Of a stretch of 62,449 nucleotides of DNA, positions 1 to 62,449 are shown piece by piece. The notes beneath the pieces were generated by a model, which worked only from the letters and a program-made list of their open reading frames with translations, was not told where the DNA came from and did no database searches. A program made the position numbers and the translations under genes. Positions within the stretch are counted from its first letter, which is position 1, and every line of letters begins with the position of its first letter. Source of the DNA: a virus; the IMG/VR virus record IMGVR_UViG_3300020442_001526, positions 1 through 62,449 of that record; one strand, 5' to 3'.

Positions 1-92
1 AAAAAGCAGAAGGTTATCTTGCCCACAAGTGGGGGTTGGAGAGTAATTTACCTAACAGTCACCCATATAAGAGTTCACCACCTACCTCATAA
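1..92 (+). CDS. C-terminal end of a LamG/concanavalin-like tail protein (partial)
   Basis: The frame beginning at base 3 is open to the TAA at 90-92 and gives 29 residues, including EGYLAHKWGLESNLP followed by HPYKSSPPTS. That string is the usual C-terminal signature of LamG-like lectin domains in marine phage tail or fibre proteins. The rest of the gene lies left of the window. The role (receptor or glycan binding on the virion) is inferred from the family. It is followed by late-promoter-like repeats and the next + strand gene. Confidence 0.65.
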   Translation, partial: KAEGYLAHKWGLESNLPNSHPYKSSPPTS

Positions 93-105
93 ATATAATA
101 AATAA
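89..105 (+). promoter_or_regulatory. Late-promoter-like motifs (CATAAATA, AATAAATA)
   Basis: Two overlapping T4-late-type octamers (89-96 and 98-105) sit between the LamG gene end and the 125 gene. A GTAGGAG Shine-Dalgarno follows at 107-113. The motif class recurs through the window upstream of virion genes. Confidence 0.5.
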
Positions 106-124
106 AGTAGGAGAATATAAAGTA

Positions 125-382
125 ATGCATTGGTTATTCATATTAACACTTAAAAGCATACTGTCTAGTATAATTGGCAGTAGTTTTTATCAATGGTTTA
201 AAAATACCAAAGTTGGTGTATGGTTTCAAAAACACTTAGACAATCTTATGGCATGGGTAGCCAAAAGATATGATATTGAGATACTTTCCAGAGAAGAGAA
301 ATGGTTACAGCAGTACCCATTACTTGCACAAAGAATTGTAGAACTTGAAAAAGAAGTTGCAAAACTTAAAAAATCCAAATAA
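125..382 (+). CDS. Small membrane-anchored coiled-coil protein, unknown
   Basis: 85 residues. The N-terminal 25 are hydrophobic with only one lysine (LFILTLKSILSSIIGSSFY) and could form a signal anchor. The middle is rich in W and K. The C-terminal ~20 residues (IVELEKEVAKLKKSK) form a short charged coiled coil. A GGAG-type ribosome site lies upstream. It sits between a tail protein and head/virion genes, so a virion-assembly or lysis-accessory (spanin- or holin-like) role is possible, but no family is recognised. Confidence 0.55.
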   Translation: MHWLFILTLKSILSSIIGSSFYQWFKNTKVGVWFQKHLDNLMAWVAKRYDIEILSREEKWLQQYPLLAQRIVELEKEVAKLKKSK

Positions 383-405
383 AGTTCAATTAAAACTATT
401 TTTAA

Positions 406-413
406 CTAAATAC
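406..413 (+). promoter_or_regulatory. CTAAATAC late-promoter-like motif
   Basis: CTAAATAC matches the degenerate T4-type late octamer used by marine T4-like phages. It lies about 45 bases before the GAGGGG ribosome site of the 460 gene. Confidence 0.45.
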
Positions 414-459
414 AAACATCAAAACAACACTGATGTATGTGTTGTCACACCGAGGGGTA

Positions 460-618
460 ATGGCTAGAGCGGCAAGAAAAGTATCAACAATAACACCTAC
501 AAGGAAGGCAAGTTCCATAGGACAAGGTGGTCGTGGTAGAAGAACAAAAGTATCCACGTCAACAATGAACAAGCACAAACGTCGTTCCCACAAAAGATAC
601 AGAGGACAAGGGAGATAG
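460..618 (+). CDS. Small strongly basic protein
   Basis: 52 residues from the ATG at 460. This start is preferred to the ATG at 433 because GAGGGG sits at 452-457, directly upstream. The protein is almost entirely Arg, Lys, Ser, Thr and Gly (for example GQGGRGRRTKVSTSTMNKHK), so it is probably disordered and nucleic-acid binding. It is followed two bases later by the next gene. A head-internal DNA-condensing role is plausible by composition only. Confidence 0.6.
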   Translation: MARAARKVSTITPTRKASSIGQGGRGRRTKVSTSTMNKHKRRSHKRYRGQGR

Positions 619-620
619 TT

Positions 621-848
621 ATGCCAGTTAAATTTGGACCATCAGTAAAAAAATATGCTAAAGGTAGCCGTACTAAATGGCATTGGGAACACGATTACAT
701 CAAAGCAAAATCCAAAGAATTTCTATTCGAATACATCAACAAAGAAGGTGCAAAACCTAAAACTAGAATAAAATGCATAAAAGAGTTAGAACGAAGAGGC
801 ATTAATATTCAGTGGACACCTAAGTCTGAAACACAAGAAAACGAGTAA
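621..848 (+). CDS. Conserved small T4-like marine phage protein, unknown
   Basis: 75 residues starting MPVKFGPSVKKYAKG, with aromatic/basic segments (TKWHWEHDYIKAKS) and a C-terminal basic helix (TRIKCIKELERRGI). This type of protein recurs among virion genes of T4-like marine phages as I remember them, without an assigned function. The start is two bases after the previous stop, so it is co-transcribed with it. Confidence 0.7.
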   Translation: MPVKFGPSVKKYAKGSRTKWHWEHDYIKAKSKEFLFEYINKEGAKPKTRIKCIKELERRGINIQWTPKSETQENE

Positions 849-861
849 ATCTGCTAAAAGT

Positions 862-869
862 GATAAATA
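862..869 (+). promoter_or_regulatory. GATAAATA late-promoter-like motif
   Basis: An exact GATAAATA lies only seven bases before the ATG of the 570-residue gene. A transcript from it would have a very short or no leader. Confidence 0.55.
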
Positions 870-875
870 GTTTAC

Positions 876-2588
876 ATGAAACTATTCGATTTTACAGCAG
901 ATAAAAACAAACTCTCATCACAAATCACAGAAAGCATTTCTGTAAACGAAGAAGAGTCTGTAAATGAATCACTTCAAGCATTAGCAAAACATGTAAAAGA
1001 AGGTACTGCACTATGTGATAGTCCTTTTAGACATGGCAGTAAAGCATACATCGAAACATTCCAACTAGCAAAAAAATTACGTGAAGCAGGATCTTTACCC
1101 GAACTTGATTGGGAAAGTGAAGAAATGCTTGCCACAGACATAGGTGAACAAGTAACACTTAAAGGTGGTGAAAAAGTTTGGCTAGATATTCCATACTTAA
1201 TTGAAGATGAAGACAATGGTATGATTGGTGAGCCTGATGATTACTATGATGCTGAAGAAAGACAAGAAGCATACGATGATTTACAAGATGCATTACAAGG
1301 CAACTACATGGACGACTATATCAAAGATGGTGTATGTCCAGCCTGTGGTGGAAATGGGTACATGGACGGTGAAGAAGAAATGTACAACGATGAAACAGAT
1401 GAATACGAAGAAGGCTTGGAATGTGATGGCTTTGGTAGATATGGTTGTGATGAAGGTGAGATGACTGGAGCAAGTTGGGTAGATATTGTTCAACATGATG
1501 AACGTAAAGCAGATAGACAAAAATCCAAAGACGAATATCCAGGTGACGAAGAAGTAATTAAACAAGTTGCTAGTTATATGAAGAGAATGGACGATCCTAG
1601 ACTAGCATATCAACAAATGCAGGCAGACTTCCCACACATGGGTAGAGGACAAAGAAGTGAAATACTAGGCAAAGCATCTAAATTAGCATTTGGAGAAAAT
1701 ATTAACGAAGGTGAAGAAAGAAGTATTATCCAAAGTGCATGTATTGAAAAATTAGTAGATGAGTTTGCTGGAGAAGAAAGACAATTTGAAAACAAAGATG
1801 ATATGGAATATGCCATATACCAAGAATTAGAAAGATTAGATGTAGCCGATTGTGTAGATCCAGACATGGAAGTAGGTGGACAACCAATTGGAAACTTTGC
1901 AAGTGGTAGAGTAATAGATGTTGTTAATAGTGGTGATGTAATATATGATGTAATGCAAAACATGGATCACTCACAATTCAATGAAGGTCTGTTGGATATG
2001 GATTGGAAATCAGCACGTGAACTAGATGATTTGCCTATGATAAAATCATATAACACACCAGAAGAAAATGCAGTAGGAAAAATACTTGGTAGAGCATTAA
2101 TGAAAAAGGATTGGTCAAAATATTCACCACAAGAATTATTTTCAGAATTAGAAAGTGAGAATCCAGAGTTAGCAGACGACATTGCCAAAATTGCTAAAAT
2201 TGTTTACAAAGTAGAATTAGAAGAAGGCAAATCCCCACACAAAAAAGGCACAAAGAAATATAAAAAACACATGGCGGCTATGCATGCCGGTGAAAGTGTT
2301 ACCAACGAAGCAGAATACAATGGCAAGAAAGTAAAACTTAACAAGCCAATGAGAAGTTCCGGTGGTGGTAAAAAATATAAAGTTTATGTTAAAAATCCTA
2401 AAACAGGCAGAGTTAAGAAAATTAGTTTTGGTGATGCAGGATTAAAAACAAAGTCAGGAAACAAAAAGAGAGCAAAATCATTTGCGGCTAGACACAACTG
2501 TGAAAAGAAAAATGATAAAATGAAAGCAGGATATTGGGCATGTAGGCTTCCACGTTATGGTCTAGTAAAAGGTGGAAAGTGGTGGTAG
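876..2588 (+). CDS. Large acidic virion-type protein with zinc-binding CxxCxGxG segment and basic C-terminal domain (DUF5872-like)
   Basis: 570 residues. The N-terminus (MKLFDFTADKNKLSSQI) resembles the short leaders of other virion-cluster proteins here. Residues ~150-190 carry a DnaJ-type zinc motif (CPACGGNG, then ECDGFGRYGCDEG). The middle is acidic and helical. The last ~100 residues are basic, including SGNKKRAKSFAARHNCEKK and GYWACRLPRY, which resemble the phage C-terminal domain DUF5872. A virion or morphogenesis role follows from context, and the enzymatic role, if any, is unknown. It is followed by the cupin-like gene four bases later. Confidence 0.65.
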   Translation: MKLFDFTADKNKLSSQITESISVNEEESVNESLQALAKHVKEGTALCDSPFRHGSKAYIETFQLAKKLREAGSLPELDWESEEMLATDIGEQVTLKGGEKVWLDIPYLIEDEDNGMIGEPDDYYDAEERQEAYDDLQDALQGNYMDDYIKDGVCPACGGNGYMDGEEEMYNDETDEYEEGLECDGFGRYGCDEGEMTGASWVDIVQHDERKADRQKSKDEYPGDEEVIKQVASYMKRMDDPRLAYQQMQADFPHMGRGQRSEILGKASKLAFGENINEGEERSIIQSACIEKLVDEFAGEERQFENKDDMEYAIYQELERLDVADCVDPDMEVGGQPIGNFASGRVIDVVNSGDVIYDVMQNMDHSQFNEGLLDMDWKSARELDDLPMIKSYNTPEENAVGKILGRALMKKDWSKYSPQELFSELESENPELADDIAKIAKIVYKVELEEGKSPHKKGTKKYKKHMAAMHAGESVTNEAEYNGKKVKLNKPMRSSGGGKKYKVYVKNPKTGRVKKISFGDAGLKTKSGNKKRAKSFAARHNCEKKNDKMKAGYWACRLPRYGLVKGGKWW

Positions 2589-2591
2589 GCT

Positions 2592-2861
2592 ATGTCGAAA
2601 CCTTACGCACAAACTCACATAGCAGAAAACATATTTGAAAGAGTATTTGATTTATCAGTAGACAATGAAGAACTTGTCTGGCACAGAGATAAAAAAACAA
2701 GATTTGTTAAAGTTATAGAAGGCGTAGGTTGGAAATTCCAATTTGATAATCAACTACCAAAAGAAATAGGCCCCGGGTCCACTATACATATCAATAAAAG
2801 ATGTTATCATAGATTACTAAAAGGCTCAACTCCATTAAAAGTAAGAATAGTAGAATTATGA
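2592..2861 (+). CDS. Small cupin-like protein
   Basis: 89 residues with a single-domain cupin pattern: LVWHRDKKTRFVKVIEGVGW, then FQFDNQLP, a G-S-T-I-H-I strand and CYHRLLKG near the end. The spacing fits the two conserved cupin motifs with candidate metal or ligand histidines in WHRD and YHR. Similar short proteins occur beside virion genes in T4-like marine phages. The substrate is unknown. Its stop overlaps the start of the nucleotidyltransferase gene, so the two are translationally coupled. Confidence 0.6.
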   Translation: MSKPYAQTHIAENIFERVFDLSVDNEELVWHRDKKTRFVKVIEGVGWKFQFDNQLPKEIGPGSTIHINKRCYHRLLKGSTPLKVRIVEL

Positions 2862-4639
2862 AAAAAGTCGTAATATATCCAGGCAGATTCCAACCGATGT
2901 TACCACATCATGCCGAAGTATATAAAAAACTTCAAGCAACATTCTCAGACGCAGAAATTTATGTAGCAACATCAGATAAAGTTGACGGCACAAAAAGTCC
3001 ATTCAATTTCAAAGAAAAAGCAGAAATTATGGCACAGTTGCATGACATTCCAATGGATAAAATAATCAAAGCACCGCAACCTTATTTAATAGATTCATAC
3101 ACTAAAAACTTTAATCAAGAAGACACAATGGTTATATTTGCTGTTGGTGAAAAAGATACTGACCGTTTTCCTATGAAAAATGTAGATCCTGAAACAGGAT
3201 TAGACATGAGAGTACGAGGAGAACCAGGTCCAAAGTACTATCAGATGATAAATACATTAAAGCAACATCCAGCACTTCCAATGAGTGAAAGGGGTTACAT
3301 TTACGTTGCTCCTAATGTTGGAACAAACGGTGAAGTTGCAAGTGCAAGTGCTTTTAGAAAAGCATTCACAAGTGTTGGAAGTGAGCAAGAGCAAAGAGAA
3401 ATTTTCAATCAGTATTTTGGAAGTTTTAATGAAACTATATTTGCATTGTTCACAAATAAATTATTAGGTGATAAAATGAAAGAAGATTTAGATATACTAA
3501 AAAAATTAGCAGGTTTATCAGAAGCACCCATCAATTTTGGTGATGTAGATACCGGAATGAAAGATGACGATGACGATGATTATGTAACAAGTCCTGGATT
3601 TAGCCAAGACAACATGATAAATCAGTTAGGTAAAATTATTGATAGTGAAGATGCAGGTAAAGATGCAGAAGCAATGAAAATCAAAAAGTTTACTCCAGTA
3701 ACAAGTGTTACAACTGATGATGGAAAAACAGTTGATATTAGTCCTGCACAAGCAAAAGCATTAAAAAGCATGTTTGAAATGCTACCAAGTCAAAGAGGTG
3801 GCGAAGAAAAATCACCTAGAGAAAAGTTTCAAGATGCTATCCAACAAGAAGAAGGCTTAATGCAGATGTTAGACTTTGCTAAGAAAAAAGGCATGGTCAA
3901 AGAAGAACAACAAGATTTAGAGCAACTTGACTTATCTGATATTAGAGCAGACTATGGTATTGAAGAAAATTGGGCTAAAGATATCATTCAAGATGCTATA
4001 GAAATGAGCCCAGAAGAATTTAAAAAAACTTATGGTGATTCGTATGACCAAGATGAATTAAGAAAACAGTACGATGATTCACATCCAGAGTATGAAGAAC
4101 CAAGAGAGCCTGCAGAAGAAAGTGCTCCTTTTGGTGAACCTAGCAGAGAAGATATGATGTATAATCATTTAATATCTGCATACGAAAAAGGTGAAGGTGA
4201 CTTAGCAGAAGTTATGGGCATGAGCATAGAAGAACTTGACCAAGAGATGAGTGAATATGCTAGAGATCATAACTTACACATGGACGACGATAGAGATGAA
4301 GTTGTTCAAGGTTACATAGAAGATGTAGTCAACAATGCAGACTATAAAGACCATGGCGAATACGAAGGGGAAGAAATGGACGATTTAAATAGATTAAGAG
4401 AACTTGCAGGTATGGAAGAAGCAAGTCCAAGTGCGGCGGCTACTAAGGCGGCAAGAGGCACAGGTCAATCAGCGGCACAAATTTCCAAAGGCATTGACAT
4501 GATAGGTAAAAGAGGTGATAGAGCATCACAAGGTGCAAGTGAAATGGCAAGAAATATGGAGATGCTTTTAAATTCACCATTTGGACCTAGAGTAATGTCT
4601 ATGATTGACAAGTTAAAAGCAGAACAAGGTGTTCAGTAG
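2858..4639 (+). CDS. Cytidylyltransferase-like (nucleotidyltransferase) domain protein with long acidic C-terminus
   Basis: 593 residues. Residues 1-~190 form a Rossmann nucleotidyltransferase of the cytidylyltransferase/NMN-adenylyltransferase type: YPGRFQPMLPHHAEV (the GRFQPxxxxH class motif) and a C-terminal ASASAFR signature. Residues ~209-222 read LKKLAGLSEA and ~508-523 read LNRLRELAGMEEA, a repeated linker that also occurs in the next gene. The remaining 400 residues are acidic and low complexity (DDDDDDY near residue 237). It lies among virion genes, so it may be packaged. The substrate (CTP- or ATP-dependent) cannot be decided by eye. Confidence 0.75.
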   Translation: MKKVVIYPGRFQPMLPHHAEVYKKLQATFSDAEIYVATSDKVDGTKSPFNFKEKAEIMAQLHDIPMDKIIKAPQPYLIDSYTKNFNQEDTMVIFAVGEKDTDRFPMKNVDPETGLDMRVRGEPGPKYYQMINTLKQHPALPMSERGYIYVAPNVGTNGEVASASAFRKAFTSVGSEQEQREIFNQYFGSFNETIFALFTNKLLGDKMKEDLDILKKLAGLSEAPINFGDVDTGMKDDDDDDYVTSPGFSQDNMINQLGKIIDSEDAGKDAEAMKIKKFTPVTSVTTDDGKTVDISPAQAKALKSMFEMLPSQRGGEEKSPREKFQDAIQQEEGLMQMLDFAKKKGMVKEEQQDLEQLDLSDIRADYGIEENWAKDIIQDAIEMSPEEFKKTYGDSYDQDELRKQYDDSHPEYEEPREPAEESAPFGEPSREDMMYNHLISAYEKGEGDLAEVMGMSIEELDQEMSEYARDHNLHMDDDRDEVVQGYIEDVVNNADYKDHGEYEGEEMDDLNRLRELAGMEEASPSAAATKAARGTGQSAAQISKGIDMIGKRGDRASQGASEMARNMEMLLNSPFGPRVMSMIDKLKAEQGVQ

Positions 4640-4652
4640 TTAAGGAAATAAT

Positions 4653-5435
4653 ATGCCAAAATCAGATTTAGATAGAGAAATGTTCAAAACAGCAGGCATG
4701 CAACGTGCCGCTAAAAGAGATGCTATGGGAAAAGAATTTGGCATTGGTAATTTTTATGCTTGGTTGATGGACAAGTATCCTAAATTAACACTAGGCCAGG
4801 TAGAACAAAAAATGCCTAGTTTAGAAAGAGAATACAATCAGGAAAAGACTATGAGAAGAGAACGTCCTGATGAAGTACCTACAGTAAGTCCTTTCAGTGA
4901 TGATGAGAAAGAAGTCAAAAAAGCAAAAGGTATTAAAGAACCTGAAACTTTTGAAAACACAAAGGATCCAGAAAGCAAAGGTGATTGTGAACCATGCAAT
5001 GGCACAGGGTACAAAGACGGTGATATGAAGTCACTTAAGGCTTGTCCTAAATGTGATGGTGATGGTGAAAGTCCAGGATTTGGTGGTACTAAAGCATACG
5101 AAGAATTAAACAGAATGAGAAAACTAGCAGGACTTCCTATTATGGAAGATGATACTGTTACTAAAATAGCAATAGGTCATGTTGATGATGAATCAGACAT
5201 GATGAGAAAAGAACTATACAAGATAGGAAAGTATAGTGTAGAATTATACAAAATGTTAGGTGACCTACCTGACGGAGATTTCCCACACTGGTGGCAAGGC
5301 AAAATTGTTAAAGCAGGAGAATACATTGGTTCTGCTAAACATTACCTAGAAGGTGAACTTTATTCACCGGAAGAAGAGAGTCCATTAGACAAGGAACCTG
5401 AAGACAAAGACGATATAAATCCATCAGGAGTCTAA
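4653..5435 (+). CDS. DnaJ-type zinc-motif protein, virion cluster, unknown
   Basis: 260 residues. The N-terminal 80 form a basic helical region. Residues ~111-140 hold two CxxCxGxG-like motifs (CEPCNGTG and CPKCDGDG), as in DnaJ cysteine-rich domains. Residues ~150-160 carry LNRMRKLAGLPIME, the linker also seen in the preceding protein. The C-terminal half is helical and acidic. No J-domain HPD motif is visible, so it is not a DnaJ chaperone. The role is probably structural or scaffold-associated. Confidence 0.6.
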   Translation: MPKSDLDREMFKTAGMQRAAKRDAMGKEFGIGNFYAWLMDKYPKLTLGQVEQKMPSLEREYNQEKTMRRERPDEVPTVSPFSDDEKEVKKAKGIKEPETFENTKDPESKGDCEPCNGTGYKDGDMKSLKACPKCDGDGESPGFGGTKAYEELNRMRKLAGLPIMEDDTVTKIAIGHVDDESDMMRKELYKIGKYSVELYKMLGDLPDGDFPHWWQGKIVKAGEYIGSAKHYLEGELYSPEEESPLDKEPEDKDDINPSGV

Positions 5436-5436
5436 A

Positions 5437-6096
5437 ATGCAATTAGACTGGGTAGTCGATTATTCCCAAAATAAACTTACATTAGAGTTAGACAATGTTG
5501 TCTATCAAACTTTTGACGGTGGGCAAAACATTGACAAATATATTGACACTGAATTTGCGTATCGTATTAGACAGTATCCAGATAAACCACACAATTGGAC
5601 ACATGGTAATCAAAAAGGAAATCCCCCTAAAGCAGATTTAGATGAATGGGGAGATGAACTAGACTGGATCTTAGAAAATTTTCCGAGAGTTGGTCAAAAA
5701 CATTTGGTTACAACTTATCGAGAAAGAGACGGTTTTATAGTAGACGATGGAAAAGTTCGAGGCTGTGGTGTAAATAATTTAACAGATTTAATAGCAGTAA
5801 ATAGATTAGGACAACCTGCAAGTGTACAAGAAAAGTGGGATTGGGACGAAATTGCTACCACAGACTGTTACGAAGATATTTCTAGTAAAATGCATGACAT
5901 TGATCCAAATATTAATAAAGCAACTGAAGGCCTAAGTTGGTACAGAAATAAAAAAACTGGTGTAATAGAAAGGGCAGGTACATCGCAGAACTGTCCGTGT
6001 CATGTTTTTCCAAACATCTATCCTCCTGTAGAAATACACCCAGATGAACTCACAGAAGATATAACCAGATATGGTGGGCATTACATCTTACCATAA
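5437..6096 (+). CDS. Unknown protein, tryptophan-rich
   Basis: 219 residues, starting one base after the previous stop, so in the same operon. It is rich in W, D and Y, with a C-terminal CPCHVFP segment. No recognised family. The protein looks globular, soluble and acidic. A late-promoter repeat follows its stop. Confidence 0.55.
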   Translation: MQLDWVVDYSQNKLTLELDNVVYQTFDGGQNIDKYIDTEFAYRIRQYPDKPHNWTHGNQKGNPPKADLDEWGDELDWILENFPRVGQKHLVTTYRERDGFIVDDGKVRGCGVNNLTDLIAVNRLGQPASVQEKWDWDEIATTDCYEDISSKMHDIDPNINKATEGLSWYRNKKTGVIERAGTSQNCPCHVFPNIYPPVEIHPDELTEDITRYGGHYILP

Positions 6097-6103
6097 ATAA
6101 ATA
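6092..6103 (+). promoter_or_regulatory. CATAAATA/AATAAATA late-promoter-like motifs
   Basis: Overlapping octamers at the stop of the previous gene, 25-30 bases before the 6128 start. A TAAGGAG ribosome site is at 6116-6122. Confidence 0.5.
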
Positions 6104-6127
6104 CTGTTATAATTATAAGGAGCAATT

Positions 6128-6877
6128 ATGACAGTAGAAGCATATATACCTAAGCACAAATATATAGCAACAACGTTGCAATCTTCAAATATAGATATTG
6201 ACTTATCCACAGCAAAAGTTTTAGAACTATGGGGTAATGCTGGAACACTTTTAAAAGATCCAGAAAATGAAGTTGCTGAGGAAAACTATGCTGTATTTGA
6301 TTATGATTTAGAAGCCATTGAAGCAGGCATAGAAGAATTTCCTAATGCAGATTTCCGTAGATGGAATCATCATAATCAAATGAATAATCCAACTGGTGTC
6401 ATTGATGAACCTTTGCCGTTTGTATCAGATGATAAATTTGATTTAATCATTATGTATATGAAAAGTGCAAACGTTGATCCTGAAATTTTAGAGAATCTTT
6501 TAAAAGATTGCTACGAGCATCTTAATCCAGGCGGTACTATTATGTTTGGTTTGTTTATCAGAGAAGTGTCTTTAAATTATTTTGTAGTAAGAAGAACACA
6601 TGAGTATGGTATGCTTGACGAAGGATTAATCGAAACTACAGAAACTGCTGACCATTTCTGTCTAATCAATAACGATGACATTAGACCACACATAAAACGT
6701 GTACCAACAGAAGGTGATGACGGAGTTAGAGAAGCAACTCACTATACTTGGTTTTGGAATTCAGATTACGTTGGAGAATATTTAAAAGAATTATTCCCTA
6801 ATGATAAAATTGGTACAAGACGTTTACCGCCTATGTGGAGCATACATTCTCCGTTTACTATACAGAAAACTTCCTAA
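6128..6877 (+). CDS. Class I SAM-dependent methyltransferase-like protein
   Basis: 249 residues with a Rossmann methyltransferase outline: KVLELWGNAGTLL (motif I position, glycine-poor), YAVFDYDLEAIEAG (motif II, acidic end), FDLIIMYMKSAN (motif IV position) and HLNPGGTIMFGLF (post-motif). It shares the RRWNHHNQMNNPTG element with the methyltransferase at 11331, which suggests a common phage family. Motif I is weak, so SAM binding is not certain. The 3' end overlaps the convergent gene at 6858 by 20 bases. The substrate is unknown. Confidence 0.6.
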   Translation: MTVEAYIPKHKYIATTLQSSNIDIDLSTAKVLELWGNAGTLLKDPENEVAEENYAVFDYDLEAIEAGIEEFPNADFRRWNHHNQMNNPTGVIDEPLPFVSDDKFDLIIMYMKSANVDPEILENLLKDCYEHLNPGGTIMFGLFIREVSLNYFVVRRTHEYGMLDEGLIETTETADHFCLINNDDIRPHIKRVPTEGDDGVREATHYTWFWNSDYVGEYLKELFPNDKIGTRRLPPMWSIHSPFTIQKTS

Positions 6878-7553
6878 CAGATTCGGAACTTAAACTAGCA
6901 ATTAAATGTATTCTTTCTTGGTTACTGTAATTAGTAGCACAATGCATCATGCTTGTATTTAAAAGATAAGAATTACCAGATTTAAAATTTGCTACTTGTA
7001 AATTAATTTCTTCGCCTTCATCACTTGGTGTACCAAAATTATTAGGCCAATTAACTAAAAAACATCTATTGTTAGTAGTAATAGGGAAATGCAATCGCCA
7101 GTCCATTACTGCACCTCCGCCTTGAAGTGTATACATCAAAGGACTACCATCTACATGAATACTCAATGTTGTTCTAGGTGGTAATATACTCAATCTCCAT
7201 CTATAAACATCAGAATATTTTGATATAAGTTCTTCTATGTATGTGCCTTTAATTTGATTTATAGGATGTACATATAATTTTTCATTAAGCATTTCATTGC
7301 TTTCACGAGTAATTTGAGTATTTAAATTTATTGAATTATCGCTTTGTGTTTTATTAATAAAAGTTTTACCTGCAATGCCGTCTGTCCAATCATCACTGTT
7401 TTCTTCTGATACAGTTAAACTTATATTTCTATTTGCTAGATATTCATATTCATTGTTTATTGCATCTTTTTTAATAATTTCATAAACATCTAATACATCT
7501 TTTTGCAAAGATTGAAAATCGAAAGATTCATTTAATTTGATAAAAGGTTTCAT
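6858..7553 (-). CDS. 2-oxoglutarate/Fe(II) oxygenase-like protein (aspartyl/asparaginyl hydroxylase type)
   Basis: 231 residues. A double-stranded beta-helix core is suggested by LSILPPRTTLSIHVDGSPLM (HxD iron ligands), a central WRLHFPIT strand, and HCATNYSNQERIHLI near the end (distal His and an Arg for 2-oxoglutarate). This fits dioxygenases that hydroxylate proteins, lipids or sugars. It is the first - strand gene of the accessory island and overlaps the next oxygenase by four bases. The substrate is unknown. Confidence 0.65.
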   Translation of the reverse strand: MKPFIKLNESFDFQSLQKDVLDVYEIIKKDAINNEYEYLANRNISLTVSEENSDDWTDGIAGKTFINKTQSDNSINLNTQITRESNEMLNEKLYVHPINQIKGTYIEELISKYSDVYRWRLSILPPRTTLSIHVDGSPLMYTLQGGGAVMDWRLHFPITTNNRCFLVNWPNNFGTPSDEGEEINLQVANFKSGNSYLLNTSMMHCATNYSNQERIHLIASLSSESVRKFSV

Positions 7554-8218
7554 AATTTAAATTCCTTTTTATCTGATAAATGTAATGCGCCGGGTCTAAC
7601 ACAGCCTGTAATAGTTAAACAATACCTGGGCCAGTAACCTACATTACCAGTTGCATGATATATACCTTCGGGCCAACAATGTACATCTCCTATTTTATAT
7701 TGATGTATAACATCATTACCTACAAGAACATAATGGCCCCAATTCCAATCATTTAGTTGTACTAAGTATCTAATAACTTCTGTTTCATCACTTACTTTTG
7801 CAAAGTTTCTTCTATAATTATTATAACTATCCCTGTGCCAAGGAATACACTTACCAGGAGGTTGTTCTAAAAACATTATTTGTGGGTTCCACAAACCAGA
7901 TGCTTGTGCCATTAAATGAAAAAAGTTTGGCAAGTTTCTAGTTTGTCTACCACCAGTATTTTGTGAAGTAAATCCTGCATTAGTCAAATCATTATGATAT
8001 CCTTCCATAATTATTCTTGCTTCTTCATTATATGGCTCACCTTTAAAACTTACTTCGTCGTATTCATCGTCAGGTGTAAATCTACTTACTGCTTCTTGTA
8101 CATGTTTTTCTAATTTGTCATTAACAAATCTTCCAACATAAGTTACGTCAGAATGTTTACTGCTTGGATCATAATGCCAAGGAAAGTTTTCTTTATTCCA
8201 TTCCCAATAACTACTCAT
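7550..8218 (-). CDS. 2-oxoglutarate/Fe(II) oxygenase-like protein
   Basis: 222 residues. The iron-site pattern is IPWHRDSYNNYRR (HxD), followed by strands and HATGNVGYWPRYCLTITG (distal His plus Arg). It is different from, but adjacent to, the previous oxygenase, and the four-base ATGA-type overlap implies translational coupling. It is upstream of 6858 and follows the GH6 gene in transcript order. The substrate is unknown. Confidence 0.65.
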   Translation of the reverse strand: MSSYWEWNKENFPWHYDPSSKHSDVTYVGRFVNDKLEKHVQEAVSRFTPDDEYDEVSFKGEPYNEEARIIMEGYHNDLTNAGFTSQNTGGRQTRNLPNFFHLMAQASGLWNPQIMFLEQPPGKCIPWHRDSYNNYRRNFAKVSDETEVIRYLVQLNDWNWGHYVLVGNDVIHQYKIGDVHCWPEGIYHATGNVGYWPRYCLTITGCVRPGALHLSDKKEFKL

Positions 8219-9064
8219 CTATGTATTCCTTACTAATTCTTCTGCCATTTCGCCCCAGAATCTTCCTGCTCTTGGTCCTTTGTTTGCTTTGCCATCTGAT
8301 TCTCCTGGTATTTTTATCCATAAAAAAGCATCACATTTTTCTTCGCCTGTATCACAAGTAGGTGGAGTTCCTAATGCTCTGCCCGGAGGATTACACCAAT
8401 CGTTACCATGTGGCCCATTGCCATTACGACTAGTGTCTATTACAAAGAAGTCATTTGGTCTATGTTCACAAAGTTCTAAACTCCATTTCATACTTTCTGT
8501 ATTAGACCTGTAATTACTTACATTGACTGCAAAACCTCTAACTTTATTGTTAGTAACTTTATTTAGTAATTTACTTGCTTCAACAGGACTAAGCCAATTG
8601 CTGTGTCCTATGTCTATATAAATTAATGCATCACAATTATCTGTTAAAATTTGTAATCCTTCTTTCATTAATGATATACGTGAATCAGCATCTGCATCAG
8701 ACATTTCAACTGTATGTGTCAAACTATCTGGTTCATAAATTAATATAGGTTTGCTTTTGCCTATGCCGTCTGCAAAACTTTTTAAAAAATTTAAATAACT
8801 TTGTCTAGTTTTAGCACCGCCTTTACTGTATTGTCCTATATCCCTGTTAGGCATGTTATATACGACTAATACGGGCAACTGAGGATAGGTTCTACGCAAC
8901 AATCGTTGCAAACTGTAATCAATCTTTTCCATTTCTTTTCCGTTACGTTCGCCGTACCAAAAAGAAACAGGATACTCAAATATCTTACTTGCTAAAGGAA
9001 ATTTTTGCTTGTGGTCTTTTACTCTATCAAAGTCATTGACCCAAAAAGGATAATCAAGACTCAT
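8219..9064 (-). CDS. Glycoside hydrolase family 6 (cellulase/cellobiohydrolase-like)
   Basis: 281 residues, the size of a GH6 catalytic core with no extra module. Family signatures in order: VLVVYNMPNRDIGQYSKGG (D75, position of the general acid), LIYEPDSL (D113), YIDIGHSNWLSP (residues ~149-160), GFAVNVSNY, FVIDTSRNGNGP, WCNPPGRALG and FLWIKIPGESDG (D257, equivalent of the fourth catalytic Asp). GH6 enzymes hydrolyse beta-1,4-glucan with inversion. There is no obvious signal peptide, so it would act in the cell, on lysis, or via the virion. The stop is one base before the next start, and the start overlaps peptide deformylase by 11 bases. Confidence 0.85.
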   Translation of the reverse strand: MSLDYPFWVNDFDRVKDHKQKFPLASKIFEYPVSFWYGERNGKEMEKIDYSLQRLLRRTYPQLPVLVVYNMPNRDIGQYSKGGAKTRQSYLNFLKSFADGIGKSKPILIYEPDSLTHTVEMSDADADSRISLMKEGLQILTDNCDALIYIDIGHSNWLSPVEASKLLNKVTNNKVRGFAVNVSNYRSNTESMKWSLELCEHRPNDFFVIDTSRNGNGPHGNDWCNPPGRALGTPPTCDTGEEKCDAFLWIKIPGESDGKANKGPRAGRFWGEMAEELVRNT

Positions 9065-9599
9065 TTTGGATTTTACGCAAGGCTAAATCTGTTTCCAACA
9101 ATCTTAATTGTTTATTTCGTTTTTTCATTGCACGTTGTAATTTCATATCACTTGCATACTCTAAATAAAGTTTTCCTTGCAAATGGTCATACTCGTGCAG
9201 GAAACATCTTGCGTCTATTCCTTCTAACCAATCTTCAACGACTTCTTTGTCAACAGTTTGAAATCTTACTTTTACTTTTTTAGGTCTTGTAACAATAAAA
9301 TATAATAATGGGAAAGTTAAACAACCTTCTTCCATTGCAACTGATTCATCGCTTAATTCTAATATCTCAGGATTGTAAATACCTACATCTTCTCCTGTTG
9401 CAAATGTCATTACAAACATTCTATGATTACTGCCTATTTGGGGAGATGCAAGTCCAATACCAAACCTATCTTTCATAAGTTGTATCATTTGTTTTTCTCT
9501 ATCTTCCCAATCAATATCTTTATCATCAAAAGGATTTACAGTTGCTTCTAAGTGAAGAACTGGAGTTTTTGGTTCTACTAATTTAATATCTACTGACAT
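9054..9599 (-). CDS. def: Peptide deformylase
   Basis: 181 residues with all three motifs: FGIGLASPQIG (GxGxAxxQ), EEGCLTFP (EGCLS type, metal Cys) and FLHEYDHLQG (HExDH, two metal His plus catalytic Glu). It removes the formyl group from nascent N-terminal Met, and phage copies are thought to support synthesis of phage or host membrane proteins. The C-terminus has a basic extension (KLQRAMKKRNKQL). It overlaps the DUF6580-like gene upstream and the GH6 gene downstream. Confidence 0.92.
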   Translation of the reverse strand: MSVDIKLVEPKTPVLHLEATVNPFDDKDIDWEDREKQMIQLMKDRFGIGLASPQIGSNHRMFVMTFATGEDVGIYNPEILELSDESVAMEEGCLTFPLLYFIVTRPKKVKVRFQTVDKEVVEDWLEGIDARCFLHEYDHLQGKLYLEYASDMKLQRAMKKRNKQLRLLETDLALRKIQNES

Positions 9600-10086
9600 A
9601 TTTCTTTTTTTCTAAAGTTTTATTTAAATAAATTACTTCTGCTAAAGGTGTAACTGCTTTATGAATAGCATAAAATACAGTTGCAAACACCATTGTACTA
9701 CCTAATAGTCTAATATCAAATAGCAATGCTTCTGGTGATAATGGTGGGAAAGGCCCTGGAATGTTCACAATTAAGTGCCATAAAACAACACTTAATACAG
9801 AAGTTCCCATTAGTGTTGAGTACTGACCCTTATTTAAAACCCGGGAGATGACGCCTATAAGGCCCATTGTTCCGTAGGTTAGCCACATTGTGCTGTAAAA
9901 ACCCAAGAATATGTCTGTAATAAACATTAAACTTACAGGCAAAAACATTTGCAAATTCTTATTAGAAGTCATGTACGGCAAAAAAACTGCCATAGCAATA
10001 ACAGGAGTTATGTTTGCTGGTAATATAAATCTAGATAATAAAATACAGCCTAATAATAATCCTGCACTCTTGAAGAAATCTTTCAT
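9583..10086 (-). CDS. Multi-pass membrane protein, DUF6580-like (ECF S-component-like)
   Basis: 167 residues with five to six hydrophobic spans. The pattern NITPVIAMAVFLPYM, SLMFITDIFLGFYSTMWLTY and LSVVLWHLIVNIPGPF resembles DUF6580/ECF-transporter substrate-binding subunits. Such proteins bind small vitamins or related compounds, but the substrate cannot be told here. An exact GATAAATA lies five bases upstream of the ATG, and the gene overlaps peptide deformylase by 17 bases. Confidence 0.6.
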   Translation of the reverse strand: MKDFFKSAGLLLGCILLSRFILPANITPVIAMAVFLPYMTSNKNLQMFLPVSLMFITDIFLGFYSTMWLTYGTMGLIGVISRVLNKGQYSTLMGTSVLSVVLWHLIVNIPGPFPPLSPEALLFDIRLLGSTMVFATVFYAIHKAVTPLAEVIYLNKTLEKKKYVSRY

Positions 10087-10091
10087 ACAAC

Positions 10092-10099
10092 TATTTATC
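10092..10099 (-). promoter_or_regulatory. GATAAATA late-promoter-like motif
   Basis: Reads GATAAATA on the - strand, six bases before the ATG of the membrane-protein gene. Transcription from it could drive the membrane protein, deformylase, GH6 and oxygenase genes as one unit. Confidence 0.55.
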
Positions 10100-10106
10100 G
10101 GAAAAT

Positions 10107-10385
10107 TTATGCACTGGATCTACAATATGAATCTATTAATGCGTCACCTTTTAGTTCTTCTCCAAAGGTGTGTACATGCTTTCCATTTCTTTGACGTATA
10201 ATTACGCCACTGTTATAAGTTGTGTCTGTGACTGGGCCGTTTACTTCTATTTCTTTTTTGGTAAAGTCTGTTTCGTACCACATAGATGTTAAACTATGAA
10301 TTTGTATACAAGCAACACCTTTTGCCCATTCTTCTGCTTCTAGTAATAGTCTTTGTCTTTCGACTCTATCGTCGTATTGTCCCAT
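10107..10385 (-). CDS. Unknown small protein just downstream of a consensus promoter
   Basis: 92 residues from MGQYDDRVERQRLLLE. The longer reading from 10433 starts at a GTG inside the tRNA-Thr gene and is rejected. An N-terminal amphipathic helix is followed by a beta-rich half (ETDFTKKEIEVNG, IIRQRNGKHVHTF). The ATG is seven bases after a perfect TATAAT, so the message would be leaderless or nearly so. No family recognised. Early expression is likely from the promoter type. Confidence 0.65.
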   Translation of the reverse strand: MGQYDDRVERQRLLLEAEEWAKGVACIQIHSLTSMWYETDFTKKEIEVNGPVTDTTYNSGVIIRQRNGKHVHTFGEELKGDALIDSYCRSSA

Positions 10386-10392
10386 AATGTTT

Positions 10393-10421
10393 ATTATAAT
10401 GAAATTAATAGTCTTTGTCAA
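10393..10421 (-). promoter_or_regulatory. Consensus sigma70 promoter TTGACA-N17-TATAAT
   Basis: TTGACA at 10416-10421 and TATAAT at 10393-10398 on the - strand, spacer exactly 17. It drives the 10385 gene and begins immediately after the tRNA-Thr gene. Confidence 0.85.
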
Positions 10422-10424
10422 GAA

Positions 10425-10500
10425 TGGAGCCACCTGTCAGATTCGAACTGACGACCTATGGTTTACAAAACCATTGCTCTACCAACTGAGCTAAGGTGGC
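10425..10500 (-). tRNA. tRNA-Thr (anticodon UGU), CCA encoded
   Basis: The - strand folds as a full cloverleaf: acceptor GCCACCT/AGGTGGC, D-stem GCTC/GAGC with AGTTGGTA loop, anticodon stem ATGGT/ACCAT around TTTGTAA, and T-arm with TTCGAAT. The anticodon is TGT, reading ACA. The 3' end is U followed by encoded CCA. Confidence 0.95.
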
Positions 10501-10529
10501 AAATTCTAATACTATTTATTTAAAAAAAC

Positions 10530-10604
<75 letters not shown>

Positions 10605-10940
10605 AAAACTTGGCGGGATGGTTTGCAGTTTACACTCATGTCGAGTAATAAATTGTGGACTTGGTGTTGTTTCGCAAACCTGTCCCAGCCCGAGCCTTTT
10701 TTCAGGCCCCTATTCTTTCTACACAAATCGTTTTATAGACGTCGATTAGTCGTCTTGCAAAGTTATGTTATAAGTATTAAAGTGCAGTAAACACCGGCGC
10801 ACCGCGGGAAAAGTTGCACTATTAGTTAATAAGGTACACTTAAGGACTTTACTGGGCACGGTTCAAACTACTCTGTATCGTGGTGTATTTTATTACACTA
10901 TCCCACCTAATATACGAAATACCACTCGTTTATTAACTAT
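10605..10940 (-). ncRNA. Candidate structured non-coding RNA upstream of the tRNAs, family unknown
   Basis: About 335 bases without a credible ORF between a sigma70 promoter and tRNA-Glu, transcribed right to left. Visible pairings: a long interrupted stem joining 10612-10626 with 10674-10690 (GGC, GGGA and GGTTTGC pairing with GCAAACC, TCCC, GCC), a nested ACTC/GAGT hairpin, AGTGCA/TGCACT (10781-10786 with 10815-10820) enclosing GC-rich CACCGGCGCACCGCGGG, AGACG/CGTCT (10737-10755), and GTGTA/TACAC near the 5' end. It does not match the tmRNA or RNase P motifs I know. Confidence 0.55.
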
Positions 10941-10946
10941 AAAACT

Positions 10947-10974
10947 ATTATACTGATTTTTAGATAAAAGTCAA
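10947..10974 (-). promoter_or_regulatory. Sigma70 promoter TTGACT-N16-TATAAT for the RNA/tRNA block
   Basis: TTGACT at 10969-10974 and TATAAT at 10947-10952 on the - strand. The flanks (TTGACTTTTAT and TATAATAGTTTTAT) are nearly identical to those of the promoter in front of the primase at 56200. No ORF follows for over 300 bases, supporting an RNA product. Confidence 0.85.
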
Positions 10975-11023
10975 CCGTTTTTGAAAAATATTTTTTGTGA
11001 TTTAAAACCTAGAGTATTGGGCT

Positions 11024-11084
11024 AAAACACTACAGCTCGTCTGAGCGAAGCGATGTTTTGCACCGCATTGCAAAAACATTTGCA
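11024..11084 (-). terminator. Inverted repeats after the 11111 gene, possible terminator region
   Basis: Two hairpins: TGCAAA-AACA-TTTGCA at 11069-11084, and AAAACA/TGTTTT (11024-11029 with 11054-11059) enclosing GCTC/GAGC. No clean U-tract follows on the - strand, so terminator function is uncertain. They separate the upstream coding operon from the RNA promoter. Confidence 0.35.
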
Positions 11085-11110
11085 GATGATAGCATATTTT
11101 TTTGGTTTTG

Positions 11111-11338
11111 TCAACCTTCTGCTTCTTTGAATTTTAAGGATACTAGATATTCTTCTAAATTTTCTACGTCTTTTTCTAATTTTTGTAATGCTTGTTTAGG
11201 ACTAATTCTTTCTATTCTAGCAATTTGTGTAGCAACAAAAATTAAATCATGTCTACCTAAATCAAACTTTTTTAGAATAAGTTGGATATCAGGCTGTTCT
11301 AAATGTGCTTCGTCTATAGATTTATTACTTCTACTCAT
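11111..11338 (-). CDS. Small helical protein, unknown
   Basis: 75 residues, wholly helical in appearance, with LEKDVENLEEYLVSLKFKE forming a C-terminal coiled coil. The start overlaps the end of the methyltransferase gene by eight bases, so translation is probably coupled. No family recognised. Confidence 0.6.
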   Translation of the reverse strand: MSRSNKSIDEAHLEQPDIQLILKKFDLGRHDLIFVATQIARIERISPKQALQKLEKDVENLEEYLVSLKFKEAEG

Positions 11339-12080
11339 TTACTATTACCGCTGTTTTTTGTACATGACCCGATATAGGATATTTTATTTCTACATTATGT
11401 AAGTATTCTTTTAACCACTCAACATTATATATCGTAACTAAGTGATTTACAGGCGTTTTACCGAATAAATGATCCAAAAGTAAATCATTATCTACAAAAT
11501 ATTTAAAATCATTTATATCACACATCAAAATATCCTTGTGACTTAAACATTTTTTATTGGGATAATCCAGTACACGTTTTTTTGTAAAATACTCTGCAGA
11601 GTCCTTGTCTACAAATGTTAATCCAATTTGTCCACCAGGCTTACATACACGTTTGATTTCTGCTAAGTCAAATACAAATTGTTCAAATGTTGTATGACTA
11701 TAAACACTATATGCTAAAACATAATCAAAGGTATTATCCTCAAAAGGAAATAATGTGTTTTCTGTTCCTGTAGGATTATACATGTGATTAAATGCATTGT
11801 GGTGAATCCAATTTGCGTCTGGAAAATTTTGTTTACCGTCTTCTAATGATTTTTTGTCTACATCTAAACAATAATAATCACTAGGTTTTATAGATGCTGA
11901 TACGCCATCTTTTAAAAAATTTCCATTATTGCCACCAATATCTAAAATCTTTTTATTTTCCCAAGTAGGATTTTTAAACATTACATTAAAAAAAGGTAGC
12001 CTTGGGTGTCTTGGAAAAAGACTAGACTGCTGAGACCATTCTACATCATTGTTCAATAAATCTTGAACTGAATCGTTCAT
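11331..12080 (-). CDS. Class I SAM-dependent methyltransferase
   Basis: 249 residues. Motif I ILDIGGNNGNFL, motif II YYCLDVDKKSLEDG, motif IV FDYVLAYSVYSH and post-motif VCKPGGQIGLTF are all present, as in small-molecule/ubiE-like methyltransferases. An IHHNAFNHMYNPTG element is shared with the 6128 protein. The start coincides with the end of a glycosyltransferase gene, which suggests modification of a glycan or glycolipid. The substrate is inferred from context only. Confidence 0.8.
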   Translation of the reverse strand: MNDSVQDLLNNDVEWSQQSSLFPRHPRLPFFNVMFKNPTWENKKILDIGGNNGNFLKDGVSASIKPSDYYCLDVDKKSLEDGKQNFPDANWIHHNAFNHMYNPTGTENTLFPFEDNTFDYVLAYSVYSHTTFEQFVFDLAEIKRVCKPGGQIGLTFVDKDSAEYFTKKRVLDYPNKKCLSHKDILMCDINDFKYFVDNDLLLDHLFGKTPVNHLVTIYNVEWLKEYLHNVEIKYPISGHVQKTAVIVNE

Positions 12081-13000
12081 TACAACTCTAATTTGGTATC
12101 GTCGGGTAGGCGTTCTTTAGTTGGTGGAGGTAAATCATCGCCTCCTGAATCTTTTTTGTTAATACTTTTAAATTGTCCTGCGCCTTTTGGATTATGACTT
12201 GACATATCCTCAAAAGGATTTATTGTTCCATTAACAAATTGTTCAAAAGGACTAGGTGTTGTGTGTACTCCAAGTTTTTTTAGAAACCAATCTATTTTAC
12301 TAGCATGGTGCATTCTTGCTTGTTGCATATTTGGATGATTAAAATCTTTTGGATCTTGTGGATTACCTTCCATATATTTTCTATTTGCAAAAGTTTCATC
12401 GTCATTACCACCAGTCATGTCTGCTCTATCATGTAGAATGTCAATATCTATCCTTTCAAAAATGCCATTCATTCTAGCAATTACACTTACCCATGTGTCG
12501 TTTTGTGCATTGATACTCCACGCATCACATAATACAAACCAATCTGCAGGAATTAGAGGAAAAATAGCAAATGGATGGTCATGATTATCTTGAGGTGCTA
12601 AACATTTAAATTGTCCATCATAACTTCTAACTACAGTATCCCATCCTTTTGTTTGCATAAGTGCATCATCATTCCATAGGAATAACCAAGACCCTGAACT
12701 AGCATGACATAATAAATTAACATAAACATTTAATTGTTCATATCCTAAAGGTCTGAATACTTTTGCTTTACAGGCACACCCATATGGTTTTACAAAATCC
12801 GATGCATCATTATTTACCCAGTCAATTGATTCCTGGTCGTCATCATCTACTCCTAGCATAATTTCTATTCTACTAGGATCGTCTGCATTTTTCAATAAAC
12901 TTTCGATACTTGCCTGTAGAGCACCGTTTGTTCTTCCCCTAGTTGGAAGAATAATACTAATTACACTTCCTTCAAAATTTTGTATTTTTGCATCTACCAT
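12080..13000 (-). CDS. Glycosyltransferase family 2-like
   Basis: 306 residues. GT-A features: SVISIILPTRGRTNGALQAS at the N-terminus, IEIMLGVDDDDQE, and GSWLFLWNDDALMQTKGWD (DDA in place of the usual DxD). The C-terminal ~60 residues are polar and probably disordered. It is flanked by a second GT-A protein and a methyltransferase, forming a small glycan-modification cassette. Donor and acceptor are unknown. Confidence 0.75.
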   Translation of the reverse strand: MVDAKIQNFEGSVISIILPTRGRTNGALQASIESLLKNADDPSRIEIMLGVDDDDQESIDWVNNDASDFVKPYGCACKAKVFRPLGYEQLNVYVNLLCHASSGSWLFLWNDDALMQTKGWDTVVRSYDGQFKCLAPQDNHDHPFAIFPLIPADWFVLCDAWSINAQNDTWVSVIARMNGIFERIDIDILHDRADMTGGNDDETFANRKYMEGNPQDPKDFNHPNMQQARMHHASKIDWFLKKLGVHTTPSPFEQFVNGTINPFEDMSSHNPKGAGQFKSINKKDSGGDDLPPPTKERLPDDTKLEL

Positions 13001-13004
13001 CTTT

Positions 13005-13943
13005 TTATCCTGTAATAAGTTTTCTTATATTGCCTCTGAACGTATAATGTCCAACGTGGTTAAGTGCTGTACGTGGATCTAAATATACTTCACCGCCCAT
13101 GTTTTGCCATAGTCTACAAAACGTATAATCCTCTGAAAGATAACGTCTACTTTCAGGATCAATCATAGTGTCAAATAGTGCATACATGTGTTTTTCAAAT
13201 TTTTGGTCAACGTTAATATCGTTTGCATATTTTAGTTCAGGATGCTTATCAAACATTTCTTGAATAACTTCTTTTTTAATACACATAAATCCTGTGCCAG
13301 CATCTTTAAGTTTAATAAGGTTATCCCTGATTTGTATCTGAGGAGTTGCATTTCCTTTATCATCTTTTAAGAAATCAAAGTTTACAACATAATTAGAACT
13401 GTGACCTTCTATTGTTTGTGCTGTTTCGTCTTGATTATTTCTAGCCGCACCTACAATACTTTCCCAATTGATTGCTTTTTTAGGATATGCGCCTACTGTA
13501 ATAGGTCTGTCATATGCAACCATTCTTAATAAATCATTAGGATCAAATTCAATATCTGCATCAATAAAGAATAAATGTGTTGCTTCAGGATGTTCCATAA
13601 AGAAACTTACGAGTGTATTTCTGCCTCTTGTAATTAAACTTTCATTTGCTAATGTACTTACTGTAAACTGGATATCATACTTATTGCAAAGTATAGCAAG
13701 TCTCATCATGCTTCTAAAATATGGTTCGCCAATTTGTCCACCGTAACATGGTGTTGCAATAAAAATATGTTTGTCTCTTAATACCTGAATGGGTATTTCT
13801 ATTTTTGCGTCAAGTAACTTGAACAATACATCCTGGTCTTTATCAGGCTGTATGTTTTCATTTACTTTTGTCGTTTTTGATTGTTTATTTTGCTTCTTTG
13901 CACTTTTTTTAGCAGATGCTCTGCGTTCTTTTCTATTAGCCAT
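13005..13943 (-). CDS. GT-A glycosyltransferase-like protein
   Basis: 312 residues. A basic lysine-rich start (NRKERRASAKKSAKKQNKQ) is followed by KHIFIATPCYGGQIGEPYF, RGRNTLVSFFMEHPEATHLF and the metal-binding FIDADIEFDP. The C-terminal part contains AGTGFMCIKKEV and SEDYTFC, typical of GT-A folds. It starts behind a TTGACT-N17-TAACAT promoter and is followed four bases later by a GT2 gene. Probably part of the same glycan pathway. Confidence 0.7.
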   Translation of the reverse strand: MANRKERRASAKKSAKKQNKQSKTTKVNENIQPDKDQDVLFKLLDAKIEIPIQVLRDKHIFIATPCYGGQIGEPYFRSMMRLAILCNKYDIQFTVSTLANESLITRGRNTLVSFFMEHPEATHLFFIDADIEFDPNDLLRMVAYDRPITVGAYPKKAINWESIVGAARNNQDETAQTIEGHSSNYVVNFDFLKDDKGNATPQIQIRDNLIKLKDAGTGFMCIKKEVIQEMFDKHPELKYANDINVDQKFEKHMYALFDTMIDPESRRYLSEDYTFCRLWQNMGGEVYLDPRTALNHVGHYTFRGNIRKLITG

Positions 13944-13971
13944 TTTGTATCCTGTATAAAACTAAAGTAAT

Positions 13972-14000
13972 ATGTTACAGTATTTAACCTGCAAAGTCAA
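13972..14000 (-). promoter_or_regulatory. Sigma70-like promoter TTGACT-N17-TAACAT
   Basis: TTGACT at 13995-14000 and TAACAT at 13972-13977 on the - strand, 17-base spacer, about 30 bases before the glycosyltransferase ATG. An ACAGGAT ribosome site lies in between. Confidence 0.6.
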
Positions 14001-14037
14001 TACTTTTGATACAAAGTGGCTAATAAATTGTTGTTCT

Positions 14038-14208
14038 TTATCTAGTGTGCTCTGGTTTTTTAGATATGAATTGATTAAGTTTTTCTGCTTCGGATATGAC
14101 TTCTTCAGTAGAAGGCATGAATTCTGGCTTTCCTGCTTTAGCCTGCAGGATTAGTCTTGCTTCTTGTATCAATTCAAGTCTAATTTCATAAGGTGTTTTG
14201 TTTGACAC
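14038..14208 (-). CDS. Small conserved T4-like phage protein with GTG start
   Basis: 56 residues beginning (V/M)SNKTPYEIRLELIQEARL and ending EKLNQFISKKPEHTR. The start is GTG at 14206-14208 with a strong TAGGAG five bases upstream. An overlapping ATG two bases away is out of frame. Proteins with the KTPYEIR opening recur in T4-like marine phages as I remember them, with unknown function. It has its own GATAAATA at 14238-14245. Confidence 0.75.
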   Translation of the reverse strand: MSNKTPYEIRLELIQEARLILQAKAGKPEFMPSTEEVISEAEKLNQFISKKPEHTR

Positions 14209-14237
14209 ATCGTCTCCTACTTCGTTTGTTACATCAA

Positions 14238-14245
14238 TATTTATC
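14238..14245 (-). promoter_or_regulatory. GATAAATA late-promoter-like motif
   Basis: Exact GATAAATA on the - strand abutting the stop of the 14246 gene, 30 bases upstream of the GTG start of the 56-residue gene. Confidence 0.5.
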
Positions 14246-14956
14246 TTATTTTATCAATTTACCATCGATGTATTTCTTATAAACAACGTTTATATCTGCT
14301 GTGTCTTCTACTGCCGCACTTAATATGACTCGGTCTGTGTCTCCGAGTTCGTTATATCCTCTGTGCATTATCATTGTGTTTTGAAATCCAGGAACAGATT
14401 GGTTTGTCCATCTACATAACATCTCTGTGTCCTTCATATCTGTTTGTGTAACAAATCCATGTTTTTCATTTTCTCTAGGATCTATATTTTTGAATCTTGG
14501 AAACGTGGCCCATTGTGCTTCTGATTTTTTAAAATCTCCATACACAGGAAAATTTAAAGCACATTGTCTAGTGTGAAATACAGGACCTTCGCAATGCCAT
14601 CTACTATTTGCTTTTGCAGGTGTTCTCAACATTAGTACACTTGTAAATTTTAAATTTAATGTATCTTGTAACCATTCTTTAATTAATTTTGTTAAATCAA
14701 AATTTGCTTCTTCGTACAAATTTACCTGTTTAAAATCACGTTTGTCTTGACTGCTATTTTCTTCTACCTTAATAAAACTTTGATACCAATTTGCTGTATT
14801 ACTTCTACTATTACCTGTAAGTCTATCAGAAGTTTTTACATCTGTTTTTGCAATCTCTCTTTCTTCTTCATCTATAAAATATTGTGTAACATCAAACGGA
14901 GGCATACTTAATTCTGGTACTTCAAAATAATATGGTAAATCAACTCTATCAGTCAT
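14246..14956 (-). CDS. 2-oxoglutarate/Fe(II) oxygenase-like protein (paralogue A)
   Basis: 236 residues. The core reads RWHCEGPVFHTRQCALNFPV (HxE in place of HxD), a strand-rich middle, then TMIMHRGYN and DRVILSAA (distal His and Arg). It is clearly homologous to the adjacent 14949 protein, which has PWHAEGPNLFGRQCALNFML. N-terminal text SMPPFDVTQYF recurs in the C-terminus of the 21986 protein. It overlaps its paralogue by eight bases. The substrate is unknown. Confidence 0.6.
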   Translation of the reverse strand: MTDRVDLPYYFEVPELSMPPFDVTQYFIDEEEREIAKTDVKTSDRLTGNSRSNTANWYQSFIKVEENSSQDKRDFKQVNLYEEANFDLTKLIKEWLQDTLNLKFTSVLMLRTPAKANSRWHCEGPVFHTRQCALNFPVYGDFKKSEAQWATFPRFKNIDPRENEKHGFVTQTDMKDTEMLCRWTNQSVPGFQNTMIMHRGYNELGDTDRVILSAAVEDTADINVVYKKYIDGKLIK

Positions 14957-15530
14957 TTAAAAGTTCTCCGTTCTCATACATTTCATAAACTTCCTCTATA
15001 GTTTTATTTATAGCGGCACTTACTACTATTCTATTTTGTTCAGTAAAATTAAATACTCTATGCCAATGCATGGTATTATATATTGTTGCTTTTGCAGGAG
15101 TCATTCTATGTTCTGCTAATACTTCTAAATTATCAGATTCCCACCATGCTCCTCTTGTATCATTTGTTAAAATATCTTCATCTCCCCTAGAGGCCCATTG
15201 TACATAGGAATTTTCATGGTCTCCTACTAGCATAAAATTCAAAGCACATTGTCTACCAAATAAATTTGGGCCTTCTGCATGCCACGGACTTGAACCATCT
15301 GGCTCTGTATTTAATAATGTAATTGCTCCAAATTTTAAATTTACCTTTTTATCTAAATGTTCTTTTACTAACTTGTACCATTCAGTAGGTACTGCTCTAT
15401 ATTGAAATGTTGTTCCGCCTTGACCTTTTCCAGTAGGCGACATAAAATCACTAGGGTGTTGCACATAAGGTATTTTAAAAATTTCTTTAGGTATTTCTAG
15501 AGATGGTAAATCAAAATAGTAAGGTATCAT
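14949..15530 (-). CDS. 2-oxoglutarate/Fe(II) oxygenase-like protein (paralogue B)
   Basis: 193 residues, a tandem duplicate of the 14246 gene. Shared core: PWHAEGPNLFGRQCALNF, then TMHWHRVFNF and NRIVVSAAI. The HxE pair and distal His could hold iron, and the conserved Arg would bind 2-oxoglutarate. It lacks the ~40-residue insertion of its partner. An AATAAATA motif precedes the start by a few bases. Confidence 0.6.
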   Translation of the reverse strand: MIPYYFDLPSLEIPKEIFKIPYVQHPSDFMSPTGKGQGGTTFQYRAVPTEWYKLVKEHLDKKVNLKFGAITLLNTEPDGSSPWHAEGPNLFGRQCALNFMLVGDHENSYVQWASRGDEDILTNDTRGAWWESDNLEVLAEHRMTPAKATIYNTMHWHRVFNFTEQNRIVVSAAINKTIEEVYEMYENGELLND

Positions 15531-15536
15531 ACTACT

Positions 15537-15544
15537 ATTTATTA
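15537..15544 (-). promoter_or_regulatory. AATAAATA late-promoter-like motif
   Basis: Degenerate octamer six bases before the 15530 ATG on the - strand. Confidence 0.4.
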
Positions 15545-15545
15545 G

Positions 15546-15725
15546 TTATGAAAATGCTATTTGTAATAGTTTGAATGATAATAACATAAAACCAACACTA
15601 CAGAATTGTAGTACTGATGCTATTGCAATTATGCTTAAGGATCTATCAGCCCACCATTTGCCTTCTTTTTCATGCCACTCGGCTATTTGCTCTGGTGTTG
15701 CTTCTATGTAATTTTTTGTTGTCAT
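15546..15725 (-). CDS. Small single-pass membrane protein
   Basis: 59 residues from the ATG at 15723-15725, ending at TAA 15546-15548. The N-terminal half is polar (EATPEQIAEWHEKEGKWWAD). The C-terminal 30 residues are one hydrophobic span (LSIIAIASVLQFCSVGFMLL). The ATG directly abuts the stop of the upstream gene, supporting coupled translation. No family recognised. Membrane location is inferred from composition. Confidence 0.65.
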   Translation of the reverse strand: MTTKNYIEATPEQIAEWHEKEGKWWADRSLSIIAIASVLQFCSVGFMLLSFKLLQIAFS

Positions 15726-15950
15726 TTAAACTTCTACAATTTCTATTTCGTCGTCACGCCATTTAGTATGTGATGTATGCCGATCCAATACCATTGTTAC
15801 TGTTGCTCTTACTTTTACATCTCTGCCAGTTTTAATAATAAAAGGTGTATTCCAATAATTTTCAGAAATAAAATCTTTTACTATTTCGCCTAGTCTTGGT
15901 TCATAATGTGCGTTACTTACATCTAAAATTGCTTTTTCTAGCCATGCCAT
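15726..15950 (-). CDS. Unknown small protein
   Basis: 74 residues, MAWLEKAILDVSNAHYEPR..., with a helical first half and a strand-rich, charged second half (VKVRATVTMVLDRHTSHTKW). An AGGA ribosome site is nine bases upstream. Co-transcribed with the membrane peptide that follows. No function recognised. Confidence 0.6.
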   Translation of the reverse strand: MAWLEKAILDVSNAHYEPRLGEIVKDFISENYWNTPFIIKTGRDVKVRATVTMVLDRHTSHTKWRDDEIEIVEV

Positions 15951-15954
15951 ATTA

Positions 15955-16071
15955 TTATCCTGTAATACTTACAGTAGATATTACAAATATGCACACTAGA
16001 CAAATTATTTCAAATGAATCTTGAACGTCGGAGGTTTTTATGTTTTTTAGGTTAGTGTAAATTGTTTTCAT
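15955..16071 (-). CDS. Possible 38-residue membrane peptide
   Basis: MKTIYTNLKNIKTSDVQDSF followed by a hydrophobic stretch (EIICLVCIFVISTVSI). The stop lies in the ribosome-binding region of the next gene, as in a compact operon. There is no clear Shine-Dalgarno, so the call is tentative. Confidence 0.4.
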   Translation of the reverse strand: MKTIYTNLKNIKTSDVQDSFEIICLVCIFVISTVSITG

Positions 16072-16131
16072 TGTGTGTTAATGATATATGTAAAATTTAT
16101 TACATATAATAACTACTGCTTATACAAAAGG

Positions 16132-16139
16132 TATTTATT
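16132..16139 (-). promoter_or_regulatory. AATAAATA late-promoter-like motif in an AT-rich gap
   Basis: The 100-base gap 16072-16174 is AT-rich, with AATAAATA at 16132-16139 and a small ATGTAA/TTACAT inverted repeat near 16088-16105. It is the only candidate promoter for the 16071-to-15546 small genes. Confidence 0.35.
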
Positions 16140-16174
16140 CTATTATAACAAAAAGTTATTAAAGTGTGGTTTTT

Positions 16175-17194
16175 TTACAACGTTTTAGTTATGCTGATGT
16201 CGTTGAGGTTGTTGCAAAACTCGTAAGGACAACGAGTTTCTGTTTTAGGAATTTCCCAATTATCTAATTGCGTTATGTTTCCAAAGTTTCTAGCACCACA
16301 CCAACTGCTTATTACTTCGCCATTCATGTCTATGTTTAAACTGTCAAAACCCAATTCACATTTCATTCCTTTAAATTTATTTAAACCTTCATTGATAATT
16401 TGATGACTTTGAACATACTTTGCAGGAGCATCTTCATACATAAATTCTGTACTCCAAAATCTAGGATGTCTTTGCTCGTCGTCTGGATCGCTGTGTGTTC
16501 GATTTGGATTTGGTAATAATCCTGGTCGTTGCATAATTTTAATTTCTTCAGGAGTATAATTATAATAAGGTTGCTGTTGAAAATGGTTTGCTTCAGGGCC
16601 TAAGTATTTTTTGTACATGGTTTTAATTGTAATGTTAACATCATAAATACTTTGCATTTTACCATCTGTAAACATATTTCGTAAATTATCTGCAACTTTA
16701 CTTAACTCTTCTACACGACCTCCTATACCAGCAATATTAATATCTAATATTAAATTATCTTTTAGTACTTCCACAACATCATATAAATGTTGTTCTTCCA
16801 TTGTTAAAGGATGATATGTTATAACTACACCTGTAAGATAATCTCTGGCTTCTTTCCACCAGTCTACTGTTCTACTGCCATTGGTATAAATTGTAACACT
16901 AGAATTATACATTGCTATACGTTCTATAATTTTTTCAAAATCTGGAATAGTAGTAACTTCGCCACCAAGCAATTCCCAATGCATATATCTATGTTTGTCT
17001 TTATAATGTTTAGATATTTTGTCTACTACATTTAAATATTTGTCTGTAGACATCCAAGGTTTTGATCCATCATGTAAAATTGAAGGGCAATACTCACAAC
17101 TAAAATTACAGGTGTTTCCCATACTCCATTGAATTTGTACTGCTCTATCAGGATCTGTTGTTTGTGGGCCTTTTACCCAAAGTAGTTTAGGCAT
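16175..17194 (-). CDS. Radical SAM protein with C-terminal cysteine-rich (SPASM-like) region
   Basis: 339 residues. N-terminal CNFSCEYC (CxxxCxxC for the 4Fe-4S cluster) sits after IQWSMGNT. MHWELLGGEVTTIPDF is the GGE SAM-binding strand, and SVTIYTNGSR is the next strand. The last ~75 residues have several cysteines (MKCELGFDS, SSWCGARNFG, TRCPYEFCNNL), as in SPASM-type auxiliary-cluster domains. Such enzymes modify peptides or sugars. It has its own late-type promoter and the neighbours are an SGNH protein and glycosyltransferases, so the substrate is open. Confidence 0.85.
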   Translation of the reverse strand: MPKLLWVKGPQTTDPDRAVQIQWSMGNTCNFSCEYCPSILHDGSKPWMSTDKYLNVVDKISKHYKDKHRYMHWELLGGEVTTIPDFEKIIERIAMYNSSVTIYTNGSRTVDWWKEARDYLTGVVITYHPLTMEEQHLYDVVEVLKDNLILDINIAGIGGRVEELSKVADNLRNMFTDGKMQSIYDVNITIKTMYKKYLGPEANHFQQQPYYNYTPEEIKIMQRPGLLPNPNRTHSDPDDEQRHPRFWSTEFMYEDAPAKYVQSHQIINEGLNKFKGMKCELGFDSLNIDMNGEVISSWCGARNFGNITQLDNWEIPKTETRCPYEFCNNLNDISITKTL

Positions 17195-17202
17195 AGTACA
17201 TG

Positions 17203-17210
17203 TATTTATC
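17203..17210 (-). promoter_or_regulatory. GATAAATA late-promoter-like motif
   Basis: Exact GATAAATA on the - strand between the SGNH gene stop and the radical SAM ATG (nine bases away). Confidence 0.5.
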
Positions 17211-18050
17211 TTACTTTATTAAATACGGATATACCACTTCATTCCAAAATAATTTGTGAGATATACTACTTGGATGAAGGTCATTGTGTTGAAAAACATC
17301 GTTTGGTCTTAGACGAGTTTTTGCATAATCTATTATACTTTCTTCTGATAATAAATTAGGTTCTACATACCTTTGATACTTTTTTAAAATATATTTAAAA
17401 GGTGATTGTTTATTAAAATTGTCCCAGCCATGGAAAAACTTTAATGTTATATTATTTGCCTTAGAAAAATAAACCAAATGTTGCAATGCTTCAATTGAAA
17501 GAACTGGACTTTCATGTCCATTTTTTATATGAGGGAATTTTTCAAACCAAACATCATCATGTCTTGTATACCAGAAAGCATGGTCTACTGCTCTATATTT
17601 AGGATTACGTGAATCACCTTCTCCAAAATGTCTAAAAAGATTTGCTCTGTTGTCAGCAGTAATTTGAAAAATTATTGTGTCTATGTAATCTATATCATTT
17701 TCATAAAAATGAATAAGTTTTCTCACATTATCTATATTTGAATTTCCACCTGAACCTAATATGTGTATTTGGTATTCCTCTTTAGGTAACGTTTTTACTC
17801 CATTTAGAATATTCTCTGGTTTAAAATTTTCAGATTGTTCTTCGCCATATACTTCACATCTTGTTTTATACTGTTCCTCATAATGTTGCATTGATTGAGC
17901 AATCTCTCGAAATTCAACATGCGTAAAAGAATTGTTTCTTTTTTCTATTTTGTCTTTTGATCCTTGGGTGTATATCCATGGATTAGAAACATGTGCCCAA
18001 CTATCCGGAGCATGTGTAAAACTACAACCTGTAAATACAATTTTTTTCAT
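17211..18050 (-). CDS. SGNH-fold hydrolase-like protein
   Basis: 279 residues. KKIVFTGCSFTHAP supplies the block I Ser, LGSGGNSNIDN the Gly/Asn blocks, and HNDLHPSSISHKLF the Asp-x-x-His block. These are the four elements of GDSL/SGNH esterases and acetyltransferase partners. It resembles the 54407 protein (GCSFT, GGNSN, DGHP). Acyl-ester or acetyl-sugar substrates are typical of the fold. It overlaps the alpha/beta hydrolase start by four bases. Confidence 0.65.
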   Translation of the reverse strand: MKKIVFTGCSFTHAPDSWAHVSNPWIYTQGSKDKIEKRNNSFTHVEFREIAQSMQHYEEQYKTRCEVYGEEQSENFKPENILNGVKTLPKEEYQIHILGSGGNSNIDNVRKLIHFYENDIDYIDTIIFQITADNRANLFRHFGEGDSRNPKYRAVDHAFWYTRHDDVWFEKFPHIKNGHESPVLSIEALQHLVYFSKANNITLKFFHGWDNFNKQSPFKYILKKYQRYVEPNLLSEESIIDYAKTRLRPNDVFQHNDLHPSSISHKLFWNEVVYPYLIK

Positions 18051-18904
18051 TTTAATTTTTTTACAATGTCTGTTATTATTCTATGTGTTGCCATCGGATC
18101 AAAAGTCATCCTTGCATCAATACGTTTAAAATCTGTATCTTTATATATTTTGCCTTTCTGTATCCATGCAAACACATCCTTTAATCTAGTAGGAACAGGA
18201 AAATCTGCATGATAATTTATCATTACCTGTTCTGCTAATTCATCTTTATATCCAGGTTTACAGAAACCGTGTGTACAATCAAAAAATTCAACAAACTCGC
18301 TATTTGTTTCTTTTGCAAATATTTTGCCTCTATCTGGACTAGTCCAATTATCCTCTGTGCCATGATACAATGTTACATCACACTCCTTGGCATTATAGAA
18401 TTCGGGCTCAAAAGGCCACAAGTTTCCATATACCAAAGCATAAAAAGTGTTTTTTGGAAGTACATCATTATAGTGTGCAATTACTTGAGCAATGCTATCA
18501 GCACCCCAACTAAAACCAACACATGCAATTTTATCAATGTCTAAATTCATAAAAAGAGATTCTTGGTTTTCTAAAATATACTTGTATGCTTCGACTGTTT
18601 CGTATGCTCTTGCTCTAGGACTAACATAGGTACCTAATTCGTTCCAGTTGATGTTTGTCATGTTCCTACAAGAAAAACTATCTATACATAATGTTGCAAC
18701 ACCATGGTCATTTAATATATTAACAAAATGTTCTGTATCATTTCCTAGTCCACCTGAACCATGACTTATAATACACAATGGTTGATTTCCATCGAATTTA
18801 AAAGGTATTGAAACTTCACAGCCTACTGAAATAGGAGACTCGTCCCAATATACATTCCTCATTCCTTCTACAGAATAAATTATTTTTCTTACATTCTTTT
18901 TCAT
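18047..18904 (-). CDS. Alpha/beta hydrolase (dienelactone-hydrolase-like)
   Basis: 285 residues. LCIISHGSGGLGND gives the oxyanion region, CVGFSWGADSIAQ the nucleophile elbow (Ser of GxSxG), YHGTEDNWTSP the acid, and FDCTHGFCKPG the catalytic His, so the triad is complete. It probably hydrolyses an ester or thioester. It is coupled by overlap with the SGNH gene downstream and the 18901 gene upstream, placing two hydrolases in one operon with lipid desaturases. Confidence 0.8.
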   Translation of the reverse strand: MKKNVRKIIYSVEGMRNVYWDESPISVGCEVSIPFKFDGNQPLCIISHGSGGLGNDTEHFVNILNDHGVATLCIDSFSCRNMTNINWNELGTYVSPRARAYETVEAYKYILENQESLFMNLDIDKIACVGFSWGADSIAQVIAHYNDVLPKNTFYALVYGNLWPFEPEFYNAKECDVTLYHGTEDNWTSPDRGKIFAKETNSEFVEFFDCTHGFCKPGYKDELAEQVMINYHADFPVPTRLKDVFAWIQKGKIYKDTDFKRIDARMTFDPMATHRIITDIVKKLK

Positions 18905-19509
18905 ACGGAATACTCCTTAAATTTTTCAAAATTGATATTCCATACAACTTGTGGTACTTGATAAAAATCAAAAATACCCTCTGGAACAGCAATGCCTTTT
19001 CTTTTCCACCAATTACGTTTTATGTAATCTGTAATTGAATTTGTACTCTTTACATAATTATCTGAGTATGCTTTATTGGCTAATGTAGTACCAAACGTTG
19101 CTTTAAAGTTTTCTTGTTCACTTGCCCACTTTAAATTGTAATATAATAATCCATCGAACTCAGGCATTTCATGTCCGCGACCATAACGAACAAATTTTGT
19201 CATAGGTATATTTTCATTTGGTATTCGTGAAAGTCTAGTCCAAACTCTATAATAACCTTCTTTGTACTCAGGCATATACTCAACGCCTCCTACTGCATAA
19301 ATTTCCTCAGTGGGTATATGCACCATGCAATGATATTTAATTTTGTCTACTTTCATTGCATCAGGTGATGCATTCTGTGTAAATCCTAAACTGCCTGCTA
19401 CATCACAGAACTTTTCTAACATAGGCATCCAATAGTCATCTAATTCGACACAACCTATTTTGCCATCGAAAAAAGTTCTTAAGATTTTTTGATTGTTGCT
19501 ATCATCCAT
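18901..19509 (-). CDS. Unknown phage protein (GNAT-like size, unproven)
   Basis: 202 residues from MDDSNNQKILRTFF. This start is preferred to the ATG at 19533 because GTAGGCAG precedes it. Alternating helices and strands (YHCMVHIPTEEIYAVGGVEY, YRVWTRLSRIP) could form an acyltransferase-type fold, but no catalytic motif is clear. It overlaps the desaturase end and the next hydrolase start, so it belongs to the lipid-related operon. Confidence 0.55.
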   Translation of the reverse strand: MDDSNNQKILRTFFDGKIGCVELDDYWMPMLEKFCDVAGSLGFTQNASPDAMKVDKIKYHCMVHIPTEEIYAVGGVEYMPEYKEGYYRVWTRLSRIPNENIPMTKFVRYGRGHEMPEFDGLLYYNLKWASEQENFKATFGTTLANKAYSDNYVKSTNSITDYIKRNWWKRKGIAVPEGIFDFYQVPQVVWNINFEKFKEYSV

Positions 19510-20246
19510 CTGCCTACGTCCAACTCGTACCATTTAGTGTTAAAGTTTAATCTTCTTGGTCTATAATGATGATTGTTATGTAAACTTTCACCCCATGTTA
19601 AAAATACTAACCAAGGATTGTTTGTGCTGTTATTTTGCATAGGATCTGTTTCATATGTTAATCCTTTAATAGGCAAATGTCCAAATACATTTACTATTCC
19701 ACTTATTACAACACTTAAAAAACTTGCATTCAAACTTGCAAGTATATATCTACCATCAAACCACCAAACTGTAAATGTTGTAATTAAAAATAAGTTTAGT
19801 AGTATTAATAACGCATAATTTTTGTGGCACCAGATTGCAAACGGATCTAAAGTTTTTTTAATCTTAAAAAGTTCTGTCCTAGCAAATTCGTGATTTTCTT
19901 TATGAAATATCCAACCAAAGAAAGCATAAAATAAACCCTTAGTTGGTGTATGTACGTCTCCGTCTTTGTCTGTGTGTGCATGGTGACTTCTATTGTGTAA
20001 TAATGTCCAAGTCACCGGCGAGCCTTGTGCTCCTTGGCAACCTAAATATAAAAGTAATTTGCGTATAGGTTCCCAAGTTTTAAAACTGTTATGTGCATGT
20101 AATCTATGAAAGCCAACACTTATTCCATATCCACTATATAATAATGTAAAAAATGCTGTAGCACACCATAATTGTAAACTGCCAAAAGCCATAGACCATG
20201 CTAGACTTAATCCAGCAATTGGTAGAAATAATAAGTAAAACAACAT
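19479..20246 (-). CDS. Fatty-acid desaturase (delta-9/acyl-CoA type)
   Basis: 255 residues from the ATG at 20246, which overlaps the previous stop as TAATG. Three di-iron histidine boxes: HRLHAHNSF, HNRSHHAHTD and HNNHHYRP, with four hydrophobic spans between them. This is the arrangement of membrane delta-9 desaturases, which insert a double bond in acyl chains. It is slightly short for the family. It is paired with a second desaturase immediately upstream. Confidence 0.9.
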   Translation of the reverse strand: MLFYLLFLPIAGLSLAWSMAFGSLQLWCATAFFTLLYSGYGISVGFHRLHAHNSFKTWEPIRKLLLYLGCQGAQGSPVTWTLLHNRSHHAHTDKDGDVHTPTKGLFYAFFGWIFHKENHEFARTELFKIKKTLDPFAIWCHKNYALLILLNLFLITTFTVWWFDGRYILASLNASFLSVVISGIVNVFGHLPIKGLTYETDPMQNNSTNNPWLVFLTWGESLHNNHHYRPRRLNFNTKWYELDVGRWMIATIKKS

Positions 20247-21070
20247 TATTTCTTCAATCCGTCTATGACCCAACCACTAACATCTATTTCTGTCCAGTGT
20301 TGACTGTTGTTTGTTGCTTTCCAATATCTATGATGATTATTATGCAACATCTCTCCCCAGGTCAAAATTGCACCTAGTCTATTATTCACACTATTGTCTG
20401 GAGTTTCATAATTTCTATAGCCAAACCAACTCATGTGACTTAGTGCTGTTACTAAACTTGTGTTCATTAATGTTGCCCATATACCAAACCAAACACCATA
20501 TAATGCAACTTGCCAACCAAATAGTAACCAAACCAAACCAACTGTTCCATAGTTTATTACTATATGATAATCATTTAAAAATGTATAATACTTGTCATTT
20601 ACAAAGTTACGTCTGATATATGTAACTAAAACACGTCTGTCTATGTGTTTATCAAAATATTCTTGTTCTTTATGCCATGTTAAAAAAGCATGCCAAAATC
20701 CTTTTAAAGGACTATGTGGATCATCTTCTCTATCACTATTCTTATGATGTCCTCTTTCATGAATCATAACCCAAGGGAAAATACTTCCATAGCCATTAAA
20801 CACACTAAAGGTAGTCATGATTCGTTCTCTCCATTTGGGCATTTCAAATGCAGAATGTCCCCAATACCTATGCAATCCTATTGCCATGCCAATACAGCCA
20901 AATAAGAAGTATGTAAATAATCCTAACCATAAGTAATTCCAATCTCCATTAAAAGCCATAATCGGCAGAATACACACACCGACTATTTGTATAGGAAGTG
21001 TGTAAAGCCAAAAGTTCGCTTTTGCTTTATCTTTAAAAAAGTTTGTTAAGGAAGTCAAAATTTTGCTCAT
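20246..21070 (-). CDS. Fatty-acid desaturase (second copy)
   Basis: 274 residues. His boxes HRYWGHSAF, HERGHHKNSD and HNNHHRYW, with membrane spans such as YLWLGLFTYFLFGCIGMAIG. It is homologous to, but well diverged from, the 19479 protein, so the pair may act at different positions or chain lengths. The start lies 38 bases inside the end of the PP-loop-like gene. The likely effect is on host membrane fluidity or a phage-specified lipid. Confidence 0.9.
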   Translation of the reverse strand: MSKILTSLTNFFKDKAKANFWLYTLPIQIVGVCILPIMAFNGDWNYLWLGLFTYFLFGCIGMAIGLHRYWGHSAFEMPKWRERIMTTFSVFNGYGSIFPWVMIHERGHHKNSDREDDPHSPLKGFWHAFLTWHKEQEYFDKHIDRRVLVTYIRRNFVNDKYYTFLNDYHIVINYGTVGLVWLLFGWQVALYGVWFGIWATLMNTSLVTALSHMSWFGYRNYETPDNSVNNRLGAILTWGEMLHNNHHRYWKATNNSQHWTEIDVSGWVIDGLKK

Positions 21071-21989
21071 AGTGTGTTTCTAACATCTCTTTAAGTTTTG
21101 TGTCAACTTTAACTGTGTACTGTAAACTTGCATACTTCATTGTTAAAGGACCAAAGGGCGACAACTTTTGTCGAAGCTCTTTATCGTATTTATCATGTCC
21201 GAAAAAACTTTTAAGCAATTCAATGCCAATTAACTTCTGTGTAGTAGGTTTTATGTCAAAACCTGCTTGTTTTATGGTTCTCATTTCATACTGATAATAT
21301 CTATGAGGTGCATTATCAACGAAATCTTGTGTAGGTGATTTTAAAACATCACCATAACTTTGTGTAAACATCCAACTTGAATACATGTCTACATAGTGTT
21401 CTTGAAAATTTGTATATTCCTTTCCACTTACTTCTGCCGCATGTTCTTGTGTTTCATGTGGAACAAAAGGCATGAATCCATTGTTTTTTGTTCTAGTCCA
21501 ATCACTTGTACTTACATGCATCATAAACCCTGGATAAACTATACAGCAATCAGGCAATAGGTCAAAAAACTTTCCTGCTATTGTCATTTGTGGTTGTGTA
21601 GTAGGAAATTTTTCTCCATAATATAAAAATTCTGGTCCATTAAATAAGGCAGGCACATCTATATCAAATAGTTCGTAAGGTATTCCTCTTGATTCACAAT
21701 ATGCTATTGTACAATCGTTTTCTCTTTTACTAAGTTCATTACTTAATACAGGAATTGCCGCAACAAATTCTATTCCTGCCATTCTAAAAGCCTGCATGGC
21801 TATTTGTGAATACATGTGTTGCACACTATAATCACACCAAACATACAAGTCTTTTGTAAATTTTTCTCTTATCTGGATAGCAGTTTTTACTGCTTCTTGC
21901 ATAGGAGTACCTGGCATTTTTTCAGGAGCATGAACAAACATATCGACATTTTTTCCATTTCCGAATTCACTGAATGTTACTCCTCTCAT
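21033..21989 (-). CDS. PP-loop (ATP-pyrophosphatase)-like protein with altered loop
   Basis: 318 residues. The first 110 follow an N-type ATP-pyrophosphatase pattern: strand DLYVWCDYSVQHMYSQ, helix, strand FVAAIPVL, NDCTIAYCESRGIPY and ELFDIDV. The canonical SGGxDS loop is replaced by CDYSVQHMYS, so ATP use is doubtful. The C-terminal 200 residues are aromatic-rich and unrecognised. It could be an inactive scaffold or an altered ligase. It overlaps the neighbouring genes on both sides. Confidence 0.45.
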   Translation of the reverse strand: MRGVTFSEFGNGKNVDMFVHAPEKMPGTPMQEAVKTAIQIREKFTKDLYVWCDYSVQHMYSQIAMQAFRMAGIEFVAAIPVLSNELSKRENDCTIAYCESRGIPYELFDIDVPALFNGPEFLYYGEKFPTTQPQMTIAGKFFDLLPDCCIVYPGFMMHVSTSDWTRTKNNGFMPFVPHETQEHAAEVSGKEYTNFQEHYVDMYSSWMFTQSYGDVLKSPTQDFVDNAPHRYYQYEMRTIKQAGFDIKPTTQKLIGIELLKSFFGHDKYDKELRQKLSPFGPLTMKYASLQYTVKVDTKLKEMLETHYEQNFDFLNKLF

Positions 21990-23128
21990 TCTGTTCCCCT
22001 ATATAAATGATAATCATTTAAGTTATACGTTCTAACAAATGGATCTCCCGGCTCTAACAATTTTACAGGTCTAGCCATAGGAACCCAATATTCTCTTATA
22101 TCAAAAGGAGGCATACTATACTCCCTATTAAAATATTTCTTTTTACATTCTTCATATGAAGGTTTATTATCTGCATCGCAACTTATAATATGGTATTCAA
22201 ATAATTGTCCATTTATGTCTGCTAATATTCTATGAAACATATCTTCTTTGTATTTGAACGTTCCGTATAGCCAACCAACACTAGGATCAAATGTAATACC
22301 CCTAGGTAGACTATCTTCTAAATCTATATATCTAGGTTCTACAAAACTTCTTAATGGTATACTACCTGATAAAATACTTACTTGGTCTCCAGGTCGACTG
22401 GGTAATAAGTGTTCTCCTGCAATATATCTTAAATTGGATACAGGCATAAACTCGTAGAATTTTGTTTTGTTAGACGGCGTTTGTGCAAGTCTTAGAGGCC
22501 ATGGAGCACTACGAACATGGCTTTCGCTATAAAAACCTAATTCGTAATCTAATTCTAAACGTTTGTTAGACATCAATTCACATACTTCGTGAACTGCTTT
22601 ATTACTGTTTGGTTGGTTTGGAACTGTAACATCATACAAATCTATCCAGTTCTGATAATGCCCATTATGTTTATTTCCGCCTACTTTAATTACACCTTCT
22701 ACAGCAACGGGACTTATATCTAATACAGGTAAATCCTGATTACCACCTGCACAAACAACCATATTTCCTGCTTCTATTAGTTTTTGTATCCTGTAATCTA
22801 CTATATAATTACGGTCCATTTGCCAACTAAAACACAATATTTGCGGTTTAAGGGCCTCTAAAAGGTCTAATTTTTCTATGAGTGGTGCAAGTGTATCTTC
22901 TGCTAAAACCGTTGTGTATGACGTTGTATGACGCTCATAGACGTCAATATAAGCACAATCATTGTTGTTTTGCATACTGTATACACCAAAATTACTAGTA
23001 ATATAGTTAATATGGTCATATTCGTTCAGTTGGCAATCTAACAAAAAAGTGTTATGTTTAAAAGATTGTATAACTTCGACAGGTAATTTAGACGTGTCGA
23101 TATTATCAACAAATTGAACTATTATCAT
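21986..23128 (-). CDS. Subtilase-like fold (apparently degenerate) with He_PIG-type Ig domain
   Basis: 380 residues. ILCFSWQMDRNYIVDYRIQ, then MVVCAGGNQDLPV and SPVAVEGVIKVGG match the central subtilisin strands and the AGN oxyanion region. A clear catalytic GTS-x-S is not visible, so it may be inactive. Residues ~283-300 (LPRGITFDPSVGWLYGTF) are a He_PIG signature. The C-terminus carries SMPPFDIREYW, also found in the 14246 oxygenase. It is beside the PAAR gene, so a tail-associated role is possible. Confidence 0.45.
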   Translation of the reverse strand: MIIVQFVDNIDTSKLPVEVIQSFKHNTFLLDCQLNEYDHINYITSNFGVYSMQNNNDCAYIDVYERHTTSYTTVLAEDTLAPLIEKLDLLEALKPQILCFSWQMDRNYIVDYRIQKLIEAGNMVVCAGGNQDLPVLDISPVAVEGVIKVGGNKHNGHYQNWIDLYDVTVPNQPNSNKAVHEVCELMSNKRLELDYELGFYSESHVRSAPWPLRLAQTPSNKTKFYEFMPVSNLRYIAGEHLLPSRPGDQVSILSGSIPLRSFVEPRYIDLEDSLPRGITFDPSVGWLYGTFKYKEDMFHRILADINGQLFEYHIISCDADNKPSYEECKKKYFNREYSMPPFDIREYWVPMARPVKLLEPGDPFVRTYNLNDYHLYRGTE

Positions 23129-23157
23129 GAATAATACTTATCTAGAATTAGATAAGG

Positions 23158-23421
23158 TTAGCCAGCAAATACGGTACCTGATCCTGTTGCGGAATGTCCA
23201 CAACTGGCATTATCGCCTTTTCTGACTACAGGTTGCCCTTCTGCAAAAACAGTTCCACTAGCACTTACCATTGTAGCAGAAACGTGGGGTGGGTCTCCGT
23301 GTGGGGAAACATTATCATTGATTACAGAAGTTATGGAACCTTCTGTAAGTACAGTAGGTGCGCCAGGACCCAAAATAGTTCCTACTGCATTGTCAGTTAA
23401 TACTCTAGTTACACCTGGCAT
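23158..23421 (-). CDS. PAAR-motif tail spike tip protein
   Basis: 87 residues in a continuous beta pattern: MPGVTRVLTDNAVG, VSPHGDPPHVSATMVS, and VRKGDNASCGHSATGSGTV at the end. PAAR proteins (T4 gp5.4 type) cap the central spike and bind a metal through His and Cys at the tip, and H and C are present in SPHG and ASCGH. It is followed by the 23427 gene in opposite transcript order. Confidence 0.85.
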   Translation of the reverse strand: MPGVTRVLTDNAVGTILGPGAPTVLTEGSITSVINDNVSPHGDPPHVSATMVSASGTVFAEGQPVVRKGDNASCGHSATGSGTVFAG

Positions 23422-23426
23422 TTATT

Positions 23427-23912
23427 TTACATTCCTGAGGAGCCAGGTTGCTGTACTGACTTAACATAACTTAGGTATGCTTGTTTCATCTTGTTAAGTG
23501 GAGTTGTTTCTAAACTCATACCATCGGCTCTTGCAACATTAGTTTCCCAACTATCATAATCTAATGGGCTACCATCTCCTCGAACAAGAACTCCCTTAGC
23601 ATTCTTTTTAACATCGTTATCAGCAACTTCTTTTGCACGACCATCATCTACTGTAGGTTCGTATTGTGCAACTTCACCCGGTGACCTTTCTGAATCTATA
23701 GCACGTTCGGCACTACTTGTAGAATTTTTGTTATAGTCAGGTGAATCGTATGCAACTTCTTGTCCTGCAACACCTGGTGATGCTGTTGCTAAACTTCCGA
23801 TTGCTCCTATTGTAGCCATTGCTTTACCTAGTTTACCTAATTTCTTTTCTGCTAGAAGTTCAGCAATCAATTGCTGTTCTTCAATTAAGTCTATAAGTTC
23901 TCTCATTTCCAT
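23427..23912 (-). CDS. Unknown virion-cluster protein with coiled-coil leader
   Basis: 161 residues. N-terminal MEMRELIDLIEEQQLIAELL is an amphipathic leader like those of other virion proteins here, followed by a small hydrophobic patch (MATIGAIGSLATASPGVAG) and a polar disordered region with a C-terminal helix. It lies five bases upstream of the PAAR gene and has GATAAATA upstream. Probably a virion-assembly protein. Confidence 0.55.
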   Translation of the reverse strand: MEMRELIDLIEEQQLIAELLAEKKLGKLGKAMATIGAIGSLATASPGVAGQEVAYDSPDYNKNSTSSAERAIDSERSPGEVAQYEPTVDDGRAKEVADNDVKKNAKGVLVRGDGSPLDYDSWETNVARADGMSLETTPLNKMKQAYLSYVKSVQQPGSSGM

Positions 23913-23941
23913 AATATTGTTTCCATAAAATGTTTACTATG

Positions 23942-23949
23942 TATTTATC
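23942..23949 (-). promoter_or_regulatory. GATAAATA late-promoter-like motif
   Basis: Exact octamer on the - strand, 30 bases before the 23912 ATG, just after the terminator of the DUF4278 gene. Confidence 0.55.
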
Positions 23950-23961
23950 TATATACTCAAA

Positions 23962-23989
23962 AGAAAAGGGTCGTTGCCGACCCTTTTCT
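23962..23989 (-). terminator. Strong intrinsic terminator
   Basis: Perfect 12-bp stem AGAAAAGGGTCG/CGACCCTTTTCT with a four-base loop, followed on the - strand by TTTG. It ends the DUF4278 transcript and, being symmetric, could act in both directions. Confidence 0.85.
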
Positions 23990-24011
23990 GTTTGTCTATA
24001 AGACAGACCTA

Positions 24012-24176
24012 TTACGCAACCCATTTAACACCGCGGTATGTGCCGCTAGATGCTTTAATGGACTTTTGTGCGTAAATAGGATCATGTTTTGTTCCTCGGT
24101 AGATACCGCCCTTTGCAGTTGACTGTTCGGGTTTAATATCAGCGGGATTGTACTTGATACCTCTGTAAAAGTTCAT
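24012..24176 (-). CDS. DUF4278-like small protein with three YRG(I/T/V)K repeats
   Basis: 54 residues from the ATG at 24174-24176, with GAGGAGG six bases upstream. The protein is built on FYRGIKYNP, IYRGTKHDP and TYRGVKWVA, spaced ~22 residues apart, which matches the repeat type of DUF4278 peptides known mainly from cyanobacteria and their phages. The function is unknown. It is transcribed behind a candidate glutamine riboswitch and closed by a terminator, forming a self-contained unit. Confidence 0.8.
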   Translation of the reverse strand: MNFYRGIKYNPADIKPEQSTAKGGIYRGTKHDPIYAQKSIKASSGTYRGVKWVA

Positions 24177-24202
24177 GTCATCCTCCTCAATTAATTAAGT
24201 TA

Positions 24203-24330
24203 GATGCGTTCCTTCGGTTACTGTCGGTCTCGTTCGGCGATTGCCTACTTGCTTGCCTATCTTTTCAGATAGAGGTTTTCAGGTTACCTACTTCCGTTCA
24301 CTGCTACATTTAGAGTGAATGAACGATTGT
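24203..24330 (-). promoter_or_regulatory. Candidate glutamine riboswitch (glnA/Downstream-peptide class)
   Basis: The - strand carries the family's conserved blocks in order: ATCGTTCA (24320-24328), CGGAAGTAGG (24287-24296) and GAAGGAACGC (24206-24215). The outer P1 stem forms from CGTTC with GAACG. A CTATCT/AGATAG hairpin with a GAAA loop lies between the second and third blocks. The Shine-Dalgarno of the DUF4278 gene follows at 24181-24187. The class binds L-glutamine, and the Downstream-peptide subclass is known from picocyanobacteria and their phages. Confidence 0.8.
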
Positions 24331-24395
24331 AAATAGACTTTTAAACCATGTCTTATGGTGTGCAACTTACATAATATGTGCAAATTGTACACATT

Positions 24396-24403
24396 TATTT
24401 ATC
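24396..24403 (-). promoter_or_regulatory. GATAAATA late-promoter-like motif before the riboswitch
   Basis: Exact GATAAATA immediately after the nrdB stop on the - strand. A start ~10 bases downstream would place the riboswitch ~60 bases into the leader. Confidence 0.5.
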
Positions 24404-25525
24404 TTAAAGACTAAATCCTTTAAAAGAATCCTTGTCTACGTCTTGTTTTGTGCCGCCAATAACGTAACTGCTGATTTCTGTTTCTTGAGGTGCTACTTGT
24501 ACTTCTCCTCCGCTTATCCACTTTTGTGTCCAAGGTAAAGGATTTGTACCAGTATTAAAATCTGTTTCTATTTGAGCCGCTCTCATGCGTTTACCAGCAA
24601 TGAACTCTATGTATTGTTTTAATAATTCTGCATTCAAACCGATGATACTTCCGTCTTTAAACAAATAGTCTGCCCAAGCCTTCTCTTGTTCAACTGCATC
24701 TAAGAACATTTGCTTACATTCATCTTTTGTTTCTTCTTTGATTTTTGCAAAATCTTTGTCATCAGTTGGTAAAAGTTTTAACATTGTCTGAGTACTTGCC
24801 AAATGCACATTTTCATCACGAGCAATAAATTTAATAATTTTTGCATTACCTTCCATTTTCTTCAATTCTGCAAATGCCCAACTACAAGCAAACGAAACGT
24901 AAAACCGAACACCTTCTAAAATGTTCACACTCATTATGCATTTCCATAATCTCTTTTTATGTTCATATTCATCATAACTTGCTAATCCACGTTCTTTAAG
25001 TTGATTGTATTCGATTAATGCATCATAATTTTGTGTAATACTGTCAGAACAATCTGCTATCTGTTTAATGCTGGTCATTTCATCAAATACTTTACTTGGA
25101 TCTGGATACACATTTCTAATAATATGTGTATAACTTCTACTATGGATTGTTTCACTAAATGCCCAAGTTTCAATCCAAGTTTCTAATTCTGGTATCCCAA
25201 CTATAGGAAGTAATGCTAAATTTGGTGAACGTCCTTGTACACTATCTAATAGTATTTGTCTTTTTAAATTACTCGTGAAGATATGTTGTTCAAAGTCTGT
25301 AAGGTCTTTGAAATCTTTTGCGTCTTTGAGAATATCTACTTCTTCTGGTCTCCAAAAGAAACCTAGTTGTTTTTCAGTAAATTTTTCAAATTGTCTATAC
25401 TTAACAACATCAAACCTTTGTACAGATGGTGTGCCATTTGCATCTAAAAACATTTTTGCTTTTGTGTGGTCCGATTTATTTTTAATGTTAAGTACTGTCA
25501 TTTTATTACTTTTTTTCTTAGGCAA
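24404..25525 (-). CDS. nrdB: Ribonucleotide reductase class I, small (R2) subunit
   Basis: 373 residues, the usual size. LLDSVQGRSP (Asp iron ligand), WAFSETIHSRSYTHII (Glu and His ligands, and Tyr in SRSY as the radical site), ARDENVHLASTQ (Glu and His ligands) and VQAPQETEISSY-type C-terminus VQVAPQETEISSY match E. coli NrdB. It reduces ribonucleotides to deoxyribonucleotides with NrdA. The start here is TTG with AGAGGA eight bases upstream. An ATG 24 bases later is an alternative. It follows nrdA by 15 bases. Confidence 0.93.
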   Translation of the reverse strand: MPKKKSNKMTVLNIKNKSDHTKAKMFLDANGTPSVQRFDVVKYRQFEKFTEKQLGFFWRPEEVDILKDAKDFKDLTDFEQHIFTSNLKRQILLDSVQGRSPNLALLPIVGIPELETWIETWAFSETIHSRSYTHIIRNVYPDPSKVFDEMTSIKQIADCSDSITQNYDALIEYNQLKERGLASYDEYEHKKRLWKCIMSVNILEGVRFYVSFACSWAFAELKKMEGNAKIIKFIARDENVHLASTQTMLKLLPTDDKDFAKIKEETKDECKQMFLDAVEQEKAWADYLFKDGSIIGLNAELLKQYIEFIAGKRMRAAQIETDFNTGTNPLPWTQKWISGGEVQVAPQETEISSYVIGGTKQDVDKDSFKGFSL

Positions 25526-25539
25526 GTATGTTGTCCTCT

Positions 25540-27837
25540 TTAAATTTTACAACTGTCGCAATCTTCTTCGTCTACAGTTGAAACCATATTTACTTCTAAA
25601 ATTTTTGTCCCTTCTTCTTTTTCGATGTCTATTTCGCCTTGACCATCGTAGGTGTTATTATAATATAATTGCTTACCGCCATATTTATAAAATGTTATTA
25701 AGTCTTGTAGCAATACACTCATAGGCACTTTCTCATCTTCAAAGTGTTCTGGATTGTAAGATGTATTTACCGAAATACCTTGATCGATATACTTTTGTAA
25801 TACTGCCATAATTTTCAAATATCCTGTAGGTGTCTTTTGATCCCACAATAAATCATATTTGTTTTTTAGTTTTGCATATTGTGGCACTACTTGTTTGAGT
25901 ACTCCATGCTTACTTTGTTTTACACTGATATAACTTCTAGGTGGTTCTATACCATTAGTGCTATTACTAATCTGTGCAGAAGTTTCTGCTGGCATCAATG
26001 CCATCAGTGTGCTGTTTCTAATACCCGTTTCTTTCAATTGTTTACGCAAATCTTTCCAGTTCATACGTTCTTTGTGCTTAACAAGTTCGTCTACATCTTT
26101 TTTATATGTCTGGTTAGGTGTTATACCGTGTCCATATTTAGTTTCCAAGTTACCGGAAATTGTGCCTTTTTCCACAGCCAAATCTGCACTGGCTTTAATT
26201 AAGTAGTAACTCCATGCTTCTGCCCATTCGTCAATTAATTCTAAATTTGGCTCTTGGTATGTAGTATCATTTTTTGCTAACCAAAATGCAAAATTAATGA
26301 TACCAACACCCAATGGTCTTCTTTTCATTGTACTTAATTCAGCGGCTACTACAGGATAACTTTGATAATCTAATAATTCGTCTAATGCTCTAACAGTTAA
26401 ATCACATACCTTTTCAAATTCTTCTACTCTTTTAATTGCTCCCCAATTTACTGCACTCAATGTACATAAACTGATTTCGCCATCTGGATCAGCAACATTA
26501 TCAAGTGGCTTTGTAGGCAAATCAATTTCACAGCACAAATTACTCTGTTTGATTGGTGCTACTTCTTCTATAAATGCGCCATGTGTGTTAGCATGGTCAA
26601 CATTCATCAAATAAATTCTACCTGTGTCTTTACGTTCTTGCACGAACGCAGAAAACAATTCAATAGCAGGAATAGACTTCTTCCTAATGCTAGTCATACG
26701 TTCTGCTTTTTCATACAACTCTTTGAATTTGTCTTGGTCTGTGAAGAAAGAGTCATATAAACCTGGTACATCACTTGGACTAAACAATGTGATGTTTCCT
26801 CCTTCAATAAGTCTTTCATACATTAACTTATTAAATTGCACACCATAATCCATGTGCCTAACACGATTGTCTTCTGTGCCTTTGTTATTCTTAAGTACCA
26901 GCATGTCTTCAATTTCTAAATGCCAAATTGGATAGTATAGTGTAGCCGCTCCGCCTCTCACACCACCTTGCGAACAACTTTTTACTGCTGATTGAAATAA
27001 TTTATAGAATGGAATAACACCAGTATGTGTTGCATCTCCACTTCTAATTTTAGAACCGATTGCTCTAATACTACCTGCCCCAATACCAATACCTGCTTTT
27101 TGGCTAACATATTTTACAATAGCACTACTGGTAGCATTAATACTGTCTAAACTGTCATCCGTTTCTATTAATACACAACTGCTGAACTGCCTTTGTGGTG
27201 TACGAACGCCTGCCATAACTGGAGTTGGTAAACTAATCTTGAATTGACTAATTGCATCGTAATAATCTTTTACATACTTCATTCTTGTTTCTGCTGGATA
27301 CTTTGCAAATAGTGTTGCTGATATCATCATGTATGCAACTTGTGGTGTTTCAAATATTTCGCCAGTTGCTCTGTTTTGCACAAGATACTTGCCACGGAAT
27401 TGTTCCATAGCCGCATAAGTTAAATATTCATCTCGACTGTGGTCGATGAACTCTTGCAATTGATTAATTTCATCTTTGGTATACAGTTCGATAAATTCTG
27501 CATCATAGAAACCAATGTCTATATTTTTTTGTATAATATCACATAAGCATGGTGGCTCAAATGTTCCATATACTTGTTTACGCAGATGGTAATTGATTAA
27601 TCTACCTGCTACAAATTGATAATTTGGTGTTTCTTCAGATATAAGGTCTGCCGCACTTTTAATAAGTGTTTCTTGAATATCTTCTGTTTTAATTTTGTCG
27701 AAAAACTGAATGTGTGAATTAATTTCTACTTCACTGGCACTTACGCCTGTTATGCCTTCAACAGCATACATAACGACTTTGTGCAACTTGTCTATGTTTA
27801 AGTCTTCAAAGTCACCATCTCTCTTCTGTACTTGCAT
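25540..27837 (-). CDS. nrdA: Ribonucleotide reductase class I, large (R1) subunit
   Basis: 765 residues with an N-terminal ATP-cone (residues ~1-90, VQKRDGDFEDLNIDKLHKVV), RQFSSCVLIE (substrate-site Cys), SNLCCEIDLPT (radical Cys with Asn and Glu), ISLCTLSAVNWG (third Cys) and C-terminal DCDSCKI (swinging thiol pair). It supplies dNTPs for phage replication. It is driven by a perfect sigma70 promoter 27 bases upstream, consistent with early expression. Confidence 0.95.
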   Translation of the reverse strand: MQVQKRDGDFEDLNIDKLHKVVMYAVEGITGVSASEVEINSHIQFFDKIKTEDIQETLIKSAADLISEETPNYQFVAGRLINYHLRKQVYGTFEPPCLCDIIQKNIDIGFYDAEFIELYTKDEINQLQEFIDHSRDEYLTYAAMEQFRGKYLVQNRATGEIFETPQVAYMMISATLFAKYPAETRMKYVKDYYDAISQFKISLPTPVMAGVRTPQRQFSSCVLIETDDSLDSINATSSAIVKYVSQKAGIGIGAGSIRAIGSKIRSGDATHTGVIPFYKLFQSAVKSCSQGGVRGGAATLYYPIWHLEIEDMLVLKNNKGTEDNRVRHMDYGVQFNKLMYERLIEGGNITLFSPSDVPGLYDSFFTDQDKFKELYEKAERMTSIRKKSIPAIELFSAFVQERKDTGRIYLMNVDHANTHGAFIEEVAPIKQSNLCCEIDLPTKPLDNVADPDGEISLCTLSAVNWGAIKRVEEFEKVCDLTVRALDELLDYQSYPVVAAELSTMKRRPLGVGIINFAFWLAKNDTTYQEPNLELIDEWAEAWSYYLIKASADLAVEKGTISGNLETKYGHGITPNQTYKKDVDELVKHKERMNWKDLRKQLKETGIRNSTLMALMPAETSAQISNSTNGIEPPRSYISVKQSKHGVLKQVVPQYAKLKNKYDLLWDQKTPTGYLKIMAVLQKYIDQGISVNTSYNPEHFEDEKVPMSVLLQDLITFYKYGGKQLYYNNTYDGQGEIDIEKEEGTKILEVNMVSTVDEEDCDSCKI

Positions 27838-27868
27838 TGTCTATCCTGTATAATGTATGTAAATTCCT

Positions 27869-27897
27869 ATTATAACATCATACAAGAATACTGTCAA
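27869..27897 (-). promoter_or_regulatory. Perfect sigma70 promoter TTGACA-N17-TATAAT for nrdAB
   Basis: TTGACA at 27892-27897 and TATAAT at 27869-27874 on the - strand, spacer 17. An ACAGGAT ribosome site is 10 bases before the nrdA ATG. Confidence 0.9.
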
Positions 27898-27900
27898 TGA

Positions 27901-28323
27901 TTAAATTATAGGAATCGTGATATCTTTTAAATCCTGAAGAACAATGTAATCATTGCTCTTCTCAAATAAAACCTTTTCCCCAGGTATAAGATTGTATGCA
28001 AAATCATCGAAAATAAATATTGCTCCATCTTTTCCTGTAACATGATTACTTATCACTTTCCACGATGTTCGACATGGTTCTATGAACTTTAAATTCGATA
28101 ATGTGTTGTACATCAGAATAGAAATACCAGTTGTACAAAAATATCCATTCTCAATGATTTCAAATGGCTTCATCCAGCCCTTTGGAGAATAATAATCTAA
28201 ATATCGACTGTGAATTTTTACAGTAGAAAATGCTTCAAGAACATCTTGTTCCGACTTTGCATTCTTACGAATTGACCTGAATTGTACTAGACGTCTATCG
28301 ACATCTGTATGTTTTTCAAACAT
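27901..28323 (-). CDS. Unknown protein upstream of nrdA
   Basis: 140 residues of mixed helix and strand, with no recognised motif. Y- and F-rich centre (YLDYYSPKGWMKPF, GYFCTTGISI). The stop is four bases before the nrdA promoter and the start is ten bases after the tail-fibre gene stop, so it belongs to the late structural transcript rather than nrd. Confidence 0.5.
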   Translation of the reverse strand: MFEKHTDVDRRLVQFRSIRKNAKSEQDVLEAFSTVKIHSRYLDYYSPKGWMKPFEIIENGYFCTTGISILMYNTLSNLKFIEPCRTSWKVISNHVTGKDGAIFIFDDFAYNLIPGEKVLFEKSNDYIVLQDLKDITIPII

Positions 28324-28332
28324 TACATATTA

Positions 28333-31008
28333 CTATTGTGATTTCCACTTACGAACAACGTATTTCATAACTGCATTACTCGTAGGAGGACTTACATTAT
28401 TATCTGCTGTGATATTTACAGTACCATTTGCTAAAGAACCACTAAATTCAATAGCACCTGCATAATAAACATTGCCATTAGCATCTATATCATGAGAAGA
28501 AGAACTTACATCTTGTAATGTTATAGAACCTGATACATTTCCATTGCCGTCATTATTAGATAAAGGATTAGCATTATATTGTAATGTTCCAACCTGATTA
28601 TAGTACCTAGTTATAGAACTGTTACTACTGTCTAATGCTGTTCCTACAATAGAATAATCTATAAACAAAGTATCTATTGCAGTTGAATCTGTACCTAAAT
28701 CTGTTAATGCAATACCTGTCCCTGACCCTATTGTTAATTGTTGTGGCTGTGAATAAAATGTTTCAGACTGCCCTGATTCCAAAGATTGTGTTGTAAGCAT
28801 CTCTATATTTGTTTTAACTGTGACTAATCCTCTTTTATCTGGATTATCATTTTTAAAATATAGTTTATTAACTACTTCTGCAAAATGACCTGCTTCATCA
28901 CTTCCTGCAAAATCAATTTCACCATTAGTTGTATCAACTTCAACCTTCCAAGAACCTAAATTTTGTACGTCTGAATTATCACTAAATTTATCATTTATAA
29001 ATACATCAGATATAATGTTTACTTTATTATCACTTAAAACTTTTGTTAACCAAACTTCTAATTTTGCTTTTACTGTGTTACCACTTCTTGTAGCATGAGT
29101 ACCAGACGTTAAACCAATTGCTCCTAAACTATCTACAGTATCTTGAGGATCATTAAACAATCTATATTGTGTTTGGTCATCACTAACAAGATATAATTCA
29201 TCATTTTTGTCTGGTTTAAGACTTAATGAGAACCATTGATTTTTACCGTTTACCAAAGACATAATACCATTCAAAGTATTTTGATTTGATGTATTTAATA
29301 GATATGCTGGTTTAATAGTAAGTCCATCTGCTGTAGTTAAATTAGTTAAATTTGGACTAAAATTACCTGACACATTTGCACCAACAGATGCATTTGCTTC
29401 TATAAAGAATGTGCTGTTAGTAATATTACTAGTATCTGACAAACTGAAATTAGCATTGTCTATTAATGTAGAATTTGAACTACCTGATACAATTATTCCT
29501 GTGCTAGTGTTTGAACGATATCCATGATCTTCACTAAACACCTGTATAATGTTTGCAGTACCAGTTGCACCAACATTTATAAAATCTAATCCGCTTGTAA
29601 CACCGCCTGTTAGTGCGGCTTCTGTAATTGTGAATGTACCAGAGCCTGTATTAACTGTTCCAACTGTATATGGGCTATTACCTTCAAGTGTTGCATTACC
29701 TATAAATGAAACATTGTGTCCTGGTTGTAATCCTTCTACATTTGCTGTGAGTGTAACTGTATTACTGGAATCAACTGCCGCTGTAACATTTCTACCTGTA
29801 GACCATGCATTAGATGGTAAAGTAATAGAAAACGTATTTGCTACACTATTTGCTGATATAGGTAAAAGTTTTTGATGATAATAACTGTTTGTAGATGCAG
29901 TAACAGTACCATCTGTTGACCCACCTTCTGTCCAAACATAACCGTTATATCCTGCATCAGCATTTGCTAATTCTGTGAAAATTATGTTTTCTGAACCAGT
30001 GTCAAATGTAACTACAGAATTTGCAAAATCTACTGAACTAGTAACATTTCCAATTCCACCGTAAATTGTATTGTTAGCATTTGCTGGATCTATTGTTGTT
30101 AATGAAGGATCTTTAGGATCTTTTACAAATACTATGTTTGCTGTGGTAATACTGCTTACATTTGCTATACCTATACCTTCTGTGACAACATCTATATGTT
30201 TTTTCTCTAATCCAATAAAACCTGTTCCAACTTCTGGATTGACAACAACTAAATCACTATCAATATATCTATATGACGGAACACTCATGTTAGCATGGAA
30301 GCCTGTTAATGATGTGTTACTTGCAATAGTAGTATTAGATAAAATATGATTTACATGTGAATTACCATAATATGAAATTGCTACGTCATCAGAATTACTT
30401 GGGGCAAATCTTAAATATAAAGAATGGTCACTATTACTTAAATTGCCTGAAACAAAATTATAATCAAATGCAGTATTAACAGTTGCACTTGTACCACTAG
30501 AATCACCGTGTTGTGACTTGCCGTTTACTAATACTGTAATATCATCTGCATTGAAAACTCTTGATGTTTGGTTTTGTGTAATGAAGTCATTGCCTGACAC
30601 TGGGTCATTAAAAACTGTTCTCGATACAGATTGGCCATTAGACAATGTAAGATTAGCAGAACTTACCAAAGTGGTATTTGCTTTCCAACTTTTTGCTTTT
30701 GTTACGCCATCAAACTGTCCAGACCCTTTAGGGTATCTTATATGTGGTACAGTGAACTTAATAATTTGTGCATTTGCTAAACTTAATGTAGTTGCTGAAG
30801 CACCTAACGTGTTTTCAAAACTTACTGTTTTGTTATATGTTGCACTGATTAAGTCATCTGTATCAGCACCGATATAGATTTGTTTGCTATCTGTGGCAAA
30901 CCCTATTTCTCCAGGTCTAAGTGGTTGAGGTAAATCTTGCTTTAATCCTCTTCTTTGCTGGATTCTGCTGATTATTATTTTTAAATTTGCATCGTCTTGG
31001 TGTGACAT
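28333..31008 (-). CDS. Large tail-fibre/structural protein
   Basis: 891 residues. The N-terminus holds the trimerising fibre signature RIQQRRGLKQDLPQPLRPGE, then IGFATDSKQIYIG, found at the base of phage receptor-binding proteins. The remainder is Thr, Ser, Asn and Gly-rich beta structure with repeated short strands, and no enzymatic motif. The C-terminus (SNAVMKYVVRKW) is short. Probably a distal or side tail-fibre component that determines host binding. The GATAAATA upstream fits late expression. Confidence 0.7.
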   Translation of the reverse strand: MSHQDDANLKIIISRIQQRRGLKQDLPQPLRPGEIGFATDSKQIYIGADTDDLISATYNKTVSFENTLGASATTLSLANAQIIKFTVPHIRYPKGSGQFDGVTKAKSWKANTTLVSSANLTLSNGQSVSRTVFNDPVSGNDFITQNQTSRVFNADDITVLVNGKSQHGDSSGTSATVNTAFDYNFVSGNLSNSDHSLYLRFAPSNSDDVAISYYGNSHVNHILSNTTIASNTSLTGFHANMSVPSYRYIDSDLVVVNPEVGTGFIGLEKKHIDVVTEGIGIANVSSITTANIVFVKDPKDPSLTTIDPANANNTIYGGIGNVTSSVDFANSVVTFDTGSENIIFTELANADAGYNGYVWTEGGSTDGTVTASTNSYYHQKLLPISANSVANTFSITLPSNAWSTGRNVTAAVDSSNTVTLTANVEGLQPGHNVSFIGNATLEGNSPYTVGTVNTGSGTFTITEAALTGGVTSGLDFINVGATGTANIIQVFSEDHGYRSNTSTGIIVSGSSNSTLIDNANFSLSDTSNITNSTFFIEANASVGANVSGNFSPNLTNLTTADGLTIKPAYLLNTSNQNTLNGIMSLVNGKNQWFSLSLKPDKNDELYLVSDDQTQYRLFNDPQDTVDSLGAIGLTSGTHATRSGNTVKAKLEVWLTKVLSDNKVNIISDVFINDKFSDNSDVQNLGSWKVEVDTTNGEIDFAGSDEAGHFAEVVNKLYFKNDNPDKRGLVTVKTNIEMLTTQSLESGQSETFYSQPQQLTIGSGTGIALTDLGTDSTAIDTLFIDYSIVGTALDSSNSSITRYYNQVGTLQYNANPLSNNDGNGNVSGSITLQDVSSSSHDIDANGNVYYAGAIEFSGSLANGTVNITADNNVSPPTSNAVMKYVVRKWKSQ

Positions 31009-31035
31009 GTAAACTCCAATTACTTTTAATAATTG

Positions 31036-31043
31036 TATTTATC
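31036..31043 (-). promoter_or_regulatory. GATAAATA late-promoter-like motif
   Basis: Exact octamer 27 bases before the ATG of the tail-fibre gene, with TTGGAG as the ribosome site. Confidence 0.55.
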
Positions 31044-31060
31044 ACTTTAAGCAAATCTAG

Positions 31061-32101
31061 TTAAATCAACTCGCACAAAGACTTGCCACTTTTAGGCTCT
31101 TCGGGAGTAAAATGGTCTACAAATTGTTCAGGCATTGCTTCTAAGCCCTTATATGTAGCATTAATGCATTGTAAAGACTCTATATTATCAGTAACAAATT
31201 GTTCAAATTCATTAATCCAATTGAATTGTTGTTTCCATTCTTCTGAACCGTATGCATAATCTTTAGTCATATTACAGCCTCGGATAGTTACGTCTTTGAC
31301 TGTAAGTGCAAATAAATTTGGTCCGGGTGTTGGTGCAACATTTTGATATAAAGACATTACACCACAGTAAGACATTCTGCCTGAATAAGACATATTCTGT
31401 AAAGCAGAAAAGAAATAATCATTACCAACATTTTCATGATAGGCGTCGAACTGTTCGTATTCTTTTAATTTTTTAAGCATGACTGCAATACTTGTTTTTT
31501 TAGGAATAACAATGCCTGTGCCACCTAATTTATTTACAAGTTCTGCTTTTTCTTCTGTGCTAGTGATTCCGTAAGGTTTTGCTCCTAAAAGTTTTGCAAA
31601 TTGTATAACTAAATTACCAACCCCGCCTGTTGCACCACTTACACATACAACATCACCTGGTTTAACTTTTAATACTCTTGTCAATGAATAATATGCTGTT
31701 TTGGCAACCAGGCTGTATAATGTTAAATATCTTTTTGCAAAATCTAGTTCGTCCCCTTGCACATTTATTTTGAAATAATCAGTATCATTATTGCCTACTG
31801 CATGAGTTCTCCATCCTAACTTATGCCATAGATATGTACCAACAGGAAAATTATCATTTTTACTTTCTACAACAACTCCTACTGCTTCTCCTGGTATGCC
31901 TTCGTCCAGTGTTACCATTGGATAATTAGGAAAGGTCTCAACAGGGTTCATTGAGATTCTCATATAAGGGTCTGTTCCGCATACAATATTTTGTATATAA
32001 AACTCCCCATCTTTTATATCTGGTGTGGGCCGTGAGATTACATCAAAATGTTCTTTGGTGATTTCTCCTACTGCATGTTGTTTTAAAACTACCTGTTTCA
32101 T
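31061..32101 (-). CDS. MDR-family NADPH oxidoreductase (CurA/prostaglandin-reductase-like)
   Basis: 346 residues, typical length. CVSGATGGVGNLVIQFAKLLG is the Rossmann nucleotide loop (20 residues shown in part), YHENVGNDYF matches the YFENVGG signature of leukotriene B4 dehydrogenase/CurA enzymes, and no zinc ligands are apparent. Such enzymes reduce enones or aldehydes with NADPH. The role during infection is unknown, though redox metabolism or detoxification is plausible. It overlaps the RecB-like gene by four bases. Confidence 0.8.
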   Translation of the reverse strand: MKQVVLKQHAVGEITKEHFDVISRPTPDIKDGEFYIQNIVCGTDPYMRISMNPVETFPNYPMVTLDEGIPGEAVGVVVESKNDNFPVGTYLWHKLGWRTHAVGNNDTDYFKINVQGDELDFAKRYLTLYSLVAKTAYYSLTRVLKVKPGDVVCVSGATGGVGNLVIQFAKLLGAKPYGITSTEEKAELVNKLGGTGIVIPKKTSIAVMLKKLKEYEQFDAYHENVGNDYFFSALQNMSYSGRMSYCGVMSLYQNVAPTPGPNLFALTVKDVTIRGCNMTKDYAYGSEEWKQQFNWINEFEQFVTDNIESLQCINATYKGLEAMPEQFVDHFTPEEPKSGKSLCELI

Positions 32102-32769
32102 AATGATGCATAATAATCTGATAATCTACTTGTCCAAAGGTCACAGTACATTTCAAACCTTGCCCCTTCTATAATAAATTCTTTAAATTTCATATCTCTA
32201 CTAACCATAAGTATTACACCTTTTTTAATATCAGTGCCATACATTTCGTTATGTGCCATAGCATAAGCACAACATTGTAGATAATAATCTTCTATCCATT
32301 CTTCTTTCTTAATTTTTTTACTTGTTTTAAAATCTATAATAGCATCTTGTCCATTATGGACTCCGATACAATCTGTTGTTCCTGCATATAATCCAGGAGC
32401 AATAAGACCTATCTCTGTGCCCCAAACTTCATCTATATTTGTAAAACCTTCGTTAATTACTAGTTCGCTCATTTGTTTAGCCATAACACTAACCATATTT
32501 GTTCCGAAGGAAACCGATTCTCCCAATATGTGTTTTTCTATTGCATTATGAACTTTTGTGCCTAGCCCAGCACTTTCTCGGCTAACTCTGTTTGCTTCTT
32601 CTTCGCCCACACGTTTACGCCAGGCTATAAGAGCAGTCTTATCAGATGTCTTGTCTAAAACTGTAGTTACACTAGGCACAGGAACATTGTCGTCCCCAAC
32701 ATACTGTCTGCCTTGAGGTGTACTTTTTCGCTCTAGTAATTTATAATCAAACTTTTGTTTTAAAATCAT
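32098..32769 (-). CDS. RecB-like PD-(D/E)xK exonuclease
   Basis: 223 residues. GLGTKVHNAIEKHIL (conserved His helix), YAGTTDCIGVHNG (first Asp), QDAIIDFKTSKKIKK (Asp-x-Lys core) and DYYLQCCAYAMAHNEMYG (QxxxY motif) give the RecB/Cas4-type fold. T4-like marine phages carry such a gene with recombination or replication genes. Its own sigma70 promoter suggests early expression. Strand and end preference are unknown. Confidence 0.82.
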   Translation of the reverse strand: MILKQKFDYKLLERKSTPQGRQYVGDDNVPVPSVTTVLDKTSDKTALIAWRKRVGEEEANRVSRESAGLGTKVHNAIEKHILGESVSFGTNMVSVMAKQMSELVINEGFTNIDEVWGTEIGLIAPGLYAGTTDCIGVHNGQDAIIDFKTSKKIKKEEWIEDYYLQCCAYAMAHNEMYGTDIKKGVILMVSRDMKFKEFIIEGARFEMYCDLWTSRLSDYYASL

Positions 32770-32786
32770 TTTAATTTTCCTTTGTA

Positions 32787-32815
32787 ATTATAACACAGTC
32801 TTATGCCACAGTCAA
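32787..32815 (-). promoter_or_regulatory. Sigma70 promoter TTGACT-N17-TATAAT
   Basis: TTGACT at 32810-32815 (inside the 3' end of the upstream gene) and TATAAT at 32787-32792 on the - strand. ACAAAGGAA supplies the ribosome site for the RecB-like ATG. Confidence 0.85.
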
Positions 32816-33871
32816 CATGTACTCTGCCATTTTTTCATGCCAATTTCTGCCATAATGTATCATATCTCTTGCTGTAGCATTTTTTATTTCTTCATGTGAA
32901 TGTTGCTTTGGATTAGCAATTTGTAAATCTTTATATACATTTTTATACATTTTTGTTAATGGAGGAGCAACAATATCCCATTCTACAAAATCTTTAACAC
33001 CTTGAAATGTACCTTTAGCATACATTTTTAATTCAATATTATTTGCTTCGCAATATAATTGTATTGCATCAATTGTTATAGATGTGTACATGTCTTTAGT
33101 CTCTGCATTTACTAATTCAGATATTTTAGAAAACTGCTTTAAAAATATTTGTTGATAATGAACGCCACCTTCTATAATATTTTTATTACTTAATTGTGCA
33201 ATTCTTTCTGCATGTGGTAAACAAACATAAACTTTTTCAAATGGTTTTTGTTCGTATAGTTGCCTTAAAAGTAAAAAGACTTCCATTGGGCCACTAGAAG
33301 ATAATCCACAATTAAATATAGGAAGATTCTCTCCTAAGTGATTAAACCATAAATTTTCCTCTGAACTTCCTAACCCTTGTGTGTGACTACACCCAAACAC
33401 AGGAATAAATTCATTTTCTTTTAAATCTTCGAACTCTAAATTACTTCTAAGACCTATAGAATTTATATTATATTCAATTGGACTATCTGCATCATACGTC
33501 TCCCACCATTCATCATATGACATACCAACATCTGTTAATTTTGTAATCACTCCATCTCTTATTCGTTTGTTCATAGGATCTGCATTTATATCCTTTTGGG
33601 TAAATGCTTCTAACCATTTTTTTGTTGATTGAGGTGTATCTAACGATAAAAATTTAAAAGTTTTTGGTAATTGGTTTAAATCCAATAAGTATTCGTCATT
33701 TCCAATTAAGTCATCATTATAAAATTCCCAAGATTCTTTAGTAAAATCTTCTTGCGTATAAACAGAATCGCCAAGATGCATTCTAGTTATTCCTATCGTA
33801 AAGTTTTTTACAAAATCAGGAAAACCTAATCTTCTTTTACCTGCCCAAGATGGTTCTAAAAAATCATGCAT
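32801..33871 (-). CDS. SGNH-like protein (tandem paralogue 1)
   Basis: 356 residues. FIPVFGCSHTQGLGSSEENL (SGNH block I Ser), LPIFNCGLSSSGPMEVFLLL (Gly/Asn region), VYVCLPHAERIAQ and a C-terminal HYGRNWHEKMAEYM (catalytic His candidate). The N-terminal 130 residues form an unrelated helical region. It is clearly duplicated with the next gene. Likely an esterase-fold enzyme on sugars or lipids, but Asn and Gly positions are less regular than in classical GDSL enzymes. Confidence 0.6.
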   Translation of the reverse strand: MHDFLEPSWAGKRRLGFPDFVKNFTIGITRMHLGDSVYTQEDFTKESWEFYNDDLIGNDEYLLDLNQLPKTFKFLSLDTPQSTKKWLEAFTQKDINADPMNKRIRDGVITKLTDVGMSYDEWWETYDADSPIEYNINSIGLRSNLEFEDLKENEFIPVFGCSHTQGLGSSEENLWFNHLGENLPIFNCGLSSSGPMEVFLLLRQLYEQKPFEKVYVCLPHAERIAQLSNKNIIEGGVHYQQIFLKQFSKISELVNAETKDMYTSITIDAIQLYCEANNIELKMYAKGTFQGVKDFVEWDIVAPPLTKMYKNVYKDLQIANPKQHSHEEIKNATARDMIHYGRNWHEKMAEYMLTVA

Positions 33872-34940
33872 TTAAAGTCTCTGCTATTTTTCTATGCCAT
33901 TTGTTTCCATAATGACCAAGGTCTCTTGCTAGAATTTCTCTTAACTCTTCTAATGAATGTGTCTTAGGATTTGATAACTGCAATTCTGGGACAAACTTTT
34001 TATATGGTTTACTTCTAAAAGGTGCAACTAAATCCCATTCAACAAAATCTTTATGTGTTGCTATAGAATCTTTACAATACATTTTTAATTCAATGTTGTT
34101 TACTTTGCAAAAATCTACTATTGCTTGTATAACAATATCAGAATACATTAGTCTGTGCTGTTCAGTAAATATTTCATTTATACCGTTGAATTGAGGTACT
34201 AGGTCTTCTTGATAGTGTAATGCACCTTCTATTACTCCTTTATTGCTTATGTGAGATGTGCGTTCCTTGTGAGGTATAACTATATAAGTTTTACTGAACG
34301 GCTTTTCTTTAAACAATTGGGTAAGTATTAAATAGACATCTGTAGGACTTCCCGAAGCAATTCCTAGATTATAAATTGGTAATTGCTCATTTAAATAGTT
34401 GTACCATATTTTATTCTCAGGAGTTCCAAAACCAAAAGTGTGACTACAACCAAACACAGGGATATAATTGTTGTCTTCAAATGTTTCTAATTCATTTTTA
34501 TTTCTTAAACCTAAAGAGTCTATTGTGTACTCAACATCTTCATAAGTTTCCCACCATTCCTGTATTGGTATACCTACATCAAAGTATCTTCTTAAAAATG
34601 TTTTTCTTAATAATTGTTGCGTTGTATCTTTGCTATCTTGTTGTATTGGAATAACAGCATTCATCATTTCCCAAGAATATATTGGATTATCCATACTTAA
34701 TTGTTTATATGTTTTAGGACATTTTTTTAATTCTATATGGATATCGCCATTCATATAATCATGTTCAGATATAAAATCACGCATGTTTGGACTTAAATCA
34801 TCTAAATCATACGCACCATTATAATAGTGTAGTCTAGTTATCCCTTTGGTAAAACTTTTTACAAAATCAGTAAAAGGTAAATCTCGTTTTCTTGAAAAAG
34901 GGGATAGTAAATTGTTGATTAACTGTTCCTTTGTAGGCAT
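33864..34940 (-). CDS. SGNH-like protein (tandem paralogue 2)
   Basis: 358 residues, homologous to the previous gene over its whole length: IPVFGCSHTFGFGTPENKIW, LPIYNLGIASGSPTDVYLIL, YIVIPHKERTSHISN and HYGNKWHRKIAETL. Residues identical in both copies include GCSHT, SNKG(V/N)IEG and HY at the end. It overlaps the other copy by eight bases. TATAAATA precedes the start. Confidence 0.6.
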   Translation of the reverse strand: MPTKEQLINNLLSPFSRKRDLPFTDFVKSFTKGITRLHYYNGAYDLDDLSPNMRDFISEHDYMNGDIHIELKKCPKTYKQLSMDNPIYSWEMMNAVIPIQQDSKDTTQQLLRKTFLRRYFDVGIPIQEWWETYEDVEYTIDSLGLRNKNELETFEDNNYIPVFGCSHTFGFGTPENKIWYNYLNEQLPIYNLGIASGSPTDVYLILTQLFKEKPFSKTYIVIPHKERTSHISNKGVIEGALHYQEDLVPQFNGINEIFTEQHRLMYSDIVIQAIVDFCKVNNIELKMYCKDSIATHKDFVEWDLVAPFRSKPYKKFVPELQLSNPKTHSLEELREILARDLGHYGNKWHRKIAETLNA

Positions 34941-34945
34941 GCAGT

Positions 34946-34953
34946 TATTTATA
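34946..34953 (-). promoter_or_regulatory. TATAAATA late promoter (exact T4 consensus)
   Basis: Exact TATAAATA on the - strand, five bases before the ATG of the 33864 gene, so any transcript would be nearly leaderless. Confidence 0.6.
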
Positions 34954-34959
34954 AAAGTG

Positions 34960-35316
34960 TTATTGTGGTAGGTCTGATTTTACGTCTGCCATAGCCTGGT
35001 CTCCAGCCATGCCGCCGACATCAACTTCAGGTTCTGCTTCAGGGTCTGCTGTTTCAGGTTCTGCCATATCGTTAGGTATTTTTCCTTTGGGAGTAATGCT
35101 GTTTTCATCTGCATTTGCAATAACGTCCATGTCATTTAAAACTTTAAGAAGTTCATCCATACTCATAAGAAATCCGTCATCTGCTAGGAATTGTCTAAAT
35201 GCTTCTGTGGGAATTTCGTTGACTTCGCCGCCAACGGCTTGAGCTAATCTATCTTTGATAGCAACTTTTAAGTCGTCGAAGTAAAGTTCGAAGAGTAGTA
35301 CTTCGTCGATTCTCAT
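34960..35316 (-). CDS. Small acidic virion-cluster protein, unknown
   Basis: 118 residues: MRIDEVLLFELYFDDLKVAI leader, a central helical domain, then a Pro/Glu/Asp-rich tail (EPETADPEAEPEVDVGG). It is one base from the next gene in transcript order. Possibly a scaffold-like protein, by composition. Confidence 0.55.
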   Translation of the reverse strand: MRIDEVLLFELYFDDLKVAIKDRLAQAVGGEVNEIPTEAFRQFLADDGFLMSMDELLKVLNDMDVIANADENSITPKGKIPNDMAEPETADPEAEPEVDVGGMAGDQAMADVKSDLPQ

Positions 35317-35317
35317 A

Positions 35318-36595
35318 TTACACCTCTGCTGGTGCGTCTACTGGTGCTCTACCTAGTGGCTCTTCTTCTGGACCTGCCGCGGCTGGAACATTATCAACAG
35401 GCTCTGCCATTGGTTCTTCTGCTCCAAGACCTGGATCCATTGGTGGGGCCATCATACCATCACCTGCTCCAGTAAGTTGTCCTATAACAGCATCCATTTG
35501 GTCTTTACCACCTTTATTAGCAGTAAGTATTCCGTCTAGTGCCATTTCTGCTTCTTGTTTAATACTAGCGGCTTGTTGAGCTCCAAACTCTGCACTCAAT
35601 TGGTCAACTATTGCAGGCAAATCTTCATTTATCATTCTACCAACTCTTTCAATATGGTCCTGTACATCATCACTTAATGCTCTAAGTGCCATAACAACTT
35701 CTGCTTGTTCTACTTCAACTTCTTCTGCAATCATGTCGTTAATGATGTCATCAAACATACTTTCTTTTTTGGCTTGCTTTTTCTCATCTGAAGTATCGCC
35801 AGTTACTTTATATGTTTCTCCGTCAACTTCAAACTCGTCTTTACCTTGTGCAATAGCATCTTTTCTTGCACCTGTGAATTTATTTTGTTCAGCAACTTTT
35901 TTACCAAACATTTGTATACCACCTGCAACTGCATCTTCTTCTAAACCGTTTAAGAAACCAACAACTGCATCTCTGCTTTTGCCACTGACTTCTGCAAACA
36001 TGTTTAATTTTTCTTCAATTGCTTTTAAGGTGTCGACATCTTCAAGTTCCATTCCAACTTCTTTTGCCATTTCTTTGAATAAGAATTCACCAATATCGGT
36101 AGTTGGGAATTCTGCTTTAATTTCTTTATCTTCGTTTGTTCCGCAATTGGATTCCATATAATCCTTTGCGGCTTTTAAAACTATCGGTAATACAAATTCA
36201 TCATCATGTGCATATCTAGAATCTTTTCTAAATCTATTCATACATTCCTTACTTGCTTCATCCATTGTGTATCCGCTGTCCATAAGTTGTTGAACTTCTT
36301 TAACAATGCCGTCTCTCATTTCTTGCATCGCTGGACTTTCTGCATACATTCCTTCTTTAAGCATAACATCTATAACATCTCTTACGCCTAAGAATTTAGC
36401 ATAGTCTGGATCTAAATTGAATTTTTTATTTGTATTTCTGAGTCTCACAATATGTGATTCTGCTTTTTCTTTCACAGTTTCGAGTTTAGACTTGGAATGA
36501 AAGCCTGTTACCTTTACACCGTGATTTTCCTTAAGATATGTATTAATTTCTCTAATAGTATCTTGAGGACTTTTATTAAAATTTGTAATTTTCAT
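35318..36595 (-). CDS. Large acidic virion/scaffold-like protein, unknown
   Basis: 425 residues. MKITNFNKSPQDTIREINTY leader, then a long helical body, and a Pro/Ala/Glu-rich tail (EEPMAEPVDNVPAAAGPEEE). Composition resembles prohead core or internal proteins. No enzymatic motif. GATAAATA lies upstream, fitting late expression. Confidence 0.55.
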   Translation of the reverse strand: MKITNFNKSPQDTIREINTYLKENHGVKVTGFHSKSKLETVKEKAESHIVRLRNTNKKFNLDPDYAKFLGVRDVIDVMLKEGMYAESPAMQEMRDGIVKEVQQLMDSGYTMDEASKECMNRFRKDSRYAHDDEFVLPIVLKAAKDYMESNCGTNEDKEIKAEFPTTDIGEFLFKEMAKEVGMELEDVDTLKAIEEKLNMFAEVSGKSRDAVVGFLNGLEEDAVAGGIQMFGKKVAEQNKFTGARKDAIAQGKDEFEVDGETYKVTGDTSDEKKQAKKESMFDDIINDMIAEEVEVEQAEVVMALRALSDDVQDHIERVGRMINEDLPAIVDQLSAEFGAQQAASIKQEAEMALDGILTANKGGKDQMDAVIGQLTGAGDGMMAPPMDPGLGAEEPMAEPVDNVPAAAGPEEEPLGRAPVDAPAEV

Positions 36596-36628
36596 GTTCT
36601 TTCCCGATAAAGTTTAAAATTATAAATG

Positions 36629-36636
36629 TATTTATC
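36629..36636 (-). promoter_or_regulatory. GATAAATA late-promoter-like motif
   Basis: Exact octamer 33 bases before the ATG of the 425-residue gene. Confidence 0.55.
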
Positions 36637-36671
36637 AAAAAGAACTAAAATGCTGTAGAAAAAAAATACTA

Positions 36672-37139
36672 TTAGTAAGAGGAATGGATATGTGCATGGA
36701 GAGAATCTTTAGCATTTCTCAATTTCATAAGTGATATTTCTGCTCTGCTTTCTGTTGAATAAAATTTTGTTGTGTCTTTTGTGGTTTTCATAGTATGCCT
36801 ATAAAAAATTAAATCACTGTAATGTTTTGCAACATCATTTTGATATGTGTTTAATGCTTTATGGATAATTTCTACTGTAGGCGGTATCTTTCTCTTTGGT
36901 GTTTTAGTCAATGTCTTTGTAATACGCCTTGCAGTCTCTGGCAAATAGATGTCTTTGAACACAGGTTGTCTAGAACTTGCTTCTACTATGTCAAATAATC
37001 CAGTCTTTTTTTCAACAGAAAAAAACAAATTTTTAGATAGAACTTTTTTAGTTGCTTTTTCTAATTTTTCTGCAACTTTGTTTTTATCTATATTATTTTT
37101 CTTGCGGGTATACTTTGAATTTCGCTTTGCCATTGTCAT
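36672..37139 (-). CDS. Basic small protein, unknown
   Basis: 155 residues starting MTMAKRNSKYTRKKNNIDKN, very Lys- and Arg-rich in the first 55, then mixed. The start overlaps the end of the 37093 gene by 47 bases. Probably nucleic-acid-binding, from charge alone. Two ATGs are possible (codons 1 and 3). Confidence 0.55.
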   Translation of the reverse strand: MTMAKRNSKYTRKKNNIDKNKVAEKLEKATKKVLSKNLFFSVEKKTGLFDIVEASSRQPVFKDIYLPETARRITKTLTKTPKRKIPPTVEIIHKALNTYQNDVAKHYSDLIFYRHTMKTTKDTTKFYSTESRAEISLMKLRNAKDSLHAHIHSSY

Positions 37140-37305
37140 TTACTCTTAATACTAACCCACGTTGTCTTAATTGTTGAGCAGTATATAACTCATTTTCATT
37201 GAGCTCATATTCATATATACCTTTTTCACATGATAATTTGTCAAAGAAGTGAAATTCTTTAGAACTTACAACTGTGGGACCATTTTTAGAAGATAAAACT
37301 CTCAT
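37093..37305 (-). CDS. Small strand-rich protein, unknown
   Basis: 70 residues, MRVLSSKNGPTVVSSKEFHFF, with a C-terminal LRQRGLVLRVNDNGKAKF. The start is one base after the previous stop, and its 3' end overlaps the basic gene. No family recognised. Confidence 0.5.
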   Translation of the reverse strand: MRVLSSKNGPTVVSSKEFHFFDKLSCEKGIYEYELNENELYTAQQLRQRGLVLRVNDNGKAKFKVYPQEK

Positions 37306-37306
37306 A

Positions 37307-37498
37307 TTATCTCTTAATTAATTTCGATTTGGTTTTTGGGCCTGGTTTTTTGTGTGCATGTTTTGTTTTTTTAGGCTTTTTAGGTCTTTGAACAACTCGC
37401 TGTACGTCATTCACAACAGGTTTAATCACAGTTGCTACTGCACCTGCACTCATGCCACCGACTGATGCTGTTTCACTTATTATTTCTGAAATCTTCAT
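37307..37498 (-). CDS. Small basic protein with targeting-type leader
   Basis: 63 residues. MKISEIISETASVGG is an N-terminal leader with an IISE-like site similar to T4 internal-protein targeting peptides. The C-terminal half is Lys/Pro-rich (VQRPKKPKKTKHAHKKPGPK). It fits a small head-internal DNA-binding protein. Function not demonstrated. Confidence 0.55.
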   Translation of the reverse strand: MKISEIISETASVGGMSAGAVATVIKPVVNDVQRVVQRPKKPKKTKHAHKKPGPKTKSKLIKR

Positions 37499-37503
37499 AC
37501 TTG

Positions 37504-37511
37504 TATTTATG
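37504..37511 (-). promoter_or_regulatory. CATAAATA late-promoter-like motif
   Basis: Octamer at the stop of the 37507 gene on the - strand, six bases before the ATG of the 63-residue gene. Confidence 0.4.
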
Positions 37512-38736
37512 CATTTTTAAAAATTTTATTGAAATCCGTGTACACCGTCAACCAATTATTCAAATCTATTTTTATTTTTTCAACAATATCTTGTGAATTA
37601 TGTTGAAATATTTTGTAATTATGTTCTGCACATTGTTTATTTTGTAATACTACCTGCTCCCATATCTCATTATTGTCTTTTTTTATGTATAAAAATTCTA
37701 AAACATCAATAAGCATGTCTATTTTATCAAAAATATCTATTGTTGTATCATAAAAACTTTGATTCGGAAATAAATGTTCATATGTTTTATATCCCATAGT
37801 TCTCAAATGTTCATAAATCCGTGCTGGCCCTAATATAATGAAAGGCTGTTTTAAAATAATTGGTTTAAAAACTTTTTCTGTAAAATACAATTCTTGTCCA
37901 GCACTTGATTCTGTAATTAATTGGAAGTCGCAATCTAAAATACCTTTTGTGTCTCCAAAAGTTTTCATGTGTACAACATCTTCGTTTCTATCATCATAAC
38001 TTATCGGATAATGTTCCTTTAATTTTTCTAAGTATTCTATTGCAATTTTAATTTTTTCTAAACTGGTATAATTATCAGACACATATTTCATGGTATTTGT
38101 TACTACCTCATCAAAGTCTACATTGGGTGTACTCAATATTGAATCCATATTACGATTTAATAATGCTCCTAGAAGCAATATTCGGTGTGGTCTGGGTGCA
38201 TTATTTAAACAACTGAAAAGATGTGTTTTAGGAGTATCAAAATCAAATTGATTATCTACTTTTAATTGTAACATTGCATCTTCTTTGTAATTCCTTGTGC
38301 ATAAAACGTCATATGTGTCGTATGTAAACGTTTTAAATATATCTGATATATTGACACAACTATTGCCATAAAACACGTTAGACAGGGCGTAATGCGTTGT
38401 AACTTGGTGTATAAACTCAAATATGTTTTTGTCGCAATGACCTTCAGCACTATTTTCAAACAATATTGTTGCATTTGGATTATCTGCTATATGGTCAGGA
38501 ATCAATTTGTGTATAAAATTATACTGTTGCCAAGTGTTAAAAATCACATCAGAAGCAAAGCCATCTAATGAAATTACATGCAAAACAGGTAAATTATTGT
38601 GCAAGTCTTCAGTCCATTCAAAAAACTCACTCATTCCAAATAAGGTATCCATAGAACTATTAGGGACATGTGATACATCATGTCCACATGCACTCATAAA
38701 TTTTTTAAAGGGATTCTCTATTTTGGATAATTTCAC
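37507..38736 (-). CDS. Glycosyltransferase-like protein (GT10/exostosin type C-terminus)
   Basis: 409 residues. The C-terminal half contains HLFSCLNNAPRPHRILLLGA, LITESSAGQELYFTEKVFKP and QPFIILGPARIYEHLRTMG, the ITE...FTEK pattern of GT10 fucosyltransferase/exostosin-like donor-site domains. The N-terminal half is variable. It is 12 bases from the SOD fusion gene in transcript order. It may glycosylate virion or host surface structures. Assignment to a CAZy family needs a profile search. Confidence 0.65.
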   Translation of the reverse strand: MKLSKIENPFKKFMSACGHDVSHVPNSSMDTLFGMSEFFEWTEDLHNNLPVLHVISLDGFASDVIFNTWQQYNFIHKLIPDHIADNPNATILFENSAEGHCDKNIFEFIHQVTTHYALSNVFYGNSCVNISDIFKTFTYDTYDVLCTRNYKEDAMLQLKVDNQFDFDTPKTHLFSCLNNAPRPHRILLLGALLNRNMDSILSTPNVDFDEVVTNTMKYVSDNYTSLEKIKIAIEYLEKLKEHYPISYDDRNEDVVHMKTFGDTKGILDCDFQLITESSAGQELYFTEKVFKPIILKQPFIILGPARIYEHLRTMGYKTYEHLFPNQSFYDTTIDIFDKIDMLIDVLEFLYIKKDNNEIWEQVVLQNKQCAEHNYKIFQHNSQDIVEKIKIDLNNWLTVYTDFNKIFKNA

Positions 38737-38748
38737 AGTAGTATTTAA

Positions 38749-40437
38749 CTACTTTTTATTACGTCCTGACTTCATGTTGGCACACCAGTGATACATTTTT
38801 GACTTCTCACCACTGCTGTCTTTTGCTTTTTTGCGTAGACTTGTTACTGAACCTTTACAACTTGCACCTGCACGTTTTACTCTGCCTGGACGACTTTTAC
38901 CTTTCTTTTTGCCGTCAGCAAAATTTTCTATAATCTCTGCTGGAATTACATCTCTGCCAACACGTTTTGCTTGATACACTCTGTGAAAACCATCAAGTAT
39001 TGTTTTGCCATCTACATCTAACAGTATTGGTTCATCTAAATCAACACCTACATCTGGATCAACATCTATTACTCTACTAAAACGGTCATCATGTGCTTCG
39101 TCATCTAAGTCTGCTACTTTGACTTTGATTAGTTTGGTCTTTTTGCCTTTGATATAATCTTTAACAGCAGGATTTAGATTTCTTTCATCTAATTGTTCCA
39201 GTTCATCTATAAATGGTTGTGGGTCCATATCCTGATTTTCAAACTCATCTATAAAGTTTCTCAACTCCATTTGGTATGCTTTCTTTAAAATTTCAGGATC
39301 TTCGTTGCCAGTAAAATTACTAAGACCTTTATGAACTCTATTCATATTGTCATCAAAACCATGCTCTTCTTCTCTGTCGTGGGTCATATAGTCCCAAACA
39401 TCTTTGAGCATTTTAACACCATTTATATTTACATACTCTCTTTTTATATAAGTGCCTGGAAAATTAATAACTTCTGCTTCTGACATTTTAGATTTTAGTA
39501 AATCTTTAAAATAGTTTTCCTGCATTACTGCTCTGTCACTTGTTTTATCTTTGAATACATCCATTACTTTTTCTATGTCTGCGTCAACTATAATTGCAGG
39601 AACACGTTTAATACCTAGTATATTAGCGGCATCATATCTATGATGACCATTTATCAAGTATCCTCTTCTATCTAGAATAAAAGGTCTGTCTGCTTTTTTA
39701 AGAAATACGTCTTCTGCTTTTTTACTTAATCCATCTACACGTTGAGTTTGTACATGTTTAATTTTATCTATACTGATTGTACCTTCTTTGTATTTTAAAT
39801 CTGATTTATCTAAATGTTTTCTTCTAATTTGTGGCAATTGGTTTCTATCAAAATGTTTATCACTAACACTTCTACTATAACTTTCTTCTATGCCTTTTCT
39901 TAAACGTATAACACCACAGGCAAGTCTTTCTCCTGCATTACCTGTTTTTAAACTTTCTTCATCTCCACCCAAACCTAAGTCATCTTCGTCTGCATGTATT
40001 ACCATTGCTCTGCCTACAACACTTCGGTCACCACTTAAATCAACACGTCTTGCAACAATTTTAAAACTAGCAATGCCTAATTCATTTGCAACAATATTGC
40101 CTAAGTCGCCTACATGCCCAATTGCTAAATCTCCATGGTCAACTCCGTCTGGATTGTAATGACCTCCAGCACTATCACAACCATCACTAAGGTCGCCAAA
40201 CTCATGAATATGTATTCCGTGTTTGCCAGGTGTAAGTCCTTTTATTTGTCCTCTGATTATTGTAGGTTTGTTTGGTTCTTGTTTTAAAACAATACCGCCT
40301 GATATATCACCTTCAACATGTTCTAATTGAACTACTGCTTTTATTATTTCTTCTGCTTCACTGATTGTGTTTAAAGACTCGCACTGGCAACTTTTTTCTT
40401 TTGTTCTAGGGCATTTTTTAAAATCTGTTATTCGCAT
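38749..40437 (-). CDS. Cu/Zn superoxide dismutase fused to two ParB-like domains
   Basis: 562 residues. Residues ~30-180 are a complete SodC domain: H76 and H78 in [10 protein letters not shown]87, H93 in GGHYNP, H101, H108 and D111 in [13 protein letters not shown]148 in [10 protein letters not shown]171 and C174 in GERLACGV. All copper and zinc ligands, the disulfide pair and the active-site Arg are present. Residues ~205-300 hold a ParB-like domain ([16 protein letters not shown]), and ~430-505 a second ([15 protein letters not shown]). The last 55 residues are basic ([16 protein letters not shown]). There is no Sec signal, but [10 protein letters not shown] resembles a capsid-targeting leader. 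Confidence 0.85.
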
Positions 40438-43400
40438 TATCTAATTGCATATTGTGGCGATGCTTTCATTTGGTCATCATTCCACGAAATGCCTCCTGTA
40501 ACTTCTACTTTGCCTTGAGCAATAGCCTTAATCATTTCATCTCTATTGTTAATAATATAATAAGACCTTGTATTACTGTTTATGAATAATATATTTTCTA
40601 CATTGTCTTCTATGTTATAACTTTCATATGCCAGACCTGTGTAGTAACTCCATAGTCTTTGCATAGATAATGTACCATCTTCATTAGGCATTTTAGCAAC
40701 AATTTTTTCAAAATCAGGCACACGTTTCCAACCAGGCATTATACCTTTTATAACACCTAATAATAATTCTGTGGTTTTCTTTTTGTCGCTATATGGCTCT
40801 AAAACTTCATCATTTAAAAATTGAATACCTTTTGCATTAAAATTATATCTACTTGCTTGTTTACCAGCGGCAGATGTGTATTTCATAAATCCTGGTTCTT
40901 TAGCGGCTTCAGATGGATTTTTATTTGGATTTAGTTCTCCAATTTTAGGATAAATCTTTTTGATACCTTTTTCCAAAGGTCCCCAACCATTCGTTCCCGA
41001 ACTTATACCTTTACTGTTTAATCTAGCACCATATATGGAATTACCTACTTTTCCGCTTTTCAATCTTTTAAAGCCACTGCCTTTTAATTCGTACATTACT
41101 CCATCAATTTCTAAGTCACCATGTGATTCTGCTTTTTTAGCCGGGTTACCAAATATTGCAAGTCCCACTTCTGCAGGACCATAGTTACCACTTGTAGTAC
41201 CACCTGGAATAAATTCAAAAATATCACCTTTGAAATAACTATCAAAAATGTCTAATACTTCTTTATCTAAATTTCGATTGATATGGTCATCTATTTTACC
41301 TTCTTTAGCGGATACCAATGCCTTAGTATCAATCAGTTCACCGTTCATTGCATGGGTTAATAATTTACCTAATGCAACTAAAGATACTTTTTCATCTTCT
41401 TCAATTCCGCTGATAATACTGTTTAACTTGTCTGCTATACTGTTTTGTACTTTATTAAAATTAGATGCTTCATATTTGTCATCTGCAATACCTTCTGCTT
41501 TTTTAACTAATGCAACTACCTGTTTCTTTAACTGAGTTTTTGCTTTACGCATATCTATTTCACGTTGCTCGCCACCCATTTTAATTGCTGTGTCTATATC
41601 AACTTCTCTAGCAGTATAACTCATAAGTTCTTTTTCTAATTGGTCTATTTTGAGTTCTAATTTTTTAAGTTCTACATTTAATGTATTACATTTATCCTTT
41701 AATTTTGGTTGCAAACATGCCTGCTGTATATCTCTTTGCAATATAGCATGCCTAACAACTTGAGTTCTAAAATCTGAAACAAGTTGAGCAGGTGCTTCTG
41801 ATAAAATACTTTCATTGAGTTTTACTTTAGATTTTACTTCTTCAGGTAATGCACTAACATAAAATCTTAAAATATTTCTAGCACATGCATCATCACCTGC
41901 TTCTGCTCTCAGATTTCTAAATGAATCCAACATAGCAGGAATAGGAATAGCCTGAAATGCCAACATTTGTTTTTTAAGATCACCTACAGGAAAATGGTCT
42001 GCTAGTAATTTATTGATAATTTCAATTTTATTAAAATCATTTACACTTTCTTTCGCCATCTTTGTTGCTGTTGCATACATAACTGCTTTAGCATCTTTAC
42101 CATAACGTTTTTCAAAATCACCTTTGTTTTTCTTCATGCCTTTAACATATTTTTCCTTATCTTTCTTTTCATCTTTTGTTAAAGGGCGTTCTAATACTTT
42201 AGAGTTTTCTAATATTTGTATTTGTTCTTCTAAAGATAATTTGTCAAACTTATCAAATACACTTTCTCTGGAAAGCATACTGACTCTGTCACGTTCTGCT
42301 CTTTGTTGTTGATTTGCATAAAATTGTCTGCCTCTTGCTAAGTGGCCTTGAAAATCATTTGGTTCTTCACCTGCTAATTTTTCTTTCATCATGCTTTGTA
42401 AAACAGCCTTTTTGAAATCTTCATCATTGTCTGGATTTATAAGAAAATCTACCAATTTGTTTACGTCGGGTCTCAATATATAATTTTGCATACCCGAATT
42501 CATCATCCTTTCAAAATCAATATATTTGGATCTGACTTTTTCGTAATCTGCTTCTGTGGTTGTATTGGATCCTGATTGATTATTTGATGAGGGTTTACTA
42601 TACAGGCTACTGACATCGTCGCCATCACTTCCGTCTGCATTCTTTCTAAAATAGTTTCCACCACTTACATTGTAACTCTTTTTGATGTAATCGTATGCCA
42701 TCTTGACTGCGGCGGCCCATCTTTCTGTGCCTATTGCTTTTGGATCTTTTGGACGCCAGTTGTGGTCACTATCGTATTGGTCGTAAACTCTTTTTAGTAA
42801 GTTTACACCTTGGTCATTTACTCCACGTTCTATTTTTAAATAGTCTGCTAAATTAGTCCAATTTGTTTTATCAGCAACATCAGCCGATGCGGCACCTTCC
42901 ATTCCTTCAACACCACCTGCTCTAATTAAACTTTCTACACTATTATGTTCTTTTGCAAGTTGTTTTTCAAGTGCTTTGGCTTTTTTGCTTAATTCAGGAT
43001 TATTGGCATGCCAAGCCGCTGATGCACTAAATTCAAAAGGTTCTCCATATGGGCCATTAATATCTTCTCTAGGAAGTATAGGATCATCTCCTAACCCTTT
43101 CATACCCTCTCTGCCATCACCGTTTTCTTCTGTGAATTTAACACCCACTTCTTGTAATGCATCTTTGATGGTTTTTCCTTGACCAAATACTGCATTAATA
43201 TTTGAAAATTTTGCTTTAAGTGTTTCAAAATCTGTCCTATAAATACTATCAAACTTTCTTTTAATAACTGTGGCTTTAGATATTCTCCAACTGGTAGGAT
43301 TTTTTTGCCTATAAGGTTCGGCAAGAACTTTTTCAGCCTCCTGCATCATAAAATAATGAGATGTTGGTATCAGTATAGCACCGTCATATTGAGATACATA

Positions 43401-46400
43401 GTTGCTTCTAGACCATGAAAAATATTCTTTTACATCATATTGTCCTAAGTCACCATCTTTTAATTTCTGTATTACTTCATTATTGATTAAAATATCACCA
43501 CCAAATGAAAAACCAGGAACTTCTGCTAAATGACTCGCCCCATGTTTTTTCATAAATGTTTTTTGTTTTTTATGCAAAACTTTTTTCTGAGCAATATCAT
43601 CTGCTTGACTTGAAAAACCAACACTTTGTGAAAGTTTATCAAACCCTGTTAAAAATTGTTTAATTGCTGATACTCTGTCTTTGATAAGTTCTGGTAATCC
43701 ACCTATTTTATAAAATTTTGAACCGTGTCTATCTATATTTCTATAATAAGCATCAAATGATCCTCTAAGATAATTTTGAGTAATATCTTTTAATCTGCTT
43801 GCCATACTGCCGTCATATGGATCGTCATTATCCATTTCTCCTCTAACAATTTGATCTAACAAATTATTGATATTTGCTCTAGTTCTACGTTCAAGCCCAA
43901 AATATTCATACCCATCTGCTCTGTTTTCATGATCTGTACCTTTTAAATCAGGGAGTAGTTCATCTATGTTATCTACGTAGGCATCCAAACTGTTTGCTTG
44001 AATTAATTCGTCCCATAATTTTGCAATTTTTCTTAACATGTCAACATATTGTCCCATGTTATCTTGCTTGATTCTATCCAACTCATCCCAACGAAGCCTC
44101 ATGTTTTGCATCATTTTGCTGAGAGAATTTTCAATATAATTATCATCACCAGTTCTATCAGGGTTATGACCTTTTCCAACTGGGTGATTCCATTCTGGGT
44201 ACTTGCTTAAATAAGTTTTAAGTTTTTCAAATTCTTTTTTAATAACTGGATGCCCAGGTATAAAACTAAAAGCATTTTCTCTATTTGCAATTATTTGATA
44301 AAAATCTTTATATTCTCTAGTAACAGTTCTGCCTTTTAACTCTTCTAATTCTCTTGTTACTTGGTTGTCTTCTTGATCCATCCCTTTTGCTTTTGCAATT
44401 ACTTGTGCTAATTCCTCAAGTTTTTTTGAATCTTTAAAATCATCACTGTGAACAAAATTCCACATGCCTTTTATTATTGCTTCTGTATCTGGGCCTGATA
44501 AAAATTCTGGTGCTTGTATTATTTCTTTTTTAAACAATCTGTCTACACCATTCTTTAATCTACTAATTTTTAATTTAGGTTCTAGTCTACTACTATCCCT
44601 TGAGTTTCCAAAATGTAATGCATCTTTATTTTGAAGAATTAATTTACTTAACTCGTCTGAGGTCAATTTAAATCTAGGAAGTGTTTTTCTTAAAGCACCT
44701 ATTAATCTAACTGATACAGGTTTTCTGTTTTGATTTTGATTCAAATCATATCCTGCTTGTCCAATTGCTACAGACAATCTATCTTGAGCATTTTTCAAAC
44801 TTTGTTTTGCCCGTTCGCTAGGTGCTGTCCTCTCTGGTTCTAAATAACCTCTAAGTGGCTCTTGCTCTTCTAATGCTTCTCCCATCCAACTTGGATCTCT
44901 ACCAGTGTCCTTTTTAAATTGTGCAATACTTTGTTTCCATTTTTTATCTGCATCAGGTTGACTTAATTTTTCATATTCGTTGATATAATGAAACGCCGCA
45001 TTCAGTTTATCCATAGTGTCTAAGTAATGGTCTTTACCAAACATGTCTTTTAATGCATCAATTAAAGGATCATCAAGTCTTTCATCTTTTCCTCTTTCAA
45101 TTGTATCAGGATCAAGTTCATCTATTTTTCTTAAAATCCTAAACAAAGCATTTGCATAATCTTTAGAATATAATTTGTCACTGGCTGAGGCATTTAATGT
45201 TGTTGCATATCTAATAACTGCCTTAGTTGCTGTCTCAAATTCTCTGTGATAATCATCACCTCCACCTATTCTAAATTCTATAAGTTGATTGTTTGTGTCC
45301 CTATCATTTTGATCTTTAAAATTAATTGAACTAAATTTGTCTCTACTAATACCTTTAGATAAAATCTTTTCTATATCTTTGATATTTTTGACATTATCAG
45401 GATTTGATTTAAGTTCTGCGGCTCTTTTTTGCAATTGATCCATTTGGCTTTTAGCATAACTGTTTCTTGCTCTACCAAACGTGCTTAACAGATATTTGTC
45501 GCCTAATAAAACAGCAAGTTTGACAGGGTTAATTTCTTCTCTTTCTTCGCTGTCAATACTCATAGTAACATGTAAACCAGTTGAACTGTTTGTTTCCACA
45601 CCCTCATTATCAAAAAATTCAAATAATGATTTCATTTCTTCCAACATTGCTTTTGGTGTTTTGTATACCGGAGAAATAATTTCTGCTCCAGTGCCGCCAC
45701 TTGCTTCAATACTACTATCTGTTTCTACACGCCAAAAACTATTATTAGAACCATAATTGCTGTGATAATCACCATATTCTACATCTGTAAATTTAGAGTT
45801 TTTGTCTGCCCATCTTTCAATAATTTCAGAAACTTCTCGAACTCCGCCTCCTGAGCTAGGATTAGTTAAATAAATATCAAATTCATACAAACAACTATGC
45901 CAACTTCCATATTCTGAGTTAGCCCAATGGTCCATATCGTAGTCGTCTCTCGCAACCTCGACTGCTCTATCCATTGCTTCACCGCTATCTCTGATTTCGT
46001 CAGCAAGGTATTCTCTAAATTCATCTAGCAATTCTTCTTCAACATATTGACGACCCCAGTTCAAAAAATCCCAGTCTTCGTACTCATCATGTTGATCTTC
46101 TGGTAAATCATCTAATATTCTTTCTTTGTAATCTTCTATGTCATCTTCGCTGATTTCGTCTTCTATATATGAATTAAGGTAGTGTTCGTCTTCTTCTCTT
46201 TCGGATACCATTTCCCAAATAATATCACTTTCATCTTCTGATGCTTTATCTAAGATAAATTCTTCGTATGCATCTTCTATATTTTGAACACCACTACTAC
46301 CTTCTTGGTCACGAACAAAATCTTCAATGTCATACCAGTTGTATTCGTACAACCAATCTTCATCTTCGTCATCTGGGTAAATATTATCCCAAACTGTTTC

Positions 46401-47018
46401 TGCTTCAAATCCACATTTGATTGCTGAGTTTAATGCTGAAGTGGCTATTTCTTTTTTGTTGAAATTTATTTCGAATATTGCTTCTTCGCCTTGTTCACGT
46501 AATTTGAATTTTCTAGAAAGTTTCTTTAATTTCTTTTTAATCTTGTTTGCTTTGGCTAATTTTAATTTTGAAGATGACGATTTATTTAATTTTCCTAGTT
46601 TACTTTCTTCTACATCTACATATACTTCATCTTGAGGATCTACTAAAGTGTATTCACCTTTTGGGTCTTGTACTACAACTTTATCTGGGTTTGGGTTGTC
46701 TCCTACTTTGCTGACAACTTTACCTAAGACTTCTCCTTTTTCATCTTTGTATTCTGAGTCTACTTCTATTTCACCTGCTTTGATAGGAGTAAATTTTGGT
46801 TGTTCTTGTTCTGGCTCTTTAACATCTAGTCCAGGTGTAGTTGTAGGACTGCCTAAATCTTTTTTGGGTGGAGTTTTTTTGTTTACAGTAGGACTTTTTA
46901 CAGCATTTGCTTTAGCATTTGAACCCGTTTGTTGTTGTGATGTAGGCGTACTTGCGCCTGGCTTCATACCATACTCTGTTAAAACAGACTCTAATGTTCT
47001 AACGTCTTTAAATTTCAT
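40437..47018 (-). CDS. Giant virion-cluster protein with amidoligase-like and nuclease-like segments
   Basis: 2193 residues. Order: leader ([17 protein letters not shown]), low-complexity Pro/Thr/Lys linker (to ~120), very acidic Tyr/Asp region (~190-400), amidoligase-like segment at ~425-500 ([47 protein letters not shown]), a long alpha-helical middle, and a C-terminal ~270 with [12 protein letters not shown] and [17 protein letters not shown], resembling a PD-(D/E)xK-type core (Asp, Glu-x-Lys). The start overlaps the 47015 gene. It may be an internal head protein or an injected effector. Catalytic status is not proven. Confidence 0.65.
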
Positions 47019-47323
47019 CGTCTTCTACCACGCCTTAAGTTTGTACTTCTGTTTAAACTTCTTAATCTTCTTGATGCTGGATTTAGTCTTTTTGTTCTGT
47101 TTGCTTTTCTGCTGATACGTTTACCCATTCTTGCTTTTGTTCTTTTCAAGGTCATACGTTTTTTCATATTAATAGGTGCCGAACATTGTGAAGGCTTACT
47201 CACTACTCGCCCTTTACGTCTACCGCTAGTACACCTAACAGCACGTTTAATCTTCTTTCCCATTCTACGCCAAACCATTCTTGATTCGAGAATGTTCTCT
47301 TCAGTAATTTCTTCGTAGTTCAT
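47015..47323 (-). CDS. Small very basic protein, conserved in T4-like marine phages
   Basis: 102 residues, about one-third Arg and Lys, including RRMGKKIKRAVRCTSGRRKG and a C-terminal RRGRRR. The RAVRCTSGRRKGR...PSQC element with paired cysteines recurs in T4-like marine phages as I remember them. Likely DNA-binding or head-internal. Four-base overlap with the giant gene. Confidence 0.65.
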   Translation of the reverse strand: MNYEEITEENILESRMVWRRMGKKIKRAVRCTSGRRKGRVVSKPSQCSAPINMKKRMTLKRTKARMGKRISRKANRTKRLNPASRRLRSLNRSTNLRRGRRR

Positions 47324-47324
47324 A

Positions 47325-47567
47325 TTATCCTAAAAAATTTATAATTAAACCAATTACTAATGCTACCAAAGTAGTAAAACTTGTGCCTACTATTGCCACA
47401 AGCCAGTTTTCTAATTTATTCAATCTTAACTTAGTGTCTTCTTTAAATTCTCTCAACTCAGTTGTAATGCTTTCTATACGCAACATATCAGCAATTATAT
47501 GTGCTTCTAGGTTGTCTTTATTAGCATAAATTTCTTTTTCAATTGGTTGTGGTTCAGTTTTTTTCAT
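47325..47567 (-). CDS. Coiled-coil membrane protein, holin (XhlA)-like
   Basis: 80 residues from the ATG at 47565-47567. The longer reading overlaps the upstream gene and is not preferred. The N-terminal 50 form a charged coiled coil (RIESITTELREFKEDTKLRL), then a single span LVAIVGTSFTTLVALVIGLI. This layout resembles XhlA-type holin helpers. It could equally be a virion membrane protein. Confidence 0.45.
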   Translation of the reverse strand: MKKTEPQPIEKEIYANKDNLEAHIIADMLRIESITTELREFKEDTKLRLNKLENWLVAIVGTSFTTLVALVIGLIINFLG

Positions 47568-47568
47568 T

Positions 47569-47973
47569 TTACAGTAAATCCTGTTTTGTAAATTCCATAT
47601 TGATACTGCTTTTTGTATCAACAGTTCCTGCGTTTAATACTACGCCATTTAACTCGTCTTGTAGTGTTGTAACTGTGTGCGAGCCAGGTTGTTCTGTAGC
47701 AAATTTAAAAATGTATCCTGCACCGGTTAAAGTTGGGGCACCATAATTTTCTAATAAATTTGCACCTGTGCCATTTAAATACACAGGATTATTCATAACA
47801 GTAGGCATTGCTCTTAACCCTATAACTTGCACAACACTTTCAAAATCTTTTTGAGAGTTATTGCTGTAATTACCGGTTACTGTAATGTCTAATGTTGTAA
47901 AAAGTGTAAAAAATTCAATATTACCTGTGAGGACTTCAACTGAACCCATTGCACCTGCTCTCTGTAAACTCAT
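47569..47973 (-). CDS. Small structural protein, unknown
   Basis: 134 residues, beta-rich with Gly, Thr and Asn (FTLFTTLDITVTGNYSNNSQ, GYIFKFATEQPGSHTVTTLQ). Probably a virion decoration or tail component. Has its own GATAAATA and its stop is one base from the coiled-coil gene. No motif. Confidence 0.55.
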   Translation of the reverse strand: MSLQRAGAMGSVEVLTGNIEFFTLFTTLDITVTGNYSNNSQKDFESVVQVIGLRAMPTVMNNPVYLNGTGANLLENYGAPTLTGAGYIFKFATEQPGSHTVTTLQDELNGVVLNAGTVDTKSSINMEFTKQDLL

Positions 47974-47994
47974 GTGTGTCTCCGTATATTGTAC

Positions 47995-48002
47995 TATTTA
48001 TC
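47995..48002 (-). promoter_or_regulatory. GATAAATA late-promoter-like motif
   Basis: Exact octamer 21 bases before the ATG of the 47569 gene, placed between the terminator of the 48088 gene and that ATG. Confidence 0.55.
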
Positions 48003-48037
48003 ACTATTGGTATTTTTTGCTTACAGGAACGACAGCC

Positions 48038-48068
48038 AAAAAAAAGCACACCCGAAGGTGTGCTTTTT
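48038..48068 (-). terminator. Strong terminator with UUCG loop
   Basis: Stem AAAAAGCACACC/GGTGTGCTTTTT around a TTCG tetraloop on the - strand, then a run of T. It ends the 48088 transcript. Confidence 0.9.
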
Positions 48069-48087
48069 AAAAGTTATTACTTTTGAG

Positions 48088-48420
48088 TTACACTACTCTG
48101 TACTCACCTGCTGTTACAGTTGCGTTAGCACCTGAACCAGTAAGAACTGGTTGAATTGCCGCGAGTAAGTCAGCCGCAGAAGGTTGTCCTTCAACACCAA
48201 CGTGCATTACTGTTGCAGAAATGCTGTTGATTAAAACTGGTGTACATCTTGTAGACAATGCTTGAACAACTAATTCACCTTTGTTAGCCGCACCTGCTGT
48301 ATAACCAAATGAACTGATGTCATCTGTTCCGTCTACTTCGTCAATAATGAAATGACTAAGAGAACCAATTAGTAACTGACTGTTATCAAGTACTGCACCA
48401 TTTACTCTTGTTTGTGCCAT
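48088..48420 (-). CDS. Small structural protein (MAQT type 1)
   Basis: 110 residues from the ATG at 48420. AGGAG eight bases upstream decides against the GTG at 48429. MAQTRVNGAVLDNSQLLIGS with a C-terminal ANATVTAGEYRVV. Composition (Ala, Gly, Val, Thr) suits a virion subunit. Flanked by its own promoter and a UUCG terminator, which suggests a high-copy protein. Confidence 0.65.
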   Translation of the reverse strand: MAQTRVNGAVLDNSQLLIGSLSHFIIDEVDGTDDISSFGYTAGAANKGELVVQALSTRCTPVLINSISATVMHVGVEGQPSAADLLAAIQPVLTGSGANATVTAGEYRVV

Positions 48421-48503
48421 GATAAACACTCCTAATTTGTTTAAGTATATCGTGGTCTAGTAACCACCGCCGTTTTTTTCTGTGATATACTATTGGTTAC
48501 TTT

Positions 48504-48511
48504 TATTTATC
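48504..48511 (-). promoter_or_regulatory. GATAAATA late-promoter-like motif
   Basis: Octamer on the - strand, about 85 bases before the 48420 ATG, just downstream of the 48603 gene's terminator. Confidence 0.5.
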
Positions 48512-48552
48512 CAAAACATGTGAAAAATATATTGTTTGATTTTAATAAATTC

Positions 48553-48586
48553 ATAAAAAAAGCAGACATAAAGCCTGCTTTTTCTA
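48553..48586 (-). terminator. Intrinsic terminator after the 48603 gene
   Basis: Hairpin AGCAG/CTGCT extended by A/T runs, with poly-T on the - strand side (AGCAGGC...GTCTGCTTTTTTT). Confidence 0.85.
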
Positions 48587-48602
48587 TTTTATAAGTTAAG
48601 AC

Positions 48603-48971
48603 TTATAGGACAAATGCTGTAACAGCCGCACTTGCTAAGTTGACTCCGTCAACTGTGCCTAATGCTTGTACAACGTCTTCCAAGTGAGCCGCTAAGGTTT
48701 CACTGTTAGTTCCGTCATAAGTGTCAGTTCCGTGTTCGCCTTCAAAGATAAGTTTAAGACCTTGTCCTGTACCACCGACGTCATTTACTGCACCGATTGC
48801 CAAAGGTGTTAAACCTTCGTTTTGGATTGCCTTCATAACTACATCTACTGTACTTCCAACTGCCAATTTTGCTGAACAATCAGCACCAAAGTCAATTTGG
48901 ATACCTGCGAATACCTTTCCACCTACGTGTCCTGCGGCAACTGCCGCGCCTGCGTTTTGAGTCTGTGCCAT
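48603..48971 (-). CDS. Small structural protein (MAQT type 2)
   Basis: 122 residues, MAQTQNAGAAVAAGHVGGKVF. Ala/Gly/Val-rich with HLEDVVQALGTVDGVNLASA near the end. It shares the MAQT start, size and genetic layout with the 48088 protein, so the two may be distant paralogues. Independent promoter and terminator suggest strong late expression. Virion role inferred. Confidence 0.65.
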   Translation of the reverse strand: MAQTQNAGAAVAAGHVGGKVFAGIQIDFGADCSAKLAVGSTVDVVMKAIQNEGLTPLAIGAVNDVGGTGQGLKLIFEGEHGTDTYDGTNSETLAAHLEDVVQALGTVDGVNLASAAVTAFVL

Positions 48972-49017
48972 TTTTTTTCTCCTAAAAATGTAAGGCTGTA
49001 TGCCTATTCGTTACATT

Positions 49018-49025
49018 TATTTATC
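49018..49025 (-). promoter_or_regulatory. GATAAATA late-promoter-like motif
   Basis: Exact octamer 46 bases before the 48971 ATG, with an AGGAG ribosome site close to the ATG. Confidence 0.55.
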
Positions 49026-49038
49026 AAAAAAACTGTTT

Positions 49039-49554
49039 TTAATCGTTAAATCCTTTGGATCTAGTCCTGCCTCTAATGAGTCTAGCAGTCTTTTGACCAA
49101 GACTACTACCAGTTTGTTTGCCTGTTTTTGCTTGTTTTACTCCAAGTACCTTGTCTGCTATATCTGATACACTGGGTAATTTTACATCTGGGCTTTTATT
49201 TCTATGTGTTGATTGGTTCCAACCTCTTTTAAGTTTTGTATCAGAACGTTCCCAATCCATGCCAGCACTAGAAAACTTTCTATCTTTTTTAGTTTTTTTA
49301 TCTACTGGGTCACCTTCTTGGTCAGAATGCCAATCACCAATTGCTTTATCAACAGCCATTCCAACTGTCATACCTTTACCTCTACCACTTGCATAGTAAC
49401 CTGCGGCTTTAGTAAGTGTAGCCTGCTGTGGGAGATTGACATATTTGTTCATAATTCTACCACCAGAACCGATTTTGTCTTCAAGTTCTTGCCTAAGAAG
49501 AGAATTTAAATCTTTCTCACTATCAGGGGATCTAATTATTTCGTTAATTAACAT
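49039..49554 (-). CDS. Basic virion-cluster protein, unknown
   Basis: 171 residues. MLINEIIRSPDSEKDLNSLL leader, then AGYYASGRGKGMTVGMAVDK and a strongly basic C-terminus (ARLIRGRTRSKGFND). The AGYYASGR text resembles AGYWASGRRKK at the end of the 49563 protein, suggesting a shared short domain. No enzymatic motif. Confidence 0.55.
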   Translation of the reverse strand: MLINEIIRSPDSEKDLNSLLRQELEDKIGSGGRIMNKYVNLPQQATLTKAAGYYASGRGKGMTVGMAVDKAIGDWHSDQEGDPVDKKTKKDRKFSSAGMDWERSDTKLKRGWNQSTHRNKSPDVKLPSVSDIADKVLGVKQAKTGKQTGSSLGQKTARLIRGRTRSKGFND

Positions 49555-49559
49555 GCTAA

Positions 49560-49567
49560 TATTTATA
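49560..49567 (-). promoter_or_regulatory. TATAAATA late promoter (exact T4 consensus)
   Basis: Exact TATAAATA on the - strand, five bases before the 49554 ATG, overlapping the end of the 49563 gene. Confidence 0.6.
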
Positions 49568-50339
49568 CCTTTTTACGCCTGCCACTTGCCCAGTAACCTG
49601 CTATTGCACCAATACCTGCACCTGTTCTACTGCTTAATTTGTTTCTAGTAAGTTTTGGTATAACCTTGCTACCAACATAAGCACCAGCGGCTGTGCCTGC
49701 CACTGTTTTTGCTACACTTCTATCTGATTTAGGTGCATCACTGTATTTTCTTTCTCGTTTCATTGCAACTAAATGTTCGAAGTTTTCACTACCCCTGCCT
49801 TTAATCCTTAGTTGCTGTAAAAGTTTTGAAACAACCAATTGTTTTTGACTGTATTTTAAATCTTTCCAATCAAGTATTAAACGTCTTAATTGTTTGTACA
49901 ATGAATTTTTAATACTTAATTGATTTTCTAACCTTATAAAGAAAGCAGATGCTTCACTTCTACTAGGTTCTACAGTACTCATTTTTTTCAAAAAATTATA
50001 ATATCTTCTATTTTGAAAATTTAATGATTTTAAAAAACTTTCTTCTTTGTTTTTAATATTCAAACTTTTATAATCAGGGTGATTAACTGCAAAAGCCAAC
50101 ATGTACAAGTCTGTTGAAGTAGTTCTAAAAACTGCAAAAGGTCCATACTGTACTGTCTTTCTTGCTACTGCCACTGCATAATCTCGTTGTTCTTTATCTT
50201 GTACGAACATCATTAACATTAATGTATTCAAATACAACAAGTCAGCAATGGTCCTACCTGTTAAATTACCAAAAGAACTGGTATATCTAAATAACCTGCT
50301 TTCACTTAATTCTTGGTTTATTAATTCAAAATCGTACAT
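49563..50339 (-). CDS. Virion-cluster protein, unknown
   Basis: 258 residues. Helical, basic and aromatic (SLNFQNRRYYNFLKKMSTVE). The last 45 form a Gly/Ala segment (TVAGTAAGAYVGSKVIPKL, IGAIAGYWASGRRKK) with weak membrane-glycine-zipper character. The start touches the ligase-like gene stop. No family recognised. Confidence 0.5.
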   Translation of the reverse strand: MYDFELINQELSESRLFRYTSSFGNLTGRTIADLLYLNTLMLMMFVQDKEQRDYAVAVARKTVQYGPFAVFRTTSTDLYMLAFAVNHPDYKSLNIKNKEESFLKSLNFQNRRYYNFLKKMSTVEPSRSEASAFFIRLENQLSIKNSLYKQLRRLILDWKDLKYSQKQLVVSKLLQQLRIKGRGSENFEHLVAMKRERKYSDAPKSDRSVAKTVAGTAAGAYVGSKVIPKLTRNKLSSRTGAGIGAIAGYWASGRRKKV

Positions 50340-51625
50340 TATGCTCCAGGTCTCCCTGACCCAAAATTTAATCTGCTAAATTCTAATCTGTCTACTAGTT
50401 TAAGTGCATTGCCTAATCTATCAACAGCAACAAATCCTTCTTCTCCAGTTACTTCGAATCCATCCTCTGTTTCAACAAATGTATCTATCTGTCTTATCTG
50501 TTCTAACTTTTTAACCAGCCTTACTTTTGCTTCAATAATTTTTAAATACAAATCATATACTGCTACTATTCCAGGAACATGCTCTTTGATAAATTTAACA
50601 CCTTGTACCATTTTTTCTGTTTTAGCATCTATGCTTTTTTGTGTTTTTACTTTTTCAATTTCTTTGGTCATAAAATCTATATACTTTTGCACAAACCCTT
50701 GTGCAAATTTTGTAGGCTCATCAAATTGACCTGCTCTAACATTATTATTGACATGTGCTTTTAATTGTTGTAAAAAGTCTTTGCCAATTAAATCTGTGCC
50801 TTTTTCTAACCATGCAAATGTTTCTGCATCTATGCTTTTTAAGTAACTGTCTGCTTGTTGTATGGCACTCATAATATTGCTACTTTCATCTTTAGTTAAA
50901 GTAACAGTACCACTTAAATCTCTAATAATTGCATCTCTATGGTAAACACCATTTGCTTGTCCTAACACACTACTATCAAATCCAAATTTTGCTTCAGTGT
51001 CAGCAAGTGTAGGGCCGCCTACATATTCTGTATGCCACACAATACCAAAACCAGCATTTGATATTTGTTTACCTATTTCACTGTCTTTAGGAACAGCATA
51101 AGTGATTGTGTTAGGTTTAAACACTAGATGCTCTTTGTCATCTAATGTAATTGTTTTTATATCGCTTTGTCCAGCAAATAACATATCGCCTTGTACGACT
51201 GTGTCAAAATTTAATCTATTTAAATATTTTAAAGCAAGTTTGAGTTTTTCTCTTAAACCACTACCATCTTTATCACCGACATCTGCATGATTTACATCTA
51301 TGTCTTTGTTAGTAAAATTAATTTTTGGTTTTTTAGCAAATACACCTTTTGTACCTACAAAAAATTTGCCTGTTTGAGGATCTTTACCTGCAATGATGGC
51401 TGGAGCACCATCCCATTTTGTTGTCATATTAACTGATGATTTAGAATTGCCTTCAAGCATTTCGTGTAGACTGTATAGATAGTCTACTGCTTCTTTGGCT
51501 CCAGCAAATCCTTTATTAAAAATATTATCTTCTAGATGCTCTAAATGAGTATTTTTAGACTCTAAAAAAACACTTTCAGTGAGTAGTTGAGTTACCAAAG
51601 GTTTTGATATCTCCAAAAACCTCAT
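50339..51625 (-). CDS. Nucleotidyltransferase/ligase-like virion protein (DUF6267-like)
   Basis: 428 residues. SVNMTTKWDGAPAIIAGKDP holds a KxDG motif (Lys70) as in DNA/RNA ligases and capping enzymes. VVQGDMLFAG, VFKPNTITYAV and GIVWHTEYVGG could be motifs III-IV. Family DUF6267 of T4-like marine phages is what I recall for this type. A leader MRFLEISKPLVTQLLTESVF suggests virion packaging. It might repair or seal nucleic acid on entry, or be a structural use of the fold. Motif V was not located. Confidence 0.6.
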   Translation of the reverse strand: MRFLEISKPLVTQLLTESVFLESKNTHLEHLEDNIFNKGFAGAKEAVDYLYSLHEMLEGNSKSSVNMTTKWDGAPAIIAGKDPQTGKFFVGTKGVFAKKPKINFTNKDIDVNHADVGDKDGSGLREKLKLALKYLNRLNFDTVVQGDMLFAGQSDIKTITLDDKEHLVFKPNTITYAVPKDSEIGKQISNAGFGIVWHTEYVGGPTLADTEAKFGFDSSVLGQANGVYHRDAIIRDLSGTVTLTKDESSNIMSAIQQADSYLKSIDAETFAWLEKGTDLIGKDFLQQLKAHVNNNVRAGQFDEPTKFAQGFVQKYIDFMTKEIEKVKTQKSIDAKTEKMVQGVKFIKEHVPGIVAVYDLYLKIIEAKVRLVKKLEQIRQIDTFVETEDGFEVTGEEGFVAVDRLGNALKLVDRLEFSRLNFGSGRPGA

Positions 51626-51626
51626 T

Positions 51627-52739
51627 TTAAACTCCTGCTAGTTTCTGTAACTTCTCTATCTCAACTGCTTCATTAATTGCTTTTATAGGGAATATTAAAA
51701 CATCATCACTTGCATTTTCTGAAAGTACAACTTTGTATCCTATATCTTCCCAAGTCATATCCCAATATTCTAATACTTTGTTCATAAACTCAAAGGCTTC
51801 CATTCTCATTGCTCTTGCCTTTTGAACAAACTGACTATACCACTGTGGATTTGCTTTGTTTAATCCACTTGCTTTAAGCATAGGTCCCATAGCATCAACA
51901 TATTTGTCAACGTTTACATTCTTGGCTTGTTGCGCCTGTAAATTTTTAAGCAATTCTTCTGCCGCGGCAATCTTTTCTTCTGGCGATCTATTTTTATCTA
52001 AAATTTTATTCTTAGGTGTTTCTAAATCAAATGCCGTCGCTGTTCTAGTTGGGTCTTTTCTAGGCTCTGCTACCTGAGGTCTAAGAGAACCTAAGGCTTT
52101 TCCTGCCGCTCTACCTAGTGCCGCTCCAGCAACTGCACCTGCTTTTTGTCCTGTGGTTGCTTCTGGGTCTGCCATAGTCTTACTTGCTAAAGGTCCGCCC
52201 ATTGCCTGAACTGCTCTGTCTTTCATTGCACTCATTGTACTTTGTGTTGGTTCAACACCTTTTGCTATTGCTGTTAAATCTAAAGAGAGTTGGTCTTTGT
52301 CTTTAAGTGGATATGTACCAGGCATAGGTTGGATATTGACATCACCGTTTTTAACTACTTTATCATATGGTAAAAATTGTCCTGGCTGAGGTTTGTTACC
52401 TAATTTAATTTCTACATTTCTCCATGCCCAATTACCTTTTTCATCTTGTTGGAATTGATAATGCATTCCAGTTGGGTCTGTAACGACTCCATTTTGCATT
52501 CCTTTCATCTGGGCTTTTTGTTGTGCAAACTGTCCTATTTCGCCTCTCTGTTGTGACTTTGTTTGGTTAGTAGCGGCTTGTTTTGCCTTCAAAGCATCTG
52601 CTCTTTTTTGTTTTGCCATTGCGGCAAATCTACCGGCTTGCATATCGTCATTAGACACAGCACCTCTTTCTTGTCCTCGGTACATTGCAGATACACCAGT
52701 ATTTCCCGGCTTTTCTAAAATAATGTCATGTATTTTCAT
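51627..52739 (-). CDS. Virion-cluster protein with C-terminal LAG motif, unknown
   Basis: 370 residues. MKIHDIILEKPGNTGVSAMY leader, Ala/Gln/Lys-rich helices, a Gly/Ala segment (GQKAGAVAGAALGRAAGKAL), and the last 12 residues EKLQKLAGV, the same element as in the nucleotidyltransferase and zinc-motif proteins at the left. Function unknown, probably a core or internal protein. Confidence 0.55.
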   Translation of the reverse strand: MKIHDIILEKPGNTGVSAMYRGQERGAVSNDDMQAGRFAAMAKQKRADALKAKQAATNQTKSQQRGEIGQFAQQKAQMKGMQNGVVTDPTGMHYQFQQDEKGNWAWRNVEIKLGNKPQPGQFLPYDKVVKNGDVNIQPMPGTYPLKDKDQLSLDLTAIAKGVEPTQSTMSAMKDRAVQAMGGPLASKTMADPEATTGQKAGAVAGAALGRAAGKALGSLRPQVAEPRKDPTRTATAFDLETPKNKILDKNRSPEEKIAAAEELLKNLQAQQAKNVNVDKYVDAMGPMLKASGLNKANPQWYSQFVQKARAMRMEAFEFMNKVLEYWDMTWEDIGYKVVLSENASDDVLIFPIKAINEAVEIEKLQKLAGV

Positions 52740-52740
52740 T

Positions 52741-52998
52741 TTAACTCTCTTTATTTTCTAGTACTTTTTTAATACCTCTAGAGAATTTTTTAGCATCTCC
52801 ACTTTTGATGCTGTTAATTAATCTACGTTCTAAATCCAATGCATCTTCTGGACTATAAGTTTCATGTAATATGTCTTTTAAATTTTGTACACTTGTAACA
52901 ACATGCTGTACTCTGTTTTCCAGAACATGATGCTTATCTCTGTCAACAGAAATTTGTTGTAATTCTTCTAAAATTGTTCTCGATTTTTTAATTGACAT
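52741..52998 (-). CDS. Small helical protein, unknown
   Basis: 85 residues from the ATG at 52998, the TTG-initiated longer reading being ignored. All helix: SRTILEELQQISVDRDKHHV and LEKRLINSIKSG-type ends. Coiled-coil candidate. GATAAATA lies 24 bases upstream. Confidence 0.55.
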   Translation of the reverse strand: MSIKKSRTILEELQQISVDRDKHHVLENRVQHVVTSVQNLKDILHETYSPEDALDLERRLINSIKSGDAKKFSRGIKKVLENKES

Positions 52999-53021
52999 AT
53001 TTAAAAATTCCCTATATCTTG

Positions 53022-53029
53022 TATTTATC
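53022..53029 (-). promoter_or_regulatory. GATAAATA late-promoter-like motif
   Basis: Exact octamer directly after the helicase stop, 24 bases before the 52998 ATG. It may be the start of the late virion transcript running to ~47.3 kb. Confidence 0.55.
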
Positions 53030-53031
53030 AA

Positions 53032-54414
53032 TTATAGGTCATTTTTTTTCATAAACTCACGCATGTTTAATGCTTGACTGACTGTGTCTTGTGTTTCAGG
53101 CTCTTCTGCTTTAATTGAACTTGTTCTTTTCAATTGGTCTAACAATCCACTTGAAGTAACACTAATTGCGCCTTCGTCATCCTCGTCCAAATCCTCAACT
53201 CTTAATGTATCTGGATTAAACTTTAAGTCTACTTTACTACCTACACCACTACTAGAACGTGTTTTCATAAACTGTATTTGATATCTACCACGTTCTCTCA
53301 TAGCATTACTTGTGAAAATACCAATAACATTATCTGCTGTTTGTATTTTACTAATACCACCTGCAATATGATGGTGGTCAAATTCTATCTCTTCTACTGC
53401 ACCTCTGTTTAACTGCGATGCTGTCACAAACAATGTGTTTGTTTCCATTGCTAAGTTTCTTAATTCTTCAGATACATACTTGTCTTTGATAAACAAATCA
53501 CCTGGACTAACTCTTGCACTAATAGGACTCATTAAATCCAAGTAGTCTACAAGTATTGCATCTACTTTTATGTCTGCGTTTATTTCGTATTCTCTCACAA
53601 ATGCTCTAATATCATTTGCATTTACACCATTAGGCATTTGTTTAACTCTGAACTTACCTGCACCTTTACCTTTCATACGCACCTTTAAATCTACATCATC
53701 CATGTTACGCATAATCTCTTTTGTGCTGTATTGGCTCACCATTGCATCAAGACGCATACTGATAAGTTGTTCACTAAGTTCTAAACTGATATAAACAACA
53801 TTAAGACCTGCTAAACTCCAATTCACACCTAAGTTTTGCAAGAATAGACTTTTACCTGCACCACTACCTCCAGCAAAGATTGTAATCTCGCCTTTGTTTA
53901 GTCCGCCATATAGTTTTTGGTCAATGTGTTTCCAGCCTGTGCTGACTGCACCTGCTTGACTTTTTATGTGTTGTAATCTTTCTTTAGGATTTTCAAAATA
54001 ATCTAATCCTAAGTCTTTAACAAGACCTACTTGACTCGCTTCTTTAATTTTGCTTTCTACTGCACCATAATCTTGTTTTTCTAATAAATCTGTGCTGTCA
54101 AGTATTGCTTTCTCCAATGCTTTGTGTCTACAAAATTGTTCAAATGTATCCAAGAACCATTCGATGTGATTGTCTGTTAGTCCATCTATTCTTTCTAAAT
54201 CAATATTTGTTGTTGCACTAATTTGGTCGATTGTGGGAATACTGCTATAATCAGTTGCATGTTCTTTTAAAAACTTAACTGCATCTTGAAATTTTCTATT
54301 AAACATATATGGTTCAATAATATTGTTTACTCTAACAAACAACTCAGGATCTGTAATTAAAAAATTTAAAAACAGTTGTTGTATATCTTCGTTATATTCT
54401 TGAATATTATCCAT
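53032..54414 (-). CDS. 41: Replicative DNA helicase (DnaB/T4 gp41 family)
   Basis: 460 residues. An N-terminal helical domain, then Walker A FAGGSGAGKSLFLQNLG (~183), YISLELSEQLISMRLDAM, DAILVDYLDLMSP (Walker B) and TLFVTASQLNRGA, followed by an Arg-finger-type segment and a C-terminal QLKRTSS tail. It unwinds DNA 5'-3' as a hexamer with the primase. The position beside the primase-like gene supports the T4 gp41 role. Overlaps the SGNH gene by eight bases. Confidence 0.92.
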   Translation of the reverse strand: MDNIQEYNEDIQQLFLNFLITDPELFVRVNNIIEPYMFNRKFQDAVKFLKEHATDYSSIPTIDQISATTNIDLERIDGLTDNHIEWFLDTFEQFCRHKALEKAILDSTDLLEKQDYGAVESKIKEASQVGLVKDLGLDYFENPKERLQHIKSQAGAVSTGWKHIDQKLYGGLNKGEITIFAGGSGAGKSLFLQNLGVNWSLAGLNVVYISLELSEQLISMRLDAMVSQYSTKEIMRNMDDVDLKVRMKGKGAGKFRVKQMPNGVNANDIRAFVREYEINADIKVDAILVDYLDLMSPISARVSPGDLFIKDKYVSEELRNLAMETNTLFVTASQLNRGAVEEIEFDHHHIAGGISKIQTADNVIGIFTSNAMRERGRYQIQFMKTRSSSGVGSKVDLKFNPDTLRVEDLDEDDEGAISVTSSGLLDQLKRTSSIKAEEPETQDTVSQALNMREFMKKNDL

Positions 54415-55219
54415 ATATTTTATTTAACTCTTTTTGTACGTGATTGTATATTAATTTATGACCTATTTCGTTTGGATGTCCATCGTTTTGGCTAACTTTA
54501 TTTTGATTCATCATGTGGGTCATAGGATTTTTAGTCCAAACAGATAAATCCATTTGGTCTAATAGGTCTTGTTCAAACTCTGTTATTGCAATATTTCTAT
54601 CAAAAGACCAATTAGACTTTATGTTAGGTATATGATTTTCAAAAGACATGCTTGTAAAAATATACTTGATATTCTTTTTATCTAAAATATTTTGCAATGA
54701 CAAAACATTCTTAAAATATTCTACTCTAAAATCCTGCAATGTCTTACCATAAAAAACATCATAAACAAGACCATCTCTTATTTTATCATAAGACTTTAAT
54801 ACACTACTTAACTTAGGATTGTCTCTGTCCATATCTGCATGATTGTCTGTATGGTATCCATACAAGTCTCTTTTGTTGCTATCCGAAGCAGTTTCAAAAA
54901 ATTGATTGTTTGTTGTGAATGATTCTGTTTGACAAAAATTTATCCATGTTTGTCGCATATCAGAGTAACGTTCTTTTCTATGTATAGCAGTCCATTGTAT
55001 TATTGCATAATCATATGATTCTTTGTTGAGCTCTTCAACAGTTCTCCTAAAAATTTTATCGTTACTGTTGCCGCCTACTGCAACATTGTTTGTTTCAAAA
55101 TCTTCTTCAAAATGATTTGCCCATGTTGTTTGACCGTTATTAGTAATAAGACTTGTCTCAGGATCATGAATAACTTCAGACCCTCCTGTAAAACTACAAC
55201 CATTTATTAATAACTTCAT
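54407..55219 (-). CDS. SGNH-fold hydrolase-like protein
   Basis: 270 residues with all four blocks: KLLINGCSFTGGSE (Ser), VAVGGNSNDKIF (Gly/Asn), TSMSFENHIP (central strand) and NDGHPNEIGHKLIY (Asp-x-His). The most complete SGNH site of the four in the window. It lies between primase and helicase, an unusual place for an esterase-fold enzyme. The substrate is unknown. Confidence 0.7.
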   Translation of the reverse strand: MKLLINGCSFTGGSEVIHDPETSLITNNGQTTWANHFEEDFETNNVAVGGNSNDKIFRRTVEELNKESYDYAIIQWTAIHRKERYSDMRQTWINFCQTESFTTNNQFFETASDSNKRDLYGYHTDNHADMDRDNPKLSSVLKSYDKIRDGLVYDVFYGKTLQDFRVEYFKNVLSLQNILDKKNIKYIFTSMSFENHIPNIKSNWSFDRNIAITEFEQDLLDQMDLSVWTKNPMTHMMNQNKVSQNDGHPNEIGHKLIYNHVQKELNKIYG

Positions 55220-56193
55220 AACATTTTTGCCTGTACTTGAATCTTTATTTTATTATCTGTTGCATATTTAATTATGCTATTCACTGTGAGCAATCTACCA
55301 TAATGCTCAACAGCATCAGCGGCGTCTTTGATATTGTCTTTCCAGGGAGGGAAACTAACTTCCCAACCTAGTTCAATCGCTTTATCAATTAAGTCCTTGC
55401 CTGCATCATCTCTGTCAGGACATAATATAACACGTTTATTTAACTTGTCAATAAGATGTGCTTGTTCTGATGTAACACCATTACCTAACACACTAATACC
55501 ATCCACAAGTATAGCATCAAAGACGCCTTCTGTTACAATAACAAAATCTCTGTCATTGTTTACAAATCTATCCATATTAAACACATAACCACTTTGCATG
55601 TTTAAAAGATATTTTGCTGTTTCTTTATTAGGTGGATTTACATGTCTACCTGTCCAGCCAACTAACTTATTGTTGTATAGGAACGGAACAACTAGTCTAG
55701 CATTATACATGCTATCACCAAAATGCATCAATGGGTATTTCCCAAATAGTCCACGTTCTATTGCATAATCTTTTACTTTATGACCATCTGGTAAATTTTC
55801 TACCAAATTACAATCTTCTGGTAATTGTACTTGTTTAAATTCTGCCGCACTATAAACATAATCATCAACATCATCTATCTCTAATTCTTCTCCGTATTTC
55901 ATTAAATTTAAAACTACAGAGTGAATATCTTTTGCACCTACACCAAGTGCTTCTGCAAGTGCTTTATATTTCTGTCCTAGTCTAGGACTTGGTGACCAAC
56001 CTGTTGTAAAATTACAATTAAAACAATGATAACTTATTTTACTATTAGACTGTATAACACCACCACGTTTACGTTTATCACTACACATGGGACAATTAAA
56101 AGTAGTCCAACCGCTAGGAGTTTTGCCACTGTTTATAGGCAAATTATCTAGCAATAATCGGTGTACTTGGTCAACTAATTCATGATGATGCAT
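55216..56193 (-). CDS. 61: DNA primase (T4 gp61 / DnaG-type)
   Basis: 325 residues. A zinc ribbon CPMCSDKRKRGG...YHCFNC (residues ~34-60), then TOPRIM elements FVIVTEGVFDAILV (Glu) and VILCPDRDDAGKDL (DxD). It synthesises RNA primers for lagging-strand DNA with the gp41 helicase downstream. The ATG stands six bases after TATAAT. It starts MHHHEL. Confidence 0.9.
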   Translation of the reverse strand: MHHHELVDQVHRLLLDNLPINSGKTPSGWTTFNCPMCSDKRKRGGVIQSNSKISYHCFNCNFTTGWSPSPRLGQKYKALAEALGVGAKDIHSVVLNLMKYGEELEIDDVDDYVYSAAEFKQVQLPEDCNLVENLPDGHKVKDYAIERGLFGKYPLMHFGDSMYNARLVVPFLYNNKLVGWTGRHVNPPNKETAKYLLNMQSGYVFNMDRFVNNDRDFVIVTEGVFDAILVDGISVLGNGVTSEQAHLIDKLNKRVILCPDRDDAGKDLIDKAIELGWEVSFPPWKDNIKDAADAVEHYGRLLTVNSIIKYATDNKIKIQVQAKML

Positions 56194-56199
56194 AAAACT

Positions 56200-56227
56200 A
56201 TTATAGCATCTTGGACATAAAAGTCAA
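56200..56227 (-). promoter_or_regulatory. Sigma70 promoter TTGACT-N16-TATAAT for the primase operon
   Basis: TTGACT at 56222-56227 and TATAAT at 56200-56205 on the - strand. The flanks match the 10947 promoter. The ATG is six bases from the -10, so the message is close to leaderless. Confidence 0.85.
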
Positions 56228-57058
56228 CTAGTTTCTGAGTAATACTTTATCTACAGACCCTGATGTTTTATCGAACTTTACTCTAAGCCAATTAGTATTA
56301 ATAACAAAATTAAAAGGATCTATTCCATTATAAGATGTATATGGAACTGCTGGTAATCCAGCATCTCCTTGTATATTAATATCATACCAATCTGATTCTT
56401 GTGTAGGTGTTGATTCTAATGCACTACCCTGCATAGTAATATTACCTACAAAATCTGTCATATAAAATGCTACAGTATGTCTACTGTGCCTAAAGTTCTT
56501 ATCCTGATTTCCGTACATTGCAGATGAAACAAATGTATTTGCAGGATCACCTAATTCTGTATTGCCTGTTTGCGTAAAAGTTGTAGAACTTTGTGATGCA
56601 ATAGGTTCGTATTCTAAACTACTTCGGACTTCTAAATCTGTGATTATTCTATCATTCTGGTTTGCATACAAAGGATTTTGCGATACTCCACTATCAGAAC
56701 TTTCTGTTATTGAAATATGATAAAATCCAGGATTTAAATCAGTTAAATCTCCTACACTTAAATCTAGTCTTGCTTCACCATTTGTTCCACTATTAACTAG
56801 ACTTAAAGGTTTAAAAACTACCCTTCTGCTTGTATTAGGATTTATAATACTAGCATAAAGTGTTTTAGAACTTAGATTTTGTAAAACTCTATCTCTATTT
56901 CTAATATAAAAGTTTAATTGATTGGTTAATCCTTTATGCACTACTAATTTTGTTTGATTCATAGGTCTATTATCCACGTTTATTCCGTCCGCACTAAGAA
57001 CTAAATCTACGGACTGATTTCCTAAAATATATAATGTATGTGCTGTTCCACTTGACAT
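56228..57058 (-). CDS. Beta-rich structural protein (tail/baseplate type)
   Basis: 276 residues. An N-terminal TLYILGNQSVDLVLSADG strand set, repeats of Thr/Asn-rich beta (FYHISITESSDSG, ITMQGSALEST), and a C-terminal VRFDKTSG-like segment VKFDKTSGSVDKVLL. Resembles phage baseplate upper or fibre N-terminal domains with Ig-like strands. GATAAATA upstream. The stop is one base before the primase promoter -35. Confidence 0.6.
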   Translation of the reverse strand: MSSGTAHTLYILGNQSVDLVLSADGINVDNRPMNQTKLVVHKGLTNQLNFYIRNRDRVLQNLSSKTLYASIINPNTSRRVVFKPLSLVNSGTNGEARLDLSVGDLTDLNPGFYHISITESSDSGVSQNPLYANQNDRIITDLEVRSSLEYEPIASQSSTTFTQTGNTELGDPANTFVSSAMYGNQDKNFRHSRHTVAFYMTDFVGNITMQGSALESTPTQESDWYDINIQGDAGLPAVPYTSYNGIDPFNFVINTNWLRVKFDKTSGSVDKVLLRN

Positions 57059-57081
57059 ATTCTATACCTTTATTATTACAG

Positions 57082-57089
57082 TATTTATC
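57082..57089 (-). promoter_or_regulatory. GATAAATA late-promoter-like motif (divergent pair, left)
   Basis: Exact octamer on the - strand for the 56228 gene, paired back-to-back with a + strand TATAAATA at 57098-57105. Confidence 0.6.
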
Positions 57090-57097
57090 TAATCAAA

Positions 57098-57105
57098 TAT
57101 AAATA
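57098..57105 (+). promoter_or_regulatory. TATAAATA late promoter (divergent pair, right)
   Basis: Exact T4 consensus on the + strand, six bases before the ATG at 57112. Only eight bases separate it from the - strand motif. Confidence 0.6.
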
Positions 57106-57111
57106 TCATTG

Positions 57112-57483
57112 ATGACTAAAGAAGAAGAACTACAAGAAAAATTTCCTTTTCTGTCAGGTTTACTATTCGGCGATAAAGAATATGTAGGAATCATACAAAA
57201 TCAAGACAAACAAATCATAAGTTTTTATGATATTGAAGGTTGTAAATCTGAAGAACACAAAAAATTAATGCTGGAGTACGGCGATTTATGGTGGTGGGAA
57301 AGTAATAGGCAACTCCCTATAGACATATTCTTATTTCAAGAAATGCAAGATTTACAATACACTTTAAGAACTTTTATGCTAAAAGAAACAGAAGTATTGT
57401 TTGGTCCTGTTACCAGTATGCAAAACATTCTTAAAAAGAGAATAAAAAGAAGAAGTATACAGTTGGTTAAAAAGACTGACTAA
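57112..57483 (+). CDS. Unknown protein on the + strand, late-type promoter
   Basis: 123 residues from MTKEEELQEKFPFL. The preceding TTG is not needed. An acidic first half (DIEGCKSEEHKKLMLEYGD) and a basic C-terminus (ILKKRIKRRSIQLVKKTD). No family recognised. It is the only + strand gene right of 6.9 kb, and it overlaps the convergent 57480 gene by four bases. Confidence 0.6.
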   Translation: MTKEEELQEKFPFLSGLLFGDKEYVGIIQNQDKQIISFYDIEGCKSEEHKKLMLEYGDLWWWESNRQLPIDIFLFQEMQDLQYTLRTFMLKETEVLFGPVTSMQNILKKRIKRRSIQLVKKTD

Positions 57484-58046
57484 ACCTTATCAACCAAAAG
57501 ATTCAATTGAACTATAATGACAAGTGCATAACCTATTGCATGGCTTTTCTTAAAAAAGTAGTCATCTGTCTTTTCCCAAACTTCTTTTTCAATTACTTCC
57601 CATGTATTACCCACTAGATACCTTTTACCAGGTCTAATCATTGCAAGTATCATAGCAAGTTGCTCTACACTTTTAGGTGGATGTTGTTTAATGATTTCAA
57701 AATGATTACCTATGTGAAATAATTGTTCTACTATTTCTTTGTGTTCAAACAATTCCCACATAGGCTCTTTTGCTAATAGCCTATTTAAATGTGCTTCACT
57801 TTCTATATCTGTATACACACTATTGTTAAGAAAATCAACTTTAAAGAATCCCATATCTTCTGCTTCTTTGTGGTCAATAGTGCTGAATTCTTCTAAAGGA
57901 AAACTTGGAATAGGTTGAAAATAAACACCTGTATTGTGCTTTTCAAAACCGTCTTCTCTTTTGATGCTGGCAGATATATGGTCAACCAATTTTAAAAACT
58001 GGTCTCTATCTGCCATATCTATATCAACATCAAAATTAATTTTCAT
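57480..58046 (-). CDS. Conserved T4-like marine phage protein, unknown
   Basis: 188 residues, MKINFDVDIDMADRDQFLKL, then GVYFQPIPSFPLEEFSTIDH, KVDFLNNSVYTD and a helical C-terminal half ending LVIIVQLNLLV. The DIDMADRD and GVYF elements faintly recall DNA polymerase III alpha, but a polymerase domain is absent. Recurs with replication genes in T4-like marine phages as I remember them. Confidence 0.65.
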   Translation of the reverse strand: MKINFDVDIDMADRDQFLKLVDHISASIKREDGFEKHNTGVYFQPIPSFPLEEFSTIDHKEAEDMGFFKVDFLNNSVYTDIESEAHLNRLLAKEPMWELFEHKEIVEQLFHIGNHFEIIKQHPPKSVEQLAMILAMIRPGKRYLVGNTWEVIEKEVWEKTDDYFFKKSHAIGYALVIIVQLNLLVDKV

Positions 58047-58336
58047 TATTTTCCTTTAATTTTATCTAACATACGTTGTGCATTATACATTTCTTTAATA
58101 GGATTGTCATCCTCTAAATCTTCTAAAACTTTAAGTAGTGCATCTAACTTACTTACTTTATCTTCAGTGAGTGTGTATTTGCCTATATTTACGGCACTAG
58201 GTTCAGTATTAATAGTGATATAATCTGTTTGACCTGATAAAATAGTATCCGATAATGTAAAAGTATCATCAGTGACTGTTATAGTATCTGTGCCTGTTAA
58301 AGTTATTGTTGAAAAATCATCATTCATGTTCGTCAT
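58046..58336 (-). CDS. Small acidic protein, unknown
   Basis: 96 residues. The first 50 are Thr/Asp-rich strands (TITLTGTDTITVTDDTF), the rest an acidic helix (DALLKVLEDLEDDNPIKEMY). It could start at codon 1 or 4. It overlaps the MazG-like stop by 17 bases. No family. Confidence 0.55.
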   Translation of the reverse strand: MTNMNDDFSTITLTGTDTITVTDDTFTLSDTILSGQTDYITINTEPSAVNIGKYTLTEDKVSKLDALLKVLEDLEDDNPIKEMYNAQRMLDKIKGK

Positions 58337-58580
58337 CGAAAAGTATGCTCCATTTCATTAATTTTTCTTTCTTTTCTTCCATTCTATCTGCAATTTGTTC
58401 ATCAGTAACTAAACCACTCATTTTCATAATCTCAATCATGGTCATTACATCACCAATTTCATCTTGAAGATTACGCAAATATTTTGTTTTGCCTTTACTA
58501 CGAATCATTTTACTACAGGCTTGAATCAACTCGCCACACTCTTCCATAGTAATGACTAACATTTCTTCGCGTTTTTTCAT
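58320..58580 (-). CDS. MazG-like nucleotide pyrophosphohydrolase
   Basis: 86 residues. ITMEECGELIQACSKMIRSK carries EExxE, and LQDEIGDVMTMIEIM the second acidic pair, the metal-binding layout of all-alpha NTP pyrophosphohydrolases. It hydrolyses (d)NTPs or related nucleotides such as ppGpp in some phages. Its start overlaps the thyX stop. Confidence 0.75.
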   Translation of the reverse strand: MKKREEMLVITMEECGELIQACSKMIRSKGKTKYLRNLQDEIGDVMTMIEIMKMSGLVTDEQIADRMEEKKEKLMKWSILFDDEHE

Positions 58581-59281
58581 ATGTCTTTTCCTTTAAATTC
58601 TTCTGCTAATGGAAATATATTTGCAATTACATCTGCTACAGCATGAGCAATTTTAATATGCTCTTTTTGTGTACCATTAGCACCACGTAATTCAATATAG
58701 TGTATCCAACTACGCAATGTACCGTTTACATACATACGGCTTACAGTATTGCCTTCAGGTAGTACTGCTCTTGCCTGCTCTTTTGCAATACCGTTGCGTA
58801 CAGCCCAATTATATGCGTCTGTGGCGGCATCTAAAACTGCTTTCTGTTTGTCGTGCCATTTCTCTGCCAACATTTCATGTTGAGTTTTATTACCACCTTT
58901 ACCCATATCAGACAAATCTAAATCAATACTGTTTTGCCTGTTCTTAGGATCTTGCAATCTTGCTTCTCTGAATTCAAAACTTAAATTCTGTGTAGGATCT
59001 GCATAACGTTGACTGAACTCTTGGAAACTAAAACTTCTATGTCTTAGAATCTGCCTAGCAATATCTCTGGTAGTTTCAATCTCTAAACATGCACTCACCA
59101 TTTCAAGTGGGCTCCAATGTTTGTGTTTCATCAAATACTTCACAAGTTTCTCACTTGTTTCTGTGTTGTGCTGATTTTCTGGGTTACTTACCCTGGCACA
59201 ATATGCCACTAAATCCAATGCCGATTCACTTCGACCAGGAAACTGTGGTGCTTGGCTATAACTAATAATTTTTACCTTCAT
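58577..59281 (-). CDS. thyX: Flavin-dependent thymidylate synthase
   Basis: 234 residues. The ThyX signature RHRSFSFQEFSQRYAD (RHRxxSxxxxSxR) sits near residue 80, and ARAVLPEGNTVSRMYVNGTL-type substrate elements follow. It methylates dUMP to dTMP using FADH2, NADPH and methylene-tetrahydrofolate. It is coupled to the zinc-finger gene by a four-base overlap. Together with nrdAB and MazG it forms the nucleotide pathway of the phage. Confidence 0.95.
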   Translation of the reverse strand: MKVKIISYSQAPQFPGRSESALDLVAYCARVSNPENQHNTETSEKLVKYLMKHKHWSPLEMVSACLEIETTRDIARQILRHRSFSFQEFSQRYADPTQNLSFEFREARLQDPKNRQNSIDLDLSDMGKGGNKTQHEMLAEKWHDKQKAVLDAATDAYNWAVRNGIAKEQARAVLPEGNTVSRMYVNGTLRSWIHYIELRGANGTQKEHIKIAHAVADVIANIFPLAEEFKGKDI

Positions 59282-59946
59282 ATTTTTGCATCCTTACATG
59301 CTCGTTTGATTTCATTTACTTCCTCTTTATTAGCAGTAAACAACTTCATCCAAAATGGAGGTTCAATGATATCTTCTATCATTTTTACTTGCTCACTACT
59401 AAATCTCTGTAATAATTGGTCTCCTGTTTCACTTAGATACAATACCCAAGGGCTAACTTTAGCACTTCTCAAGTCATGTACTGCTCTTGCAGGAGATACA
59501 TCTGTAAAATAATTTTGCCAGTCATTGTTATTTTCTTTACCCCAACTCGCAAGATATATAATTGTTCTTTCTAATGCTTTAAGACCAGGTTCTTTTCTAA
59601 CATATTCTTTTAAATATTTGTCATACTGTTTATCTGTTGCCCATTGTTTAAGTTTTACACCTGTTCTAATCAAATGCTCTGTGTAACGTTCTGGTTCAAG
59701 CCATTCATTTACTTGACATGCTCTGCCATATTTTACAAATGCTTCATAGTATTGACTTTTGATAAACTCTTCTATGGTCTTAGGATTCTTTGCAGTGGTG
59801 TTAATCTCATAAAACATCTGAAAGGCTCTATGTGCCAAACGTATATGACTCATTTCTCTGTCTGCCCAACGTCTTTTCTTCACACACATATGAGCCGCCA
59901 GAGTTCTTTCACTCATAAAACTTTTGCCACACCATTTACATTCCAT
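59278..59946 (-). CDS. N-terminal zinc-finger protein, T4-like marine phage type
   Basis: 222 residues from MECKWCGKSFMSERTLAAHM, chosen over the TTG reading because GGAAAG is upstream. C2H2/C2HC finger (CxxC, then H and C). The rest is helical (YGRACQVNEWLEPERYTEHL, VKMIEDIIEPPFWMKLFTAN). A protein of this kind sits beside thyX and replication genes in T4-like phages as I recall. DNA binding likely, role unknown. Confidence 0.65.
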   Translation of the reverse strand: MECKWCGKSFMSERTLAAHMCVKKRRWADREMSHIRLAHRAFQMFYEINTTAKNPKTIEEFIKSQYYEAFVKYGRACQVNEWLEPERYTEHLIRTGVKLKQWATDKQYDKYLKEYVRKEPGLKALERTIIYLASWGKENNNDWQNYFTDVSPARAVHDLRSAKVSPWVLYLSETGDQLLQRFSSEQVKMIEDIIEPPFWMKLFTANKEEVNEIKRACKDAKI

Positions 59947-60853
59947 ATTTTTCTTTCCAAATTGCAATAGTTTTATCTAAACCCTCATGTAAACTTACTT
60001 TAGGCTCCCAACCTAATAAATTTTTTATCAAAGAGCAATCACTATTAAGTAAATATATTTCACCATGTCGCTTGGGTTTAGTATTCCAATTAACTTTTCC
60101 AGTCCAATTCAACTTATCTGCAATTATACTAACATATTCCTTAATTGTCAATGCATTATTAGGTCCTAATGTAAAAATTTGACCTATTGTTTTTGCTGGA
60201 TTTTCAATTACTGTTTCCCAAGCATCTAACAAATCATCAATGTATAAAAAATTTCTATATGGTTCTCCGTATCCTAGATTTATTTCATTTGGGTTTGTCA
60301 ACATCTGCATTATAACCTGTTCGGTTACAAAGAAGTCATTATCTTTTCTACCATAACTGTTTGTTTGACGTATTGCTGTAAACGGTAAGCCATAACTTCT
60401 GTGAGCATATTCTAAATATTTTTCACAGCCATATTTTGCAACGGCGTAGGGGGCATTTGGATTAGGAGTTGTACTTTCATCAAATACAGGAACACTTTCA
60501 ATTTCTACACCTTCTTTGATTGTATCACTTATAGGTTGCCAACCATAAACTTCCATTGTACTCGCAAACACAAAGTTTTTTAAATTAGGTAAATCTTTTG
60601 CAACTTCTATTAAATTTACTGTGCCTACATAATTTATTTCACTAAATGTAATTTGTTCATAAAAACTTTGTTCTACTTCTGTCCTAGCCGCAAGGTGTAC
60701 AATTATCTCTGGATTTGCATCAAGCAATTCATTTTTAACTTTGTCGTGTTCTCTTAAATCACATGTTAAAAAAGACAAATCGTGTCTATCTCTTAATCTT
60801 TCGACTAAGTGATGACCTATAAAACCTTGATGACCTGTAATGAATATTCTCAT
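59936..60853 (-). CDS. NAD-dependent sugar epimerase/dehydratase
   Basis: 305 residues. Rossmann FITGHQGFIGHHLVERL (TGxxGxxG), IIVHLAARTEV, FVFASTMEVYG, catalytic YAVAKYGCEKY (YxxxK) and a C-terminal sugar-nucleotide half. Extended SDR family, similar to UDP-glucose 4-epimerase or GDP-mannose dehydratase. It makes an activated sugar, possibly for the island glycosyltransferases. Specificity is uncertain. Confidence 0.85.
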   Translation of the reverse strand: MRIFITGHQGFIGHHLVERLRDRHDLSFLTCDLREHDKVKNELLDANPEIIVHLAARTEVEQSFYEQITFSEINYVGTVNLIEVAKDLPNLKNFVFASTMEVYGWQPISDTIKEGVEIESVPVFDESTTPNPNAPYAVAKYGCEKYLEYAHRSYGLPFTAIRQTNSYGRKDNDFFVTEQVIMQMLTNPNEINLGYGEPYRNFLYIDDLLDAWETVIENPAKTIGQIFTLGPNNALTIKEYVSIIADKLNWTGKVNWNTKPKRHGEIYLLNSDCSLIKNLLGWEPKVSLHEGLDKTIAIWKEKYGM

Positions 60854-61314
60854 TTAAAAATCTCTTTTATTTCTTTATCTTCCATACCGTGTGCTTTAGC
60901 AAATTCTTTTAAAGAATTATCATCATTCAAACTTAAAAACAATTCAATCTCATCTGCTTTTAAATGAGGAAGAACTTTACTAACAAAGTCTCCTCTTTTA
61001 CTTTTCTTTTTTCTACTATTTGGTGGTTTTATGTATGGGTGGTGTTGTACTTTACCACTGCCAGCCGCAGTCATAAGTAACCATTGCAATTCGGGGTGTT
61101 TGCTAACATCAGTAAACTTATGATTTACTAATTCATTTACCATCCAAATATAATCTGGTGCTTGGCTTCCTTGCACACTACTTGCATACCTCATCATCAT
61201 CCAGGCACTAAATGCCTTCTTTTGTTCAGCAGTAAGTTTATTATACCAGTTTCTATCTTTTTTATCGATAGCCTTCATAACTTCTGCTAAAGGTATTTGA
61301 GGTTTTTTAGCCAT
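60850..61314 (-). CDS. 62: Clamp-loader small subunit-like (T4 gp62)
   Basis: 154 residues. AIDKKDRNWYNKLTAEQKKA, WMMMRYASSVQGS, and a C-terminal ELFLSLNDDNSLKEFAKAHG match the length and layout of gp62 proteins of T4-like marine phages. It would couple the gp44 clamp loader and the gp45 clamp. Identity rests on family memory and context near replication genes, since no gp44 is in the window. Confidence 0.55.
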   Translation of the reverse strand: MAKKPQIPLAEVMKAIDKKDRNWYNKLTAEQKKAFSAWMMMRYASSVQGSQAPDYIWMVNELVNHKFTDVSKHPELQWLLMTAAGSGKVQHHPYIKPPNSRKKKSKRGDFVSKVLPHLKADEIELFLSLNDDNSLKEFAKAHGMEDKEIKEIFK

Positions 61315-61843
61315 TTACTTTTTCCAAATATGTATTAATATATGACTGCTCGCCGTCTGCTACAGTTTCATGCCATTCTTTTGTAGCATTTTCATCTGCG
61401 TTATCACTTATATATTTGTAACACTTAAAATTTACATTGTGATATTGGCAAACTTTTGCAAGTGCATAAGCCTCCATATCTACAACATCTGCAGGTATTT
61501 CCAGATTAGGATCACTTACAAAATTATCACCTGTGCTACAAGTTAAACCTTGTCCAAATGATATAACTTTATCATCTTCGAATGGTGTTTGCCCTAAGTC
61601 AAAACCAAACTCACAACATTTCATATCTCGTTGTACAAACTTTTTCATTTCGTGTAAACCGCTATCTACATTAATGCCACCTGCTGTACCAAAGTTCCAA
61701 ACAGTATCAGGTTTATATTGTTGTATTAATGCTGATGCCACCATGGCGGCATTTACTTTCCCTACTCCTGTAAAATACACATTATCCCACTTTGACATAG
61801 TAGGTGCTTCTTCAGGCAATGCTATTAAAATTAAATTATTCAT
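61307..61843 (-). CDS. 5'-methylthioadenosine/S-adenosylhomocysteine nucleosidase-like
   Basis: 178 residues, a little short. YFTGVGKVNAAMVASALI (phosphorylase loop), VWNFGTAGGINVDSG, CSTGDNFVSD, VVDMEAYALAKVC (substrate Glu/Asp) and CYKYISDNADENAT. The family cleaves MTA, SAH or similar nucleosides to adenine and a ribose derivative. Overlaps the gp62-like and adenine phosphoribosyltransferase genes. Confidence 0.85.
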   Translation of the reverse strand: MNNLILIALPEEAPTMSKWDNVYFTGVGKVNAAMVASALIQQYKPDTVWNFGTAGGINVDSGLHEMKKFVQRDMKCCEFGFDLGQTPFEDDKVISFGQGLTCSTGDNFVSDPNLEIPADVVDMEAYALAKVCQYHNVNFKCYKYISDNADENATKEWHETVADGEQSYINTYLEKVNG

Positions 61844-62372
61844 AATCTACTACACTATAACTTTCTACTCCACAATAGTCAAGTAATTTTTTAGTTCCTT
61901 CTAAAAATTTTAAATCCATTACACAGGCATAATATATTTCATCTGCTCCTGCTTTTTGTAATAGACCTACCATAGCATTTGCTGTGCCGCCCGTAGCACT
62001 TACATCATCTATGATACATACTTTTGAACCATCTTTAAGATTAACTGACTGTGGTATCTCCAGTGTTGCTTCTCCGTACTCCAATGTATAGGAATAACTG
62101 TCTACTGGAGGCGGCAGTTTTCCTTTCTTTCTAGCCATTGTAAACGGAATACCTAAATTGTAAGATACAGGAGCACCCCATATAAAACCTCTGGCATCAG
62201 GTGCCACAATATGTGTAATACCTGTTTCTTCACAGTAAGCAGAAATTTTATCTACTGTATATTTAAATGCCTTAGGGTTTTCCAAAATACTGCTGATGTC
62301 TTTGAACTGTACACCTTTAACTGGAAAGTCAGGGACGTTGCGAATTATCTTTTTAAGATCCATATTCGTCAT
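61836..62372 (-). CDS. apt: Adenine phosphoribosyltransferase
   Basis: 178 residues from the ATG at 62372 (codons at 62375 and 62363 also possible). FPVKGVQFKDISSIL (family N-terminus), THIVAPDARGFIWGAPVSYN, ARKKGKLPPPV and the PRPP loop VCIIDDVSATGGTANAM are all present. It converts adenine plus PRPP to AMP. It overlaps the nucleosidase gene, so adenine from SAH or MTA can be recycled. Confidence 0.93.
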   Translation of the reverse strand: MTNMDLKKIIRNVPDFPVKGVQFKDISSILENPKAFKYTVDKISAYCEETGITHIVAPDARGFIWGAPVSYNLGIPFTMARKKGKLPPPVDSYSYTLEYGEATLEIPQSVNLKDGSKVCIIDDVSATGGTANAMVGLLQKAGADEIYYACVMDLKFLEGTKKLLDYCGVESYSVVDYE

Positions 62373-62449
62373 CATACTCTTCCCAATAATCTGACATGTT
62401 CTCATCGCTCTCTGGGTCTTTGTATTCGTCTCTCCATTTGTCAGTACTC
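62353..62449 (-). CDS. C-terminal end of an upstream acidic protein (partial)
   Basis: An open frame from the right edge ends at TAA 62353-62355, giving STDKWRDEYKDPE then acidic residues. It overlaps the apt start by 20 bases. Too short to identify. Confidence 0.5.
   Translation of the reverse strand, partial: STDKWRDEYKDPESDENMSDYWEEYDDEYGS

Follow-up and report, generated by a model that had tools for sequence, protein, structure and literature searches.

A GH6 glycoside hydrolase gene in a jumbo-phage lineage: the protein, its operon and what the enzyme may do

What is an enzyme of the cellulase family doing in a phage genome, and where and when in infection would it act? Elsewhere, most glycoside hydrolases of family 6 (GH6) are cellulases that bacteria, fungi and their relatives secrete. 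The window analyzed here, the whole 62,449-nucleotide stretch of IMG/VR record IMGVR_UViG_3300020442_001526, carries a gene for one such protein in an operon with several small genes. Viral GH6 genes have already been reported: in the available parts of the two reports concerned, they are auxiliary genes for putative cellulases, in Mariana Trench sediment viruses (PMC8725595) and in Aral Sea soil viromes (PMC9948696), found in surveys rather than as the core gene of a jumbo-phage lineage, and the likeness to the present gene is one of description only. The soil viral chitosanase that is experimentally active (PMC9485262) is likewise a viral polysaccharide hydrolase, with a different substrate, and is likened here by its description only. 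The jumbo-phage GH6 lineage examined below was not found described in the open-licence literature (which holds few subscription journals and no preprints), and a 2026 review of jumbo phages does not mention glycoside hydrolases.

Family, fold and active site

The reading frame has exactly the bounds listed in Table 1, starts with ATG and encodes 281 amino acids. The profile search that a first-pass annotation had proposed as a check on its GH6 call has been run and bears the call out: PF01341 matches with E 6.3e-52 (score 177.7 bits, curated cut-off 27; profile positions 13-300 of 305), and phmmer matches the Cel6 of Mycobacterium tuberculosis at E=1.8e-49 and the E2 of Thermobifida fusca at E=1.7e-48. 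The five signature blocks that it had listed are all present in the stated order: NMPNRD (residues 70-75), EPDSL (111-115), DTSRNGNGP (210-218), CNPPGRALG (224-232) and IPGESDG (252-258). The structural check agrees. The AlphaFold2 model (pLDDT 83.5, pTM 0.87, with low confidence in the active-site loop 254-266) superimposes in Foldseek on M. tuberculosis Cel6 (1UP0) with a TM score of 0.88 and on T. fusca Cel6A/E2 (1TML) with 0.84; its top 47 PDB matches are all GH6 or GH6-derived, the fold is the distorted TIM-like barrel of the family, and the catalytic aspartates are in place. PHROGs holds no family for the protein, and no GH6-like viral structure was found in BFVD. The assignment of the window protein as a GH6 enzyme is accordingly strong.

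Alignment with T. fusca Cel6A, whose residue roles we take from general knowledge (D117 as the general acid, and so on), places D117, D79, D156 and D265 at D113, D75, D151 and D257 of the phage protein, Y73, K259 and E263 at Y69, K251 and E255, and the subsite tryptophans W41, W162 and W231 at W36, W157 and W223. The first-pass annotation was thus right that D113 and D257 are present and wrong in naming D75 the general acid: that residue is the counterpart of D79, and the general acid aligns with D113. All of these residues are invariant in the 79 phage proteins that are near full length (the window's included). The phage proteins also have two residues of their own, K81, in a column that is mostly alanine in bacterial GH6, and C244. 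K81 was considered as the loss of a catalytic serine and the idea was dropped: the conserved loop serine is the adjoining S80, which is kept in 79/79.

The Foldseek alignments extend over ~287 columns with endoglucanases and 350-370 with cellobiohydrolases (~360 amino acids); the extra loops that close the cleft of tunnel-type cellobiohydrolases are absent from the window protein, so that an open-cleft, endo-acting enzyme is expected. The protein is predicted to be a catalytically complete inverting endo-β-1,4-glucanase, and would be active as such. It shares with the M. tuberculosis and T. fusca enzymes the Pfam family, the fold, the catalytic Asp, Tyr, Lys and Glu residues and the tryptophan subsites; it differs from bacterial Cel6 in its phage-specific K81 and C244, in lacking a signal peptide, extra modules and the conserved disulfides, and in belonging to a separate clade.

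These absences bear on where the protein would fold. The disulfide C80-C125 (T. fusca numbering) is found in 79/80 bacterial GH6 proteins and in 0/79 from phages; of the second (C232-C267), the phage proteins keep one cysteine, C224, and its partner in bacteria is cysteine in 79/80 bacterial but only 19/79 phage sequences. The phage proteins are 272-318 amino acids long, against a bacterial median of 424, and their N-termini have a low mean hydrophobicity with, on average, no signal-like stretch (the maximum is 2.18, in one sequence), by a crude hydrophobicity measure rather than a signal-peptide predictor. A Pfam profile search of the window protein returned no second domain, hence no cellulose-binding module (CBM); the earlier statement that CBM and signal peptide are both missing stands. 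The phage GH6 proteins, in short, do not have the pairing of signal peptide and disulfides that marks the secreted bacterial cellulases, nor has the window protein a CBM, which is common among those though not universal. The loss of C80-C125 together with that of the signal peptide indicates that the phage enzyme would fold in the cytoplasm.

The phage lineage and its hold on the gene

The window had been taken for part of a T4-like genome, which holds only for its morphogenesis genes, and for these distantly. It is collinear with 160-214 kb of a contig of 339,794 bp (G001), whose capsid, portal, terminase, sheath and baseplate genes resemble those of PA5oct, a 287-kb phage of the Arenbergviridae; the capsid proteins are 70% identical, and the window's DnaB matches that of PA5oct at 55%. 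PA5oct is the nearest cultured relative, and the phage does not belong with the strictly T4-like Straboviridae. The genome is that of a jumbo phage akin to PA5oct and GAP32, with relatives of up to 340 kb, rather than of a simple T4-like phage. Megablast of 25 kb of the window against phage records gave no match. Three further reading frames on the minus strand deserve mention in their own right: one of 2193 amino acids (40437-47018), conserved in part in G001, for which no informative family match was found; a fatty acid desaturase (19479-20273; PF00487, E 2.5e-17), 69% conserved in G001; and a possible fusion (38749-40437) of a superoxide dismutase family domain (residues 24-178) with ParB-like nucleases (residues ~250-325).

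Two scans of IMG/VR, of which the second kept the best 80 of 90 relatives, returned relatives of the window GH6 at 42-93% identity. In a quick tree, with long branches for L099, L163, L041 and L042, 36 phage rows are split from bacterial GH6 by a single branch with an SH-aLRT of 91; the GH6 of Streptomyces phage Gilgamesh and that of a faecal scaffold are placed elsewhere. The gene is under purifying selection, with dN/dS of 0.035-0.117 in informative pairs (one near-identical pair, at 0.278, is uninformative). Its presence was followed through the linked marker gene c6 in relatives of c6 at at least 66% identity: GH6 is found on all 38 contigs that extend at least 9 kb beyond the marker, on 33 of them inside the fetched stretch and on five that had seemed to lack it near c6 (L144, L146, L130, L131 and L132) further on. 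In this sampling GH6 is a core gene of the jumbo-phage lineage.

Operon, promoters and timing

Table 1. Features of the GH6 operon and its surroundings (window coordinates)
Feature	Position	Strand	Basis or remark
c3, convergent neighbour, cytidylyltransferase-like N-terminus	2858..4639	+	phrog_395, E 4.6e-07; 62 loci
c1, convergent neighbour, small conserved protein with GHVDNE...DFPHWWQ domain	4653..5435	+	alignment; 69 loci
2OG-oxygenase (Asp/Arg hydroxylase-like), last operon gene	6858..7553	-	PF05118, E 1.9e-06
2OG-oxygenase-like protein abutting GH6	7550..8218	-	Asp/Arg hydroxylase match below cut-off, E 0.013
GH6 endo-β-1,4-glucanase-like gene	8219..9064	-	PF01341, PDB profile matches, AlphaFold/Foldseek, invariant residues
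Peptide deformylase, immediate upstream operon partner	9054..9599	-	PF01327, E 4.5e-35; phrog_2890
DUF6580 protein, presumed membrane protein, operon member	9583..10086	-	PF20221, E 4.4e-15; hydrophobic sequence
GATAAATA, late-promoter-like octamer	10092..10099	-	ends 5 nt before DUF6580 ATG
Small upstream ORF	10107..10433	-	no family match
Perfect σ70 promoter, TTGACA-17-TATAAT	10393..10421	-	upstream of GH6 operon
c5, glycosyltransferase-like	12080..13000	-	phrog_14945, E 1.8e-06; conserved in 51 loci
c6, conserved linked marker gene	13005..13943	-	phrog_1574; glycosyltransferase-like by eye

The operon is as compact as had first been noted: GH6 overlaps the deformylase frame by 11 nt and directly abuts that of an oxygenase-like protein, whose family is found in 23 loci. 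The partnership with peptide deformylase is the more constant one, this family being present in 65 of 81 GH6-bearing loci, as a rule as the next gene upstream and in many cases with an overlap. The small upstream frame probably has its real start at an internal ATG at 10385, just past the σ70 promoter. Among the surrounding genes, the c5 type has Glycos_transf_2 matches in three related records; searches of solved structures with c1, c5 and c6 gave no credible match, and a match of c12 to TAL-effector repeats, over a 34-residue stretch only, is taken as spurious. The c6 family (phrog_1574) also occurs in cyanophages, pelagiphages and rhizobial phages.

Two promoter-like motifs bear on timing. 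In an unsupervised count GATAAATA is the commonest octamer upstream of reading frames, both in the window (10 sense and 1 antisense for 62 ORFs) and in G001 (39 and 5 for 327). In the latter it lies within 1.2 kb of 18/24 structural genes and 2/24 genes of replication and metabolism, while σ70 promoters accompany 3/24 and 10/24 of these, respectively; the two motifs thus separate late-like from early-like genes. An ATG follows GATAAATA by 5-6 nt at 16 of 61 sites in G001, a peak separate from the spacings of 17 nt and more, suggesting that late mRNAs may be leaderless. No clear Shine-Dalgarno sequence was seen at GH6 starts.

With σ70 sites defined by at least 11 of 12 matching positions, and bearing in mind that the loci counted are related to each other, a sense site lies within 2.5 kb of GH6 in 48 of 60 unique loci, and an antisense site in 4/60. 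The deformylase gene has a sense site in 48/52 loci, the convergent genes c1 and c3 in 1/48 and 2/45 (2-4%). Against a background of 310/728 for other ORFs, the excess at GH6 is about twofold. It is absent within 1.5 kb (18/62 for GH6, 248/833 for background), which implies that the promoters head longer operons. The σ70 placement points to early expression of GH6. The window's operon, which has both kinds of site, may be expressed early as well as late, possibly up to lysis. Exclusively late, lysis-type timing was demoted as an explanation, since GATAAATA is found in the GH6 operon of 11/79 loci and σ70 sites are far commoner.

What the enzyme may do

The reading preferred here, at a probability of roughly 0.4, is that, within the infected cell, a cytoplasmic GH6 enzyme made early along with the deformylase cuts cellodextrins or soluble β-1,4-glucan into pieces that host enzymes can use. 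The jumbo-phage lineage would have acquired the gene and domesticated its product as a cytoplasmic protein, able to fold in a reducing environment without disulfides such as its secreted relatives have. Transcripts would usually start at strong host-type σ70 promoters and cover the deformylase gene and further small genes for takeover as well; the enzyme would most likely shorten its substrate inside the cell, host enzymes would use the products, and at lysis the protein would also be freed. Early synthesis is what the promoters suggest; the substrate and the purpose we infer. Bacterial cellulose is normally extruded, so that a polymeric substrate in the cytoplasm is not obvious. Host carbon release, one of the roles first suggested for the gene, is not sustained as a function of the phage alone: no GH1 or GH3 β-glucosidase was found in eight phage records (some of them fragments), and a gain in sugar would therefore depend on enzymes of the host. 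Attack on a biofilm glucan outside the cell, also suggested at first, is a conjecture.

The main rival, which we regard as possible if rather doubtful, keeps the protein in the cytoplasm until it is released together with the endolysin, whereupon it would open the cellulose-like glucan of a capsule or matrix and let progeny escape, or free them from debris. An endo-type, single-domain enzyme would suit this task, as would the late-type GATAAATA site of the window's operon, and T4 lysozyme, too, is a cytoplasmic protein free of disulfides. Also in its favour, a phage lysozyme (157844-158287) and a cell-wall hydrolase (152351-152986) lie ~10-15 kb from GH6 in G001, and a lysozyme lies within 7 kb in 4 loci. 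The scarcity of GATAAATA in GH6 operons and the common σ70 promoters speak against it, and lysis genes are not consistently next to GH6. (Beside the phage lysozyme of G001, at 154746-158955 (L172), are several GDSL/SGNH-hydrolase-like frames, possibly envelope-active.) That phages can put GH6 on the virion, to clear surface glucan at adsorption, is indicated by Gilgamesh, whose gp72 is 37% identical to the window protein over 77% of the latter's length: there the GH6 domain sits in a larger protein of 444 amino acids, encoded in the tail-gene region two genes downstream of that for a minor tail protein. For the present lineage such a depolymerase is highly improbable. The Gilgamesh enzyme falls outside the clade; the window's is a bare catalytic domain with no tail or trimerisation domain, its gene neither among nor fused to tail genes; GH6 lies tens of kb from structural genes both in G001 (167.7-168.6 kb, with the main capsid and tail block at 225-324 kb) and in G003, another jumbo contig (GH6 of 42% identity at 314.7 kb, structural genes at 43-229 kb); and the usual σ70 placement and the cytoplasmic adaptation also tell against it.

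Two further readings concern the reaction itself. The enzyme might process a phage-made glycan together with the glycosyltransferase-like c5 and the conserved c6, which many loci have 3-5 kb upstream; GH6 requires consecutive β-1,4-glucosyl units, and the failure of c5 and c6 to find credible structural matches also weighs against this idea, which appears unlikely. That the fold has lost catalysis or been re-specialized, and binds or regulates rather than cuts, could be argued from K81 beside the loop serine, from C244 and from the poorly modeled loop; with every catalytic and subsite residue kept in 79 sequences, and dN/dS at ~0.1, there is very little to commend it. A further proposition is that a GH6 lineage moved from the outside into the cytoplasm and became fixed as an early jumbo-phage gene acting within the cell on a host- or phage-made β-1,4-linked glycan; we advance it tentatively, as well short of an even chance. 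Were it true, this GH6 would be a takeover enzyme and not a biomass-degrading cellulase.

A core, cytoplasm-adapted GH6 would imply either that the hosts hold a β-1,4-glucan within reach of the phage, which is unexpected, or that a cellulase has been reused for takeover or release. It is also a reason to check timing, export signals and core status before viral glycoside hydrolases are filed as carbon-cycling auxiliary genes.

Among cellular genomes, GH6 was found in only 7 of the 398 Pseudomonadota that were sampled, a count that includes the chosen centre. It also turned up, at 35-42% identity, in several Patescibacteria-type MAGs (L045-L058), which is unexpected for reduced genomes.
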